Positions 1-64,000 of a stretch of DNA of 64,000 nucleotides are shown here, one piece after another; the first letter of the stretch is position 1; each line of letters begins with the position of its first letter. The notes below the pieces were generated by a model. The model was given only the letters and a program-made list of their open reading frames with translations. It was not told the DNA's origin and made no database searches. Location of the stretch: positions 186,001-250,000 of the forward strand of contig JAADJZ010000004.1 in assembly GCA_011032825.1 (NCBI GenBank), in the 5' to 3' direction. A program made the position numbers and the translations under genes. This DNA comes from Massariosphaeria phaeospora (taxonomy: Eukaryota; Ascomycota; Dothideomycetes; Pleosporales).

Positions 1-910
1 CACGAGGACCAATTAATAGGCCAACTGTTAGTGCAAAGAAAGCTGCAGTTAGTGTATTGATCAAAAGAGGTAAGTAAAATGATGAATCGGGTGGGTTAGT
101 GACATGGCTTTTGCTGCAAAACAGGCCAAATGCGAGTGTGCATCCGACAAGTTGAGCAAGCTGGTCAAGACGAAGGCAAGGGAAAGAGAGGGAAGTAAGA
201 AAGGGGTTTGGGTTAGTAGCATACTGAAGTTAATTTCCGGATAGTCATTGACCGGCACGTAGACCTTCTCCTGCGTCTTAGTAGGGCGCCTATAATCCGG
301 CGGCGGATGGTAGTTATTCAGCGTCTTCATCGCCTGATCGACAAGCTTATGGCGCTCATCCTCGAGCTTCTTGCGATAGCGGTACTCGCGAGTATTGACA
401 CGACGACCGAAATTGTCATACTGCGGCGCGGGCGAGGGAGACCTGGAAGTGTTAGTTGTGGCCCGATGCGAACGCGACCAGATCTGCTCTTACCTATCGT
501 CATCGGCGGGAACAACATCGTTGATCTTCAGCTTCTGGGTGATCTCCTCGATGCGCAGATGCAACGTGTACGCGTCGAGCTGCTCCGAGGTCATGACGGC
601 ATGGATGGCCGTGGGTAAGCCCATAAGACCAGCGGCCTTGTTCTCGCTCGCGTCACCCCATCGATTGCGCTTCCGACGGCGCTGCGGGACCTCAGATTCG
701 ACTGTCACTAATTAGCGATCACGAAGAGATGAAGTACGCAGTGGGTCTCTTACCTCGGGTCGGGCTGCGTCCACGCTTCAGCTCCGTCAAGCCCGTCGAG
801 GGGTCGGCAGGATTGTAGCCTCCATCGTCTCCGTGGTCTCCGCCGATTCGACGACGATTCCCTAACGGGATGTTGTTAGAGCCAGTGATTCCCTGATTGC
901 GCCACGCCAT
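1..910 (-). CDS. bbp: Branchpoint-bridging protein (SF1/BBP), 5' part only
   Basis: This splicing factor recognises the intron branch point in the early spliceosome, in the nucleus. The ATG is at 910. Exons are 910-754, 701-494, 442-225 and 24-1, with GT-AG introns of 52, 51 and 200 bp; the phases agree at every junction. The protein opens with [17 protein letters not shown], typical of fungal BBP, and continues through [10 protein letters not shown] (the UHM-ligand tryptophan region), the helix-hairpin segment [22 protein letters not shown], and [20 protein letters not shown]. The last exon reads IGLLIGPR, the GxxG loop entering the KH domain. The rest of the KH domain, the zinc knuckles and the proline-rich tail lie beyond the left edge. 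It is divergent from the GST gene. The identification is firm; only the truncation limits it. Confidence 0.95.
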
Positions 911-1524
911 GTTGTACGGCGGGTGGTGTGGGAAGCGGGTGGTGGGTGTGAGAGAGGAGAAAAAGTGGCGAGCTATAAAGTACGGTTCCAGCTGCGACGC
1001 TAGCGACGCGGCCGCACTAGCCAGAACGAGCACAAGCGTAACATTACGCGGCAACGCTGAGGCCTGCGACTTCACCGGTCGTCACCTCAGCAAACACACG
1101 CGTTTGGAGTCACCTAGGCAGGCGGCATTACAAGGGCAAATACGGCCTCTAGTTAGAGCTTCGTTTGTCACTTGTATGATGTCTGCGTCAACTTTTTCAC
1201 AGTTCCGCGGGCGTAGCTTTACCTTCCCACCTCCAGATCAGGACGGCAGCTACACACGTAGAATCGGCCAAACCCATATGATAGACGTCCAAGAACTTAG
1301 TTTCGATAGAACAGGCCGGTAGCTCAGACATACCATCCACTAGTAGGAGCACACCATCGCTGTCAGGAACCGTAATTTCTAATCACGGATCATCGTCATA
1401 CTTGTGCCCCTCATCCACCCCACATCACTTCGTGCCGAGCTATAAACCCTCACTCCCTCGGCTCACAATCAAAAAGTCTTCGTATACTTTTAATTACTAG
1501 ACCCACTTACGCATATCAGCAAAC
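911..1524. other. Divergent intergenic region between BBP and GST
   Basis: A 614-bp gap that must hold both promoters. No coding exon is supported. A TATAAA box lies near the GST side. Confidence 0.7.
1441..1446 (+). promoter_or_regulatory. TATA box of the GST gene
   Basis: TATAAA lies 84 bp upstream of the GST ATG and is followed by pyrimidine-rich sequence. Spacing suits a fungal core promoter. This is seen in the sequence, but function is inferred. Confidence 0.4.
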
Positions 1525-2473
1525 ATGGCCTCCCAAGAACCCTCCATCAACCTCTACACCACCCAAACACCCAACGGCATAAAGATCTCCATCACCTTAG
1601 AAGAGCTCGGGTACGCTCCGCTTAGCTCCCTGCCCCACTCATCCGCTTTACATACTTCTAGACTCCAGAACTAACACCTCTTGCTCGTACATAGCATACC
1701 CTACAATGTCCACAAGATCGACATATCGAAGAACACTCAGAAGGAGCCATGGTTCCTAGCCATCAACCCGAACGGGCGCATCCCTGCCCTAACCGACACC
1801 TTCACCGACGGCCAAACGATCAACCTGTTCGAGTCCGGGTCGATCATGCAATACCTTGTTGCGCGGTATGATCCAGACTATAAGATCAGCTATCCGGCTG
1901 GGACGCGCGAGTGGTATGAGATGAACAACTGGTTGTTCTTTCAAAATGCCGGGGTGGGCCCTATGCAGGGACAGGCTAGTAAGTTGGGACAATTCCACTA
2001 AAGACTGAACAGGGAGAGAGCGACGAAAGCATGGCGGAGTCGAGTTGGGTTGGTGACTATAGTAGTGCTAAGGAGCATCCTCAGATCATTTCACACGCTA
2101 CGCGCCCGAACGCATCGAGTACGGCGTGAACCGTTACCAAAACGAGACGCGGCGACTATACGGCGTGCTGGACAAACACTTATCAGAAAATAACATCCCC
2201 TACCTCACCGGCCAAAAGTGTACAATCGCCGATCTCTCGCACTGGGGCTGGATTGCATCCGCAGGCTGGGCAGACATCGACATCGACGAGTTCCCGACTT
2301 TGAAAGCATGGGAAGAGCGCCTGGCTGCGCGACTAGGCGTTGAGAAAGGTCGGCATGTTCCTGATCCGCACAGAATCAAGGAAACGTTAAAGGACAAGGC
2401 GAAGATGGAAGAGCACGCTGCGGAAAGTCGGAAGTGGGTGCAGGCTGGAATGAAGGCTGATGCGAAGAAGTGA
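1525..2473 (+). CDS. Ure2-like glutathione S-transferase
   Basis: Cytosolic enzyme that would conjugate glutathione to electrophiles. Exons 1525-1610, 1695-1978 and 2085-2473 give 252 residues; the introns (84 and 106 bp) start GTACGC and GTAAGT. The N-terminal thioredoxin-like half includes NLYTTQTPNGIKISI, the cis-proline region NPNGRIPAL and FESGSIMQYL. The all-alpha C-terminal half includes NRYQNETRRLYGVLDKHL and WGWIASAGWADIDI. The layout and the HFTRYAPE junction motif match fungal Ure2p/GstA-type enzymes. It differs from yeast Ure2 in lacking an Asn-rich prion domain, so a catalytic or detoxification role is more likely than nitrogen regulation. The exact substrate cannot be read from the sequence. 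Confidence 0.88.
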
Positions 2474-5400
2474 GCGATGACTGTGGGTTTCACCTAATCC
2501 TAGGTCCTGTGTGAGATTGGCTGCGTGTGCGGTAGAGATTGACAGGTCTCATGCAACCTCAGGATGGACGAACTAGTATGACCTAGTCTAGACGTGCATT
2601 GGATGGGCAAGTGCGCATGAGTTGAAGAAGACAATAAATTGAAGCCAGCTTGACGAAAACCCATCACTTTCCTAGGTGAGGTATGGAAACGATTACCGCA
2701 AAAGTTCGAGTATCCACCCATATGCATGCGCATTTCGGCTCGTCCGCTCCTCGAGGCGAGTAGCTAATATCCGTGTCCTAACCCTTGACACAAAAGTGAC
2801 GAGGCAAGCATTGAAGCCAATCTGAGAAACTTGGTCAAACGCTGCTCAAGTCGAATTGGCTCGGTATTGTCTAGTGCTGTTCGCCAAGAAGAACTTGTAG
2901 CAAAGAGAAGCTGTGTGTTTCCGTGGAAGCACGCTAATGTTACTCCAACCCGTCTTTTCATGTGTAGGGGCACGGACGAACACTTGAACCTTGACCTAGT
3001 CATATCAGCCCGCTTATACCTAACAGTGCAGTTCCCTTCCCCTTGACTATCATCTTACTCGTTGGGAATAGACATCGACCGATAGTATACGGAGTATATC
3101 TAGTGAAGTGACCAACGAGGCTTGGAGGCGAGAAAGACATCTGCAGCACTGGTTCTACCAGCATAGCTAGACTAGACCACAATCGGGGCTTTAAGTGAAG
3201 GATGCCGCGTCGAAGCGACGCGGCTCACGGACGTTGATGCACGTACTCCATCCTCAACGGTCACTTTGCTGAACGCGGCGCAAGCTGCATCCATGGCCGC
3301 TGAGTCTGCGTATATCAGATCGAACTAAGCTGCGCGTCAATACGAGCTTCATGTCATCCGCCAAGCTAAAGTATCTGGATTCAGTACTATACTCCCGGTA
3401 CAGTATAGTAAACCTGGGGTAATAGCGATGTACCCGGCGATAGCCTACCGGTACCCGGTACAGGCTTGCTCATAGTCGCCAGTACCGTGACTGCACGACG
3501 TCGCTTCCAAACTGCCAGAAGAAGGTTTCACCAAAACGCCGGAGGTATGCACGCACTGGTGCAACACCCTGGACAGAGATCAGCTGTCCCACTACATGGC
3601 CATTTTATATTAATGAAAGAAGACGAAGCTTGTAAGGCTATGGGTTGGCAGGGATACTTACTCACTCTCAACCACCGCCTTCAGGCAACGCATGACAGCG
3701 ACGGAAACTCTAACGAAAGCTCGCTTTCTAGAAGCCTTGGTAGATGTGCAGTCTAGCAATAGAAGACCACAGCAGGAGAGAGAGACCATAAACCCAGATG
3801 AACCGAGAGCATCATCCTAGCATTTGCGGGGGATCTGTCAAGATCAGCGCTAGGGTAGGTCATTCAGGCAAAAAAAAAAAACCAATATTCAGCGACCCTA
3901 CTTGACCAACGTGGTGTTTCTCGATATAGTCCACGGTGTTCGATTAAGTGGTTACACCGGTCATCTAGGCACCGTAGTCCTTGAGGAATAAGGAGGTAGG
4001 CCAATACAAACGGCCTGGGTCCTGCGTGCTGGAACTCCTGCATGGAGATGAATGTAGTGGAAATGTGGGGATTCTGCCGGTATGCGTCTACCCTGGATCA
4101 TGCACCACGGCGTGTCCTTGCATCTGGGGTACAGCGGTTGTGAGCGTCTACCGGTAGGGCGGGCGAATCGGGGTGGGAGCTGTGACTGCCTGGCTGAGCC
4201 TGAACTCATTTACGGCCCGGTGGTGCAGCGAGCTCGTCTTCGTGATTGCATATATGTGCAAGACGACGCAGGAGGAGCAGAGAGATTGAGAGAGCGACAC
4301 GATGATTCGACGATCACTGAAGAAATGGTTGCTTTCTGTTCAACATGCGGTTTCGTGTGGACCGCTACCCTACCACTAGCAGTCCCTAAGAAGTTGATTT
4401 GATTGATATTGAGGCAAGACCAGGATATGCTGCGCATATAACATGACGTGGGTTGTAACTGAAATGAGCGACGTGTTGCAAAGAGAAGACTCGTCTTCGT
4501 GAAAGATTATAGGTAAGGTCTGGATAGCAGAGCTTGGATGATAGCGCAAAGGAACGGAAGCGTACCACGCACACCGACGGAATGCCTTCCCGCCGACCGC
4601 ATTTCAGAGATGATATGCATGACGGAGGATGCCCTCGTTCTCTTCGTGTTTGCTGGACGCATTAATTTGAACGACAAGTTTTGGAAAATGACCGAGTAAG
4701 ATGAGCAAGCACCCAGCTCCTCGTCTAATAAGCGTGGCCTTTGGGCCAGGTAGCAGCATTGTTCTACAGTGTCAGCCATGTCTCCTGCAGCTCGTGGTGC
4801 TACGGTCATAGTAGGGCATTGCTGGTTGTCTAGTCCCGTGCCATGTGGAGCTAGGACAGCTGCTTCGTCGGCCGCTAAAAGGGCCACAAAAGACAACCCT
4901 GGAAGCGTCTTTGGCGAGAACGGGTAGTAGATGGAATATGCCGAGTCATTCACCGTAGTTTCAGAGAGGGCTGTAGACTGTAGTCTGGTACTTGGTAGTA
5001 GGTCCTTGCGATGGGGAGGCGACGGGACCACAATCTGCTACTCGGTACGGCGTACACTGGTTGTGGTCAGCATGACGAGATGGGCGCTTTGGCTGATGAC
5101 CAGCAGTGCGTCAACGACGTGGACGACTCGACGTACGGCATGAGCAGGATTGGACGCGGGCAGCAGGAGCAAAGCGCACAGGCTGCGGCCGCCCCTCAAT
5201 CTTCCGGGGGAAGGGAGATGATGAGATGATGTCTATAAGAAACCCTCGTTATGAAATCTCCGAGGGTGCTGGGCTGCAAACGTCTGGAGAAGGCGCTTCG
5301 GAGGCGCTGCCGTTGGTCGATTGGCATCGATTGGCATGAGGGAGGGCTCCGAGGGCGTCGCGGGTGGTCAGGCGCTGCAAGCCACGCACAAGGGCTCCCC

Positions 5401-5602
5401 CAGGCACCGAGTGTGGTGTCTGGGGGGAGCGGCGGCGAGGCGACAGGATTGTATGGGGAGACATGCATGGGTATGGGATTAGGTGAAGGCGCTGGGGAGG
5501 CCGGCGGCGCTGCAGAGCTGCGCGGAGGCCGCTAGACCGCGTCCGGCCGGGCTCCTGCCGCCAGCACAGGCGTGCTGCGGGGCCGCTGTGGGCCTGCCGG
5601 CG
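2474..5602. other. Gene-poor intergenic region
   Basis: I see no gene I can support here. There is a short inverted repeat at 3385-3393/3402-3410 (TACTATACT and its complement), an A-tract near 3870, and a short run near 3690-3840 that reads as possible coding sequence (TETLTKARFLEALVDVQSSN) but has no extended frame. This may be decayed mobile DNA, but I could not match it to a family. Confidence 0.45.
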
Positions 5603-5660
5603 CGACTTTAGCCGGCCGCGGCTGGCCACTCAGGCGGCGCGGGCTAAACGGCTAAAGTCG
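5603..5660. promoter_or_regulatory. Inverted and tandem GGCTAA (XlnR-type) sites upstream of xlnR
   Basis: CGACTTTAGCCG at 5603-5614 is the exact reverse complement of CGGCTAAAGTCG at 5649-5660, with a 34-bp spacer. A third GGCTAA lies at 5642-5647. GGCTAA/GGCTAR is the published consensus of XlnR/Xyr1 proteins, and Xyr1 is known to bind inverted repeats of it. The sites lie about 450-500 bp upstream of an XlnR-type gene, suggesting autoregulation (inference). Confidence 0.55.
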
Positions 5661-6106
5661 GCACTCCCCCGCTGGCTGCACCGCAAACCGCACCTGCCTC
5701 CCAGCGACCGGGTGCCGTAAGCAACTGCCCCCCAGATCGCCGCCGCACGGCCGCCCGGGCTGCAATTAATCACCTGCACGGCCTGCGAAAAATGGCGTCT
5801 TCTGATATTGCCCTCGCTGCCATCGTTGCCCTCGACCAGCGCTCGCTTCTCGAAGCCCTCGTGGACGCATGGAAGGCCCAAGCCACCGATCCCGACCCTG
5901 GTACCGCCGACGAGTCCAAGGCCATCATCTCGACCAGGTTGACGTCGGCCAGGATCCGTCACTTGGACGCACTGCCTCGGCAGTCTAAGGCTGGTCGGCG
6001 GCCCACTTCTCCTCCCCAATCCATCTCATGACCGTTCCTGAACTTCCCCGCCGCCGACTGTGACACTCTCCTCGCCCAATCCAGCACTCCCTCTGCCATC
6101 GCTACA

Positions 6107-8840
6107 ATGGACCCGGCAGCAACAACAGCACCCGTAATGACGACCGTCGCCGACATGATGGAGAAGCCGGAGCGCAGAGCCTCCGCCCCCATCAAGCGCA
6201 GAGTGAGTCGAGCGTGCGACCATTGCCACCGCATGCGAACCCGATGTAACGGACAGTCGCCGTGCTCACGGTGTATCGGTACGTGCTCGTCAACCACCCA
6301 TGGACCGTAGACTCATGCCTATCCAGAACTCGAATATGTCTGCCAGTACAATCGCGAGAAGAAACGGAGAGGAAAGGTCAGCAGTCATCCATCATTGGTT
6401 CCTGGAGTTACGAGTGCTCACCCATCTAGGTACCCCGACACATCCAAAAACAGCGTGAAGAGGCCGCGCACCATGGGCAGCGCAGTCCCGGACTCACGAT
6501 TCAAACCGGCGGCCATTACGAAGGCCCCGACGTCATTTCAGAGATAGATGAGGATCTATGGTCCCCCTCCGAAGCAACGCCCATTGCTCAGCATTTTCCA
6601 ACCGCCAAAGACGAATTCCACAACATACCTTCGCCCGGCTGGCATCCTCATCCCGCAAGTAAGTGGAACACGTCCCATGCTCAATTTAGAACAGTAACTT
6701 ACTTGCAGTGCGCTAGGTGCAGGCTTCAACCCACCTTTGACCCACATGATTGACCCTCTGTTGCTAGGAGCTGGGGAGCCAATGGCGTATGCACATCCGC
6801 AAATGCACACACCGCTACCCCGGAACGAGAACTTGATGTTTGCAATGCACGAAATGCATCTGGTCCCGGATTCCCGTACGCCTGTCACCATTCCGCCCGA
6901 GTTTGGGAACATGGGCTATCCGATGCACTTCCCCGCAGTCAGACAGTCCTCCCCCCACAGCTACGGATCTGGTGATACGGGATCCCCTCAGTCTGCAGCC
7001 AGCGTTAGCTCATCGCAGCCAGGCTCAGTAACATGCCGATATCCTGTACTCAAGCCATTGCTTCCACACTTGGGCTCTATTATCTCGGTTCCGATCGCTT
7101 GCGACCTCCTCGATTTCTATTTCCAAAGTTCTTCGTCCGTATTCATGGAGCCGGTATCACCATATATTCTAGGAAATGTTTTCAGGAAGCGGTCCTTTTT
7201 GCGTCAGCAAAAGCCAAGGAAATGTAGCCCGGCTCTACTCGCCAGTATACTTTGGATAGCCGCACAGACGAGCGAGGCTAACTATCTGACGGTAGCACCA
7301 TCCGCTAGGGGTACCATATGTCAGAAGTTGTGGAAGTTGACTGTTGACTTGCTGAAGCCCTTGGTCCACTCCACGGCCTCCCATGGCTTTACCCAAGAGT
7401 CTGGAAGTATAGTCAGCCCGGCCGTCCATGACGCCTTTGGTGTGGATAGAGCAATCCCTGGTTACGATCCAAGGATGGACCCTGGAGTGCCACCTACCAG
7501 TACCATCGACGATGTTGCGACCTACCTCAATTTGGGCGTCGTCACATCTGCCAGTGAATACAAGGCAGCAAGTCTTCGATGGTGGAACACAGCATGGGGT
7601 TTGGCACGCGAGTTGAAACTAGGTAGAGAACTCCCTCAGGGTTCAGCAAGAGAACGCGACAGGGCTGAGAACGGCGAGGCTGAGTTGTCAATGTCGGATG
7701 AATCCACATCGGGCGCACCCATACTTGCTGGAACCCCTGCGGCTGCTCTCATCGAAGAGATGAAAGAGGAACGACGGAGACTTTGGTGGCTCCTTTACAT
7801 GGTTGACAGGCACCTCGGACTGTGCTACAACCGGCCTCTGGCTATGCTCGACACCGAATGCGAAGATCTCTTTCAGCCGGTTCCGGATGACCTGTGGCAG
7901 GCCGGCGAGTTCTATACTGGTAATTCGGGAATCACAAGGAAAGGAGTTGCTTCGCAATGCACATCACACGATGTATTTGGCTTCTTCTTACCCCTCATGA
8001 CAATCTTAGGCGATATTGTAGACCTGAACGCGCAGAAAAACCATCCTCGGTTCGGTCAACGACGTTCATCATGGGAGTTTCACGAAGCCGAGATCACCCA
8101 TCAGCTCGAGCAATATGCATACAGTCTTCAGCAATTCAAAGACCAACACGGGTGTGGGCCCTCGAACGAAGACACGGCAAATCAGTCAAACGGCACTCCA
8201 GATCCGGTCCGCAGCGAGCGCACTCACCAGACGAGGAAAGTTGTAGCATATGCCGCCCACATCATGCATGTTCTTCATATCCTACTGCATTGTAAATGGG
8301 ATCCGGTGGCTTTATTGGAAGATGACAACATGTGGATTTGCTCTCAGTCGTTCCTGGCAGCCACTTCCAACGCGATATCTGCCGCTCATGCGGTGGAGGA
8401 GATACTAGAGCTGGATCCCGATCTTTCTTTTATGCCTTATCTTTTCGGAATGGTAGGTTTTGCTTTTGGATTGATGCAGGTGTGTTGTAGCTGACATGGA
8501 CTCTAGTATCTTTTACAAGGGAGCTTGATCCTTCTTTTACTAGCCGATAAGTTGTCCACGGAAACAAACGACGGCGTCATCCGAGCCTGTGAGACAATTG
8601 TCCGAGCTCACGAGGCAGCTGTCGTTACCCTGAACACGGAATACCAGGTATGTCGAGTCCACCAGGAACCGTAGTCCACTACTAACCCCTACTGTTTAGC
8701 GGAATTTCCGAAAAGTGATGATTTCAACCCTGGCGCACATCAAAGGCCACGGCCATGCGCGAGAGATGACGCCCGCAAAGCGGAGGGAAGTCCTCTCTCT
8801 GTATCGCTGGACGAGCTTGGGGAACGGGCTGGCGATATAA
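6107..8840 (+). CDS. xlnR: XlnR/XYR1-type Zn(II)2Cys6 transcriptional activator
   Basis: Nuclear activator of xylanase, cellulase and pentose genes. Exons 6107-6278, 6327-6376, 6430-6658, 6717-8452, 8507-8647 and 8700-8840 give 822 residues. The zinc cluster is Cys 37, 40, 47, 53, 56 and 63 (CX2CX6CX5CX2CX6C), followed by the basic stretch REKKRRGK. The middle holds the XlnR hallmark [20 protein letters not shown], and the fungal TF domain contains [31 protein letters not shown] and [15 protein letters not shown]. The end reads [20 protein letters not shown] and finishes [13 protein letters not shown], as in XlnR. The N-terminus before the cluster (36 residues) is shorter than in Aspergillus XlnR, so a 5' exon could be missing. 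In the fourth intron the first AG gives an immediate stop; the AG at 6715-6716 restores the frame. A specialised paralogue cannot be excluded. Confidence 0.87.
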
Positions 8841-10308
8841 AAAACCCCGAAAGTGTAGAAATGATAATAAAAGCCGAGTCTGATTTGTCGGAAAATTTGT
8901 ATGAGTATTTGTATATGGTTGGGGGAAAAGGTCTGGACCTTCCTCCGTAGGCGCTCTCCAAAAAATCAAAATGTTATCTGTGAATAGTCAGTCAATACGT
9001 TGCAAGACTATGTGAGAGGGAGAAGTGCAAAATGACTTGGTGACACTCTTGCGAGAAGATGGCACTGCGTTACAAACCGGGTTGTCTATATATGAAATGG
9101 CAGCTTGTGTGGTCTAGAGAAAGAGAGAAATGTGGTGACGGGTAGAAGTGAGAAGTGAGAAGAGGAGAGAGAAGAGAGAGAAGAGAGAGAAGAGAGAGGT
9201 AAGAAAAGAGAGATAAGACGAGGTGCGGTCGAAACAAAGAACATAAGTTCAAGCCCCCCGGCCGCGGCCGCGGCGCCGCCCCCTCAGCCCAACCCAGCCC
9301 AGCTCCTGCTATCTAACCTGTTATCTACCCACCGGGGCTGTAGACGTACCCACGTGACGCGGCGCTCCAAAGCGGCGGCCACCATTCACCCGAAGCAAGC
9401 AAGCAGACGGCTTGAGGCTTGTGTGGTGGCTGGACGCCAGAAAACAACACCACCACTGACAAGTGAAGCGCCAGACACCACATTCGTACCGCATTTCGTG
9501 GGGGGGCTGGTGGCTTCTTCTAAAGTAGGTAGTGGTAGGTAAGGTAGGTGGACGGACAGCTAGGCTCCGGAGCCGGTTGGGAAGAGTGCGTGCGTTCGGG
9601 TGGGGAAAGGGTTGGAAAAGCTTGTGTAGACAGACAGGCGGCAAGACAAGCCTCTGTACTGCTGGGCTGCTGTATTGTAAGTGGCGCGGGGCGTGGGTCC
9701 GGTGGTGTGTTATGTGCTGTGCCTTGGTGTGGTCCACGGGTGTGCGGTGTGGTGTGCTCGTAGGACTCCCAATCCGGCATTACTGCATCCACATCCATAT
9801 CGGCATCCACATCTAGTTCCGCATGCACACACGCGCTCCCAAGAAATATATTGCGATTGCGGAGAACCTGGAGGGGCTGTCGGTTGCATGCATTGCACAC
9901 ATGTCCTACCAAGTCAAGTGCCGAGTGGGTGTTGTGTTGTGTTGGCCATCACGCGATCAGGAGTGCGTGCCTGCGCAAGCAAGCGTGTTCGGCATGGCAA
10001 GATTGAGGCTGTAAGTATGCGAGTCATGTGTATTGATCGCGCAGAGGCTAGGGGTGCCTTCAATTGTATGTATATAGAAAGAAGCCCCACCCCACTCCAG
10101 CCCAACCTAACGAACCGAGAGCAGTGGTACATGTTGAAATATGTTCACAACCGCTCATGCTTTCAAATGCAGATGGGGCATGCGGTATGCAGTGCAGCAA
10201 AAAGGCGAGCCAGAGAAAATAGACATGGGGGCCAAGAAGAACATGGAATATCTCGGCATTTTGGGAAAGGGCAACGACACCAAAAAGTAAGAAAAGAGTC
10301 AAGCATTA
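8841..10308. other. Intergenic region between convergent xlnR and gaaC
   Basis: It holds the 3' ends of both neighbours, a purine-rich microsatellite near 9150-9216 and a GC-rich patch near 9255-9300. Open frames here use non-ATG starts and have simple composition. I see no supportable gene. Confidence 0.6.
9151..9216. repeat. GA-rich (GAGAAGA) microsatellite
   Basis: Near-pure purine run built of GAGAA/GAGAGA units, 3' of the xlnR gene. No function is evident. Confidence 0.8.
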
Positions 10309-11301
10309 TCATAAACTTTTCTCCACGTCCATGACCTCGCGAATGCCGTCCGCCACAAATTCCACTTTTTCCTGCGGCAGCCGCTTGAGCGGTCGGCGCG
10401 CGTAGCCGCCGTAGCCGTAGTAGGACTGGATGGCCGACTTGGTTCCGGGGATGGCCGTCTTCGTGAGCACCCAGTCGCCCTTGCTCAGCACCTTCTGCAG
10501 CTTCAGAGCCTCGTCGTACTTGCCCTCCGCCCACAGATTCCACACCTTGACGCAGACTTTGGGAAGGACGTTGGCGCCGCCGGCAATGATTCCCGAACCA
10601 CCACTTGCGGCCGTTTGGGCGGTGAAGTCGGCCATGCCGCCAAATGCCATGTAGCCGCTGCCGTTGTCCTGGGTGGTGACCGCGTTGGTGGCTAGAGCAA
10701 CTCGTGTGAGCTTTCCGGTATTACCGCATGTGAATTTGGTGCCGACGATGTTGGGGTGCTTGGCTAGCTTGATGATGAGGTCGCTGTCCATGTCTATTCC
10801 AGCAACGGCTCCGGGGTAGTTGTACAGGATTACCGGGAGCGGGGATCCATCGGCGACTTTAGTAAAGTACTCATAGATGGCGTCCTCGTCCATGGCGTAT
10901 CGGTAGTAGCTTGGCGGAACCAGCAGAACATATTCGCCACCGGCAGCCGCGGCTTCCTGGCAATGCTCGATGGTGAGCTTGATGCCATGCTCGGAAGCTC
11001 CAACGATAACAGGCACGTTCTGGTATCCGGCCTCGTCCAGCGCTTCGCGGGTTGCTCGCGTGATGGCAGTCTTCTCGGCCCGAGACAGATGGACGGCTTC
11101 TCCGTTAGAACCCATGGTTACGAGGCCAACAAGACCAGCTTCGGCGAGGCGAACCGCGTGTTTCTTGACCGTGGGGATGTCCACTTCCTCGGTGTCGGGG
11201 TCGAAGAAGGACATGGTCGGCGAGTAGATGCCGGGGCGGAGCGGCGTTCGGTCGTTGCCGTGATGGCCATTCGCGGCGCCGTTCGTGCCGTTGGAAGTCA
11301 T
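10309..11301 (-). CDS. gaaC: DHDPS-family class I aldolase, probable L-threo-3-deoxy-hexulosonate aldolase
   Basis: Intronless, 330 residues, start at 11301. The fold family is dihydrodipicolinate synthase/N-acetylneuraminate lyase (TIM barrel). MGSNGEAVHL (about 63-72) is the substrate-carboxylate loop. Tyr160 in YNYPGAVAGI and Lys189 in IVGTKFTCGN are the expected catalytic tyrosine and Schiff-base lysine. The C-terminal GYGGYARRPLKRL is typical of fungal LGA1/GaaC proteins, which split 2-keto-3-deoxy-L-galactonate into pyruvate and L-glyceraldehyde, the third step of D-galacturonate catabolism. The divergent neighbour is a Gfo/Idh/MocA reductase, and a shared gaaC-gaaA promoter is known in Aspergillus niger and Botrytis (bclga1/bcgar2). 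That context raises the assignment above a generic aldolase. The alternative is a 4-hydroxy-2-oxoglutarate aldolase-like enzyme. Confidence 0.75.
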   Translation of the reverse strand: MTSNGTNGAANGHHGNDRTPLRPGIYSPTMSFFDPDTEEVDIPTVKKHAVRLAEAGLVGLVTMGSNGEAVHLSRAEKTAITRATREALDEAGYQNVPVIVGASEHGIKLTIEHCQEAAAAGGEYVLLVPPSYYRYAMDEDAIYEYFTKVADGSPLPVILYNYPGAVAGIDMDSDLIIKLAKHPNIVGTKFTCGNTGKLTRVALATNAVTTQDNGSGYMAFGGMADFTAQTAASGGSGIIAGGANVLPKVCVKVWNLWAEGKYDEALKLQKVLSKGDWVLTKTAIPGTKSAIQSYYGYGGYARRPLKRLPQEKVEFVADGIREVMDVEKSL

Positions 11302-12231
11302 GTTGGAAGTCTATGCGAGCAAAGAAGGCGGGCCCAGGGAACACAGGAAGCGTACTTGTAGCTAGCTAGCTTTCAGGGCAGAGGAAACGGACAGCGGAGG
11401 GCCAGACAGTCGAGGCGCGCATACGGCGTGTGGTCAGCGTTAATATATCAGCGAGATGGAGGGCATCGGCGTAAAGTAGGCTGGGAGGACTAGGCCGCAG
11501 CCCAAAGACATGCCACATGCCGTCGGTCTGCTCCATTGCACAGCGATGTCAAGAGGTCGTCAGTCCGCGGCGTTCATTCGCCGGCAGCGTCTGGGTTTTG
11601 ACACAGTGGAGGCTAACATCAGGCCAGAGGTCCGCGCCGGCCGCAGGGCTGCGGAGTGCTGGACGGTCCCACGGTCCCAGGCGAATTCGGGACACAAGGG
11701 GGCGAGCTGCGGGTCGTATTGCGGCCTTTTCGTGCATCACTGACTAAAAAGATGGCAGTGGGATCGGACTGAGGCGCCGTCAGTGCATGTCGAGCATGGT
11801 GGCACGGCAGCCACGATGCTGCGAGGTCGAGGGCGATGCCGAGACGGGCGCGAGTTGTTCCACGAATGGGCCGGGGGGACGCGGCGTGGGGTGCATCATC
11901 ATGGCCGGGTCTTGGCCTGGGGAAGAGCGCCCTCTGCGGCGCATCGGGCATCGACTGACTGACGAGTGCGGGTGGCCGGCAAAATGCTGTCCGCCGGCCC
12001 TCAGCTGCCAGCGAGGTGCGGAGTCTGCGCGATGCTGGAGCGCCGCCAGCCCTACTGCGACGCCGTCCCGCTGCTTCCAAGTTCCCCCGATGCGCGTCGC
12101 GTGCAGCTCCTGGGCATGGCGCGCATTTCTCCGTCGCCTGGGCCTTCTATGAGCTGGAGTCCCCCCAGAAGACCACACTTGACAGGCGACAGTCGACAGT
12201 CGACATAACTGAACACGCGCACCGAGCAGAC
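11302..12231. promoter_or_regulatory. Shared divergent promoter of gaaC and gaaA
   Basis: A 930-bp GC-rich gap between the two ATGs. It holds GGCTAA at 11611-11616 (XlnR consensus) and SYGGRG-type (CreA-like) matches near 11887 and 11915. By eye I found no CCNCCAA element, the published GaaR site. No supportable gene inside. Confidence 0.55.
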
Positions 12232-13882
12232 ATGGCGCCCCTTGCAGTGCTGATGGTCAGTGTTGCCCGCTGCCCGCTGCCCGCTGCCCGCTGCCCGCTG
12301 CCCCGCCATCCATCCACGGCTCCCCCTCCCCCACGAAGGAGGGGCACCGCCTGAGCTGTCCTTTTTCTTTTTTAATGCGAGCACCGTTCACGTCATGCAG
12401 ACACATGCGCAGCATTTCTGTGGCCGCGCCTGATGCGCCGTCCAGCTCACCGCTCCTTTCTCGCCACTGCTATGCCCGCAACAAGGCCTTCGCTGACGGA
12501 TCCTCCAGGTTGGGACGGGCGAGTACACGACGGGCTTCGTGGGCGGCGGAGCGTCCAAGTCAGATAAGAAGGTGGGAGTGGTTGGGCTGACGCTCTTCGA
12601 CTTGCGGCGACGCGGCAAGGTTGGGAAGCTGAGCATGGTGGGCGTGTCCGGCGACAAGTACCCGGCCATCCGTGAGTCTGCGCCGTCACTGGACAGTCAG
12701 GGGGATGCTGCTGACCTGATCGCCAGGCGAGCATCTGCAGAAGAACATCTCAGAGGCCTACAACGGCCTCGATGTCTCGTTCGAGGAGTTCCCCAAGGAG
12801 GGAAAGCGGGATCCGGAGTCCTACAAGCAGGCAATTGACGCGCTCCCGAAAGGCAGTGCCAGTATGTGCTCCAACAAGAACACCTTTTCTAAAGCTAACC
12901 CTCCCAGTCACCATCTTCACCCCTGATACCACCCACTACCCGATTGCCCTGTACGCAATAGAGCGGGGGATCCACGTCCTGATCACGAAACCAGCCGTCA
13001 AGGAGCTCGACCACCACCAGAAACTGCTCGAAGCGGCCAGGAAGCACAAGGTCTTTGTCTATGTCGAGCACCATAAGCGCTTCGATCCCGCATATGCGGA
13101 TGCACGTTTCCGTGCCACAAAGCTGGGGGACTTCAACTACTTCTACTCGTACATGAGCCAGCCGAAGTATGTAATCTGGAAGTTTTTCGCTATTAGCAGA
13201 TAACTGACTGTTATGAACCAGGAGCCAGCTAGAGACCTTCAAGGCATGGGCCGGCAAAGACAGCGACATATCATACTACCTCAACTCGCACCACATCGAC
13301 ATCAACGAGTCCATGATCCCAGACTACAAGCCAGTGCGTGTCATGGCAAGTGGCGCCCGGGGCATCGCGACCGACTTGGGCTGCGTCGAAGGCACCGAAG
13401 ACACCATCACGCTGCTAGTCGACTGGGTGAAGAAAAGCGACGCGAGCAAGCGCGCAACAGGCGTCTACACAGCCGGCTGGGCCGCCCCCCAAAAAGCCGG
13501 CGTGCACTCGAACCAGTACTTCCACTACATGGCCAGCAAAGGCGAGATCCGCGTCAACCAGGCCAAGCGTGGCTACGACGTGACCGACGACGACGGCGGC
13601 CTGCTCTGGTACAACCCCTTCTACATGAAGTACGCGCCCGACGAAGAAGGCAACTTTGCCGGCCAGATCGGCTACGGCTACATTTCGTTTGAGAAGTTTG
13701 TCGATGCTGTGAATGCGCTGAATGAGGGCAAGGTCTCGCTCGAGACGCTAGATCAGCGCCCACTGCCCACGCTGAAGAACACGATTGCTACGACGGCGAT
13801 TTTGGAGGCCGGGAGGCGGTCGCTGGATGGGAATAGGCCGGTGGAGATTGTCGAGGAGGGGGGCGTGTGGTCGTTGAAGTGA
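12232..13882 (+). CDS. gaaA: Gfo/Idh/MocA-family D-galacturonate reductase
   Basis: Cytosolic NAD(P)H oxidoreductase, probably reducing D-galacturonate to L-galactonate. Exons 12232-12255, 12509-12671, 12727-12861, 12908-13166 and 13222-13882 give 413 residues. The first exon has only eight codons (MAPLAVLM) and joins across a 253-bp GTCAGT intron to [10 protein letters not shown], a Rossmann GxGxxxxG loop; no ATG in the downstream frame gives this motif. Later parts are [19 protein letters not shown], the catalytic-type lysine in LITKPAV, and [12 protein letters not shown]. The C-terminal half has the alpha/beta fold of this family, including [11 protein letters not shown] and [18 protein letters not shown]. 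Fungal GaaA/GAR2 proteins have this length and start. The divergent aldolase supports the pathway assignment. Substrate specificity is not proven by sequence. Confidence 0.78.
12266..12302. repeat. GCCCGCT short tandem repeat in gaaA intron 1
   Basis: About five head-to-tail copies of a 7-bp GCCCGCT unit just after the donor of the first gaaA intron. Confidence 0.8.
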
Positions 13883-16800
13883 GCACTGGGGATGAACACA
13901 TTCGGACCTGGTATTGCTTGTTGGGTGCAATGTGTCGAATGAGCTGCTATAGCGCTGCTATGTTCTATACAACCTCGATTCGACTACTCAACAACAATGC
14001 TCCAACTCTCTCCAGACCTACCCAGTGTGCTTAAAGACCTAGCCTAGACGCTTCTTATTACAGACCGTTCCACAGGAGTAGGTACCACGCCGCTGACATG
14101 ACCTACCCTATCCTCTACAACCGTCCTATCTAGACATTAGCCAGTATACCAGATATAGTAGTGGCTGCTTTGTAAAGAATGCACGTACGCCATATCCCTC
14201 CTGCTAAAAATTCATACACGGGCGCAGCAGACCAGACCAGAAGCGCTGTCAGTGCGACTCGGATACATGCATGCGTTGTACGAGCCCATTTCGCTATTTT
14301 CCATTATCAGTAGAAAGCTCCAACCATGGTCTGAATGGTCGCGGTATGGTCACGTTCAGAGCCTCAAGCATCGTGGCTTCGTATTAAGCTTTGTCGGCGG
14401 ATGCCAACCACGTTTGGTAACGTTTTACGCTGTATCGAACCCAGTCTTTTGATGCAGTAGGAATCGCTCTGAGTGTGTAGTCCGAAAACAGAGTGTGGGT
14501 GCAGCATTGCGGTCTAAACAATTACAGTTCCATGGCTTTTTGGGAACATTACACAGAAATGCTTGTGTTGGATAGTTACTACCAACCACCTTGGCTTAGC
14601 ATTCGCGAGCGGAGACCGTCAGGCTTGCTGAAGAGCGGACACAAGAATCGAGATAGTAACGTCCGCAATTGAAAGCGTGACGCGAACAAACTTACAAGCC
14701 ATCACCACTTCGCATAGATACTATGCAATACCATATCGTGCCTAATATGTCATTCTTTCCACCAATCCCGACATCCAATACAAAAAGTTCGCAACAATAA
14801 TATCGCGCTCACCTTGGCGCACCACCGCGATCCAAGGTTCCGCTCTTGTCCAGAGTTCGTCCAAGACCCTCGGCAACCAAGACCCTCCATTCCACCCAAA
14901 GTCCCAAGCTTTCCCGTCGCGGACCCGTCACCCAAGGATAATCAAGACCTAAGAATTAATCAGATCCCGGTATTGGCCGCATGGCTGGATAGCCGGAAAG
15001 AACGGGTCCACGTGGAATCAAGCTCAATGATGAACAACCGAACCGAACCGCCTGCTCAGGTATGAGTTGGTAAGGCGCGCCGAGCCGCATGTTAGAAACA
15101 CCAGCTGCGCCCTATTATTACAAGACAAAATCTAGTTGCTGACTGTAAGCACCATCTAGAGAGTTCACGGCTTGGCATATGGCCGCGCGGCGGTGTTGCA
15201 GGAAGAGGCTGGTGTACGCGGAGTGTACTGTGTGCGTAGACGGGCAATTTTCGGAACTAGAAAATGTAGTGTGCAAGAATATGCAGGTGAGCAGTTAAAG
15301 GTGTTTGTTTATAGTGGTTATAAACTGTATATATGAGCTCCGAGTTAGGAGTTTATATTCCACGAAAGATTGGCCATTTTGACTTGATCCCGTCTCACGA
15401 TAGTGAACAGTTTCGCAGATAACGAAGGAACAGTTCAGCAAGAGACTTCGTGGAGACAGTTTGTTTACTGTTGAGAAGCCGGATGGGTGGCAGTACCGGC
15501 GTGTGGCCTCAAGCCAAAAACCAGGAGCGTCGTAAGTCTTTTGACGTGTTTAGTGGACCTGGGAGATCATTACCCTGTTGTCACTCCAATTGGGAGCATC
15601 GCACAGCCTCAAAATCCCTCTCCACCATCCGATGTTTATATCGGCCAAGACACCGATGTTCCAATCATGTGGACGTCGACTGAGTGCTAAATGTCTCAAA
15701 TTTCTTGGTCGTCTAGGCTTGGTCTTGAGGTCTTGGCTTTGACGGGCTGTCGCGTCCGTCGTGCCGAGGATGGGCCTGGGCAGGGAGGGGTTGCTTGGCC
15801 CTTGGCCCGCTGCACATGAAAGTGTAGACGAGATTTTCGACTGCCATGCGGATGCTTAGACGAGCCCATATGGGATGAAACCACAGAGTGGCAGAACTGT
15901 GCGAGAGAGCGAGGAAACGAGCAGGGAAACACGAGCAGTGCCACCATGCGCACGCAATCCCGCCCAATCGAAACCCTGTGAAAAACGTAAGGATAATGTT
16001 CAACCGGTCTCAACAAAGGCTTGGATGGAAGTGTGTTGTATCTTGATTCTCATGTCTGCGAAGGTACGGAGTAGAGTTGGAAAGCGGTGCTATGTGGAGT
16101 ACTAAGACACCTAGCTGGAGTAATAAGAAAGACGTTGAGATATCTTTTGAAGACTGTTAGTCAACCATGCAACGGGTATCGGGAACCCGGTCTGCAGGTG
16201 ACTGAATCTCGTGTACCAATCCCTAGACATAACAATGAGAGAGAGAGAAAGAGGTTGAAAGAAAGAAGTGGTGGACGGTGATGGAACACACTTTGAGCCA
16301 ACTAGAAAAGGCAGAAAGATAAAAGGTCGAGCAAGATATTCGTACTTCGCCACCGCCCTGTCATAATTTGTGTCCGATGCGCACCCATACAATAGCTAGT
16401 ATGCTATATCCAACAGGGCTTCGTAAAGAAAGAAGTACGTAGTAAACTATTTACCTATTGCTAAAACCTCCTAGGCTGTCAAAAGGATCGCGAAGTCTTC
16501 TATGATATCGGCAATGAGTTCTGCCAGCGAGGTGTTGTAGACGGTCGCTGTAACTTTAAAGAAGATACCGTACCCGTTTAGTATGTCGTGCGGGGCTCCT
16601 TTATCGGACAGAAGACATGGCGCGATGGCAGATAAGCGTCGACGTGTTGCGGTGAAGTCGCAGTCAGCCCACCCGTCCCCTCTCTTTGTTCGGATTTCGC
16701 GGGGCGGACTGCATCAGTAAGCGGCGGACTGAGGGAGAAGGCCAGCTGCGCCGAGTGTGTCGCCGTCGGGCACCATGGCTCGCTGTTGTGGTGGGTCAGC

Positions 16801-17590
16801 GCTTGCCGGCTGGAGCACAATGACGAGGACAGGCCCCAAGGAATCCCGCTTCAAGTCCGGCCCCAAGCCGCCCAAGCAATTCCGCCTCGAAGCGGGATGT
16901 TTCGGGCGAGTCTCATGCTGATCGCTCGCTGCTGGTCGTCGTCGCCTTGGCCGGCCGTGGTGGGCCGAGTGGCGACAGCGACAGCGAGCTCGAGGGCCGC
17001 GCGGGTGAGGTTGGAACCAGGCGTCGCCCTCTCGTCAGGCCGTCGGACCGCTGCGCAGTGTGGTAGGGCGTCCGGCTGCACACGCAGCTGCGCGCGAAGA
17101 GGAGGGTGCGCCCAGAGCGGCACAATCTGGCTGTTCGGGTTGCGCCTGCCCAAAGTGCCAAGGGCGCGGCCGGCTTGGTGGCGTTAGTGCGCGGCGCACC
17201 CCTGCCTGCCCTGCTGCTTAGCGCGCCTGCCTGCCTCGTCGTTGGTTGGCACAACTTGGCAGCAGGTGCGACCGGGGCTCAGCTGGGCGACTGCGCATTA
17301 CGTCTTGGAAGCAGCGGGCCCAGCCTTTCCTCCCCGCGCGCGCTTTGCTACTTGACTCCTCCCATCCCCTCCCTCGCTCGCTCGCTCGCCCGTCCTTTCA
17401 CTCTTCGCCCTCTGTCGACGCACCAACGCCTGCCCCCTCCAGCGCTGACTGCCTGATTGATTGCAGCATTTACACTCCGGTCCGCTGTGTTGACACCGAG
17501 CCCCGACCTCGCGTCCTCCGACCATTTGCGTCGGTTCGAGCTTGGCACCCAGCACGCCCAGCAAAATTCAGACCCCTCGAGAAGCCCGCC
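13883..17590. other. Long intergenic region upstream of pacC
   Basis: A 3.7-kb stretch without a supportable gene; open frames are short and show no family signature. The last 650 bp are GC-rich and hold PacC consensus sites, so the region probably includes the pacC promoter and 5' leader. Confidence 0.55.
16946..17546. promoter_or_regulatory. Four PacC consensus sites (GCCAAG) upstream of pacC
   Basis: GCCAAG occurs on the plus strand at 17157-17162 and on the minus strand at 16946-16951, 17255-17260 and 17541-17546. GCCARG is the published PacC/Rim101 core. Self-regulation of pacC is known in Aspergillus; here it is inferred. Confidence 0.45.
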
Positions 17591-19656
17591 ATGAGTGAAG
17601 CCGCACCACCCCAGGGCACCGTCCCTGCTGCTGCCACCACGCCGCAGCAACAACCGCAGCAACCTCAAACCCAGCAGAACCCTCCGACGCCAGCTTCTGC
17701 GAGCGGCGCCGGCGACCAGCTCGTGTGCCAGTGGCAGGCCTGCGGTGAACGCCTCCCGAGCCCCGAGCAGCTCTATGTAAGCATATTTCTTTTCCTACGA
17801 CACGATGCGGGCGTTGCAATCTGCGGTTGCGACGACGCGCAATTCCGTTGTTTTGCGATACCCAGGCACGCACTCTGTACGCGCTCATCGCACGCTTCAG
17901 CCACCCGGGCAGGCCTCACGTGATACCAGTCCGGCTGACCGCTTTGCAGGACCATGTGTGCGAGCGCCATGTCGGCCGTAAGAGCACAAACAACTTGAAT
18001 TTAACGTGCCAGTGGGGTAATTGCCGTACGACCACCGTCAAACGGGACCACATCACCTCACATATCCGAGTTCACGTCCCGCTGAAACCGCACAAATGCG
18101 AGTTCTGCGGCAAAGCCTTCAAGCGTCCCCAGGATCTCAAGAAGCACGTCAAGACCCACGCAGATGACTCCGTCCTTTTACGCTCTCCCGAGCCCAACCG
18201 TGGCGGTCCCCATGGTGGACAAGGCTATCCTGGCCAAGGCGGCAAACGTAAGTTCCACTGCTTTTAGCACCGAACTCCATGTTTTCTTTGCGCTCCCCAT
18301 GTACCCCTATTTCCTTTCAAATCTAACCCGCGCACCGCAGTGGTCGCTGACTTGCAGGCGCTTGCCGCTACAGCGAGCGGATACCAATATCCCGAAGGTG
18401 CCCTTGGCCCCAATGGAGGTTACGCCCAACAACATCCCGGAGGTGCTCCCGCTGGCTTCTACGGAGGCCCTCCTCAGAACTCAGCATACGGTCCAGTCTA
18501 TTATGCCGTCAATCAAGCCCAGCAGATGAACAATCAAGATTACGAGATCCGAAAGCGCGCTGCATACGATGCTCTGAATGAGTTTTTTGGGGATGCTAAG
18601 CGCCGCGCCATCGATCCGTCAACGTACTACGATGTAGGCCAAAGACTTATGGGTCTCCAAAGTGTTCCTCTCCCCGTCGTCGGTGGCGGCTACCAGGGCG
18701 GCGGCATGTCTGATTACGGCCACGGAGGCACCATGGTCGCTCAAGCTTCGCATCCTCCTATGCACCATCCATACTCCCTCCCACTGCCTAATTTGAGGAC
18801 AAAGAGCGATCTTTTGAACATCGATCAATTCCTAGAGCAGCTGCAAAGCACAGTCTATGAGAATCCCAATTCTGCTGCTGCTGCCGGCGTCCACCAACCA
18901 GGAGGTCACTACGTACATACTGGTTTCCGTTCCAGCAATTCGCCTCCAGGACTCGCCACTACGCATGCCCAATCATCCCATGCGACCGCCGTTGCCTCTG
19001 CTAGCAACGATACTCCGGCCTTGACCCCTGCGTCGAGCGTGTTATCCTACAATTCACAGCACTCTCCCGGTTCTGGACATTCTGGCAGCACTGTGTCCCC
19101 AACATCAAGAGCCTCTATGGGCAGCATGTATCCCACTCTACCCTCGGTCAGTGCTATGTCTGATATGTCTGCCCCAGCTCCTTCGTCTGGTCTTGCGCCT
19201 GCTTTTGATGCTGAGGGGCGCCGGCGATATTCCGGTAACCTCCTGCAGAAAGCGGCTCCCGGTCGACGTGGGAGCGATGAGATGGACGTTTCGCAGGACA
19301 ATGCATCACCCAAAGACTCTCGTCGCAGCTCTGAGCACGACGCTCTGCACCACACCGTGAATCAGCTAGCCATTCATTCTCCAAAGGTGGATCCCTCCCT
19401 GTCAATGCGCTCTCCCAGTCAAGTTTCGTCTACGTCTACGGAGCAACCCGGCGAACAGTCACAGCTATCTTGGGTTGAGAACATCCGAACCATTGAGAAG
19501 TTAAGAGCATATCTTAAAGACCGACTTGAGCAGCGTGAATATATCGATGATGGAGACCAAGATCACGACCAAGTCCACAAGCACAGGCCCCACCTGGGAG
19601 ACGATGAACATAATTTATACCCCGTTCTGCGCGCTGTGCAGGAAGGTAGAGAGTAA
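17591..19656 (+). CDS. pacC: pH-response transcription factor PacC/Rim101
   Basis: Zinc-finger regulator that activates alkaline-expressed genes after proteolysis through the Pal pathway. Exons 17591-17776, 17950-18247 and 18341-19656 give 599 residues. The three C2H2 fingers span about residues 46-134, with [20 protein letters not shown] and [20 protein letters not shown] nearly identical to Aspergillus PacC. Further on come [17 protein letters not shown] and [19 protein letters not shown], conserved interaction regions. Two YPxL motifs are visible: [14 protein letters not shown], at the signalling protease region, and NLYPVLRAV near the C-terminus; both are expected PalA-binding sites. An in-frame ATG exists upstream at 17246, but its translation looks like 5' leader, so the MSEAAPP start was chosen. 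The stop overlaps a GTAAGT (GAGTAAGT), so a minor further 3' exon is possible. It is shorter than A. nidulans PacC mainly in the C-terminal acidic region. Confidence 0.96.
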
Positions 19657-20515
19657 GTGTTCTATGTGCTACGACAAGTAACGAATTAGTGGGAACGGAT
19701 GCTTTGTGGTGTTAATGGTGTTAAGTCGGAAAGTTCTCTCGGTCGACATGGCTGGGTCTTGCGGATTTCAAGTTTTCGCTCGTTCTACACGCGGTCTCTA
19801 CGGGGATACGGCCAAACGACGGTTTCTCGCTCTACTTAGCTACTTGTTCCTTTCTGCTACGGCCAAATAGGCTCTGCAGATCGGTTGCATCCTCTCTGTA
19901 GCTTTTATTCCAGTACATTTCCCTCCCCTTCAATATGCAGTCCATTGTCGTATGAATTTACGATGCTTGCTAAACGCTAGCAGTGAAGTGTAGCTGAAGC
20001 TCTAACTAAACTCGTGCTATTACCCCAATTTGATCTACTATTGCTACGCCATCTATCATCTAACTCTAGTTCTCTGCGAGCGGTTAGCCAACTGTTTCCA
20101 CGCTGGAATCGCTTGAGACTGGTCAGTCTTCACCAGCGGATGTCTACAGAAAACCTGTGTTGTTGTCGCACGACATAGCCGTTCATGGGTGCTTATCGCT
20201 GCCAAGTCCGGGTTTTCTATGACAAATTCGGTTAACCTCGAACTTTTAGAGCTCTCCCACATCACAAAGAATCTTGGAAGTCGATCGACACGATAACCTT
20301 AAACCCAAGTCTGCCTACCCAGATCTCCGGGACGCCTGAAGAAGCAAACAGCTAGAGCCCACATGGCCCCGAAGTCCACTGCGTTCCTACTGCTCCTTCA
20401 CCCAACCCTGCTCGCATCTTGACCTGCCACTGTCGCCCAGCGTTACCGTACAGCCAGGTCGGCCTGTTCGGAAAGATAACATTCTGCAAACCACTTAAGA
20501 CGTATAAGGAGCAAC
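19657..20515. other. Intergenic region between pacC and the DUF3602 gene
   Basis: Contains the pacC 3' UTR and the next promoter. No supportable gene was seen. Confidence 0.6.
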
Positions 20516-21096
20516 ATGCCTGCTTGGGGCCGTGGTGGCGCTGGGAACATTGCTACGGAGTCGCAGGCTAAGGACCATAACCAGAAGATCGCTGAAGTAA
20601 GTCTACGCTAGCCGTACATTGCGGTCATTGACCTGGCCGTCAAAAATATTACGACTCACAACGATATTAGGATGTAGAAGCCAACCACTCACTCACATCC
20701 ACCGCCGCACCCCCCGTAACCTCAGCACCCGCCCAGGGCCAAGACTACGCCCACATGGGCCGCGGCGGCGCTGGCAACTGGTTCCAACCCAGCGAACTCG
20801 AGAAGGAGGGCACGTTCTCCCAACCCTCCGACGCTACCGCTACTCCTACATCTTCGAAGCCGCAAGTCTCAACGCCATGGCATCCCGAGAGTCAGGAGTT
20901 ACCGGTCGCTAGGGCGGGACGGGGTGGTGCAGGGAACTTTGTGTGGAAGGATGCGGAGAAGGAAAGAGAGAGGCTGGCACAAGAGGACATGGTTAGGGAT
21001 AGGGTGAATGAGAAGGTGGAGAAGGATGTCGAGGCTGGGTTGGCGAAGCCTGGAGCGGCGCTCTTGGGGGGGACTAAAGCGGGGAGGGGGTGGTGA
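20516..21096 (+). CDS. DUF3602 (PAR32-like) protein
   Basis: Small hydrophilic protein of 168 residues from exons 20516-20596 and 20671-21096 (74-bp GTAAGT intron). It carries the DUF3602 signature three times: WGRGGAGNIA at the N-terminus, MGRGGAGNWF mid-protein and AGRGGAGNFVW later, and ends in a fourth partial copy, KAGRGW. The segment between the third copy and the end is charged and helical (KDAEKERERLAQEDMVRDRV). In yeast the related Par32 affects ammonium transport and TORC1 signalling, but repeat-only similarity does not allow that role to be transferred. The 5' exon assignment relies on the motif at its start. Confidence 0.85.
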
Positions 21097-21489
21097 AGCG
21101 GTAGATAAGGTGGACAGCTATGCTCTGTAGGCAATAAGGGCTGAAATCAAGTCCTGTGGCAGAGTGGACACTATATGTAGCCTGAGAGAAGAACCGACAG
21201 CGTAATCAAGCAACGCTCGCTCCAGCTTCTTGTTGTGGAGTTGCGATGATGTCGGAGGTGATTGGCTGGAAATCTGGCACGTGACAGAGCGTCGCTTCCA
21301 TGTTTGGCTCGCATGGTGGTACGTGCGGTTTGTTTATCTTCTCGGCCCAGCCAGGTCGAAGCGGAACCACCTGCATCCCCACTCCACACAGACCTCCAAT
21401 TTCGGATCGCAAGCCCTGCCCGACCTTCAACCTTGTCCTCAGTCTAGACTCGAGACAACCTCATCCCCCGAATTACGGAACCACCCAAC
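21097..21489. other. Short intergenic gap (393 bp)
   Basis: Expected to hold the promoter and leader of the following gene. Nothing else is visible. Confidence 0.6.
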
Positions 21490-23701
21490 ATGGCGAGGCG
21501 ATCAGCACGGCTCAAGAAGGTATGCACGTTTTGCGCAGTCTGTTGACAAAACTAACCCACCGCCACAGCGCTCGCCCACCCCTTCAGACGACTCAATGTC
21601 GAGCTGGGAGACAGCGCCATCGAAGAATGCGTCTCCAGCTGAGCGACTTGCAGCTACATCGGAGGAACAGGAGCCAGCTATGAGGACCCCACAGAAGCCT
21701 GTCAGAGGCGACGCGCAGAAGCCCGAGGCGGTGTCGCATCTTCCACAAGCAATGGGTACGCCGACCACGCGATTGTTGTCTACGTTTTTGCTAACGAGCA
21801 TGCCAGCTCGCACCCCGAAGAACCGGACCCCGATCAGACCTGCTGGAGAAGAAATGCATCCCGCCCGACACCACGCGAGCACAGCTAAACCGCTCGAAGA
21901 GGCTCGCTGGCTCGGCTTCCAAGCACTAGGCGCGCATACAGCACCATCCAAGGCAAATGGCGCCGCTTTTGGTCAGAATACTCCATCGAAGACTCCGGTT
22001 CTGACCTCGACAAGCAGCAAGGTCGATATCTTCCCAGCGCCCGAGTTCAAGTTCAGCTTCAAGTCGCCCTTTTCCGGACTCAGCCCGAAAGCCAGCCATA
22101 TTCTGAAGGGACGCAGCGATGAGGGCACGGTGGTTGGACGTCGCGCGCTCTTCGGAGCGGACGAGTTTTCTACACCTGCCGACATATCCCAACAGCGCAA
22201 AATGGCTGTGCCAAAGGCCAAGATGTCGCGCTTCAGCGATGTTCACATGGCGCAGTTCAAGAAGATGGACTCAATCGCCAACCATCCCTCTGCATTTCGG
22301 GCCGATCTCACTCGAACGAAACCGACCAGCAACTCGCTGAAGCGTTCTCCCTCCAAGGCCGGTCTCGAGAAGGAGGAGTCGACTTCGAAAGCCGCCAACG
22401 GTGTCAAGCGCACACCATCGAAGCTGGATATTTCGGAAGCAGCCAACAAGGTACCGTCTACCGGCTTGAAGCGTACTCAGTCTAAGATGGATTTGACTGA
22501 GCCGACGAAGATACCTGCGACACCACTCAAACGGACACAATCGAAGATGGACCTCGGTCAACCTAGCAGCAATCTTCCCCGGACACAATCTACTGTTAAA
22601 CTTGTGCCACCGACCCGCGATGGACGACTGCATACTCAGGATGGGAACCCTGGCGCCAAACGCGTCAAGCGTACTACAGCTGATGACGCTGCAACTACAA
22701 GGCCGACGTCCAGAGATGGCAGAACGGACCCACCCCAGCAAATGCCAGCTACTCCAGCAGCCCGCAAGATCACCTCGCAGACCGCATTGCCTCGCCTTGC
22801 TGCTAGGCTTATGACGCCGACCAAGTCATCGATTGCACGATCCCAGAGCGTCAAAACCCTCAAGTCTACATCGATGGCTCCTTCTCTCTTGCGTTCTCCA
22901 TCCGCCAGGACTCTTTTCTCCCCTACTAGCATTGGCCAAGCAATGAAAGAGGGCGTGCGCGAGGGCATGAGGAAGACGAGCAACTCCTTAAACCAAGTCA
23001 GGTCCATCCTTCGTACACCGCATCGGAAGTATTCAGCCGATCCGAAGAAAATCGCTGCTGGCACCCACATGTCTCCTCCTCCTGGGCTGGACTTGGCGAG
23101 GGAGCTTCCAAAGGTCCCAGTCACAGCACCTGTCAAAAAGCAAGTCAACTTCACGAATAGTACATTGGAGAGAGCCGCTCATGATGAGTTGGGCAAATCC
23201 CCGTCCCCGATGAAGTTACGCGCAGGCTCTGAGGTTCCAACTGGTGCTGTCATTTACCCTTCGCTTCAATCTGGTATCGAATATCCTAGTCTTACGAACG
23301 ATGATAAGTCCTCCAGCGAATCCACGTCTCGGCGACTTACATTCGGTGATGCTACTACTACAAACACCTCGGGCGAATTCTCCTTCACGTTCGGTAATCC
23401 TGTCAAATTTGGTCCTCCCCCAACTGGTACAATCCGAGTGGTGAGAAAGAGCGATGCCTCGTCACTTGTCGATGGCAAAAAGCGTAAATTGGAAACAGTT
23501 GAAGGGTCATCCGATAAAGAGAACAACGGGCCTGCCGCAGACGAGGGCCGTGCTTCGAAGAAGATGAAGCCCACTCCTTCAGAGCCATCAAAGACGCCTT
23601 CCAGTGTGAGCAAGTTGCCCCGTCGTACACCTCACCGCGGTAGCTCCATCAGCAAGTCCAGGCTTGCATGGCTTGCCACACCGAAACGCAACAAGCCTTA
23701 A
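21490..23701 (+). CDS. Conserved fungal basic, disordered protein with KEN box and five-fold repeat
   Basis: Exons 21490-21519, 21569-21755 and 21807-23701 give 703 residues. The ten-codon first exon (MARRSARLKK) joins in frame to RSPTPSDDSMSSWETAPS. The second intron (51 bp, branch-like GCTAAC) is divisible by three and could be retained without a stop. I do not recognise a named family. Visible features are EFKFSFKSPFSGLSPKASHI, FSDVHMAQFKKMDSIANHPS, and five copies of a basic repeat of the form (L/V)(K/P)R(S/T)xS(K/T), for example SLKRSPSKAGL, GVKRTPSKLDI, GLKRTQSKMDL and PLKRTQSKMDL. A later KEN sequence (SDKENNGP) resembles an APC/C degron, and the C-terminus is strongly basic (RRTPHRGSS). 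A nuclear, chromatin- or microtubule-associated, cell-cycle-regulated protein would fit; this is inference. Confidence 0.75.
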
Positions 23702-26044
23702 GTCCCGTCTTGGCATCTCGACGGCCTTCTTATCACTCTGTGTACAATGTCGGCCTGGGGACTTTGTTTCTGACTACGAATGATTAACTTTGCTCGTGTC
23801 TCTGTATAGCATATCTCCTTCAATGCGCTAGCGTCACGGCCCATTTGCGCGGAAGTCCTCATGATGATCCGTATCATGTCACTCTTTTCCACCGACTAAT
23901 GTGTCTCCTTTGTTGGAATCTAATGAGTACTGGGCGGTGATGATTGGCAATGTCGGCGAATGGCGTTCACAAATTGTCCCTTTGTTCTGGTCTCCAGCAT
24001 TTCTGCATACCACGACACGACTCCTCACGACTGTATTTTCTTTTGGTGTGCTTATAACAGATTGAAGCTGTATATTTACGTTCGTGGGTGCATGAACCCC
24101 TTGTGATATGGAGCTGTGGCTTTGACCTACAGCGACCGCGATGCTGCAAAAACTAAGCGTTGCCATACTTTGATCAGAATAAACACTTCTCGGTTTAATT
24201 CCAGTGCATTCATAGAATGCTTCCTTCACTCGTGACTATGCACTCCTAAGCAGAGCTGTTAACAATCCGTTCAATCTCATTCAGTTCCCATGATTGAACG
24301 CATTGGCAAAAAATACGTACCCAGATTAGCTTGAACGGTTTGTTTTGAGAATTTTGGGGCGCACCGACTAGCCGCTCACTTCACCTTGCCGTCGAAGCTG
24401 CCACATGTAGAGACCCAAATAAAGAGAGTGACAAAACGGAACATGCGGCAAGAATGAACATGGTGCGCTATCTGGTCTGCGAAGTGGGTCTCGACATCAA
24501 CGAGAATGGTCAGCCTTCGAGGGGCGTCAGCTGCCTATGCGCAATGGGACGCCTATCTGCTATATTCCTGGCGCGATGATATTGAAAAGAGTCATGGGGG
24601 AGCTTACTTGGTACTTGTTGCATCGCGGGGCGGATCCTACTCCTGCCCTCAAAATAATATTAACTGAACGCGACTATTTGCAGTTTTGTGGATGTTGAGG
24701 CTTGGGAAAAAAAGACAGTGCTGTGTCTAGTAGGATACAGAGCGACTCACCATGATGAGGACATTTTTACGCTGCTTGCCTCCCCTGAGTCGGTGGTTTT
24801 AAACAAGGCAGAATGTTTCCAAGTGTTCATGGCCTAACGTCACTTAGAGCTTCACTTGCAATTATTTGCTCTATCAAGAGCTGAAGTATACGTATTAGTT
24901 CGACGTCGCATCCATTGATGCCAAGGCAGCTTTTTCATGCATAAATCTGGTGTGTTCCGAAGTATAAGCCGTTGCGTGCTGCTTGTGGCCTTATTTACGC
25001 CCATCTTTATTTACGCCCGACTCCGGTCACGCCCGACTCTAGTCACGCCCGACTCGTTGTACGCGCTGTCGTACCGAAGTCGATGTCCGGAACTAAGCCC
25101 AACCCACCCAAATTGTAAACCTCACCCAGAACACCACGTTGATTGTATGTTCTAAGGTATTTCAGCTATTGTGAGTTCAAATAAAGGTTCTTGAGGCTGC
25201 ATCGGAGATATCTGGGGTTGCTGATGCATCGCGGGGGTAATTAGTTCCGCAGAGGACGCTTACTTCTCATCCCCACATTCGTGACACTTACAGGAACGCC
25301 GCTTTGCACTTATTCTCGCCCCGTTGCAAATGAACGAAGCGATGCTGCTTGTTTCAAGCCAATGCACAGCTTATTTCTACTTCACACGCAAATTCCACGG
25401 GTTATGTACTTCGCCCTGAACCCCACGGGTGAATGCGCTACGGAAGTTGTGGCGCTCTCAAGGCGCGTAGCAACGGAACCTGGGCAGCGACGCGTTCGCA
25501 ATGACTTCGAATTTCTCATCGCAGTTCGAAGATGGAGACGAGTAAGAGAGTCTGCAAGTCAACCACCGAGCATGTTCGTTCACTGATCTCGCTGTTGCGT
25601 AGGATGGCCTCAATTATCAAACCGTATGACCTTGCTAAAGTCGGTCTGTAAGACCAATTTCGCTAGACAAAAGCTGCACAGCCATTGAGACCCTTTTCGG
25701 GAATCTAGCGAATGTTTCAGCATCTTCTGGAGGCAATCTATTAAAAGACGGGCGGTATAGCCCCCAAATCGCACTGGTAACGTCTGACAGGCCTCCTTTA
25801 ATGTAAATACCACGGGTAGCCTAATATCGAAGAGTATTGGGAACACGCCCTGGTAGTAAGAGGAACGTGCCTTCATCCCTTCCTGGCACCTGAAAATGTC
25901 TCTCTCTCGGGGCTATATGAAGCTGTGTACCACCTGCTCTAGATGCTCGACCATCCACTGGCATCAGTACTCCGTACACTCGTTTCATCAATTGAAGATT
26001 GTTGAGAGCTCCTAGTGATCTCAACTTCCTTTGACACTCACTCT
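23702..26044. other. AT-richer intergenic region
   Basis: A 2.3-kb gap without a supportable gene. It contains a small tandem repeat near 25011-25060 and otherwise short, unrelated open frames. Confidence 0.5.
25011..25060. repeat. 16-bp tandem repeat (TCACGCCCGACTCTAG-like)
   Basis: Three adjacent, slightly diverged copies with a fainter fourth copy upstream. No coding role was found. Confidence 0.7.
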
Positions 26045-28607
26045 ATGATGTCTACCATACATTACACTTATATCTTCCTCTTTTGCCTCAGTTTGTTTCT
26101 TTTGAACATTTCTATCGAAGCCGCACCTGCGTCTTACAGAATTGTCGATAACAATGGCATTCCTTCGAACTTGCCGAAGCGCCAAATCGCCAGCGAAACA
26201 GCGCCGCTGCCGCCGCCAGTTCAACCGTTACCTTCGATCTTAGTCCCTGGTGAGCCTGGGACTACTATCGTTGGTAGCGAGACTTCTGATGTACCACCGC
26301 CACCGCCTTTGCCGGTGAATACCAATCCTCCCCTATCTGAAAGCTCTGGAGTAATTCCTCCACCGCCTCCCCCGTCTGAAAGCTCTGGAGTACCACCGCC
26401 ACCGCCTCCCCCGTCTGAAAGCTCTGGAGTACCTCCACCTCCGCCACCCGCAGAGAATACTAATTCACCGCCACCGCCACCTCCCGACACCAATCCACCG
26501 CCGCCACCTCCAGATAACAATCCACCGCCACCTCCCGACACCAATCCACCGCCGCCACCTCCAGATAACAATCCACCGCCACCTCCCCCTGATAACAATC
26601 CACCGCCACCTCCCCCTGATAACAATCCACCGCCACCTCCCCCTGATAACAATCCACCGCCGCCTCCCCCAGACAACAATCCACCGCCGCCGCCTCCAGA
26701 TAACAATCCACCGCCACCTCCTCCAGACAACAATCCTCCGCCGCCTCCCCCAGACAACAATCCTCCGCCGCCACCTCCAGACACCAATCCACCACCTCCA
26801 CCTCCAGACACCAATCCACCACCTCCACCTCCAGACAACAGTCCACCGCCACCTCCAGAGCAGACAGGGCCGGCTCCTACACCTCCCCCGGGGCCTACTC
26901 CTACACCTCCACCAGAGCAGACCCCAAGTACTCCAGGAGAAGAATGCACTACCAAACAGGAATTCCCCACATGTACCACGCAGTTTTTCATCGTAACGTC
27001 CGTATTTCCAGATCAAGACTCAAGTACCACGTCCACGAGTACATCTACCAACTGCCACACCATCACAGCATGCACGGGCGTGGCAACAACTATTGCCACA
27101 ACGACTGCAAGAGCCACCACTATCGAGTCGTTCTGCGAGCGGGGAAAATGCGGGGGCAATGCCTGTTCAGCGAAGCCGAAACGAGCCGCCCTTCCCACCC
27201 CGGCACCGATTATTGGAGGTCTAACGATCTCAGACGAGACCTCGGAAGAACAGAACGCTACCCTTGTCCAGCGCGCCTTTACGGGAGGGACCGGTGACTG
27301 GGGCGACTTTTACAATGACGTGATAGGCCGCACGGCCGAACAAATTGAGGACAATGACAACTGGACAGTCCGCAAGGAAACTATCTTAGTCGACAATGAT
27401 GTGGAATTTATCCCAGGGCGCTCAGCCGCCGTGCATTTCCAAGCCTGGGGGGTAGAGCCCAGGAATGTGGTGATTCAGGATCTCTATGGCTGTGCTGCGC
27501 TTTTTTGCGTGTCTCACCTCGGTAAGTACACCGTCGGTTGATTTGGCGTGCCATGAGCGCGTCTCGAAAACTCTCCATGCTTACTACGACATCACTAGGA
27601 GTCGCTGTTGCACACTTCTGGGAAAAGCCGAGTCTCACGGAGAGATTGGAGGAAGAGGTTATGTATCCTTTACAGTGAGTACTTCCACCACTCGTTCGGT
27701 CGATCCAGAATACTGACTCGTCTTCAGAGAGTTGCTCGGCCACAAGTTCGCCCTATATAACTTTGGCCACGATCCTGTTTGTCATCTCATGGCCGGGGCA
27801 CGTAAAGTGATAGGCGGTAACGGGGCCGAAGAGCAAGAGACGCTTACCCAGCCATGGAAAGGCGACATCATGCGCCCCGAGGCAATCCAGAAGATTCGCG
27901 AGAAAGTCAAAACGATCCTACCTGACGCCACAATGAAGGATGCCTTCGTCTACGCCCGCCAAGTTAATGCAAAAGCGCGCGAAAGAGGGTATGGAAAAGG
28001 AGCAGTATGTATTTCCACAAATGTCTCCCGACCCGTGTGCTAATCAAGGTAACTTCAGGTGGTCTTCGAACCCAACAAAGACACGGGCAACGCCGTCGTC
28101 AAAGTGTACAACCAAGGCGTCGAAGTCGAGAAGATGGAATGGGTAAATCAAGAACTCCAGATCTGGCGAATGAACGCAGACGGTCCTAGTGGCGCGATCG
28201 CGAATGTGGTCCTCCAGACTGATAGGGACAATGTCCTAGATGCTTGCAAAGACGTCAAGACCCCAGTCAATAGTAATATGGCGGTGCGCCTAGGGTCTGA
28301 GAGTACGAGCGTTGGTGAGGCACTTAGCGAAGGCGGTAATCCTTACGACATGTCCTTCTCGATTAGGGACAAGAACAACAACAAAGTGGTGGAGAAGTGT
28401 GTTTTCAAAGGCGGGCCCTATGGCCGCTGGCAGGACGGCGCCCAAGCTGGTGTACTGGAATGCAAAGGCCGCACCATACGCTGTACGCGCCCCCAGGGCG
28501 ACGCGCCGGGCAAATCTTGCGACCCTGCAAATCCCCCGGATTGCGGCAAGCTGGGCGAGAAATGTTCCAAGGGCTACAACGAGCTTCTGGCAATATGCAA
28601 GAACTAG
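26045..28607 (+). CDS. Secreted proline-rich protein with unique C-terminal domain
   Basis: Exons 26045-27521, 27599-27674, 27728-28004 and 28059-28607 give 792 residues. The ATG at 26045 precedes a hydrophobic signal peptide (YIFLFCLSLFLLNISIEAAP); an in-frame ATG at 26015 only lengthens it. A KR site at about residue 47 could be a Kex2 cut. Residues about 85-275 are proline runs, first spaced by SESSG, then about 14 copies of PPPPPPDNN/DTN. A Thr/Ser-rich, Cys-containing linker follows. The folded-looking C-terminal part includes NVVIQDLYGCAALFCVSHLG, VAHFWEKPSLTERL and a Cys-rich end (CDPANPPDCGKLGEKCSKG). The VAHFWE-type domain recurs in fungal secreted proteins as I remember them, but I know no function. 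A cell-wall or surface role is plausible. Confidence 0.78.
26461..26846 (+). repeat. 27-bp coding minisatellite (PPPPPPDNN)
   Basis: Tandem units of about 24-27 bp (CCNCC-rich plus GATAACAAT or GACACCAAT) inside the proline-rich gene. The first and last units are the most diverged. Expected to be length-polymorphic. Confidence 0.85.
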
Positions 28608-29330
28608 GCGCGAGGGCCAGGAAACCAGTAGTGCCGTTAGTACAATATTATCTTGTATAAGCATTGCTGTACTACTCTGAACGATTGCGGCATACTCTGC
28701 ACATGGCGCAGTTACGCCCCCATTAACGCCAGAGATTAAAGCAGCAAGTGTTGTTGGGGCGTAGCGGCTGGCCTGAAGTTAGGACTTCGGACTCTGGACT
28801 CCGGACTCAGGAGTAAATTAACTGTATTCTGTCCCACGACAAACGGCGGATCGGACGGGAACCAACTGTTTTCAACGTCCTATGGTGGTTTGTGGAGTTA
28901 ATCCAACTGTGTCAGTATATACACGTATCCACAACTCAAGTAGATGTCATGGAGCAAGGGCCTGCACTTGTTCAGCATTCATGGGTGGCCAAGAAGCGAA
29001 GATTTTATAGGAGTCATCTTGACGAACCATAGTTCTGAGAGCTTACCAAACGAAACTTAGCTCACGCTGGAATCAAACAAGAATCACTCGCTGAAATTCG
29101 AGCTTTGCGCAAAAGTTCTCAAGCAGTGGACGTTGGCTGCGCTAGTAAGTCATGTGATTACTAAGCGAGCACCCCATGTAAAAGAGCACAGGGTTTGAGT
29201 CGACTCGTCACCGCGCTGCAGAGTAACGGCGCAATTCACAGAAAGCCCAGACCTCTGTCAATATTGTCGAGTTGAATCCCAGATCTTCACTTCCCTCTAT
29301 TCTGCTTACGTCAGCCCGCTAGCTTTCACC
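28608..29330. other. Intergenic region upstream of the BAG-domain gene
   Basis: Includes a short CGGACTC-type repeat near 28785-28815. No ATG lies in frame with the downstream gene back to the stop at 29196-29198. Confidence 0.55.
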
Positions 29331-30671
29331 GTGGCGTCGTTCAAAGAGCGGATCACCGACTTGAAGAAGTCCTTCGACTTCCTCAAAAACCACCCGCTCC
29401 TGAGCACCACGTCGCAACCTCCTCCTCCGGCCGAGCCTTGCCCTACGGATCCGCTTTCGCTCCTCTATCTCAAGGCCTCGGACTTTGTGCAGCAAAGTGG
29501 CGTTGCAGCCTTCAAAGATCTTATCACAAAGCCCCGCTTCGACGACCCCACTTACCTGACCACACTCTCGATCCTCCTTGCTGCCATCTTCGTCGCCATG
29601 TCGTGGTTCTCCCGCTCCGGTGGTGGTGGTGGTGGCTGGGGCGGCCGCTTCTCGCCCTTTGGCCGCCCAGGCAATGCGGCAAATGCTGGCGAGGTTACCG
29701 ATTCCGACTTCTCGTACATCACGTCCGAAGACCTTGCGCAAGCGAGCAAAGGACACCACCGGGCATCCTCGCGATCCGCCGCTCCTGAGATTGTCGACTG
29801 GGACGACAAGAACCCCGACCGGGACACAGATGTGCTTGTGTTCAAGCATGGCAGGACGAACTACCCTACGCACTTTCCGGCGCTCAGCATAAAAGACGGG
29901 GAGTTGAAGATCGGAACAGTGAGGCAGGCCGCCGCGAAGAAGGTTGGAGTCGATGACCCGAGGCGTATACGCATGTTCCACAAAGGAAGGAATCTCAAGC
30001 ATGACGAACGGACGGCACGAGAAGAGGGACTACGCGGCGATGGCACGGGTAGCGAGATTCTTTGCGTCGTGGGCGAGGCGAATGTCGGAAACATGGCACC
30101 AGGCTCAGAAGATACAGGCATGCCCGGCGATGGGCAGCGGGCTTGGAGTGATGGGTCTGATGAGGAGGACGATACAGAGGCAATGGACTCGGGCGCAAAC
30201 ACCACATCCAAGAAGAAGAGCCGCAAGCGCGGTGGGAAGAAGAACAAGAGGAAGAATGGCGGAGACACATCCGGAACGAGCACCCCCGGTTACTCGAACC
30301 CAAACGCTGGCGGCGCCGAATTCCTGCCTCTCCCGTCCCACGTCCCGGGTCCGCGTCCGACATCCAGCGCTTCAGCAAATATACCACGAGCTGCCGCGCC
30401 CCAGACTCCGCTGGGCAAGATCGAAGCCTTAGCGTCCAAGTTCCACACCGAGTTCGTCCCTCTGTGTGTACAGTTCCTGCAGAGCCCTCCACCAGAGAAG
30501 GACAAGCGAAGCTTCGAGTACAAGAAGCTCTCGGAGACCATCCTCGCGCAGATACTACTCAAGCTGGATGGCGTGGAGACCGAAGGCGATACCGAAGCAC
30601 GAATGAGGCGGAAAGAGCTCGTCAAGGAGGTGCAGGGAATGCTCAACAGGCTCGATGAGAGCATGAGCTGA
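29331..30671 (+). CDS. BAG-domain Hsp70 co-chaperone with transmembrane and ubiquitin-like domains
   Basis: Nucleotide-exchange regulator of Hsp70, likely tail-exposed on a membrane, as for yeast Snl1 and fission yeast Bag102. The continuous frame gives about 446 residues. A transmembrane helix (TLSILLAAIFVAMSW) lies at about 77-92 and a Gly-rich linker follows. A ubiquitin-like region (about 155-245) includes RRIRMFHKGRNLKHDERTA. A Lys-rich, KKSRKRGGKKNKRKN, probably nuclear- or ribosome-interacting patch follows. The C-terminal BAG domain (about 345-440) includes SFEYKKLSETILAQILLKLD. Oddly, the obvious protein start is GTG in a strong Kozak-like context (CACCGTGGCG). The first in-frame ATG (29599) would remove most of the membrane helix. 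A hidden 5' exon, a non-AUG start, or a point change are the options. Start confidence is therefore low; identity is high. Confidence 0.83.
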   Translation: MASFKERITDLKKSFDFLKNHPLLSTTSQPPPPAEPCPTDPLSLLYLKASDFVQQSGVAAFKDLITKPRFDDPTYLTTLSILLAAIFVAMSWFSRSGGGGGGWGGRFSPFGRPGNAANAGEVTDSDFSYITSEDLAQASKGHHRASSRSAAPEIVDWDDKNPDRDTDVLVFKHGRTNYPTHFPALSIKDGELKIGTVRQAAAKKVGVDDPRRIRMFHKGRNLKHDERTAREEGLRGDGTGSEILCVVGEANVGNMAPGSEDTGMPGDGQRAWSDGSDEEDDTEAMDSGANTTSKKKSRKRGGKKNKRKNGGDTSGTSTPGYSNPNAGGAEFLPLPSHVPGPRPTSSASANIPRAAAPQTPLGKIEALASKFHTEFVPLCVQFLQSPPPEKDKRSFEYKKLSETILAQILLKLDGVETEGDTEARMRRKELVKEVQGMLNRLDESMS

Positions 30672-31926
30672 TGAACAGTCTACATGACTACAACCGAGGA
30701 TAGCGGGCGTCAAGGAGTGTTCAGATCTGGGCGACCGGTCTTGCATATCAACAAGCGAAGCGATTAACAACAGCAAGCCTGCTGGTCCTGCGACAAACCG
30801 TCTTCCTTTTCACTTTTGGGTAGACTGAATCGGAGCATTTGCGTGGACGGTATCATGTTCCCTTCTTGTTGATTTCAGTCATTTCGTCCTGCCACCACTA
30901 GCACTCTCCCCCGTAGCGGGGAGAGGTGACAAATTGAATACTCCACGTAAAAACCAGCGCGCCGTCATTCCGTTCGCTTTCCGTCCGACACTTACGCCAC
31001 CAGCGACTGACAATACGAGCCAGCTTGCCGTCTTCTATACTCAGGTCCACGATACGGCGTCTGGTACCTTCACTCGCGGGACTGCAATCGTCACAAGACT
31101 CTACGGTACTAACACAACGGCGCCATCATAACCATACCGATCAACTTTCTCACACTCCCCTCTGCATACCACCTATCTTATACTCCGCTCCGCGTATTCC
31201 AAAGTAAAAAGGGCGGTCGGTGTGTAAACAGTCCATTTCCTCAGCTCCAGGCACACACACAAAGCTGAGTACCCTCTACTTATTTGCTCCTTGCAACATC
31301 CTTGCATGACACTGAAACACATAATTGTCTATGCCACTTACTTAGTGCAGCAGGCCCGATCCGAAGACAATAAATCCCCACATCCTCAGCTCGGCATCGT
31401 TTCTCCCTTAGCGTCCGCCACCTATCGTATTTCGGGTTCCTGGACCGCGTGCATCGCTAATTATAGCATCTTGAGATTTTTAGGTTCCAGACTTTTAATG
31501 CTTGGCTGGAGCATTTCTTTGATGTGACTTCTCATTCGGGAGTGGGTTGACTAACTTCAGTTGCAACATGCATGTACCAAGGAATAGAGAGACGTGGCAC
31601 CACTGTGCATGTATTGAACTAGATTCACATACTTTTAGGTCTCATGATGGATGGGCTTTAGCTGTTTGTATGGATGGTGCAGGTATACGAGACGTATGAC
31701 TAGATGGGCTGAGATATTGTGGAACGAGGTAGGAGAAACTTGTGTGCGAATGGTATCGCAGTGAGTGAGTGGCCCGGTCACTGATTCCATCGTTTCCACT
31801 CTCTTTAGCATATAAACCTCTAGTCCGCTCAACTAACTCTCTTCCAGAGCTACCCATCTATCTATCTCCTCTCCGTCACTCGCGTCTATCTATCTCAACC
31901 AACCCATCCCACCGTCTATCCCAACA
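30672..31926. other. Intergenic region, 1.25 kb
   Basis: Holds the 3' end of the BAG gene and the promoter of the next gene. Pyrimidine-rich repeats (CTATCT, CCTCTC) lie just before the next ATG. No gene seen. Confidence 0.6.
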
Positions 31927-32847
31927 ATGCCCCCTCTCACCCACCTACCCTACCTCCTTCTCCTCTTCTCCCCCCTCATCCACGCCTCTCTCCCACCCTC
32001 CCCGTCCCCATCCCCACCAACAACCTCTCCACCCCCGCTCCCCAAATACACGCACCCCTGCACCATCGGTGACAACGCGCCCTGCCCCACCTCCTGGACC
32101 TGCACGCCCACCCAGATCTGCACCTCCGGCCTGCCCTGCGGCGGCCTCTGTATTGACATCTTCACGCCACCGCCCGTCATCCCGTGCACAGTCGGCAGCG
32201 ATGCCCCGTGCGTGCCGCGCTCGATCTGCACGCCGACCCAGATCTCGACGCCGGGCCTGCCGTGGCTGGGCCAGTGCATTGAGACGCCCAGTCCGCCGTC
32301 GGTGACGCCGTGTACAGTCGGCAGTGACGCGCCGTGCCTGCCGAGCTCGACGTGCACGCCGACGCAGATCTCTACCCCTGGGCAACCGTGGCTGGGCCAG
32401 TGCATCGCGACGCCGACAGCCACGCCCACGCCTCCTCCAACGTCACCGTCACCGTCAACATCGACATGCACGCTCACATCGACATCCGTCTCCACCATCT
32501 GCACCATCGGCAACAACAGCCCCTGCTCCGCAGGCTCCACCTGCACGCCCACGCAGGCCTGCACATCCGACGTGCCGTGCGGCGGCGCATGCATAGCGAC
32601 GCCGACGCCGCCGGTCGTGACGCCGTGCACGGTGGGCGACGACGCGCCGTGCGTGCCGAGCGCGGTGTGCACGCCGACGGAGACGTGTGTGAGTGGGTTG
32701 CCGTGTGGCGGGGCGTGTATTAGTACGGCGGGTCCGACGCCGACGCCGACGCCGACGCCTACGCCGAGTGGCAAGAGGTGTAAGAAGCATAGGGAGTGTG
32801 GGAGAGGGCGGAAGTGTGTGGGTGGGGTGTGTGGGGGAAAGTGGTAG
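31927..32847 (+). CDS. Secreted cysteine-repeat protein
   Basis: Single exon, 306 residues. A signal peptide (LPYLLLLFSPLIHAS) is followed by a Pro/Ser linker and five tandem domains of about 36-43 residues, each opening PCT(V/I)GxxxPC and containing CTPTQ. Domains 1, 4 and 5 have six cysteines (PC...APC...C...C...PCGG.C), while domains 2 and 3 have lost the same two: QICTSGLPCGG becomes QISTPGLPWLG. A Thr/Pro linker (TPTPTPTP) leads to a basic C-terminal tail with four cysteines (CKKHRECGRGRKC). No family is recognised. Repeated Cys motifs and secretion suggest a cell-wall, adhesive or effector-like protein. Codon use is very GC-rich at third positions, unlike the AT-rich flanks. Confidence 0.75.
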   Translation: MPPLTHLPYLLLLFSPLIHASLPPSPSPSPPTTSPPPLPKYTHPCTIGDNAPCPTSWTCTPTQICTSGLPCGGLCIDIFTPPPVIPCTVGSDAPCVPRSICTPTQISTPGLPWLGQCIETPSPPSVTPCTVGSDAPCLPSSTCTPTQISTPGQPWLGQCIATPTATPTPPPTSPSPSTSTCTLTSTSVSTICTIGNNSPCSAGSTCTPTQACTSDVPCGGACIATPTPPVVTPCTVGDDAPCVPSAVCTPTETCVSGLPCGGACISTAGPTPTPTPTPTPSGKRCKKHRECGRGRKCVGGVCGGKW

Positions 32848-33631
32848 GGCATAGGGATCAGAATATAGGATGGGGATGGATAGTGACGAGCACGTGAGGA
32901 GTTTGTGGCCCCAGGGGCTTAGAGAGGGACGGGATGTGCTTAGGGAGAGAAGGTGCGAGATGTATAGCACGAAATTGCTCTGGTCGAAGTGGGCGAGTTT
33001 ACGAGCAAAGCGAAGAGCAGTGAAGCACAGCGAGTGAGAGGGACAAGGGAACGGAATATGAATTAGTGAAAAGCTGATAGGCCTTAAAGTGAGAGGTTTT
33101 ACTTCATACAAAGGAGTTAGTGCTGCAAGTACCTTTTATGATGATATCCGAATCTCGGCTGCTTAATACCGAATTCTTGAAGACGCTATACGTGTGAAAG
33201 ATTGAGAAATTTTTACGAATAGCCTAACAGTTGCTCTGCAACGGGGTCAGACGACGAGGCTTGGATCGAGAATGCTCGTGATGCACATGGCCTACATAGG
33301 GATTCCACAGACGAACAAGTGTGTACTCGTGGCACACACAAGGTAGTCAGTCACACAGGTCATACTGGAACATCCAGTTAGCACCACGTCACATACAACG
33401 AACACTAAAGCCCAAATGGTTGGAGTCAATTCATCCTTTGATAGCCCTATATTTTACTTGAGGAGATCTTTCGACCATGAAGCCGTGGCCTCGGACGTAT
33501 CACTAACCCACCCGCCTTCCCAACTCCTTGCCTAGCAGGCAGACCCAGGATCAACGGCCCGAACCGGACCGATGCAGAAGGGAGATGCTGTTGAAGGGGA
33601 GTAGACGAAGGGGAGAACAGCGAGGCGTTGT
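32848..33631. other. Intergenic region between convergent genes
   Basis: 784 bp between the Cys-repeat gene and RPS12; 3' UTRs are expected. Nothing else seen. Confidence 0.6.
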
Positions 33632-34329
33632 CTATTGCTCGGTCTGGAAGTAGTTGAGGAGGATGCTGCGCTCCTGCGAGTCCTCACCCCAATCGCGGAC
33701 GACAACGCACGAGCAGTTGACGACTTTGCGGGGGTTGCCTTCGCGGTCGATCTGGCCTGTTATATGTGTTAGCCCAACGTCCCAACGTGTTCGAAGCACC
33801 AGGTCCTTCAACGTAGAGCACACGGCTCTACCCAAGGACCTGAGCCCCAACAAGATAGAGAACACCTACACAGTCCAGCCCACTCGCCCAGCTGCTTCCC
33901 ATCCGGCACCTTGATCAGCGGGATCTTGTGCTCCGAGCACAGCGCCACGACGAGCTTCTTGTACGCCTCTTCTTCGCACGCCTCGTTGAGCACGCACATA
34001 TGCGCCTGGCGACGATCGAGCGCCTTGGAAGCTTCGCGGAGGCCACGGGCGAGCCCGTCGTGGATGAGAGCGAGTTTGAGGACGCCTTTGAGGGCTTCGA
34101 GCACGCTCATCTGGCCCTTGGCCGCGGGCTCCTCTCCGCCGACCTCCACCTCGGGCACCTCCTCGGCATCGACTTGGGATGTGTTCTCTTCTCCGTCGGA
34201 CTGTACGCAGCTCGGTTAGCAGGTGAGGCGTTTGGAGAGTGAGGGGTCGATGGCGTTGCAAAGCCGCCGATCTGATGTTGAGCGGGCAATGGTGATGTAT
34301 TGGAGTCGTTGTTGGATAGTACATACCAT
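33632..34329 (-). CDS. rps12: 40S ribosomal protein S12 (eS12)
   Basis: Cytosolic small-subunit ribosomal protein of the L7Ae/L30e fold. Exon 1 is only the ATG (34329-34327), followed by a 126-bp GTATGT intron. Exon 2 is 34200-33870 and exon 3 33756-33632; total 152 residues. Key segments are [20 protein letters not shown], the [11 protein letters not shown] helix, [38 protein letters not shown] and [19 protein letters not shown]. An ATG-only first exon is common in fungal ribosomal protein genes and is supported here by phase and by [17 protein letters not shown] following the acceptor. High confidence. Confidence 0.96.
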
Positions 34330-35233
34330 GATGGCTGTATGCAGTCCGCTTTTCCTCGAAGAGTGGTTGTTGTTGATAGAAAGAGAGAAGTCGGCAAAAG
34401 TTCGACGATATTTTCGGCGGATGCGTGTGGGCGGGTTTACCCGGGAAGCGAGCTTCTAGCGCGGGTGGGCACGTGACATGTGTGCTCACCCCGACTGACA
34501 CATCACAGCAGATAAAGTACGGCAGACGTTCGGTCCTTGCGGTTAGCAATTCGGGTGATCAGCACAGCTCATTTACTCGCCCACAAACGTGCCAGCTGGG
34601 AGGATTACTCAATCAGAGGCACGCTAATTAGTCGTAGCTTCGAAGAGTAGTCCATGGAAATAAGATAAGTTCACACAACCAATATCAACTTTTTGGAAAT
34701 ATCCACTGTATATGCATCCTGCTCTCTCACTGCTACACCATCACTACCATTTGGACCAGCCGTAGCTGCCTCTTCCGACGGCCGTCGACCCCTGCGACGC
34801 CATTCTGGAAATCTCGCCTCTCTCCTTGACCTTCGTTACACACTTTGTATTGACGTACACAATAAGAAACACAGAAGCTGAATAGACTGTATGGCGATAG
34901 TATCACGCCACCCTCTTTCTACTTATCCCCATTGGGATTCCACACTGGGAACCACACCCGCGAACATCTAGAAACAGCAGCGAAAGGAAGGCTAGCAATG
35001 CAACAGCTCGAAGGCTTGGAAAAAAGAAACACTGCTGAAGATAAATCAGAATAAAAGAAAGTAGTATCAGCAAGCCGCTGTACGCTATCAGCAAAACAGA
35101 AGAAGTCCAGACCAAAGCCGAAGGTATACCGGATCCTCCCATGCGCCGTTAGCGCCTAAAACAAAAGAAGAGAGTCCTAGTGATGGTTATGACGTGTAGG
35201 GAATGTAAAAATGGGTATATGGTGGTTGGGACA
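34330..35233. other. Intergenic region, 0.9 kb
   Basis: RPS12 promoter side and the 3' flank of the TeaR-like gene. No gene seen. Confidence 0.6.
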
Positions 35234-37143
35234 CTACATCACAATACAGCAGCAGCCTCTCTTCTCCTTCACCTTCTCCGACTCCTGCTCGGCTGGTGGT
35301 TCCGGTAGTCGAGTCGGTTCTTCTCTAGAAGCTGCCGGTGGAGAGTGTCGCGATACCGAGTTACGCGAGTTGACGCGCGGGGTCTGTGGTATTGTTGGAG
35401 TCAATTTGTAACCGCCCTGTTCGTTGGTAGAAGCCTTGACGTTGCTATCGATGCGTTCTATGGCGGGCTTGGTAGGGCTCGGGAGAGGCCATTCATGATC
35501 TTCCTTGGCCTTCTCGATCTCTATCGGCTGGATTATTGAATTCCGCTTGTCCTCGAAATCTTCCGTGTTGAGTAATCGGAAGTCTGTGTCATACATGGAC
35601 CCAACTCTGCCCTCCTGCTCCCACTGCTGTTGCTGCATTCGCTTCGCATGCGTAGGAATAATTTGCTGGTCCGGAGGAAGTCGAGGATCAGGCTTATACA
35701 TATTCGCTATCCACGGTGCCTCCCCTTCTGGCCGGTGACTGGTAGTTGGTCGAGAGATAGAACCACCACTTGTCCCAGGACGTTTCATAGGCGATGTCGC
35801 AGAAGTGGTCCGCGGCTTTGACTGGCCTTTCTGTACGCCCACTTTCCTTCCGCCTGGAGCCGGCTTTCCGGGAGTCTTCGCCTTTGGGGGCGATCCGGTC
35901 ACCGGCGACGTAGGATTGCCAAAAGCAGCTTGTGAGGGTGTCCGAAGATGCTCATTGGAAGTTTCGAAATCATCTAACATGACCTGGCTAGAAATACTTC
36001 CGCTTCTTACTCGGGCTCCATTAGTAGCGATAGCATCCCCGCTCCAGTTGACGCTGCTCTTCCGTGATCTCGGAAGCGGGGCATCACGCTCTACAAATGT
36101 GGCGGGAACTGGCGCAGGACTTGTCTTCGCAACGGGGATACGAGATGTGCTGGGCCTGATGGTGTGGGTGTTCCGTACGGACCACTGTTCCCTTTCCGCT
36201 TGCTCATTATCTGCCGCAATTTCCTCAGGCGTCCGCAGGTCCCACTGGGGTTGCTCATATTCAGGCTCCTCTTCTTCAGCTGGAATCGGCGATATCGCTC
36301 GGCGAGTCTCCTGGCGCTCTTCTCCGTTGCTTGTAGGGTCGGTAGCTTCCGAGTTGGTACGATCTCTTCGGGCAGCACTCTGGGACCTGCTGTCGGACCG
36401 GCTCGCACGCCCAACTCGGAACCCTGCCTCTTCCATTTCCCGAATCTCGATCTCCTTGAGTTTGTCGCGGTGTATCCAGTTCTTCTCGTCCTTTTCGGCT
36501 TCAGTCCATACTTTGCCTTTTACTTTGCCATTCTTCTTGCCCTTGGCCACCGTGGGCTGGGAGACGTTCCTGCTGCCCGTCTTGCTCTCCACGCCATTAT
36601 AGTACTCGAGCACACTGTCTGGTTCACTGTTGGGGGTGCCGATGTCTCCGCTTGCCTTCCTGTGCAAGTCATTAACCCGGTTCGGAACGAGGTGCGGTTG
36701 TTCGTCAGGGCTGGAGCGGGGCGGCTTAGACATGCCATTTGGTTGAGAGGTGAGGGGTTGGCGGAGGGAGACGGGCTGCGCGGAGGGTACGTCTTCCGAC
36801 ATGAGAGGCTGGTGGTCTGCGTAGGAGGGTTTCTGTAGCACAACGGTATCAGTAAAGATGTCACCCTTCACATGTCGTGTCATGTGGACTGCTGGATGGC
36901 AGGTCTCCCAAGGGCGAGTCAAGTTAGTGGGCGCTACGGGCGGGAGCGGTGGACGTAGTGTCGATAGCGCGCACAAGTGACGACAGAGGCATGTGACGTT
37001 GCTGTTCGAAAAGAAATCAGTGTACGCACCGGATTGTTTAGAGGCACTGCAAGATCCCACGCGGTCTGCCCGCCGTGAGAGCTGCTCGGAGGTGTCAATT
37101 GCTGGGCGGTCGCTGGCGGCTGGCGGGGCGGTGCTACAGCCAT
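35234..37143 (-). CDS. teaR: TeaR/Mod5-like prenylated cell-end protein
   Basis: Probable cortical receptor for the cell-end marker TeaA, needed for polarised hyphal growth. Exons 37143-37030 and 36832-35234 give 570 residues. The first exon starts MAVAPPRQPPATAQQLTPP and joins phase 0 to KPSYADHQPLMSEDVP; the acceptor CTACAG is preceded by a branch-like CTGAT. Conserved stretches include WTEAEKDEKNWIHRDKLKEI, PQWDLRTPEEIAADN and APWIANMYKPDPRLPPDQQI. The protein ends GCCCIVM: CIVM is a farnesyl-type CaaX box, with two preceding cysteines able to be palmitoylated. TeaR and Mod5 are known to be CaaX-anchored. The name rests on remembered family features, not on a search. A 658-residue unspliced reading is less likely. 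Confidence 0.75.
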
Positions 37144-38384
37144 GGAAAGGTGCCCAGAGGCGTGCTCGCTCGACCAGAGAGTGCGCCACAAGCCGTGAGG
37201 GCGCGCGCACTACCGTGAGGCTGGAGAGGACACGCTCGGGATGCGCAATGGAGTGGTCGCTCTTGTTTCACAGCACCGGGAAGGGGCGAAGGCAAATGTC
37301 GAGAGCCGTCCTGTGCGCGTGGCAATGTCACTGGAAGGCGCCGCGGCGAGAGACAGAATGCAGCTCCTAGGTCGACACTCGCAGAAGGGCCATGGACGGC
37401 GGCGGAGTGTGCGAGGGGCGCCGAAGTGGAGACGGTAGATGCACTTGTTGGTCGCTGCCACGGTCGGATGCGTATCAATGGGAATCGTATCCAGGGCACC
37501 CTCGGCAGCGTGGTACCGAAAGGAGAGAAGAGAAGAGTAGCGACCGGCTGAGGCAACGCAGGCACGCGTGGGCAGCAGACCAGTCGTCTTCGTTTGGCCG
37601 TGTTCTGGACTGGAAGAAAATACTGTGACGGCGCTGGCGATGGGCGCGATAGATGCTTTTCCAACCCGTTGGCGCTTTGATTCGCGGCGTCCGTGCCAAG
37701 CTCCTCCTTGCCTAATCTGCCTCATCCGGACCAGCCTGGGCGACCAGGGAGACAAACAAAAAGCAAACGGCTGCTCGAGCTGGCACTGCGGTGCTGGCAA
37801 CGAGCAACAGCCAGCCCTGCAGCGCATCGCGTTTGCGGGGCAGAGCACCTGCTGATGATTCACCTCTGCATGCATACCCGCCGCTTGGGTCGCAGCACCA
37901 GCTCGAGAACCTCACCACCATGTCCGCCAACCACGCCCAATCACGAACCACGCGTATTGTGCACTGCATATCTCCCCTCCATGACAACGCATGGTCGTTT
38001 CCGTTCCGAGCATTGCACAACTACACCACACCAAGCTTTTCTGCATAAAACACCTTTCCGATGTCGCACCGCTTGGACACAGCGGGAACAGCGGGCCTCG
38101 TCCCGTGAAGCTTCCGCCGCCGCGATCCGAGGCCAGGGATCCGAGAACAGACGAGAAAGCAACACCTGGCATGGCAGATTACAGGCCAAACGTGTTTCCC
38201 AGCTTCCGGGCTTGGGGACGGAGATGACAGAATCCAGATGAGACCCACTAAATGCTCCATACTACATACTGCTATATATAGCGTCAGGCGCACTACACAT
38301 CTATAAGATGTTGGGATTTCCAACAACGCAGGCATCCTACGATTGTTTCACATATTTGTTGTCGTCGTTCCTCCAGAAGGTAAT
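37144..38384. other. Intergenic region, 1.2 kb
   Basis: 5' region of the TeaR-like gene and 3' flank of the ferric reductase gene. Many overlapping open frames reflect GC richness; none has a recognisable product. Confidence 0.55.
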
Positions 38385-40242
38385 TTACCACCCAAATGTC
38401 TCGTCATGCCAGTATACTTCGTGCCCTTGTTTCACCCACTGTTCCACGCTGCGACTCAACTGCTCAGTTAGTCTTTTTGGTCCACAGGTAATAATTGCCA
38501 CACTGGTCCCTTTGCTGAAGACCTCATCGACTATCGCCGGTACGTTCGGTCTGCCACTCCCCAACACCATACCTCTCCTCGGCCTCTCCATCTGCTCCTC
38601 CATTGACAACAACTGGTCGTCCTCTGCAAGTTCGATCTCGTCTCCAGGTTCGCCTGCATGTAATGAAGGCCCAGAGGGTCGCGTTACAAAGACTTCGACG
38701 GCGCTAGACTTAGATGGCGTGGAAGGATCTTCTTGGCCCTCATTATCTGTTGTGGCAGGGAACGCCCACTGCGTGTCTGCGAGCTTTTGTACCGCCCAGA
38801 TAAACCGGATTTGAGGACTGCCTGCATGATTTGGGCCATGAGAATCGACGATGCTTCGGTATATTGGCATTATGAAGGTTGCACCAACTCCGCCTGCTAC
38901 CAGGAGAACACTATCGAAAGTTGAAAAATCCGGGAGGCGGGTTGACGCCCCATAAGGCCCTTCGAGAGCCAGAGGGATATCTGGCACTTCGTTCGAGCCG
39001 GTTGAAGATAACGTGCGAGCGAGTTCGGCCAGTTTCTTAGTATTGCCGTTCAACGTCTTCGCAACCAACAGCAGCTCCTTGTCTTTGGCGGGAATCGAGG
39101 CGACACTGAACGGATTCGTCTGGTTCCTGAGCATGAGCTGGTCATAGTATGAGCCCGAGTATGATGCGCCGACAGGGCGGCTCAAATATACATGTTGCCC
39201 AGGTTTCCAAGCCAGGGCCGAGTTCGTCGCCAGTGGGATGCGTATCTGAACAAGATTAGTTCCCGAGAGGAGCTTGATGGTACCAGAATAGGTCTTGAGG
39301 CGAAAAGTGCGGAAGACGAGGTGCAAGGCGATGACCGCGACGACCTGATAGAGGTAGAGCCGGATATGCGAAACGTGGAAAAAGAGTGTGATCACAACTA
39401 GGTTCGCTATCACGACATGGGACGTATAGAAGACCCGATAGTTCCACCTTCGAATCAGTCCAAGAGCGGTAGTACTGATGGCGCAGAACATGATAATGCT
39501 GATGACGCCCCAGATGACGTCTAGATCCTTGATGCGCTTCGCCAGGACTCCGAACAGGACAAATAAATTCAGGTAGAGTGCCGCATGGAGAGCAAATAAG
39601 AAGAAGACAATTCGTCCGAGGATCTGGTGAGAAGCCTTCAACTCCTCGTGGGATAGCCGCGTGAGGAACTGGATGGGTGAGTATGGCGTGCGCATTGCGA
39701 GCAGGTAGTGTAAGGGTAGTTGAGATGCTCCAATGATTCCAAACCGCTTGGTGAGATGAAAGTAGTCTGTTGCTCGTTAGTCTCGTCTTCGTATGAAAAT
39801 AAGTCAACGAGTATCACTAACCATTGCCCGTCTGAGCGATAGACAAGTACAGCAACCACACTGTCCAGATCACACCTCCTACCCACTCCCCCCGAGTACC
39901 CCAGTTACTAACCACAGGCTTCTTCATCCACCATAGGATCCTATGCACATTTTGCCGTGACTTGCGCAACCAAGTCTTTTTCCCATGACCACGCTTGTCG
40001 AGGGATGGTGACTTTGGCGGTTCATGTTCTAATCCTCGCCTCCCAAGCCATGAAAGTAGAAATCCGAGCTGAAAGAGAGCTAAAACGGCGAGAACAGATA
40101 ACTGCGCAACAAAGGGATACCATTCGAGGAGTTCCCTTCGCCTGAGTTTCTGGTCATCGTCGAGCGTGACGAATGCGTATCCAAATGCCCAAGCCGTTGG
40201 TGGCGGCGGCGGCTCCGAAGGGCCTTCGTGGCGGGCTAACAT
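38385..40242 (-). CDS. Ferric reductase-like transmembrane NADPH oxidoreductase (FRE/AIM14-like)
   Basis: Membrane flavocytochrome that would move electrons from NADPH to extracellular Fe(III), Cu(II) or oxygen. Exons 40242-39822 and 39766-38385 (55-bp intron) give 600 residues. Several membrane helices are visible: FVAQLSVLAVLALFQLGFL, GGVIWTVWLLYLSIAQTG, and the core. Heme-ligand candidate histidines lie in ASHQILGRIVFFLFALHAAL and FYTSHVVIANLVVITLFFHV. FAD-binding residues are in KPGQHVYLSRP and NPFSVASIP, and the NADPH loop is LLVAGGVGATFIMPIYRS. The end CGPKRLTEQL...DETFGW matches the family. No signal peptide is obvious; N-terminal helix insertion is likely. It shares a 416-bp promoter with NDUFS5. 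It could be an AIM14/NOX-like superoxide producer rather than a true iron reductase. Confidence 0.88.
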
Positions 40243-40658
40243 TTCTCCTCGAGCTTTCTATATCTCATTCAAAGTCGATGATCGAAGAACAAGGAGATGA
40301 CGTGCGCAACGTAGATTGTACCTCCACCAGGTTGCCAAGCTGAGTCACTCGGATGCCGAAGACCGAAGGCTGACAAAACCGGGCTCACCGTTGTAGCATA
40401 GTGGCAAGTTATTCGCGGTTAGCCAGAGACTGACACGGAATCCAAGGCGAGTCCACGATGTTGAAGCTTTGATTAGCAGATACCGAAGGAACCCTTGGAA
40501 GATCTCGGGGTCGAGTGTAAACTGTGGCGCACTGTGGCGTAGCTAGTGCCGGCCCGCCGCCCTAGTGCCCATCTGCAGATGCGCTCCAACATCACCTCGT
40601 AGCAGCAAGCCATCCGTTGCCGCGATCCTCGACCACGCACCTCGTCTACACCGCGACA
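40243..40658. promoter_or_regulatory. Bidirectional promoter, ferric reductase / NDUFS5
   Basis: 416 bp between divergent ATGs, holding both promoters. A tRNA A-box-like string at 40394-40404 lacks a B box and is not called. Confidence 0.5.
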
Positions 40659-41500
40659 ATGGCTTCTGGATACGGATTGGCTGGCGGTACGTACTGCGCT
40701 TTCTTTCCTGTGGCATTGAGGGGTGTGGAGCGGCTAGGACGCGGGCAAAGGGAGCGCAAACAGCACGCGCAGACATCAGCACGGATGCATTGAGGGCGGG
40801 ATAGGGGGATGGAGCGGAACAGACGAACAGGATACACACCTTCCTACGAAGCCAGCTCAGCCAGTTCGACTCAGCCAGTTCGACTCAGCTCGAATTACCT
40901 ACGAACCACCCACGAACCCCTTCGAGCCTCTCAAACCCCCCTCTCGCGCATACAGTCCACAGTCCACAAACCAACTAACCCACGCACCCAACAGGCCCAT
41001 CCCGCTGCTTCCCCTTCTGGCAAGAAGTCCTCGCATGCTACGTCACGAACGCATCATCGGAAAACGCCGCCGGAGCCGCAAAATGCGCGCCCGTACTCGA
41101 GGACTACTACGAGTGCTTGCACCACAAGAAAGAGGTACGACCGACGGCCCTTAGGCCACATTTCCAACCCCCCTTACTCCTGCCCGTTTCCCGTACATTT
41201 CCATGCGGATGCTTATGCCTATCGCAAAACCGCTCGATCTTCCCTGTATCCCCACTACACATCCCCCTCCCCTCCACCACGACCAAAGTGCACTATCAAA
41301 AAACACAACAACTAACATGCCCACCCCAGGCTGCCCGCACCCTCGCCCTGCAAGCCGCCTACCGCAAGAAAGAAGCCAACATGCAGCGCGACGACGCCCC
41401 CTCGGCGGGCGAGATACGGCGTCTGGGCATCCTGGACGCGCCGCTCGAGGAGAAGAACCTCAAGGCCAGCAAGTGGTTCCCGCATAAAGAGATCAACTGA
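40659..41500 (+). CDS. NADH:ubiquinone oxidoreductase subunit NDUFS5 (15 kDa, CHCH)
   Basis: Accessory subunit of mitochondrial complex I, in the intermembrane-space arm. Exons 40659-40686, 40995-41134 and 41330-41500 give 112 residues. The protein begins MASGYGLAGGPSRCFPFWQE. Twin CX9C motifs are visible: CFPFWQEVLAC and CAPVLEDYYEC; they import and fold through Mia40. The C-terminus has the charged helix AARTLALQAAYRKKEAN and ends KWFPHKEIN. The first intron (308 bp) contains a 14-bp tandem CAGCCAGTTCGACT repeat. Both junctions keep the frame. It is divergent from the ferric reductase gene. Confidence 0.93.
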
Positions 41501-42396
41501 GGAAGGAAGAAGGGACTGGAATCCAGGAGGGGGAGGGAGAAGGAGGGGGAGAGTGTGGGGAGTGGCCGCTGGTTGGTGTGGACTCCTTCCTATACTGTAC
41601 ATACCACAACAGTGTCGGAAAATGAAATATCTCAAAGTCAAACACGTTCATAAGCATCGCACAGATACATCATGCATCGGGTTAGAATCATATGTTCGAA
41701 CACGATATCACCATCATCAAGCCGCTTGCACTGCACTCCGCACTCGATTGCCATACCCAGCTATTCAAACGCAACAACCCCCCTTTCCACAATACCAGAT
41801 ATCGTATAACACACACACACGCCGACCCAAGCAAGCAAGCGAACAAGCATGATCAGCCAGCCTCGGAAACCCCCGGGCCGTCTTCTCTCCGAACTCCCGA
41901 GTCCGTTTTTTCCCTCCCAAGTCCAAAAAGCCAACTGTCTTGTCTAGTCTAAAAGAATTTTGTGACCCGAGAGCCAGGAACCCCAGAGTGAATAAAACCA
42001 CGCATGATGTGTACAAGGTAACCAAAGTCCACAATAGACGCAGGAGTAGAGAGACGTGGAGACCTAAAGGTCGCAGACGCAGACGCAGTTCCGTAGATGG
42101 GAGGTAAGCCTCCAAGCGGACGATCCAAGTATAGCTGAATGTAGCCCGGAAAACCCCATGGGATTGAAGGGAGCCGGCTAGTCGAGCGTCGTGATATATA
42201 GAGCATAGTATATGTTGTACATATCGTGCAGTATAATGCCAACCGGTTCGTCGACATCCTCTTTCCTCGTCTAGGATAGATGTTGTTGGGTAGGCGATGC
42301 GAGAGGAAATCATTGGATGGAGACAAGTCTTGTTGGAGTAATCATTTTCTCGGTCGTTCCAGTACATATATCAGACAACTGTGATCACCGAATGGG
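41501..42396. other. Intergenic region between convergent NDUFS5 and forkhead genes
   Basis: 3' UTRs of both genes are expected. No gene seen. Confidence 0.6.
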
Positions 42397-45088
42397 TCAT
42401 CGGCTCTGCGAAGAGACGCCCGCTGATTGGGCCAGTGTCTTGTGAAAGGAACCAATCTTTTCGAAGCCCCTGGTAACAGAATCAGTTCCATCTCTAAAGA
42501 GGATTGGCAAGCAGAGGACTTACTTGGAGAGATCAAAGCTCTCCTCTTCGGGCTCCTCTTCGAAAGAACCGAGGCTTGCACCACGTACCATACCGCCGTT
42601 TACGGTCGCCGGCCTGAAGGTATTGAGGTTGGAGTTTGATCGCGAACGTTGGGGATCAGCAAGTTCACGGCGGCTGCCAGGTCGAGACATAGTACGACTA
42701 GGGCTTTCTGGGCCCATCATATCCTCGTCCTCCTCACCCTTGTTCTCCTCGTCATCCTGGTCATCTGGTTCAGCACTGGGGTTCTCGTCTCCAAGAATAG
42801 GTGGTGAGCTCGGTTGAGGTAGCTCATCTTCCCCGTCTTTGTCAGCCTCATCGGGTCGCTTCAGCTTGATGGGGCTAACATCGGCGAGTGACGCTCTGGC
42901 TGGGGTGCTCGGTAGATCGCAGTATTTCCAGAATGGTGCCGGGCTTGAAAAGTTCATATACTGGCTGGGGACCTGGGCCGTAGATGGAGGCGCGAGTCGT
43001 GGAGCATTACGGGGGACAAGCGGCGTTACCAGACCTGCGTTGTTCATCCTATTAGCATCCAGTCCACCGTTGGCACCGTTCGCCGCCGTGTCGGAGAACA
43101 ACGGTGGCGGGGAATTGGCTGCACCGCTGCGGAGGCCGCTCACATTGGGCTTGACAGGATCACCCGGAGGCGAGGACTCAAGGTGACGGGAGTCAGCCAG
43201 TTCGGCCGATTTCAGCAAATTGGATTCACGTGGGTCCTGTGTATCGTGAAACAGACGCTTGGCCGGCGTGAGAAAACGGTCTTGATCGCGGAGCTTCGGT
43301 GACTGCTTGAGGATTCCCAGCGGTGCATGTCCTCGGGGACCACGGTCAGGGGTGTAGGATTCATTCGCCATTGGCACAGACGACAGAGGAGGCGTCGCTG
43401 AGCGCGGAGGAGATTTGATGCGCCCGTTTGCCTCTCGTTTTCTGAAAACGTCATGCTGATCAAGCGCACCGACAAGGCGCTCGGTAGCTTGCGAAGGTGG
43501 ATCCCGGAGGGCTGGCGAGCTTGGGCCGGATGTGGTCAGCTTCACCGGGCCGCCTGCTTTGCGCGGGTTTAGAAGCTGTTTCTTTACGAACTCGGCACGT
43601 TCACGATCCGCAATCCTCCATTTCATCCCCTTCCCAGGTTCGTCAGTTCGACGAGCAACCTTCTCGAACGTCTTACTGAGGGACAGGTTGTGCCGGATAG
43701 AGTTCTAGAAACAGAGTTAGCTATGTTCACATGTCCACTGCTTCTTAACGTACCTGCCAACCTGCATTGGTGTGCCTGAAAAAGGCATACTTGGTCTTGA
43801 TGAAATGATAGATGTGGGCCAAGGTGAGCATTTCTTCCGGACTGCTCAGTATGGCCTGGCCTATCAGCTGTGCATAGCTGTGGGGAGGTTTGAGATCCTT
43901 CGCGGAATCCTGACTGTAGTCAATCTCTTCAGTGGAGTCCATCATCATGCCACGAGAGTACATCGCAGGTGAACCTTTACTGCGTGATCCCTTTTCCGTA
44001 GAGCGGAACGCCAGCGGTGTGTTAGGTTGGCGACCTGGTGTTGATGTCAGCTGGTTGTTGGAGGCTTGCGAGGACGGCTTGTTGCGTGGGTGTGAAGAAG
44101 GCGGAAATGGATCATAATGCTCTCGCTTTGGTGTTGGCCCACTAGGATGCGCGTGCGGCAGCCTAGACGGCCCCCCGCCATTGTCAGAATCATTCACTTC
44201 AGAATCGATCTTATCGCTCTTCATCTGGCGCCATAGCATTTGATGGAATACGTCCTCCTGGTTGTCGAGAAGGAAGATCATCTGGGTTCCCATGATTCCA
44301 ATGCAGACGCCCGAGTGAAGACAGGCGCGTTCGCCCTTCGGGAGGCTACGATCATCTAGCTTGAGGCCGTTGCGGCTGTTCACCGTGATATACCATTTCT
44401 GGTCATCGCTGTTGAAGTCGACTTGGGCGTGGACACGCGAGACCTGGCGTTCGGGACCAAGGTCGATATCAACACCCCACTCAGTGAGAGCGTCTTCGCT
44501 GTGCGGAAGTCCGCTCACGTCCTGGGAGCTGGCGGGCCGGTTTGGGCGGACTACCGAGTCGGCGCGCCCGATAACGAGAACAGTCTTCTGGACGAAGAAG
44601 CACCAGTCGCGGGCCGCGATCTTGGCAAAGGCAGCGATGTTGTTACCGGCCAAGTTCTTGGCTTGCAGGTCGTTCGCGTAGTCGTAGGCTGCATTTGGCG
44701 TGTATGTTTGGGGGGTGCGCAGAGAGGCAATGATCATGTTCTGGCGGTCCACCGGATCAACGGGGTCCTCGGCGTCTGCTCCGTTCACTATGGTGATATT
44801 GTCGTCATTGTCATCATTGTCGTCATTATTGTCGTCGTTGCTGACGGCCGACTCGGTGATGCGGACTGGCGGGGTGGTGTCGAGCACGGCCGGGGTGGAC
44901 TGTCCAGCGCCATTGAGCTGTATTCGGGTCAGCTGTGTTCGGCGAGAGTGCTCGGGGTCGAGGGCGTGTACCCGTCTGCGCTTGCGCGTGGGCGTGGCTA
45001 TCGACTCGGGCGTGTCTGCGTCGGACTGCTGCTGCATATCTGGCTCGCGACGAGAGCGCAGGCCGCTTCGAGTCGACGAAGGGCGCAT
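42397..45088 (-). CDS. FHA-domain forkhead transcription factor (Fkh1/Fkh2 homologue)
   Basis: Nuclear regulator of G2/M and developmental genes. Exons 45088-43754, 43704-42524 and 42469-42397 give 862 residues. After a basic TRKRRRVHAL region comes an Asn/Asp run (NDDNNDDNDDNDDN). The FHA domain (about 150-290) includes VLVIGRADSVV, SRVHAQVDFN and NSRNGLKLDD. The forkhead domain begins KPPHSYAQLIGQAILSSPEE (about 400), is cut by a 49-bp intron after AGWQ, and continues NSIRHNLSLSKTFEKVARR. The C-terminal part has PAPFWKYCDLPSTPARASL and an acidic stretch. SFDLSK reaches a stop if unspliced, but that stop overlaps GTAAGT; splicing the 54-bp intron adds GFEKIGSFHKTLAQSAG, a tail shared by fungal forkheads as I know them. 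I therefore extended the gene by this exon. Confidence 0.92.
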
Positions 45089-45395
45089 TGTGCGTGGGAG
45101 AGGGGGGGTTCTGAAAAGATGGAAGTAATGGTCAGCAGCCGTCTTATATTGACTTGTGCGAGAGAATGTTTGTTTGGCCTTCGCGGACCATGGGCGGGGT
45201 GACGTTGGGCTCGCTGAGTCTCGGTGGGGCGAATCCAGTGCAGGTGCGGGCGTTCACAGACTCGACGAGAGCGACTGACCACGGGCGCGGTTGTCGGCTG
45301 CCTCAACGCCGCAGCTAGGGGATGCGGGCGCGCAATAGCGATGGTCCACGGCGAAGTGGCGGGCAGTCGGCGGACAGCGATGTGGAAGAGCGTTG

Positions 45396-45425
45396 GGTGC
45401 GTGGGTGCGTGGGTGCGTGGGTGCG
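45396..45425. repeat. 8-bp GTGGGTGC tandem repeat
   Basis: Three to four copies in the forkhead promoter region. Confidence 0.75.
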
Positions 45426-46173
45426 GCCGCCGTGTTCTTGCAGCGTTGTTGTTTCCGCCAGACGCGACGAAACAGCGGTTGACGGAGCGTCCCAGGCTGT
45501 GAGCGTGCGGCTTCGGGAGCGCGCAGGAGGCAGTGTGTGGCTACGGTCGCAGGCAACAAAGTGAGAAATTGTATCGCACGGCCGCGGCGGCAGTGTGAGG
45601 AGCAATTGAGCCTCTGCAGTGTGCTACTAAGCCGCCCGCACGCAAAGCGCAGGCATCACGGGACCGAGTCGGCACCGGGTACCAAAGCACCGTCCTCTAC
45701 GCGTCCACTCTATGCGGTCGAGTTACCGAAACCAGCCGTCTGATTGCTCTGTTCTTCGCCCGCTAGGCTTCGCAAATTTTCTTTGTTGACCGCGCGCTGG
45801 CAGTGTTGCCAAACAGCCCGTTTTCCATTGTGTGGCCGACAAACGCGTTTGCGACGCTTCGTCATCGAAGCTGCACGCGACGGCCAGAGGCGGCGCTAGG
45901 CTCGACTTGACTTCGCCGCCACCAAACCGTCGGCGGGCAGCTTCACGCGCCATAGTACATTCACAGAACTTGGCTTCGGCATGAACATCTTTGGAGTTTG
46001 TCGCTCATTCTGCTCATTGTCGTCGTGTGTCTAAATATCTACATGAAGTCGTCCAGCGCATGCTACCGGTAGGGCCTCTCTCTACCCAGCCACACTCTAC
46101 CAACGCGATTAGAGATTGATCATTGTTTGTTCCATTAAGACCGGATACCCGTGTTTTCCTGTCAACTCCCCAT

Positions 46174-46202
46174 AAACAAACAAACAAACAAACAAACAAA
46201 CA
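46174..46202. repeat. (AAAC)n microsatellite
   Basis: Seven AAAC units just beyond the 3' end of the beta-glucosidase gene. Confidence 0.9.
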
Positions 46203-46234
46203 TCACAGCCCGGCAGTCAAGTCTGCTGACGCAC

Positions 46235-49193
46235 TCACAACGGGAGTTTCGCGCTCAAGGGAAGCTTCCTCGACGAAGTGCCCACGTACACCGTCTTGGT
46301 GTAGTTGGTGATGACCCAGTTCTGAGAGACCGTGTCCCAGTTGGAGATGTCGCGGCGCGTAATGTCGGCGGTAAACGTCGTGCTCTGGCCCGGCTGGATA
46401 CTCAGGCGATCAAAGTTTCGCAGCACGACCTTGGGATCCTCAGGGCCTCCAAGGCTAATGTAGAGTTGGGCAACCTCATCACCAGGGATGGTGCCGTTGT
46501 TGGTGATGGTGGCTGTAGCGCTATAGAGTACGTCCCAGAGTCTAATAATAGTTAGCATTGTCGAACATGATGTATTACCACAGTACATACTGAGGATTGC
46601 CTCCAGGGGCGCCCCCAGCGGCGATTCGGGGCTGGGGCGACCCGTCTGTAGCGCCTTCGGGCAGTTCGACGTCCAGTCCATAATCACGATCATTGGAGGC
46701 TTCCTTGAGGTCGGTGGAGTTGAGATAGGGATAGATGTACTTGTTGACATAAGTCAAGTTCGCCGGCCATTGGTAGTCGGCGGGATTGGTGCTGTGGTTG
46801 CCGAGGACAGGCGCGGCCTTGGTGTTTCCCGTAGTCGGCGTGTATGGCCCAGCCGAGATCTTAGCAATGTTGAGGTTGGAGTAGGAGAATGTAGTGTATG
46901 ACAGTCCAAACCCAAATTCATAGATAGGCTCGATGTTGTTCTTGTCGAATGCCCTGTAGTCAATGAAGACCCCCTCCACGAAGTTATCCTGAGGACTCGC
47001 GCTTCCGTTGGTCGGCTCATAGATGAGATCGGCGACACCATAGTCGGAATACTGGCGACCGAAAGTGAAAGGTAGCTTGCCTCCAGGGTTCACACGGCCA
47101 TAAAGGACGTCGGCGATGGCGTTCCCGGACTCCTGACCGGGAAGACCAGCCCATATGATAGCAGTGATGTTCTCGCTCTCATAAAATGAATCGACGAGGA
47201 CGCCACCCACTGAATGGATTACGACAATGGTGTTATTGCAGTTAGCAGAGACATTGCGCACCAGCGTCTCACCGTCTTGCCAAATCGTAAGGTTGTTTCG
47301 GTCTCCGGCGTTGCCATCGACGTTGATATATCCCTCCCCAGAGTCTGCATTGACAAAGACGAGCGCGACGCTGGCCTGTTTAGCGAGAGCGGCAATTTGA
47401 CTGTAGGCCCAGTTGTCCGTAACAGATTGTATCACACCACCGTTGCTGGCGACCTGGCTCTTAATAGCCTCCAGCGGAGTGATGAGGTAGGGGAAGTCGG
47501 CAGTTCCTGATCCCCAGCCCATGGCAAGCGTACCGTTGTCGCATCCGCGGTCAGGGCACCCGTTTGGACCGTACTCATTCTCGGTAGCGTCGTTACCAAA
47601 GACGGCGGTGAATTTCTCGCGGCCCGTGAGAGGAAGGACGCCGCTGTTCTTGAGAAGAACAGTGGACTTAGCAGCAGCCTGTCTAATTGCGCGGAAATGT
47701 TCGCCTCGCACGTCGACTAGTTCGTTGATCAGACCATAGCCGTTGCCCGCAAATGAGTGCTCATTGCCGTACACATCGCGCGACCAGCTGTTGAAATTGG
47801 TGCCCGTAGGTGTAACATGCTTATCGCGACCAACATAGTAATAGGCAGCAAGAATTCGAGCAACCGCGTCATCTAGACGCCACGCCGGAACGGTGCCGTT
47901 GATAATGGAGAGTGTCAGGTTCGGTCCCCAGAAAGACAGGCCGCTATTGAAATCGGTATCACCAGGCATAGTCATATCAAGGCCGGCAAGAGTTGAGGCC
48001 ACACCAGAGTGCTGAGCGTCCCAGTCGGACAGAATGGCACCCTGAAAGCCTAGCTCGCCCTTTAGGATGTAGTTTTGAAGATATGAGTTCTGGCAAGCCT
48101 GGGAGTTGTTGTTCTTGTTGTACGAGCACATGATAGCGCCTGTGCCAGCACGAACGGCATCTGCGAAAGGCCACAGATATAGTTCGTGGAGGGTTTTGTC
48201 GTCGACGTTGGAGCTGATTGCGTCAACAAAGCCAGCATCCTCGAAGTTGCCGGGAGAACGGAAATGTTCCTGTTCGTTAAGGATGTAATGCTTAGTGCAG
48301 GCAATTACACCGGCATCTTGGATTCCACGAACGGTCTCGGCAACGGCGATACCGGAGAGTACGGGATCGGGACTGAAGCCTTCCCAGTTACGACCACCCT
48401 TAGGGCTGCGGCCAAGCGGACCAACGACGGGGCCGAGTAAGATGTCGATGCCCTTGCCAGCGAACTCTTCTCCCATCTGGTAGCCTCGACGGTAGAACTC
48501 GCCGCGGTCCCATGATGCAGCAATAGTGCCGCCAGCAGAGAACGCGGAGACGTAGTCGGCTAGAGTAGGTTAGTATATACAGTATTGGAAAACATAGCAA
48601 AGGGGTACACGCACCAAATCGGATACCGAGAGGGCTATCCTGCAGACACAGCGACGGAAAACCCAGGCGAGGCACCGCACCTGTATTGCCCACACTGAAT
48701 CATGCCGTCAGTCATATGTTTGTATACTAGCACAGAGCTTCTTACCATGCGTCGCTCTGCCATCCAGTACCAGTCGTGATGTTGACTTTCTCCAGCAGCG
48801 TCAGTTGGCGGACGAAGGCTTGGGCCTTGGTATAGGCTTCAGCCCAGCCAGGTGCCGTGCTGTCCATCCATGGGCTGGGATAGAAGGGAGGGCTGAATGC
48901 ATTGTCCAATTCGATGGGGTTGGTGGGGTTAGGAGTGGTGTTGTTTGAATACTTGTTTACAGTCAGCACAGCGCATAAACACAGCGCAAAACAGAAATTG
49001 GATTACATGGAGGAAGGGGAATAGGGCAAAAACGAAGTGCTTGAACCCAGAAGACATATGCAAAGCTTCTCAATCGCGCGTCATAACAGAATAGCGGATA
49101 TGTGGAGTAGAGTTGAGGATGGGGACGTACAGTAGGAGTGGTTTGCGCCGCCACTAGGGCGATCGCCAAAGATGCCGGAATAGGCCACAGCAT
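46235..49193 (-). CDS. bgl1: Secreted GH3 beta-glucosidase
   Basis: Hydrolyses cellobiose and short beta-glucosides outside the cell. Exons 49193-49131, 48951-48746, 48694-48615, 48559-46591 and 46541-46235 give 874 residues, close to Aspergillus BglA/Bgl1. The signal peptide is [17 protein letters not shown]. Landmarks are [57 protein letters not shown], the [17 protein letters not shown] loop, [12 protein letters not shown], and the catalytic nucleophile Asp (about residue 295) in [13 protein letters not shown]. The (alpha/beta)6 domain has [13 protein letters not shown] and [18 protein letters not shown]. The C-terminal fibronectin type III domain ends [14 protein letters not shown]. Splicing the second intron restores the conserved Cys (CVGNTG). 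Numerous NxS/T sites are present. XlnR upstream in the window is a plausible regulator, but no strong site was found near its start. Confidence 0.95.
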
Positions 49194-51448
49194 GACGAAC
49201 TCGGCTGTGCTCTCAACCACAATGTAGATATATGTCCTGCTTCCGGAAAAATGCTGGCCTAGGGGGGAGTAAAATGGCTGCGCGGTGGGTGTCGAAGAGG
49301 CAGAGGGGATACTGAGGGTTTTATTCTCGTGGGGAGTCACCCTGGGTCCACGACAGGGAAGGAGCAGCTCTGGTGCTGCACGCGGTGCAGGAGCGGCGGG
49401 CCGAGCATTGCCTCTTTTGCGGGGACCTCTTTCACGATACTTTCACCACTGGCCTGCACCTAGCAGCCTGGCCCTGCTGATCCGCCGCCGCGCCCTTGAA
49501 CGAGGTTGGACCGACTCCCCACAAAATGCACCTATCCACGCACCAAGCCATAAACGCTCTTACGGCCGCCGCCATGGTGTGGGTCGCGTCGCCATGCCGA
49601 CGTCGTCCCGCGGTTCGAGCAGTCTGCCAACCGGTCTTCTAACGGCGGCCGGCCCACGATCCCCTCTCCACCCTCTCCACCCTCTTCACCACACACCAGG
49701 CGGCCAGGCCCCTTCTCCGCAGAGTCCTTACGTCAAAAAGCTCCCTGGCGCCGACGCGTCTCCTCTGCGCCTCCCGTGCTGGAACAGTCACCACATCCTT
49801 GACGCTGCTGCGGCCGTCATCTTGCGTCGGGGGTTGCTGCAAGCACAGCGTCATCTCCAGCCTAGCCCCGCCCTGGACCTACTTGCACAAGCTTCTAGCG
49901 ACGCCAACGCCGCTTCCGCAGCCTCCCCTCTACCAACCCGTGGATACGAAATGTGGCGCCCGGGTCGACATGGAAGTGCAACGACATCAGAACACTGGAT
50001 GGCTGAGATGCGGGGTTGAAGTCTCATACCGATCTTGTCTCGATTGCGCGGGATTCCTGCTGCCAAATATTGGCCGCACCTCGGCATCACTTAGGAGAGC
50101 TTCTCCAGCAAACACATACATACCAGTACACAAAGGGTAGATGTTTGCCCTGGACGCTAAATCGGCGCTTCTCCATACGTTGCTGACGGTCCCGCGGCCG
50201 TAGCGTCTTTGCATCACGGAGCGCATCGTTTAACTTGCGCCCGGCTTAACTACCATCTACAGGGGAAGAACGAACACTAGTCGAAGCTACGTACTGACGT
50301 CGTTCAAACTTAACCCCAACGCGTCTGCCCGCTGGGCCCAGCTCGGGAAGGTAGTACGAAGCAAGAACGTGTTTCCGTCCGTCACCCGACCCCAAGACAG
50401 ACTCTCAAGCCATGCAAGGTGGTGTTGTCATCATTTCTATTGCTTGTGCGCCCTTTCTCCTCACAGGTATCGGCGCCTACATCTCTGCTGATTCGCTCCC
50501 ATGTCGTGAGCAGTTCACCAGGGATGCGAGCTTCCACGACATGTGCCCGCTGCGTCCTGTGGCATCAGTATCGCCAAAAGCTAATGCTTTCACTCTTGCC
50601 CTTCCTGATCACAACTGGTTACATATCGTCAAATCAATCGTTGGCATAGTCGAGGAGGGGCACCACTCACTAAAGATAGATATAGCTATGGTATGTGGAG
50701 TCTGCTGGTTAACTACTCCGTATATTCGCACTCTTCAATCTGACTCGAAGCCTTGTACGACATGTACCTTTCCGCTACCTGGATCCTACTGTTGAGCGTA
50801 GCCTGCTTCTGAATTACAGCCGTATTCTGTGCTCGAAATGAAACATATCTTCGATGGCTATGGCATGCGGTGACCAAGACATGCCACCTAGTAGTCTGCA
50901 CCTCAAACACCCCGTACATGTACGACTTCTGCTTTGATCTTTCAGCGCTCGGAAGTCCACATCGAAGCCAGAGCTACCGTGTCGACCCGGGAGTGGGAAC
51001 CTCTGATGTCGAGATGCAGGCAAATTCTTTAACACGTTCGAGTGGATGATTGCTTTTCCCGTTTCTGTGGCGTTTCAGCCACGTCCGTGCCTTGCAGATG
51101 CTCGCAGACGTTCGCAGATGTCCACAGTTCAGTGCGACTGAGAACGCTGGTGTGGTTGATACAACTTGAGTACATTCCGATGGTAGATGCCGGGCAGCTC
51201 CGGCAGCTCAATAAAGATGTTGTCCATGCCACATGCCACTTCGGGGACCTCTTCAAACTGATTGGCTTGGCCACCATACATGTCCTTCCTCTGACGGCTA
51301 GTTCGGCGGCAAAAGCTGGAGCCAAGCTTACCTGTTCTTTCGAACACAGTTGCGACTTCTCCAAAACAAGATCACGTTCAACTAGACAGTTCGTCCTTTA
51401 GCAGTGCCTCTTTCGCATCGCTTCTATCTTGCATCGTCGACGACACCA
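49194..51448. other. Intergenic region, 2.25 kb
   Basis: Beta-glucosidase promoter and promoter of the next gene. A long low-complexity plus-strand frame (49285-50019) overlaps the glucosidase promoter and is not credible. No gene seen. Confidence 0.5.
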
Positions 51449-52482
51449 ATGGTCTCAACGCGACATCACCCATCCGCGTTTCCCGCGCCAGAAGCTTCCC
51501 CCACCAAGGGCTCCCCGCGGAAGAGCCCGCGCAACGCAACCGTGTCGCCCACACCCGGCTCTCCAGACCTGACCTCCTCGCTGACTACAAAGTCGCTGGT
51601 AGACCGCGTCGTCTCCAATTCAATGCCATCTTCAAGCCCCTCATCATCGTCGGGCGCATGGTCGCACACGGCCTCCAACCTCACCATCCTGTGGATCACA
51701 CTTAGTCTCCCTCTAGTCATTTGGGATTCCCTCTATATTCTCCTCCGCCCGCACACAATGCACGGTGGCTTTCTACAGTGGCCGATATGGAAACCGTACG
51801 AGATCTATGCGAGCGTCGACTATGTGTATGGGTGGCCCGGCTGGAACAACAAGGACGGATTTGGAGGCGCACAAGCTGTACTCAATGTGGTCGAAATTGT
51901 GCTTTATGGACTGTACATCATGATTATTTACAACCACGGTCGACCTTCCGCCGGGGGTTCAGGGCTGCAGATTGGTCAGGGGGTGAAGGGATGGTTTGCT
52001 GGCGGCAGGCGAGTCGAGGGGAAAACGGGAAATAAGGCGCTGATAATTGGGTTTGCTGCTGCCACTATGACGCTTAGCAAGACTGTACTGTACTGTGAGT
52101 TAAATCTGGATTGTTTCTGTGTGATACAGAGGCCTGAGAACTAACTTTGCCAGACTTCAACGAGTATTTCAGCGACTTCGCGAACACTAAGCACAATGAC
52201 TGGCCCACATTCATTCTCTTCTATGGCGTCTTGAAGTGAGTGTCTTTCTCCTACTGTCCTGTGCATAACTCCCAACGTCATCATTATTATCATCATTCCC
52301 CGCGCGCCTCTCCTAATAACACCATCATCAACTTCTCCGCCTCAACTTCAAAAGCGCTTCTTCTAATATCACATAGCGGACTCTGGGTCGTCTTTCCAGC
52401 GTACATGACCATCGTGTTCGGTTCCGATATCCTCGAAGGGCTCGACGCGGCTGTCGAATCGTCGTCTAAAAAAAGCTATTAG
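51449..52482 (+). CDS. Fungal multi-pass membrane protein, EXPERA-like layout
   Basis: Exons 51449-52094, 52154-52235 and 52377-52482 give 277 residues. The first 60 residues are Ser/Pro-rich (SPTKGSPRKSPRNATVSPTP), cytosolic and phosphorylatable. Four or five hydrophobic helices follow: NLTILWITLSLPLVIWDSLY, VLNVVEIVLYGLYIMIIYN, ALIIGFAAATMTLSKTVLYY and NGLWVVFPAYMTIVFGSDIL. Conserved-looking polar motifs are YASVDYVYGWPGWNNKDGF and FNEYFSDFANTKHNDWPTF. The length and helix pattern recall emopamil-binding (EXPERA) proteins, but I do not see their catalytic residues with confidence. The start was chosen at the first ATG. It converges with the next gene, 94 bp away. Confidence 0.75.
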
Positions 52483-52576
52483 TGAATGTCCTCGTAACAG
52501 ACAGTACCCCCGCAAATGTTCAATGAATATTTTGCTGCAGAGAACAAAATCTATATCTCAATCGATCTTTTACCTT

Positions 52577-53083
52577 TTAGAGGAGCGGCTCGCCACCCGG
52601 TGAATTAGTACGCTCGCCTCGGCTCCATTTCTTCGACTCTCGCTTGCTGAACGGCCAGCAACCACGCATGCTCGTCTCCAGCCGCTTGTGAATAGGCTGT
52701 CGCGGGGCTGGGCGGTCCATCGCATGGGATAAGGTCAGCAGGCGCGGAATAGATAGTACGTGTTCCCAGAAATTGCGGCGGCCCTTCCGCGTTCCTTTTT
52801 GAGGGCTGCTATCACGCTCTTCGTTGATGCTCGTCAGTAGGCCCTGTGTCTCTGTCGGGCCCCTGCGTTCCACATCGTCGACCTTCGGGATGGCTCGCGC
52901 GCCGTTCGCTACCTCGCTCGGGCAGACGTTCAGGATTCCGCTGGCCTGGCGTTCGAGCCGCAGTTTTGGCGCGCGGTCGTCCCAGCCGTCGGGCGGTAGG
53001 ATGGCGGAGATGTGTTGACAATTACGTCTCAGATCGTCTAGCATCATTGGGTGTGGGAGTGGGCTGGTGGGTCTCGACTCCAT
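52577..53083 (-). CDS. Hypothetical protein, 168 residues
   Basis: Single exon from ATG 53083 (MESRPTSPLPHPMMLDDL). Hydrophilic, with a short hydrophobic segment (FWEHVLSIPRLLTLSHAM) and a basic C-terminus (WPFSKRESKKWSRGERT). No family was recognised. It ends GGEPLL, not a CaaX box, so it is probably outside the neighbouring cluster. It lies tail to tail with the membrane protein gene. Confidence 0.45.
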   Translation of the reverse strand: MESRPTSPLPHPMMLDDLRRNCQHISAILPPDGWDDRAPKLRLERQASGILNVCPSEVANGARAIPKVDDVERRGPTETQGLLTSINEERDSSPQKGTRKGRRNFWEHVLSIPRLLTLSHAMDRPAPRQPIHKRLETSMRGCWPFSKRESKKWSRGERTNSPGGEPLL

Positions 53084-53631
53084 TTTTGTTTTGGTGTAGG
53101 TGTTGGAGGGTTGAGGTTGGTTGGCTGTTTGTTTGTTTAGAAAACGGGGCGAAGAAGGTTGGGTGAAGGCTGTCTTTTTCACTGCACGAGCACGGCTAGT
53201 TTGCGCAAACCGCGAATCGGAGGCTAAACAATGCCAGGTCGTTTCCCACAATTGAGTTCGCCTCTACGCTGCCCGTTGTAGGAGTTCAGGCACAACTATA
53301 CCGGGCCAGTTGGATCTATATCACTGCGGCTCGGATTACGATCACTCTGCCAGGAGCTTACCTTATAAGCATACATTAAGAGTCCTATATCCTATCCCGC
53401 CTGATTCAGGGTCGTATTCCAGCAGTAAGTCAGAAGCGTCACTAAGCATCGCATTACCCCCCATGGCATCTACCAAAGGGTAGCACACAGTCTATGCAAA
53501 GTAGGTCATGTTTTCATTCGGTTCACACCGCAGACTCAATCGCCCGGTACGAAATCTTTTGTAACCCCCAACACCCCCTACGCCCCATCACCCTATCCTC
53601 TCGCTCACCCCCTCAAAAACCCCTCCCCCCG
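53084..53631. other. Intergenic region before the CaaX cluster
   Basis: 548 bp; no gene seen. Confidence 0.55.
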
Positions 53632-54270
53632 CTACATCACCACACAGCAGCACCACTTTTCCTGTCCTCCACCACCTCCACTACCCCTCTCCACCGGCCT
53701 CAAATCCGAGACCCTACGCCTCTGCTCCGCCAACTCCTCTACCCCGGTCACCCTGTCGAAAGGGCCCTCTTCAGCCTTGCGGAAGCCAAGCAGATTCTTC
53801 TTCTTGCGCTCCATGTGGTCGCGGCCCGGGGTAGAGAAGATGGGTTTCTTGGCGGGCGAAGCGAATTCGCGGAGCTCGATCTGCTCACCTCCGGCGGAGG
53901 GTGTTGCGGGGCCGCTGATGCGGACTGGCGTGAAGGGTTCTTGAGAGTTAACATTAATAGCGATGGTGGTGGTGCGAAGTATAATAAGGGGGGAGTTTGC
54001 CGAAGCAGATCGGTGGCAGCAGCGACGAGAGCAAGAAGCATAGAGAACGAAAGGAAATTTGGAGGTGAAAGTGAAAGGCAAATGGGGGAACCGCTTACGG
54101 TGGCTTTGACGTTCTGCCGGATTGAAACCGGAGTACTTTAGCGGGGTTGCGGGCGGCGAGGGAGTGACTTGGCGGATCGAGGCGCGCTGGCTGATGGCGC
54201 TCATGGGGCGGACTGGGGTCGTGGGCGCGCGACGCGTTGGAGAGGCGGGTGGGACGAAGGTGGTTGCCAT
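53632..54270 (-). CDS. CaaX-tailed small protein 1 (CVVM)
   Basis: Exons 54270-54099 and 53939-53632 give 159 residues. The donor GTAAGC and acceptor CTCAAG leave a 159-bp intron, which is divisible by three and stop-free, so an unspliced 212-residue form is possible. The body is Pro/Thr/Ser-rich (TTFVPPASPTRRAPTTPVRP) with ASPAKKPIFSTPGRD and a charged helix (FDRVTGVEELAEQRRR). It ends GGGGGQEKWCCCVVM: CVVM is a farnesyl-type CaaX box with two extra cysteines for palmitoylation. No catalytic domain is visible. It is the downstream-most member of a head-to-tail minus-strand series. Confidence 0.7.
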   Translation of the reverse strand: MATTFVPPASPTRRAPTTPVRPMSAISQRASIRQVTPSPPATPLKYSGFNPAERQSHRKRFPHLPFTFTSKFPFVLYASCSRRCCHRSASANSPLIILRTTTIAINVNSQEPFTPVRISGPATPSAGGEQIELREFASPAKKPIFSTPGRDHMERKKKNLLGFRKAEEGPFDRVTGVEELAEQRRRVSDLRPVERGSGGGGGQEKWCCCVVM

Positions 54271-55030
54271 TGTTGTAGTAATTTGGCTTGGAGGAGTGTG
54301 TCTGGTGGTATGGTGGTGTCGCTATGTCGCCCGTACGTAAAGAGCTCGACCGGTCGTTGCTGTATGTCGAAAAGCTGGATGCGGCTCGTCGTTCACGACG
54401 GCACGGATGGGTTGCTGGAAATCGGAAGCTGGGGGCGACTTTCGCAGATGGAAAAGCCTATATCGATCGTGGAGCGTAGAGGACGGCCGAAGAAACAGAA
54501 GGAGGGCGCGGGGCGGGGAGGACTTTATACGTCGCTTGTTGTGGGCGCGGGGCCTGTTGCGGTGGTGAATACGTTTTGGTCGGAGGGGAAAAATTAGATG
54601 CCGTTGCGTAGACAACCGGCGACATCGGCGGTGAAGAGGGGAAAACCGAGAGTGAATCATTCTTGACATGTGCACTGACTTCATGTACGTATTGCATGTT
54701 TCTTTAACGGCTTTATGCTAACTTAACATCATGGCTATTGCATACATGCTCTACAGGAAAACGTTTTACTCTTGTAGACTTATGGCTTTCCCTTCTTGGG
54801 TTGTTAGTGGATCCGACTTATTCACTGTTCACCGCTAAGGTCGAGATTGACAAACGGGCACTTGACGATGCTGACTGGCCAAAGGAAAGGGTATCGTATG
54901 ACTAACTAATATGTATGTACATGCTTGCTCGAAGATCAGAAGCTATCTATGGAAAGAGTGACGGTGTCGAGAACAGAAAGAAAGGAAGAAAGCAAGAAAT
55001 CCAAAAGCACGCCGCATTATCTGTCCACCG
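54271..55030. other. Intergenic region within the CaaX cluster
   Basis: 760 bp; promoter of CaaX gene 1. No TGAGTC motif was found within 430 bp upstream of its ATG. Confidence 0.5.
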
Positions 55031-55441
55031 CTAGCTCACCACACACCCATACCCACAGAAACTACAGTTCCTTTTCGAATCACCTCTCTCTTCAGTCACC
55101 GACCCAGCATCCGCGACCTGTGACTGCGCCGAGGCCTCCGTCTGATCATCAATATCTCCCTCGTCCGACGGGAAATCATGCCCACTCGACCCGGTCGTTG
55201 CTTGGTCGGACGCGATGCGGTTTTGGGTTCCCTTCTTTTTGTTGTTTGTGCATCCTGGATCGTGCTGCTTCCTGGACCGCGGAGTGCTTGGAGTGGCGGA
55301 TATCTTCTGTGTCTTGCTTGAACTCGCGGTCGGTTCGTCGCCCGGATCTTGACCGGCGCGTGCTTCGGTGCTGTCGGAGCGCTGCTTCCCCTTTGCCGTG
55401 TTGCGGGTCGATAGTTTGATCTTGGAGCTTTCTCCTGCCAT
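55031..55441 (-). CDS. CaaX-tailed small protein 2 (CVVS)
   Basis: 136 residues from MAGESSKIKLSTRN (ATG 55441); the frame is open further upstream, but that part looks untranslated. Very hydrophilic: KGKQRSDSTEARAGQD, SATPSTPRSRKQHD, and an acidic SDEGDIDDQTEASAQS. It ends NCSFCGYGCVVS, a CaaX box with Ser at the last position (farnesyl-type) plus two nearby cysteines. A TGAGTC (reverse GACTCA, 55798-55803) lies 357 bp upstream. No known family. Disordered body and lipid tail match its neighbours. Confidence 0.6.
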   Translation of the reverse strand: MAGESSKIKLSTRNTAKGKQRSDSTEARAGQDPGDEPTASSSKTQKISATPSTPRSRKQHDPGCTNNKKKGTQNRIASDQATTGSSGHDFPSDEGDIDDQTEASAQSQVADAGSVTEERGDSKRNCSFCGYGCVVS

Positions 55442-56251
55442 GTCTTCGTTGAGGGAGTGGTATGTATGTCTGAGGGTTTGATGTAAAGAGTCTGGGAGTG
55501 GTTTGGGGTAAGATGTCGATTTGTATTTGGTATTGGCTTGATGTGTTCGAATGTATGTTCGTACTCGGAAGTCTGCTGATACGTGGTGTAGGAAGGAAAG
55601 AGGAGGAGGTGCTGGCGGAGTGCTTTCTATTGCTGTATGGCTCATATAACGCTCGAGTCGAACGTTGGACACGTCGAGAATGAGTGTATCGATGGCTCAT
55701 CTGTTTCAACTATGTGTCTAGTTCGTACAGTCAAGAGTCATGATTCAGATCGAGGAGCGACATGAATCTGAGTGGCCGCTTCTTTGTCATATCCTCGGAC
55801 TCAGGCGCTTCATCATTTGCATTATCATTGTACACTCAATGTCATCGACTGAGGCAAAAAGGGGCCGGTACAGTCTGTAAGTTTATTTCGGCGGGAAAAT
55901 CTCAGAGAACAAAGGTAAAGCATCGAACCGATTTCATAGTCAAGACGCTCGCATTCAACCTATCTACACCCTCTAAGCCATTACATCCTCCCAATTACCC
56001 AGGCTAATATTACAAAAACAGTACACAAAAAGATCCCTAACTCAAACTCCGAAACTCCTGGACAAAGGAAATGATCATTACTCCAACCTCCTCAGACAAC
56101 CGTGCTCTAGGATCTCCAACCTGACTCCCTCCATTGATGTCGACAAAGGTGATTGGACTTGGTCTCGGCCTTGCGCTGATGAAGACTCCGACTTCTCCCT
56201 CTGGTAACTCCCAGTTTGTCCGCATCGGACTGGAAGACTTGTTGCAACGTA
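55442..56251. other. Intergenic region within the CaaX cluster
   Basis: 810 bp, including a frame near 56037-56225 (GVFISARPRPSPITFVDING) that may be a 3' exon of the next gene. Confidence 0.4.
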
Positions 56252-56620
56252 TTAATGTTTGCGGTTCGTCGTACTTGGCTCGGAGTCATCTTTTGGCTTC
56301 CGTTTTATGTTTCCCTTGATCGCATTGACGATGGGATATTTGGGGACGGCAATCAGCGTCGGTATGTTTTTGTTGGATCCTGTAGTCGTGTCAAGATAGT
56401 TTGGTTCAGATTCGTCTGCTTGGCCCTCCATGCTGTCGGCCATGCTGCCATGCTCAGCGTTCACGCTGTCGGGGCTATCTTCTTTGGCATTGTCGCGAAC
56501 GGTTAAGGGCATGGGCTTCTCCGGGGTGTTCTGCCCGCCCTGACTGCTTGTTTCGACGTCCAGGCTATCGGGGCTGCCTTCTTTGCCTTTGCCTTCGCCG
56601 ATAGGGTTCTTGTCGGCCAT
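56252..56620 (-). CDS. Small acidic protein of the CaaX cluster, no CaaX seen
   Basis: 122 residues from ATG 56620: MADKNPIGEGKGKEGSPDSL. It is Glu/Asp/Ser-rich with an internal echo (EGSPDSLDVE and EDSPDSVNAEH). The end, NRKH, is not a CaaX box, but a GTACGAC donor-like string just before it and open frames down to 56037 suggest an additional 3' exon; two alternative continuations are open and I cannot choose. TGAGTCG lies 341 bp upstream (56961-56967). No family. Confidence 0.5.
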   Translation of the reverse strand: MADKNPIGEGKGKEGSPDSLDVETSSQGGQNTPEKPMPLTVRDNAKEDSPDSVNAEHGSMADSMEGQADESEPNYLDTTTGSNKNIPTLIAVPKYPIVNAIKGNIKRKPKDDSEPSTTNRKH

Positions 56621-57048
56621 GTCGAAGTTTCTTGGCTGGGTGAAGGATGTAGTGTGGGCTTCGAGGAAGAGATATGCGGACGAAGATGATTGGAGTTTGG
56701 TAAAGAGCTGATTTGATAGTCGTGGAAAGTTGCTGGAAGATACGCGGATGAAGATGATGAAAGTTTGGCAAAGAGTTGATTCGATGGATACGGAAAGATG
56801 TTGATCGTGGTGCAGTGTAGGAAGAAGAGTTATGCTGCAACGGACCGTACTTTATATGGCTATATGGGTCATAGATATGGCTCTGACACTGAGGTGTGTC
56901 AGAGATGAGTATGCGGAAGTGTGAGTGTTTCTCGATTGACTCCTTATGACAAACCTGCTCTGAGTCGCTCATAGTATGACAGTACTTCATCAAGCATTCG
57001 AGTAATAACATTGTGTCCAGTCAACAGATCTCGTCATCTCTCTTCCCC
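56621..57048. other. Intergenic region within the CaaX cluster
   Basis: 428 bp, with TGAGTCG at 56961-56967 and TGACTCC at 56937-56943. Confidence 0.5.
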
Positions 57049-57375
57049 TTACCGGCACCAGCACCACCAGCACCAGACTCCCTCCTTCGGCACATCATAC
57101 ACCGACATCGCTTCACTCTCAACACTGTTCCTCGCCCTCCCTGCGTCAGAAGTCTGAGCTATGTTCTGGGGCTCGTATCTAATCATGTCTCCTACTTTAG
57201 GCTGTAAAACTAAATCAGTATGCGATTGTCGAAACGTATGGTTCCCGTGTGCGGTGCCGAGTTTGCCGAACGTAAATGCTCGGTCTTCTTCGTCGGTTAG
57301 GGGTCGCGGGCTTTGGGGTTCGAGTTCGGGGGTGGGGATTCTGATTGGTGTGCCGTGTTGTTTGGAGGATCCCAT
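57049..57375 (-). CDS. Small protein with N-myristoylation-like start and Cys/Trp tail
   Basis: 108 residues. MGSSKQHGTP fits the N-myristoylation pattern (Gly2, small residue at 6-7). The middle, PTPELEPQSPRPLTDEEDRA and FTFGKLGTAHGNH, is polar. It ends GVWCWWCWCR, four cysteine/tryptophan alternations from a TGG/TGC run, next to a stop; such a tail could be palmitoylated but is not a canonical CaaX box. A GTAAGG overlaps the stop, so a further exon is possible though none fits. It sits within the CaaX series and shares its size and strand. Confidence 0.5.
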   Translation of the reverse strand: MGSSKQHGTPIRIPTPELEPQSPRPLTDEEDRAFTFGKLGTAHGNHTFRQSHTDLVLQPKVGDMIRYEPQNIAQTSDAGRARNSVESEAMSVYDVPKEGVWCWWCWCR

Positions 57376-57729
57376 GGTGGTGCGCAGCGTCCCTGGGATT
57401 CTCGAGCGGGGTTCCTGAGAGCTTGGTAGGGTGAGGTCTTATAGAAATGTCTGTTGTGTGTTAACAGTGGTGCGTGTACAAGAAGAAGTGGTAGATTATC
57501 GCTCACATTTACCCGTCACAATGCTAATTCAAACTGTAGTCGTATACAGACAACATTGGAGACTTCCCCTGATTAATTAGTCACCATAGATGACCGCAGA
57601 TCTTGCCCTGTCACAACAAGTTATCCATACACCCATCACATACACCTCGGTCCACGTTCATCGACCGGTACTAATCATTACCACAAGTCACCCCCTCCCC
57701 TTCTCGACGCCTCCGTCATTCTGCTCCCC
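57376..57729. other. Intergenic region within the CaaX cluster
   Basis: 354 bp; no distinct motif seen. Confidence 0.45.
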
Positions 57730-57978
57730 TCACATAACCACGCAATCTAAGCTACAGCCTCCACCGCCACCGCTGCAGTCTGCGCAGCAGCAACCGTCCC
57801 TACAGCTGCAGTCTCCACCCCCTCCGGAACCATTTGACCCGTTGTTGCTGCCCGAGTCACCCGCTCCTCCAGAACCTCCAGCACCTCCCTCGTTGCCTCC
57901 TGAAGTGTTCGGTGCCATTGTCATAGTTTCTCCTGTGTATCCACCACCCTGAGTGAATTGGGAGTTTGGGCTCTGCAT
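57730..57978 (-). CDS. CaaX-tailed Gly/Cys-rich small protein 3 (CVVM)
   Basis: 82 residues from the only in-frame ATG at 57978: MQSPNSQFTQGGGYTGETM. A Gly/Ser/Asn-rich middle (GGAGGSGGAGDSGSNNGSN) leads to a cysteine cluster: DCSCRDGCCCADCS, then GGGGGCSLDCVVM. Nine cysteines lie in the last 27 residues before and within the CaaX box. Possible roles of the cluster are multiple palmitoylation or metal binding (inference). ATGAGTCG at 58358-58365 and TGACTCA at 58346-58352 lie about 370-390 bp upstream. No family known to me. Confidence 0.6.
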   Translation of the reverse strand: MQSPNSQFTQGGGYTGETMTMAPNTSGGNEGGAGGSGGAGDSGSNNGSNGSGGGGDCSCRDGCCCADCSGGGGGCSLDCVVM

Positions 57979-58592
57979 CTCGATGGCGATGAAGGTCTCG
58001 GGTTGTGATCTCGAGATCTTGAGGGGTAGTGTGGTGATGACTGTGTTTGATCGAGGTCGTGCTGAGGCGTTAGTGAGTGTGTACGCGACGGAATTGAATG
58101 TGTGGTAATTATAGGTATCGTACTTGTGTTTATGTGGTGGTGATCGTGTGTAGATGGTAGCTCTATGCAAGCGGTGATGACTGCATGCGGACTGTGATGA
58201 TTATGTGTAGGCCGTGATTTGCAGCTGCGATGACCTTGTATTCGAATACTCGAGGAACCGTGGAGTGAAGAACCAGTAGAGAAGCTTGAGGTGTGAAAGT
58301 AGGTGTCTGCCTACGTGACGACTTACTCATTGTGCGCGACAGCATTGACTCACATAGATGAGTCGAGGTCAGTGCAGTAGTACAGCACCATGCCATTGGA
58401 CTCACTCAGTGCACGGTCGCGCCGCACCTTTCGAAAGACACGTAGAGATCTAGATATGAAAACAAATACAGAAATATAACAGACCAACTAATACAAACAT
58501 AACAAGAAAACAGTAAGACTGAGAAAAGAGATAAGAAAGTCGCCTATAACTGCCACCACAACAGCAGGCCAGATTAATACACCACTCCTCCA
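57979..58592. other. Intergenic region with paired TGA(C/G)TC motifs
   Basis: 614 bp. TGACTCA at 58346-58352 and ATGAGTCG at 58358-58365 lie five bases apart; a further GGACTCACT lies near 58397. Confidence 0.5.
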
Positions 58593-58835
58593 TCACATAA
58601 CTGTACATGCTGAGTCCTCCTTCGGATCATTCTTGTAGTCGTCCAGCACATCTGGAATATATTCTCTCGGGTATTTTACCTCTGGCGCTGTAGCGCGTCT
58701 CGCACCTACTCGCTCCCAAGCCCTCGCCTTCTGTTCTGAGTCCTCACTCGCGACTTTAAGGGTCGAGGCCTCAGTATTGGTGGCTTTCGACGGCGCTGAC
58801 TTTTGATCCATAACGGAAGGATCCTGTATCTGCAT
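58593..58835 (-). CDS. CaaX-tailed small protein 4 (CTVM)
   Basis: 80 residues, start MQIQDPSVMDQKSAPSK (a second ATG eight codons later is possible). Highly polar and Lys/Glu-rich (VASEDSEQKARAWERVGARR), then PREYIPDVLDDYKNDPKEDS and ACTVM. CTVM is a CaaX box with Met. There is only one Cys, so a second lipid would need the Lys/Arg patches instead. ATGAGTCG is 392 bp upstream (59227-59234). Confidence 0.55.
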   Translation of the reverse strand: MQIQDPSVMDQKSAPSKATNTEASTLKVASEDSEQKARAWERVGARRATAPEVKYPREYIPDVLDDYKNDPKEDSACTVM

Positions 58836-59478
58836 TAGTTTCCTGTCTATCTGGGAACACTATCACTCATTGACTGTGTGCTTGTTGATGGTTTTCGAAG
58901 TGTGGGCGGCTTTGATAATCCTGATCGATTGCAGAGACGGACTTGCTGGAGTGACGTTTCTGGTTTCTGGTTTGTGTTGTTTCTTGATCGAGGTACGAGT
59001 TGTGGGCGAGCAAGGTTCGGGGCCGGTTCGATATTGAGGAAGTCGGCGTTGTGCAGTGGAGAATAGCTTTGTGTAGAGATTGGCTTTGTAACAGGCTCTC
59101 CCGTACGTAGTATTGAAATGTGAAGGTTGCTGGCGACCCGAGTTCGTGAGTTATGTGTGTGTGAAGGAGAAGAAGTGTGATGGAGGGACCGTAGTAGTCT
59201 ATACTTATACGTTAGCTCAAGTCTCAATGAGTCGCACATTAAAAGTCAACATACCTAGTCTGACCAACACACGCGTACAAGAGTCAGTGAGTTTAGACTC
59301 AACACATAGCTAAATCATCGCCATTCACGCAGAGACGTAGAAAATGCAGGCCGTTGTAAAAGTTCAGAAACGACTGAATGATAAGTAATGATAAGAAATG
59401 GAAATACAAAGTCCCCAATAACGCCCGAACAATAACCACCCAAACCCTCCCTAACCACAAAGAAATCCTAACCCGCCG
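58836..59478. other. Intergenic region within the CaaX cluster
   Basis: 643 bp, with TGAGTCGCACA from 59228. Confidence 0.5.
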
Positions 59479-59997
59479 TTATAGTATCACACAGCAACTA
59501 CTTGAACTCTTCTTGCTCTGATATGTAGACGCGGGAGGCTGAGAAGGAGCCATTCCGCAGGTACTGTCGCAGTGAGGAGAACCCCCAAGTTCGCCGGGAC
59601 CAACATTCGAAAAGACCATCGGCGGTGGAGTCGGTGGAGTCGGTGGAGGCGGTGGAGGAGCTATTCCATAGGTACTATCGAGGTTGGGAAATTGCCCAAG
59701 TTCATCTACCTGCCGGACATTCGGACTCAAGGATGTCGATTCGGCCGTTGCCGAGAGAGTAGTTTATAGCTCTGAGTTATTATACTGTTTGGACTAGCAA
59801 TATATCAAAGACTGACTATGGGTTCGCTTGCGAGAGGTTCCTTCACTACGTGCCTTCTGGCGATCACCCGGGCGTTCCAGAGCAGACACATGACGCTTCG
59901 GATAATGCGTCATTTCCCGAATTTCCAGAATTTCTTCAGTCTTCAATTGGCGAGACTGGAGAGACTTTCTTGGAATTGTCTGAGTTTGGTGAAACAT
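59479..59997 (-). CDS. CaaX-tailed small protein 5 (CVIL), tentative two-exon model
   Basis: The C-terminal frame from about 59705 is convincing: GQFPNLDSTYGIAPPPPPP and a diverged second copy GGSPHCDSTCGMAPSQPP, then SKKSSSSCCVIL. CVIL (Leu last) is a geranylgeranyl-type CaaX box. It has no usable in-frame ATG. A model with exon 1 59997-59817 (MFHQTQTIPRKSLQSRQ...) spliced by a GTCAGT donor to an acceptor at 59707-59706 keeps phase and gives 135 residues. The 5' exon is unproven; the 3' frame is better supported. TGAGTCGCACA lies 256 bp upstream of the proposed ATG. Confidence 0.4.
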
Positions 59998-60360
59998 CGG
60001 TGTTGATAGGGGTCAACATGATGGTTCTTAGGGTGAATGATGAGGATAGCGATTTGTAGATGAGGTTTGGAGGGCGGCTCGATGTCGATGTAAATGTCGG
60101 TGTAGTTGACTTTGTCCACTGATGTCGAATCCGTACGTTGAAATATATCCGCCGTAGAAATCTATCCTTTAAATCGTTGTTAATGAAGAAGAAGTAAATG
60201 TAATGCAGAGCGAGAAGATACGAATTTTATATCTGGTATGAGCCATATCCCAATGAGTCGCACACTGACTCAACACACCACACGAAGTAGTCACCCACTT
60301 GACTTGACTCCACCACTTCACCAAGTCATCCCCACCAACAGCACCAATCCGCCGAAACAC
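59998..60360. other. Intergenic region within the CaaX cluster
   Basis: 363 bp, with ATGAGTCG at 60253-60260 and TGACTCA at 60266-60272. Confidence 0.5.
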
Positions 60361-61269
60361 TCACATAACCACACAATAACAACATCCCCCGTCCCCGTGC
60401 ACCGGCCCCTCGAACTGCATATCCGGATACACAGCTCTTGCCTCATCCCGCAGCTCTTCAACGAAACTATTCCGCTTCTTCCCCGTATCGTCCGGCCGCC
60501 CCAGTATAAACGCCTTATTCTCAGTCTCTATGCGCTCTCGTAGCGCGAGACAACTCTTGCGCGCATCGCCTCTGTTTCTCCTCTGGCGCTCTAGTTCTTC
60601 CATGCCACCCCATGGAGCTGGCCGCGGGCCGTTTGTGATCGGCAACATCTGCTCGAAGTAGTCTCGGTGTTCCTGTACTGGAGTTGGGTATGAGTAGGGT
60701 AATGGCTGGGAGCTTATCCGAGCTTGCATCCTGGTGGTGTCTGCTTCGTATGTGGCGTGGACGTCGGCATACTGCTTGAGGGGTTGCGGCCAACTCGCGA
60801 TTTCCACAGATGCGCCTTCACCGGGCTCATATCTCATGTAGTATTCTTGCGATTGAGCTTGTTGGTCGAGCCTGTGTTCGTTCGACTCTGGTATGCACGG
60901 GTCCGGATTGTGGAATACTATCGGCGAGGGAGGTCGCGCATCATAGTTGACTGAAAGACTGCCATGCGCAGATTCAGGAGTGGGCGAAGCAGGTGGTGAA
61001 AGAAATCGGACCGTGCGGGCGGACTTTATCGGCTCCGGAGTGGTTGTTGGGATCTGTTCGTATGCGTCAGGGTTCGAGGAAACTGGCGTATAAGGTGCAT
61101 TTCGAACTGGAACCGGGCGCCTCCTCGGTATATCACCACTCTGAACCTGTGTTTGTACCCAAGTTATTTCTTCAATTTGCGACCCTGCAGCGTATCCCAT
61201 CGATGCATGGTTCCCTTGTATTCCCCCAATTGCCTCTTTCGGAATCGGTGGCAGGGGATGTTGAAACAT
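60361..61269 (-). CDS. CaaX-tailed protein 6 (CVVM), 302 residues
   Basis: Single exon, ATG 61269 (MFQHPLPPIPKEAIGG). The longest cluster member. It is disordered and Pro-rich early (TPVSSNPDAYEQIPTTTPEP, ARTVRFLSPPASPTPESAH), then has a probable helix (MEELERQRRNRGDARKSCLA, LRERIETENKAFILGR). The end, GDGGCCYCVVM, combines a CVVM CaaX box with two palmitoylatable cysteines. The VRFLSPPASPTP segment is a likely phosphosite-rich region. An ATGAGTC (61655-61661) lies about 386 bp upstream, inside an 84-bp tandem duplication. No family recognised. Confidence 0.7.
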   Translation of the reverse strand: MFQHPLPPIPKEAIGGIQGNHASMGYAAGSQIEEITWVQTQVQSGDIPRRRPVPVRNAPYTPVSSNPDAYEQIPTTTPEPIKSARTVRFLSPPASPTPESAHGSLSVNYDARPPSPIVFHNPDPCIPESNEHRLDQQAQSQEYYMRYEPGEGASVEIASWPQPLKQYADVHATYEADTTRMQARISSQPLPYSYPTPVQEHRDYFEQMLPITNGPRPAPWGGMEELERQRRNRGDARKSCLALRERIETENKAFILGRPDDTGKKRNSFVEELRDEARAVYPDMQFEGPVHGDGGCCYCVVM

Positions 61270-62183
61270 ATTTCCCTGTCAATCGTGTTATAGATAGGAT
61301 CTGTGGGGCTAAAAGGAAATGCCCATGCTGAAGCCGGCAGAGTTGTGTTTGCTCGGTTGCTTGGTCGTACTTCTGCGCGCGAATTGTTTCGTTCGGATGT
61401 GGACATTGTAGACTGACGGGTGACACGGTGTCGTATTGACGTGCTGTCACGTTGGCACGGGAGCTACGGGAAGGCTCTAAAACAGATTGGATGTCCAGAT
61501 ATCCGGATGCTTGATTGGACTTGGGAAATCTGGGTAGTGAACGTCTCGCCCGATTATTCTGTCTTGTCCTATGACTGTCCTCGCATTTGGATGCTTGATT
61601 GGACTTGTGGGATCCATATGGTGAACATCTCGCCTGAGCGTTTCGTCTTGTCCTATGAGTCTCCTCTGTAAACAGCACCTGGCCAACGGTTGTGGTTCTG
61701 ATGGTAGGTCTTGATCGTTGTCTGGGGGAGGTGTTGTCGCTTTCACCCGGATTGTATACCAAAGACCAGATTCGAGCAGTCTGCGCGTGCTGATCGGATA
61801 TATGAGGTGGAGACATGAGTTACTCGCAAGAGTATCAGATTCGATACAACCTCCACTTTGTGCCCAGTATTTTGTTACATGTGACATGTGACATCACCCA
61901 ATGTGGCCCTCCACTTCTGTTCAGGGGCGCGACCGCCTTTACCCTTCTAGACGGCTACTCACCCACAGAAAGCCTTCACAGGATTTATCCTCAGAGACAA
62001 AACATTTCTTTGCCCTTTCGCTTATTGAATTGATTAGAGAGAGAACAGACAGGGTAGTACAGAGTGATGGACCGTGATAAGAGGGACGTTACAAGAAGTA
62101 CTTAACGATAGCAAAGAAAAGCGAGAACCGAATATGAAACCTGGACTCTACAAGGCTGTACTAGCCTTGCACACTCACACCAC
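61270..62183. other. Intergenic region between CaaX protein 6 and GH5
   Basis: Holds the 84-bp tandem duplication. Open frames through the duplication repeat in two frames and look non-coding. Confidence 0.5.
61505..61672. repeat. Diverged 84-bp tandem duplication
   Basis: Two adjacent copies start GGATGCTTGATTGGACTTG at 61505 and 61589 and share the GTCTTGTCCTATGA block. Period 84 bp. Confidence 0.8.
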
Positions 62184-63888
62184 TTATATGCCTGCAACAG
62201 CATTGAAATCGAATATGCCTCTCCTGAGGCCTTGCTCATACTCCCACACGAAGTCGCCCTGGAACCCGCTCTCGCGTATCCTCTTCAGCACCCAAAGCTC
62301 AACGCTCCCGATCTTGTTAGCTTTCCCAACGGATTCTGTTTGACGGCCTTCGAAAAATATGTAGGCATCGCGGTACCCCACTTTCCAGCCGTTCTCATAT
62401 CGCCAATGTTCGCACGGTGTATTCGGGGTCAAGTGATCCCAGTAGGCGACATGATGATGTACAGCATCATACATACGCTCGTCGCGGCGGTGGTTTGCTC
62501 GCTCAAGCAGCGTGTAGATGTTGGAGGCTGGGACTCTGGAGGATATAGGTGTAACGAGAGATCCCGACATCGCATCACTTTGGGCTTGAAAACCCCATTC
62601 CCCCCCAGGGAGCCAATCCATTTTCCAGGTCCAGAAGAAGGCACCACCAGTTCTCGCCTGGTATCGTCGGCTCTGCGCTTGGCCAAATTGCTTGACGAGG
62701 TCGATTTTAGGTGTGTCGCCGGACTTGCTCCACGAGTCTTCAGCGAGAGTGACGGAATACTCTCCAACAATGGCTTGCACAGCGCCGCGGTCGATGACAG
62801 AGCCTTCCTTGCCGTCGAGTTCGGTGAGCTTGGTGTTGACTTCAGCAATGATTTCCTGTGGAGACTTTTGCTTGTCGGCATCGGAGAACGCCCAGTAGTA
62901 ATGAGTGTCTATGATGACGGGGCAGGTAGGTTGTGAGGGGTATGCGACGTTCTTCTTGAGGCTGTATTCGACTGCTCGTGACAGGTTCCATGCATCGGAG
63001 ATGATAAGCGGAATCGAAGGGTCGATAGCAGAAACAGTGTCAATACACTCATCATACCAGTCATACATGCGATCTGATTCCCAGTCCGCTTCGTTCACGA
63101 TCTGGATACCCGTCACCTGTAGACCTGACTTGATCTCATTGGCGAGGAACTGGCAACAACGGACACCAAGATCCCGATTTGGAGCGGATTTCCAAAGGCT
63201 AGCGGTGCTACTGTTGGTTCCGGAATGATCACCGCAATTGGCGCCACCAGGGAGAGCGTGAAGGTCGAGGAGGACGCCGATGTTGTGGGCGCGAAGGCGG
63301 GAGATCAGTGTACGGATGGTTGGCCAGGCTGCAAGATAGACGTGCACGTAAGGTTCGAAAGGTGTGTTTTCTGTAAAGGACGGAAGATCGAAATAACCGA
63401 TGGGCAGTCGTATCGTCGTACCTAGCAACGGTTAGAACGGTGCTGTATGACGAAGTTCTTGGAACCCAAATACATTTTGCTTGCTTGACTAGCCAGTCGA
63501 TGTCGTTGTCTGACACGGCATGCTCCCAGTGCTCTTCAAACTTCTCCTTGGTGGCCTCGAGTCCGATGTTCGCCACCCATCCTTTGACAGACTCCAGTTC
63601 ACTAGATCCGGAGGTGTCGTCAGGAAACATGGATGGATGCAGCCATCGTTCCAGCACGTAGATAGAGCCAAGGTTCGTTCCGTGGTGATATCGGTAGCGA
63701 AGGATGTCAATGGCCGAAGGGTCTTGAATAGTGGAAGGCTGATCGAGCGTCATACCGCGGAAGTGGTGTTGTTGCTGACCAGGTAAGTAGCTTGGGCGAA
63801 GATGCTGAGCTGCTGGATGGGTCGTTGGTGTGTTGTCGTCGACGATCTTGCCAAGCTCGGCTTTGGCTTTCTTGTAGAGTCCCTTCAT
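62184..63888 (-). CDS. GH5 glucan 1,3-beta-glucosidase-like protein
   Basis: Exons 63888-63474 and 63421-62184 (52-bp intron) give 550 residues. The protein begins MKGLYKKAKAELGKIV without a signal peptide, so it is probably intracellular or unconventionally secreted. It has GTNLGSIYVLERWLHPSMF and DIDWLVKQAKCTTIRLPIGY, where splicing restores the Cys, plus LLDLHALPGGANCGDHSG. The expected acid/base Glu is about residue 249 in QIVNEADW, and the nucleophile Glu about 359 in AIVGEYSVTL. Aromatic substrate residues lie in GGAFFWTWKMDW. The tail (about 430-550) is an extra C-terminal region with AYIFFEGRQTESVGKANKIG and VWEYEQGLRRGIFDF, longer than secreted ExgA enzymes. The substrate is inferred only. 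Confidence 0.88.
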
Positions 63889-64000
63889 GTTGATGAGTCA
63901 GAGCCACAGCAAACTGGAAAGTGAAGTACCTAGAAACGGGTACTTGAAACGAGGTGGTTGGAGTGAGTGCGTTGATAGGAACGATATCAGGAGGTTGTGG
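63889..64000. other. Window end, GH5 upstream region
   Basis: 112 bp of GH5 5' flank; no feature is visible. Confidence 0.5.

Follow-up and report, generated by a model that had tools for sequence, protein, structure and literature searches.

The CaaX rule calls for a C-terminal C-a-a-X with an aliphatic residue at a2 and an X that farnesyltransferase (FTase) or geranylgeranyltransferase-I (GGTase-I) accepts. Small GTPases, pheromones and some regulators make up the best-known fungal CaaX proteins, and their genes are scattered; in basidiomycetes, several pheromone precursors can be encoded side by side. One enzyme cited below, CnFTase, is presumably that of the fungus Cryptococcus neoformans. 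According to the accessible part of one account (PMC3068285), ascomycete a-type and h-type pheromone precursors terminate in a CaaX box, for example CVIM or C(S/T)VM, and the h-type ones carry three copies of (L/I)GC(S/T)VM with Kex2 sites. The a-factor is described, in the available portion of a 2023 paper, as shorter than 100 aa, with a CaaX or CPaX end and a Gly-Tyr near it; the same portion states that, before the paper's own Leotiomycete candidate, no a-factor had been found in the non-Sordariomycete classes (PMC10569646), a gap that, we infer, covers the Dothideomycetes. Outside the pheromones, CVVM functions as a CaaX box in Neurospora: N. crassa CSR-3 ends in it and a Cys-to-Ser change impairs function (PMC12561907, accessible part), and crystals of CnFTase with a CVVM peptide have been obtained (PMC11121372, likewise in part).

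A cluster of CaaX-ending reading frames in Massariosphaeria

The window analysed here is a stretch of 64,000 nucleotides from Massariosphaeria phaeospora (Pleosporales), C34:186001-250000. Eight minus-strand ORFs lie at 53632-61269 of the window (Table 1) and six of them end, in order of increasing position, in CVVM, CVVS, CVVM, CTVM, CVIL and CVVM. All six have V or I at a2 and M, S or L as X, and in five there are one or two extra cysteines within the 11 residues before the box, G3 having none. The two interspersed ORFs, G5 and G6, have no such ending, and inspection of the sequence by eye found no CaaX end that either could acquire by splicing. The interval that contains the cluster is bounded by a GH3 gene (46575-48569) and a 415-aa frame (62184-63431). 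An earlier note on this DNA had given these coordinates and endings, with six of eight neighbouring frames carrying CaaX boxes, most of them preceded by extra Cys; re-reading of the sequence confirms all of this and shows the boxes to be canonical.

The gene models are less sure than that note says, although its coordinates and endings stand. In the public annotation G8 is spliced, a 159-nt intron (about 53940-54098) being removed, and the model BDV95DRAFT_602876 joins the body of G1, without its CVVM, to the CTVM end of G3 across an intron of ~1.6 kb. G2, which holds two diverged 69-nt repeats at a spacing of 111 nt, probably has further coding sequence upstream of its 46-aa version. The fusion of G1 and G3 into one gene counts against the explanation that we prefer below. 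It would suit instead one or two transcription units in which alternative last exons swap CaaX tails, as would the AG acceptor-like sites that can be seen by eye ahead of the G2 and G3 tails. However, G1 has its own in-frame CVVM, there is a separate ATG for each of G3, G4 and G7, a CGACTC motif and TATA-like box precede G2, G3, G6 and G7, and the ~1.6 kb intron needed contrasts with the 159 nt of that in G8; we consider tail swapping very unlikely.

Table 1. Reading frames and upstream elements of the cluster (window positions)
Feature	Position	Strand	Description
G1	60361..61269	-	302-aa ORF; ends GGCCYCVVM; 5' end uncertain; coding frame best
G2	59479..59763	-	3' coding part; ends SSSSCCVIL; 46 aa from ATG 59619, 94 aa open
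G3	58593..58835	-	80-aa ORF; ends DSACTVM; no extra Cys
G4	57730..57978	-	82-aa Gly/Cys-rich ORF, 8 Cys; ends CSLDCVVM
G5	57049..57375	-	108-aa ORF; ends WCWWCWCR; no CaaX
G6	56252..56620	-	122-aa ORF; ends TTNRKH; no CaaX; has upstream CGACTCA
G7	55031..55441	-	136-aa ORF; likely ATG 55441, frame to 55645; ends CGYGCVVS, KRNCSFCGYGCVVS
G8 (BDV95DRAFT_664961)	53632..54270	-	159 aa spliced; ends WCCCVVM
G2 upstream element	60226..60260	-	CGACTCATTG...TATAAA; G2 start codon assumed at 60019
G3 upstream element	59204..59234	-	CGACTCATTG...TATAAG
G4 upstream CGACTCA	58359..58365	-	no TATA-like box by regex within 500 nt
G6 upstream CGACTCA	56961..56967	-	TATAAA begins 111 nt further on
G7 upstream CGACTCG	55654..55660	-	TATATG begins 12 nt further on

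Chance, coding potential and the origin of the tails

The clustering of CaaX ends is far beyond chance. The pattern TGYRYNRTNATGTRR (C-[VITAM]-[VIM]-M and then a stop or TGG), selected once the endings had been seen, has 102 matches in the 42.08 Mb genome and 127 in a backwards control. Among the 100 of these 102 places that were listed, four share a strand within C34:239632-246375, a fifth lies at C34:221234, and true stops close each of the five; of 20 places hand-picked from the 100 to look at other C[VITAM][VIM]M endings, many belong to short frames that probably arose by chance. Four Met-endings on one strand within 6.7 kb have a Poisson probability of 1.8e-10 at the observed rate and 4.4e-10 at the control rate, or 2.3e-6 and 5.5e-6, respectively, after correction for genome length. 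An ORF-level comparison over 104 kb (minus-strand ORFs of at least 40 aa, ending C[VITASLCM][VIL][MSQACLFI]) gave CaaX-type endings in 6/48 cluster ORFs vs 4/1555 others (Fisher P = 1e-7). The earlier judgement that a chance origin is very unlikely is borne out.

By codon score, and with G2 taken as 94 codons, the stated frame is the best of six in 7/8 cluster ORFs and the CaaX frame in 5/6 CaaX genes; the G4 frame and the 46-codon part of G2 each come second, and the absolute scores of the cluster frames are low. For G8 the score counted is that of the full row, with exon 2 alone left aside. These low scores, together with the weak G4 frame, leave some room for the view that the frames are mostly non-genes or decaying genes, with CaaX ends that are remnants or accidents. 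It would also fit the lack of foreign homologs for the three proteins searched (G1, G3 and G8) and the fact that, at those three loci, the public proteins amount to a single spliced gene plus a fusion. Against it stand the genome-wide probabilities of ~2e-6 to 6e-6, the seven of eight stated frames that score best and the promoter-like anatomy described below, and we regard it as improbable.

The tails themselves have some features in common. Their first Val is GTG in 5/5 and their Cys is TGT in 5/6 (background in 11 long window ORFs: GTG for 75/310 Val, TGT for 15/46 Cys), the ends of G7 and G8 are 86% alike over 21 nt, and CGACTCATTG lies upstream of both G2 and G3. Such resemblances could be the trace of one ancestral CaaX tail, locally duplicated onto unrelated sequences with no common function. 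However, the alike stretches are too short to prove homology, and GTG is also frequent in other CVVM ends of the genome (for example the Ras-like exon and the L005 and L008 frames); copying of this kind seems to us highly improbable.

Orphan bodies and a shared upstream element

In keeping with the claim that the bodies are unrelated, no pair of them beats all of 100 shuffles in pairwise alignment, the top-scoring pairs (G1-G8 and G2-G9) being matched by 3/100 shuffles; a simple tandem paralog family was rejected for this lack of significant similarity. The row for a 677-aa protein, which had been read in a wrong frame, does not count in this comparison. A Pfam scan assigned no family to any of the 10 proteins scanned. 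Homologs outside the species were found for none of the three proteins searched: G1 and G8 match solely own-species proteins, and G3 has no match at E 10. Within the genome, searches with G1, G7 and G8 returned, beside the queries themselves, weak matches at most (E 0.045, 0.21 and 0.022, respectively), and the three loci concerned have no CaaX-ending ORF of 40 aa or more. Disorder-promoting residues abound in the bodies, and the AF2 single-sequence pLDDT values (G1 41, G8 57) are a weak sign of disorder, as low confidence is without an alignment.

The earlier note had also proposed that the genes are co-regulated. In partial support of this, a motif picked post hoc, after the upstream regions had been inspected, CGACTC(A/G), precedes 5/9 genes and is followed by a TATA-like box within 120 nt in four of the nine (G2, G3, G6 and G7), vs 0/3000 GC-matched windows; it is absent upstream of G1, G5 and G8. 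Less favourably, the plain motif count on the cluster strand, 5 vs 1.6 expected, gives only P = 0.024. Genome-wide, CGACTCA-N10-35-TATAAR occurs at 25 places, rarer than in the backwards control (49), and of the 23 such places outside the cluster one lies no more than 1.5 kb from a CaaX-like frame. The motif ahead of a TATA-like box suggests common regulation of the genes that have it.

On the sequence data, we give slightly better than even chances to a lineage- or species-specific cluster in which each small orphan gene has its own transcript and the disordered proteins would be prenyl-anchored to the cytosolic face of membranes. Several of the genes may be turned on together through their CGACTC-TATA promoters. 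After synthesis in the cytosol, FTase would modify the CaaX Cys of the proteins ending in CVVM, CVVS and CTVM and GGTase-I that of the protein ending in CVIL, a box whose X we take to be of the geranylgeranyl type; removal of aaX and methylation of the Cys would follow. In five of the six, nearby cysteines might then be S-acylated, fixing the protein to the plasma membrane or endomembranes. The differences among the disordered bodies would come from their being tethers or adaptors that are new or evolve fast, and shared regulation, along with selection on the tail, would hold the cluster together. As regards the enzymes, the genome has three loci with the protein-prenyltransferase domain PF00432, which leaves FTase and GGTase-I undistinguished, and one for PF04140 (the ICMT family). 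The latter family also matches 5/14 control genomes, all five of them prokaryotes, so this match does not prove a CaaX methyltransferase.

Pheromones and other known CaaX systems

The cluster, or at least G7, might instead encode precursors of secreted, prenylated a-factor-like pheromones, cut near the tail and exported for mate or self recognition. Precursors lying side by side would recall the basidiomycete arrangement, and G2, G3 and G4 are below 100 aa as ORFs. In G7 a KR pair stands 12 residues from the end, with Gly-Tyr before the box (KRNCSFCGYGCVVS); this Kex2-like pair and the Gly-Tyr slightly raise the pheromone alternative and slightly lower our main explanation. CaaX endings are also typical of a-type and h-type precursors (PMC3068285, accessible part), and an a-factor had been missing from the non-Sordariomycete classes until the Leotiomycete candidate, as the available text has it (PMC10569646).

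The details fit less well. Three of the six products exceed 100 aa, vs an a-factor described as shorter. Gly-Tyr occurs in the last 15 residues of G7 alone, a protein of 136 aa, such that none of the six combines fewer than 100 aa with a terminal Gly-Tyr, and neither (L/I)GC(S/T)VM nor any internal CaaX-like copy is found in the six. KR or RR pairs are present in four of the six proteins, within 15 residues of the end in G7 alone. A genome search for a-factor candidates by a Tyr-Cys pattern gave 12 matches (control, 5); of the eight read, one was G1 and none was convincing. The possibility of a mating locus was rejected after STE3, STE2 and MAT-alpha had been searched in the genome: one STE3 gene (the sole matches being two neighbouring stretches of one locus on C11), one STE2 gene (C30) and the MAT-alpha-box matches (C17 and C8) all lie on contigs other than C34. 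With receptors and MAT-alpha elsewhere, a pheromone set is less likely than membrane tethers, and we rate it as unlikely. The cluster, G7 first, does give candidates for an a-type pheromone outside the Sordariomycetes, where the accessible part of PMC10569646 places the gap.

A bolder extension, and a quite unlikely one, is that this is a locus that generates new genes in a filamentous ascomycete, a shared promoter-and-tail cassette being combined with unrelated, recent disordered bodies to yield co-expressed orphans, either membrane-tethered or secreted and lipidated, perhaps a polymorphic set for recognition or signalling. In the open literature, within the terms searched, we found no described cluster of this kind, which agrees with the earlier note's failure to match it to any system. 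If our preferred reading of membrane-tethered orphans is true, orphan CaaX genes packed closely together, unrelated to one another and sharing a promoter element, would be, within that same literature, a new arrangement in ascomycetes; lipid-anchored proteins could then arise and be co-regulated locally, and the cluster would offer candidates for lineage-specific membrane functions.

Four known systems invite comparison. The ascomycete pheromone precursors (mfa-1, PPG2, hpp1) are likewise products of small genes with a C-terminal CaaX, and G7 adds its KR pair and Gly-Tyr, but they are described as shorter than 100 aa, with three CaaX-like copies in the h-type, whereas here there are six unlike genes, three of them above 100 aa. 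The pheromone/receptor (B mating-type) loci of basidiomycetes also have several adjoining CaaX precursors, but M. phaeospora is an ascomycete, bodies in its cluster reach 302 aa and no STE3-type receptor lies beside them or elsewhere on C34. Ras-type small GTPases share the Cys-rich CaaX C-terminus, and a Ras-like exon of this genome (named by eye) ends in CCGCVVM; they differ in having a GTPase domain, of which the cluster proteins have none. Finally, the chitin synthase regulators Neurospora CSR-3 and yeast Skt5 are, like the cluster products, non-GTPase fungal CaaX proteins, CSR-3 even sharing the CVVM box, but CSR-3 is a large Sel1-repeat protein and the cluster proteins are without such a domain.

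Clustering of the CaaX endings

Massariosphaeria phaeospora is an ascomycete of the Pleosporales; the genome examined comprises 42.1 Mb in 51 contigs, with the window on C34 at 186001-250000. As the earlier note had claimed, six of eight small minus-strand ORFs (G1 to G8) end in a CaaX box, the C-terminal prenylation motif.

ORFs of the cluster, in window positions
ORF	Position	Strand	Description
G1	60361-61269	minus	ORF ending CVVM
G2	59479-59619	minus	ORF ending CVIL
G3	58593-58835	minus	ORF ending CTVM
G4	57730-57978	minus	ORF ending CVVM
G5	57049-57375	minus	ORF, end without CaaX
G6	56252-56620	minus	ORF, end without CaaX
G7	55031-55645	minus	ORF ending CVVS
G8	53632-54270	minus	ORF ending CVVM

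This cluster is real and non-random. The pattern TGYRYNRTNATGTRR, fixed only once the endings were known, has 102 matches in the genome against 127 for its backwards control, so most matches are due to chance. The cluster has four of them in 6.7 kb of a single strand, for which the Poisson P is 1.8e-10 at the observed rate and 4.4e-10 at the control rate; multiplying by the genome-wide number of such stretches gives 2.3e-6 and 5.5e-6. A fifth, 18 kb off, is the end of a 677-aa ORF. Among ORFs of at least 40 aa in 104 kb, CaaX-pattern ends occur in 6/48 on the cluster strand versus 4/1555 others (P = 1e-7). The corrected Poisson values and this count uphold the earlier view that chance CaaX ends are very unlikely.

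A promoter-like element was sought in the 500 nt upstream of nine ORFs, G1 to G8 plus the neighboring G9 (52577-53083). CGACTC(A/G) precedes five (G2, G3, G4, G6 and G7) and a TATA-like box seven, being absent before G1 and G4; the first is followed by the second within 120 nt in four regions. Because the motif was picked by inspecting the cluster, the comparisons overstate its case: the pair occurs in 0/3000 GC-matched windows (random, overlapping, from ~92 kb around the cluster; CGACTC(A/G) in 245, a TATA-like box in 961) and in 12/2000 without GC matching, while strand and length alone give 1.6 expected motif occurrences against the five observed (P = 0.024). Genome-wide, CGACTCA-N10-35-TATAAR has 25 matches versus 49 for its backwards control; only the two in the cluster, 1 kb apart, run on as CGACTCATTG, and a CaaX-like frame lies no more than 1.5 kb away at one of the remaining 23.

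Gene models and protein bodies

Codon usage in 11 long window ORFs served to score all six frames. The assigned frame came out on top for seven ORFs (G1, G2 in its 94-codon frame, G3 and G5 to G8); it ranked second for G4 and for the part of G2 that has 46 codons. Absolute scores were low throughout. Upstream of that part G2 probably has a further exon; it also carries two diverged 69-nt repeats (59524-59703, 72% alike, read as ELG..P..DST.G.AP.), in frame since their spacing is 111 nt. The 5' end given for G1 is provisional, and G8 matches a public model of 159 aa with one intron. Protein searches with G1 and G8 returned the M. phaeospora hypothetical proteins BDV95DRAFT_602876 and BDV95DRAFT_664961. 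The former (58593-61269, minus) joins the G1 body, minus its CVVM end, to the G3 tail over ~1.6 kb and leaves out G2, which may be a prediction artefact or mis-annotation, or else alternative splicing with an alternative last exon.

The bodies had been described as unrelated, and indeed no pair is more similar than all its shuffles. No Pfam family was found at E 0.1 in G1 to G9 or the 677-aa ORF. The residues A, E, G, K, P, Q, R or S make up 53-65% of G1 to G9, and AlphaFold2 without alignment gives mean pLDDTs of 57 (G8) and 41 (G1), weak evidence that these two may be disordered. In searches with three of the eight ORFs, relying on shared 5-residue words that distant relatives may escape, G1 and G8 found only themselves and G3 nothing. 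G5 has a Trp/Cys tail, WCWWCWCR, conceivably S-acylated. Elsewhere in the window, the 677-aa frame (35234-37267, minus) has another CaaX-type end, KRGCCCIVM, and an open frame at 26006-27541 (plus), also without Pfam family, contains a long run of PPPPPPDNN-type repeats.

Proposed prenylation and possible pheromones

The genome has a prenyltransferase domain at three loci, which would correspond to FTase, GGTase-I and RabGGTase, and one match to the ICMT family, which also matches 5/14 control genomes, all five prokaryotes. According to excerpts of PMC12561907, N. crassa CSR-3 has CVVM as its CaaX box, and its Cys-to-Ser mutant accumulates less at the fusion point and lyses more at halved calcium; an excerpt of PMC11121372 has CnFTase crystallised with a CVVM peptide. 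Other CVVM endings in this genome (named by eye) are on a Ras-like exon and on ORFs, one of them Smr-like. Among the places judged by eye are L005 (C15 near 191541, minus; Smr-like stretch, end KSCCVVM), L008 (C48 near 808436, minus; Cys pairs as in a small zinc-binding protein, end GGSCCVVM) and L033 (C45 near 2105993, minus), where a short frame rich in Cys closes with ...CGEECDCCGCDESCWCVVM and might encode a peptide that resembles metallothionein and ends in CaaX.

It seems unlikely that the cluster, or at least G7, encodes pheromone precursors. Internal CaaX-like copies occur in none of the six CaaX ORFs, KR or RR pairs in four, and Gly-Tyr near the end in one. This is G7, whose pheromone-like tail (55031-55078, minus; KRNCSFCGYGCVVS) has a KR pair 12 residues from the end and Gly-Tyr before the box; since it alone combines the two, it would be the most plausible precursor of the set. 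However, at 136 aa G7 is long for such a precursor, and the receptors and MAT-alpha lie on contigs other than C34. Motif, enzymes and clustering make it somewhat more likely than not that the products are orphan proteins, perhaps disordered, tethered to membranes by prenylation; anything downstream of that we infer.

No described system matching the cluster emerged within our literature searches, in keeping with the earlier remark. Small CaaX genes as such are ordinary, since seven Leotiomycetes have 2 to 12 CaaX or CPaX proteins of ≤100 aa per genome (PMC10569646, in excerpt); what stands out here is their clustering rather than their presence.
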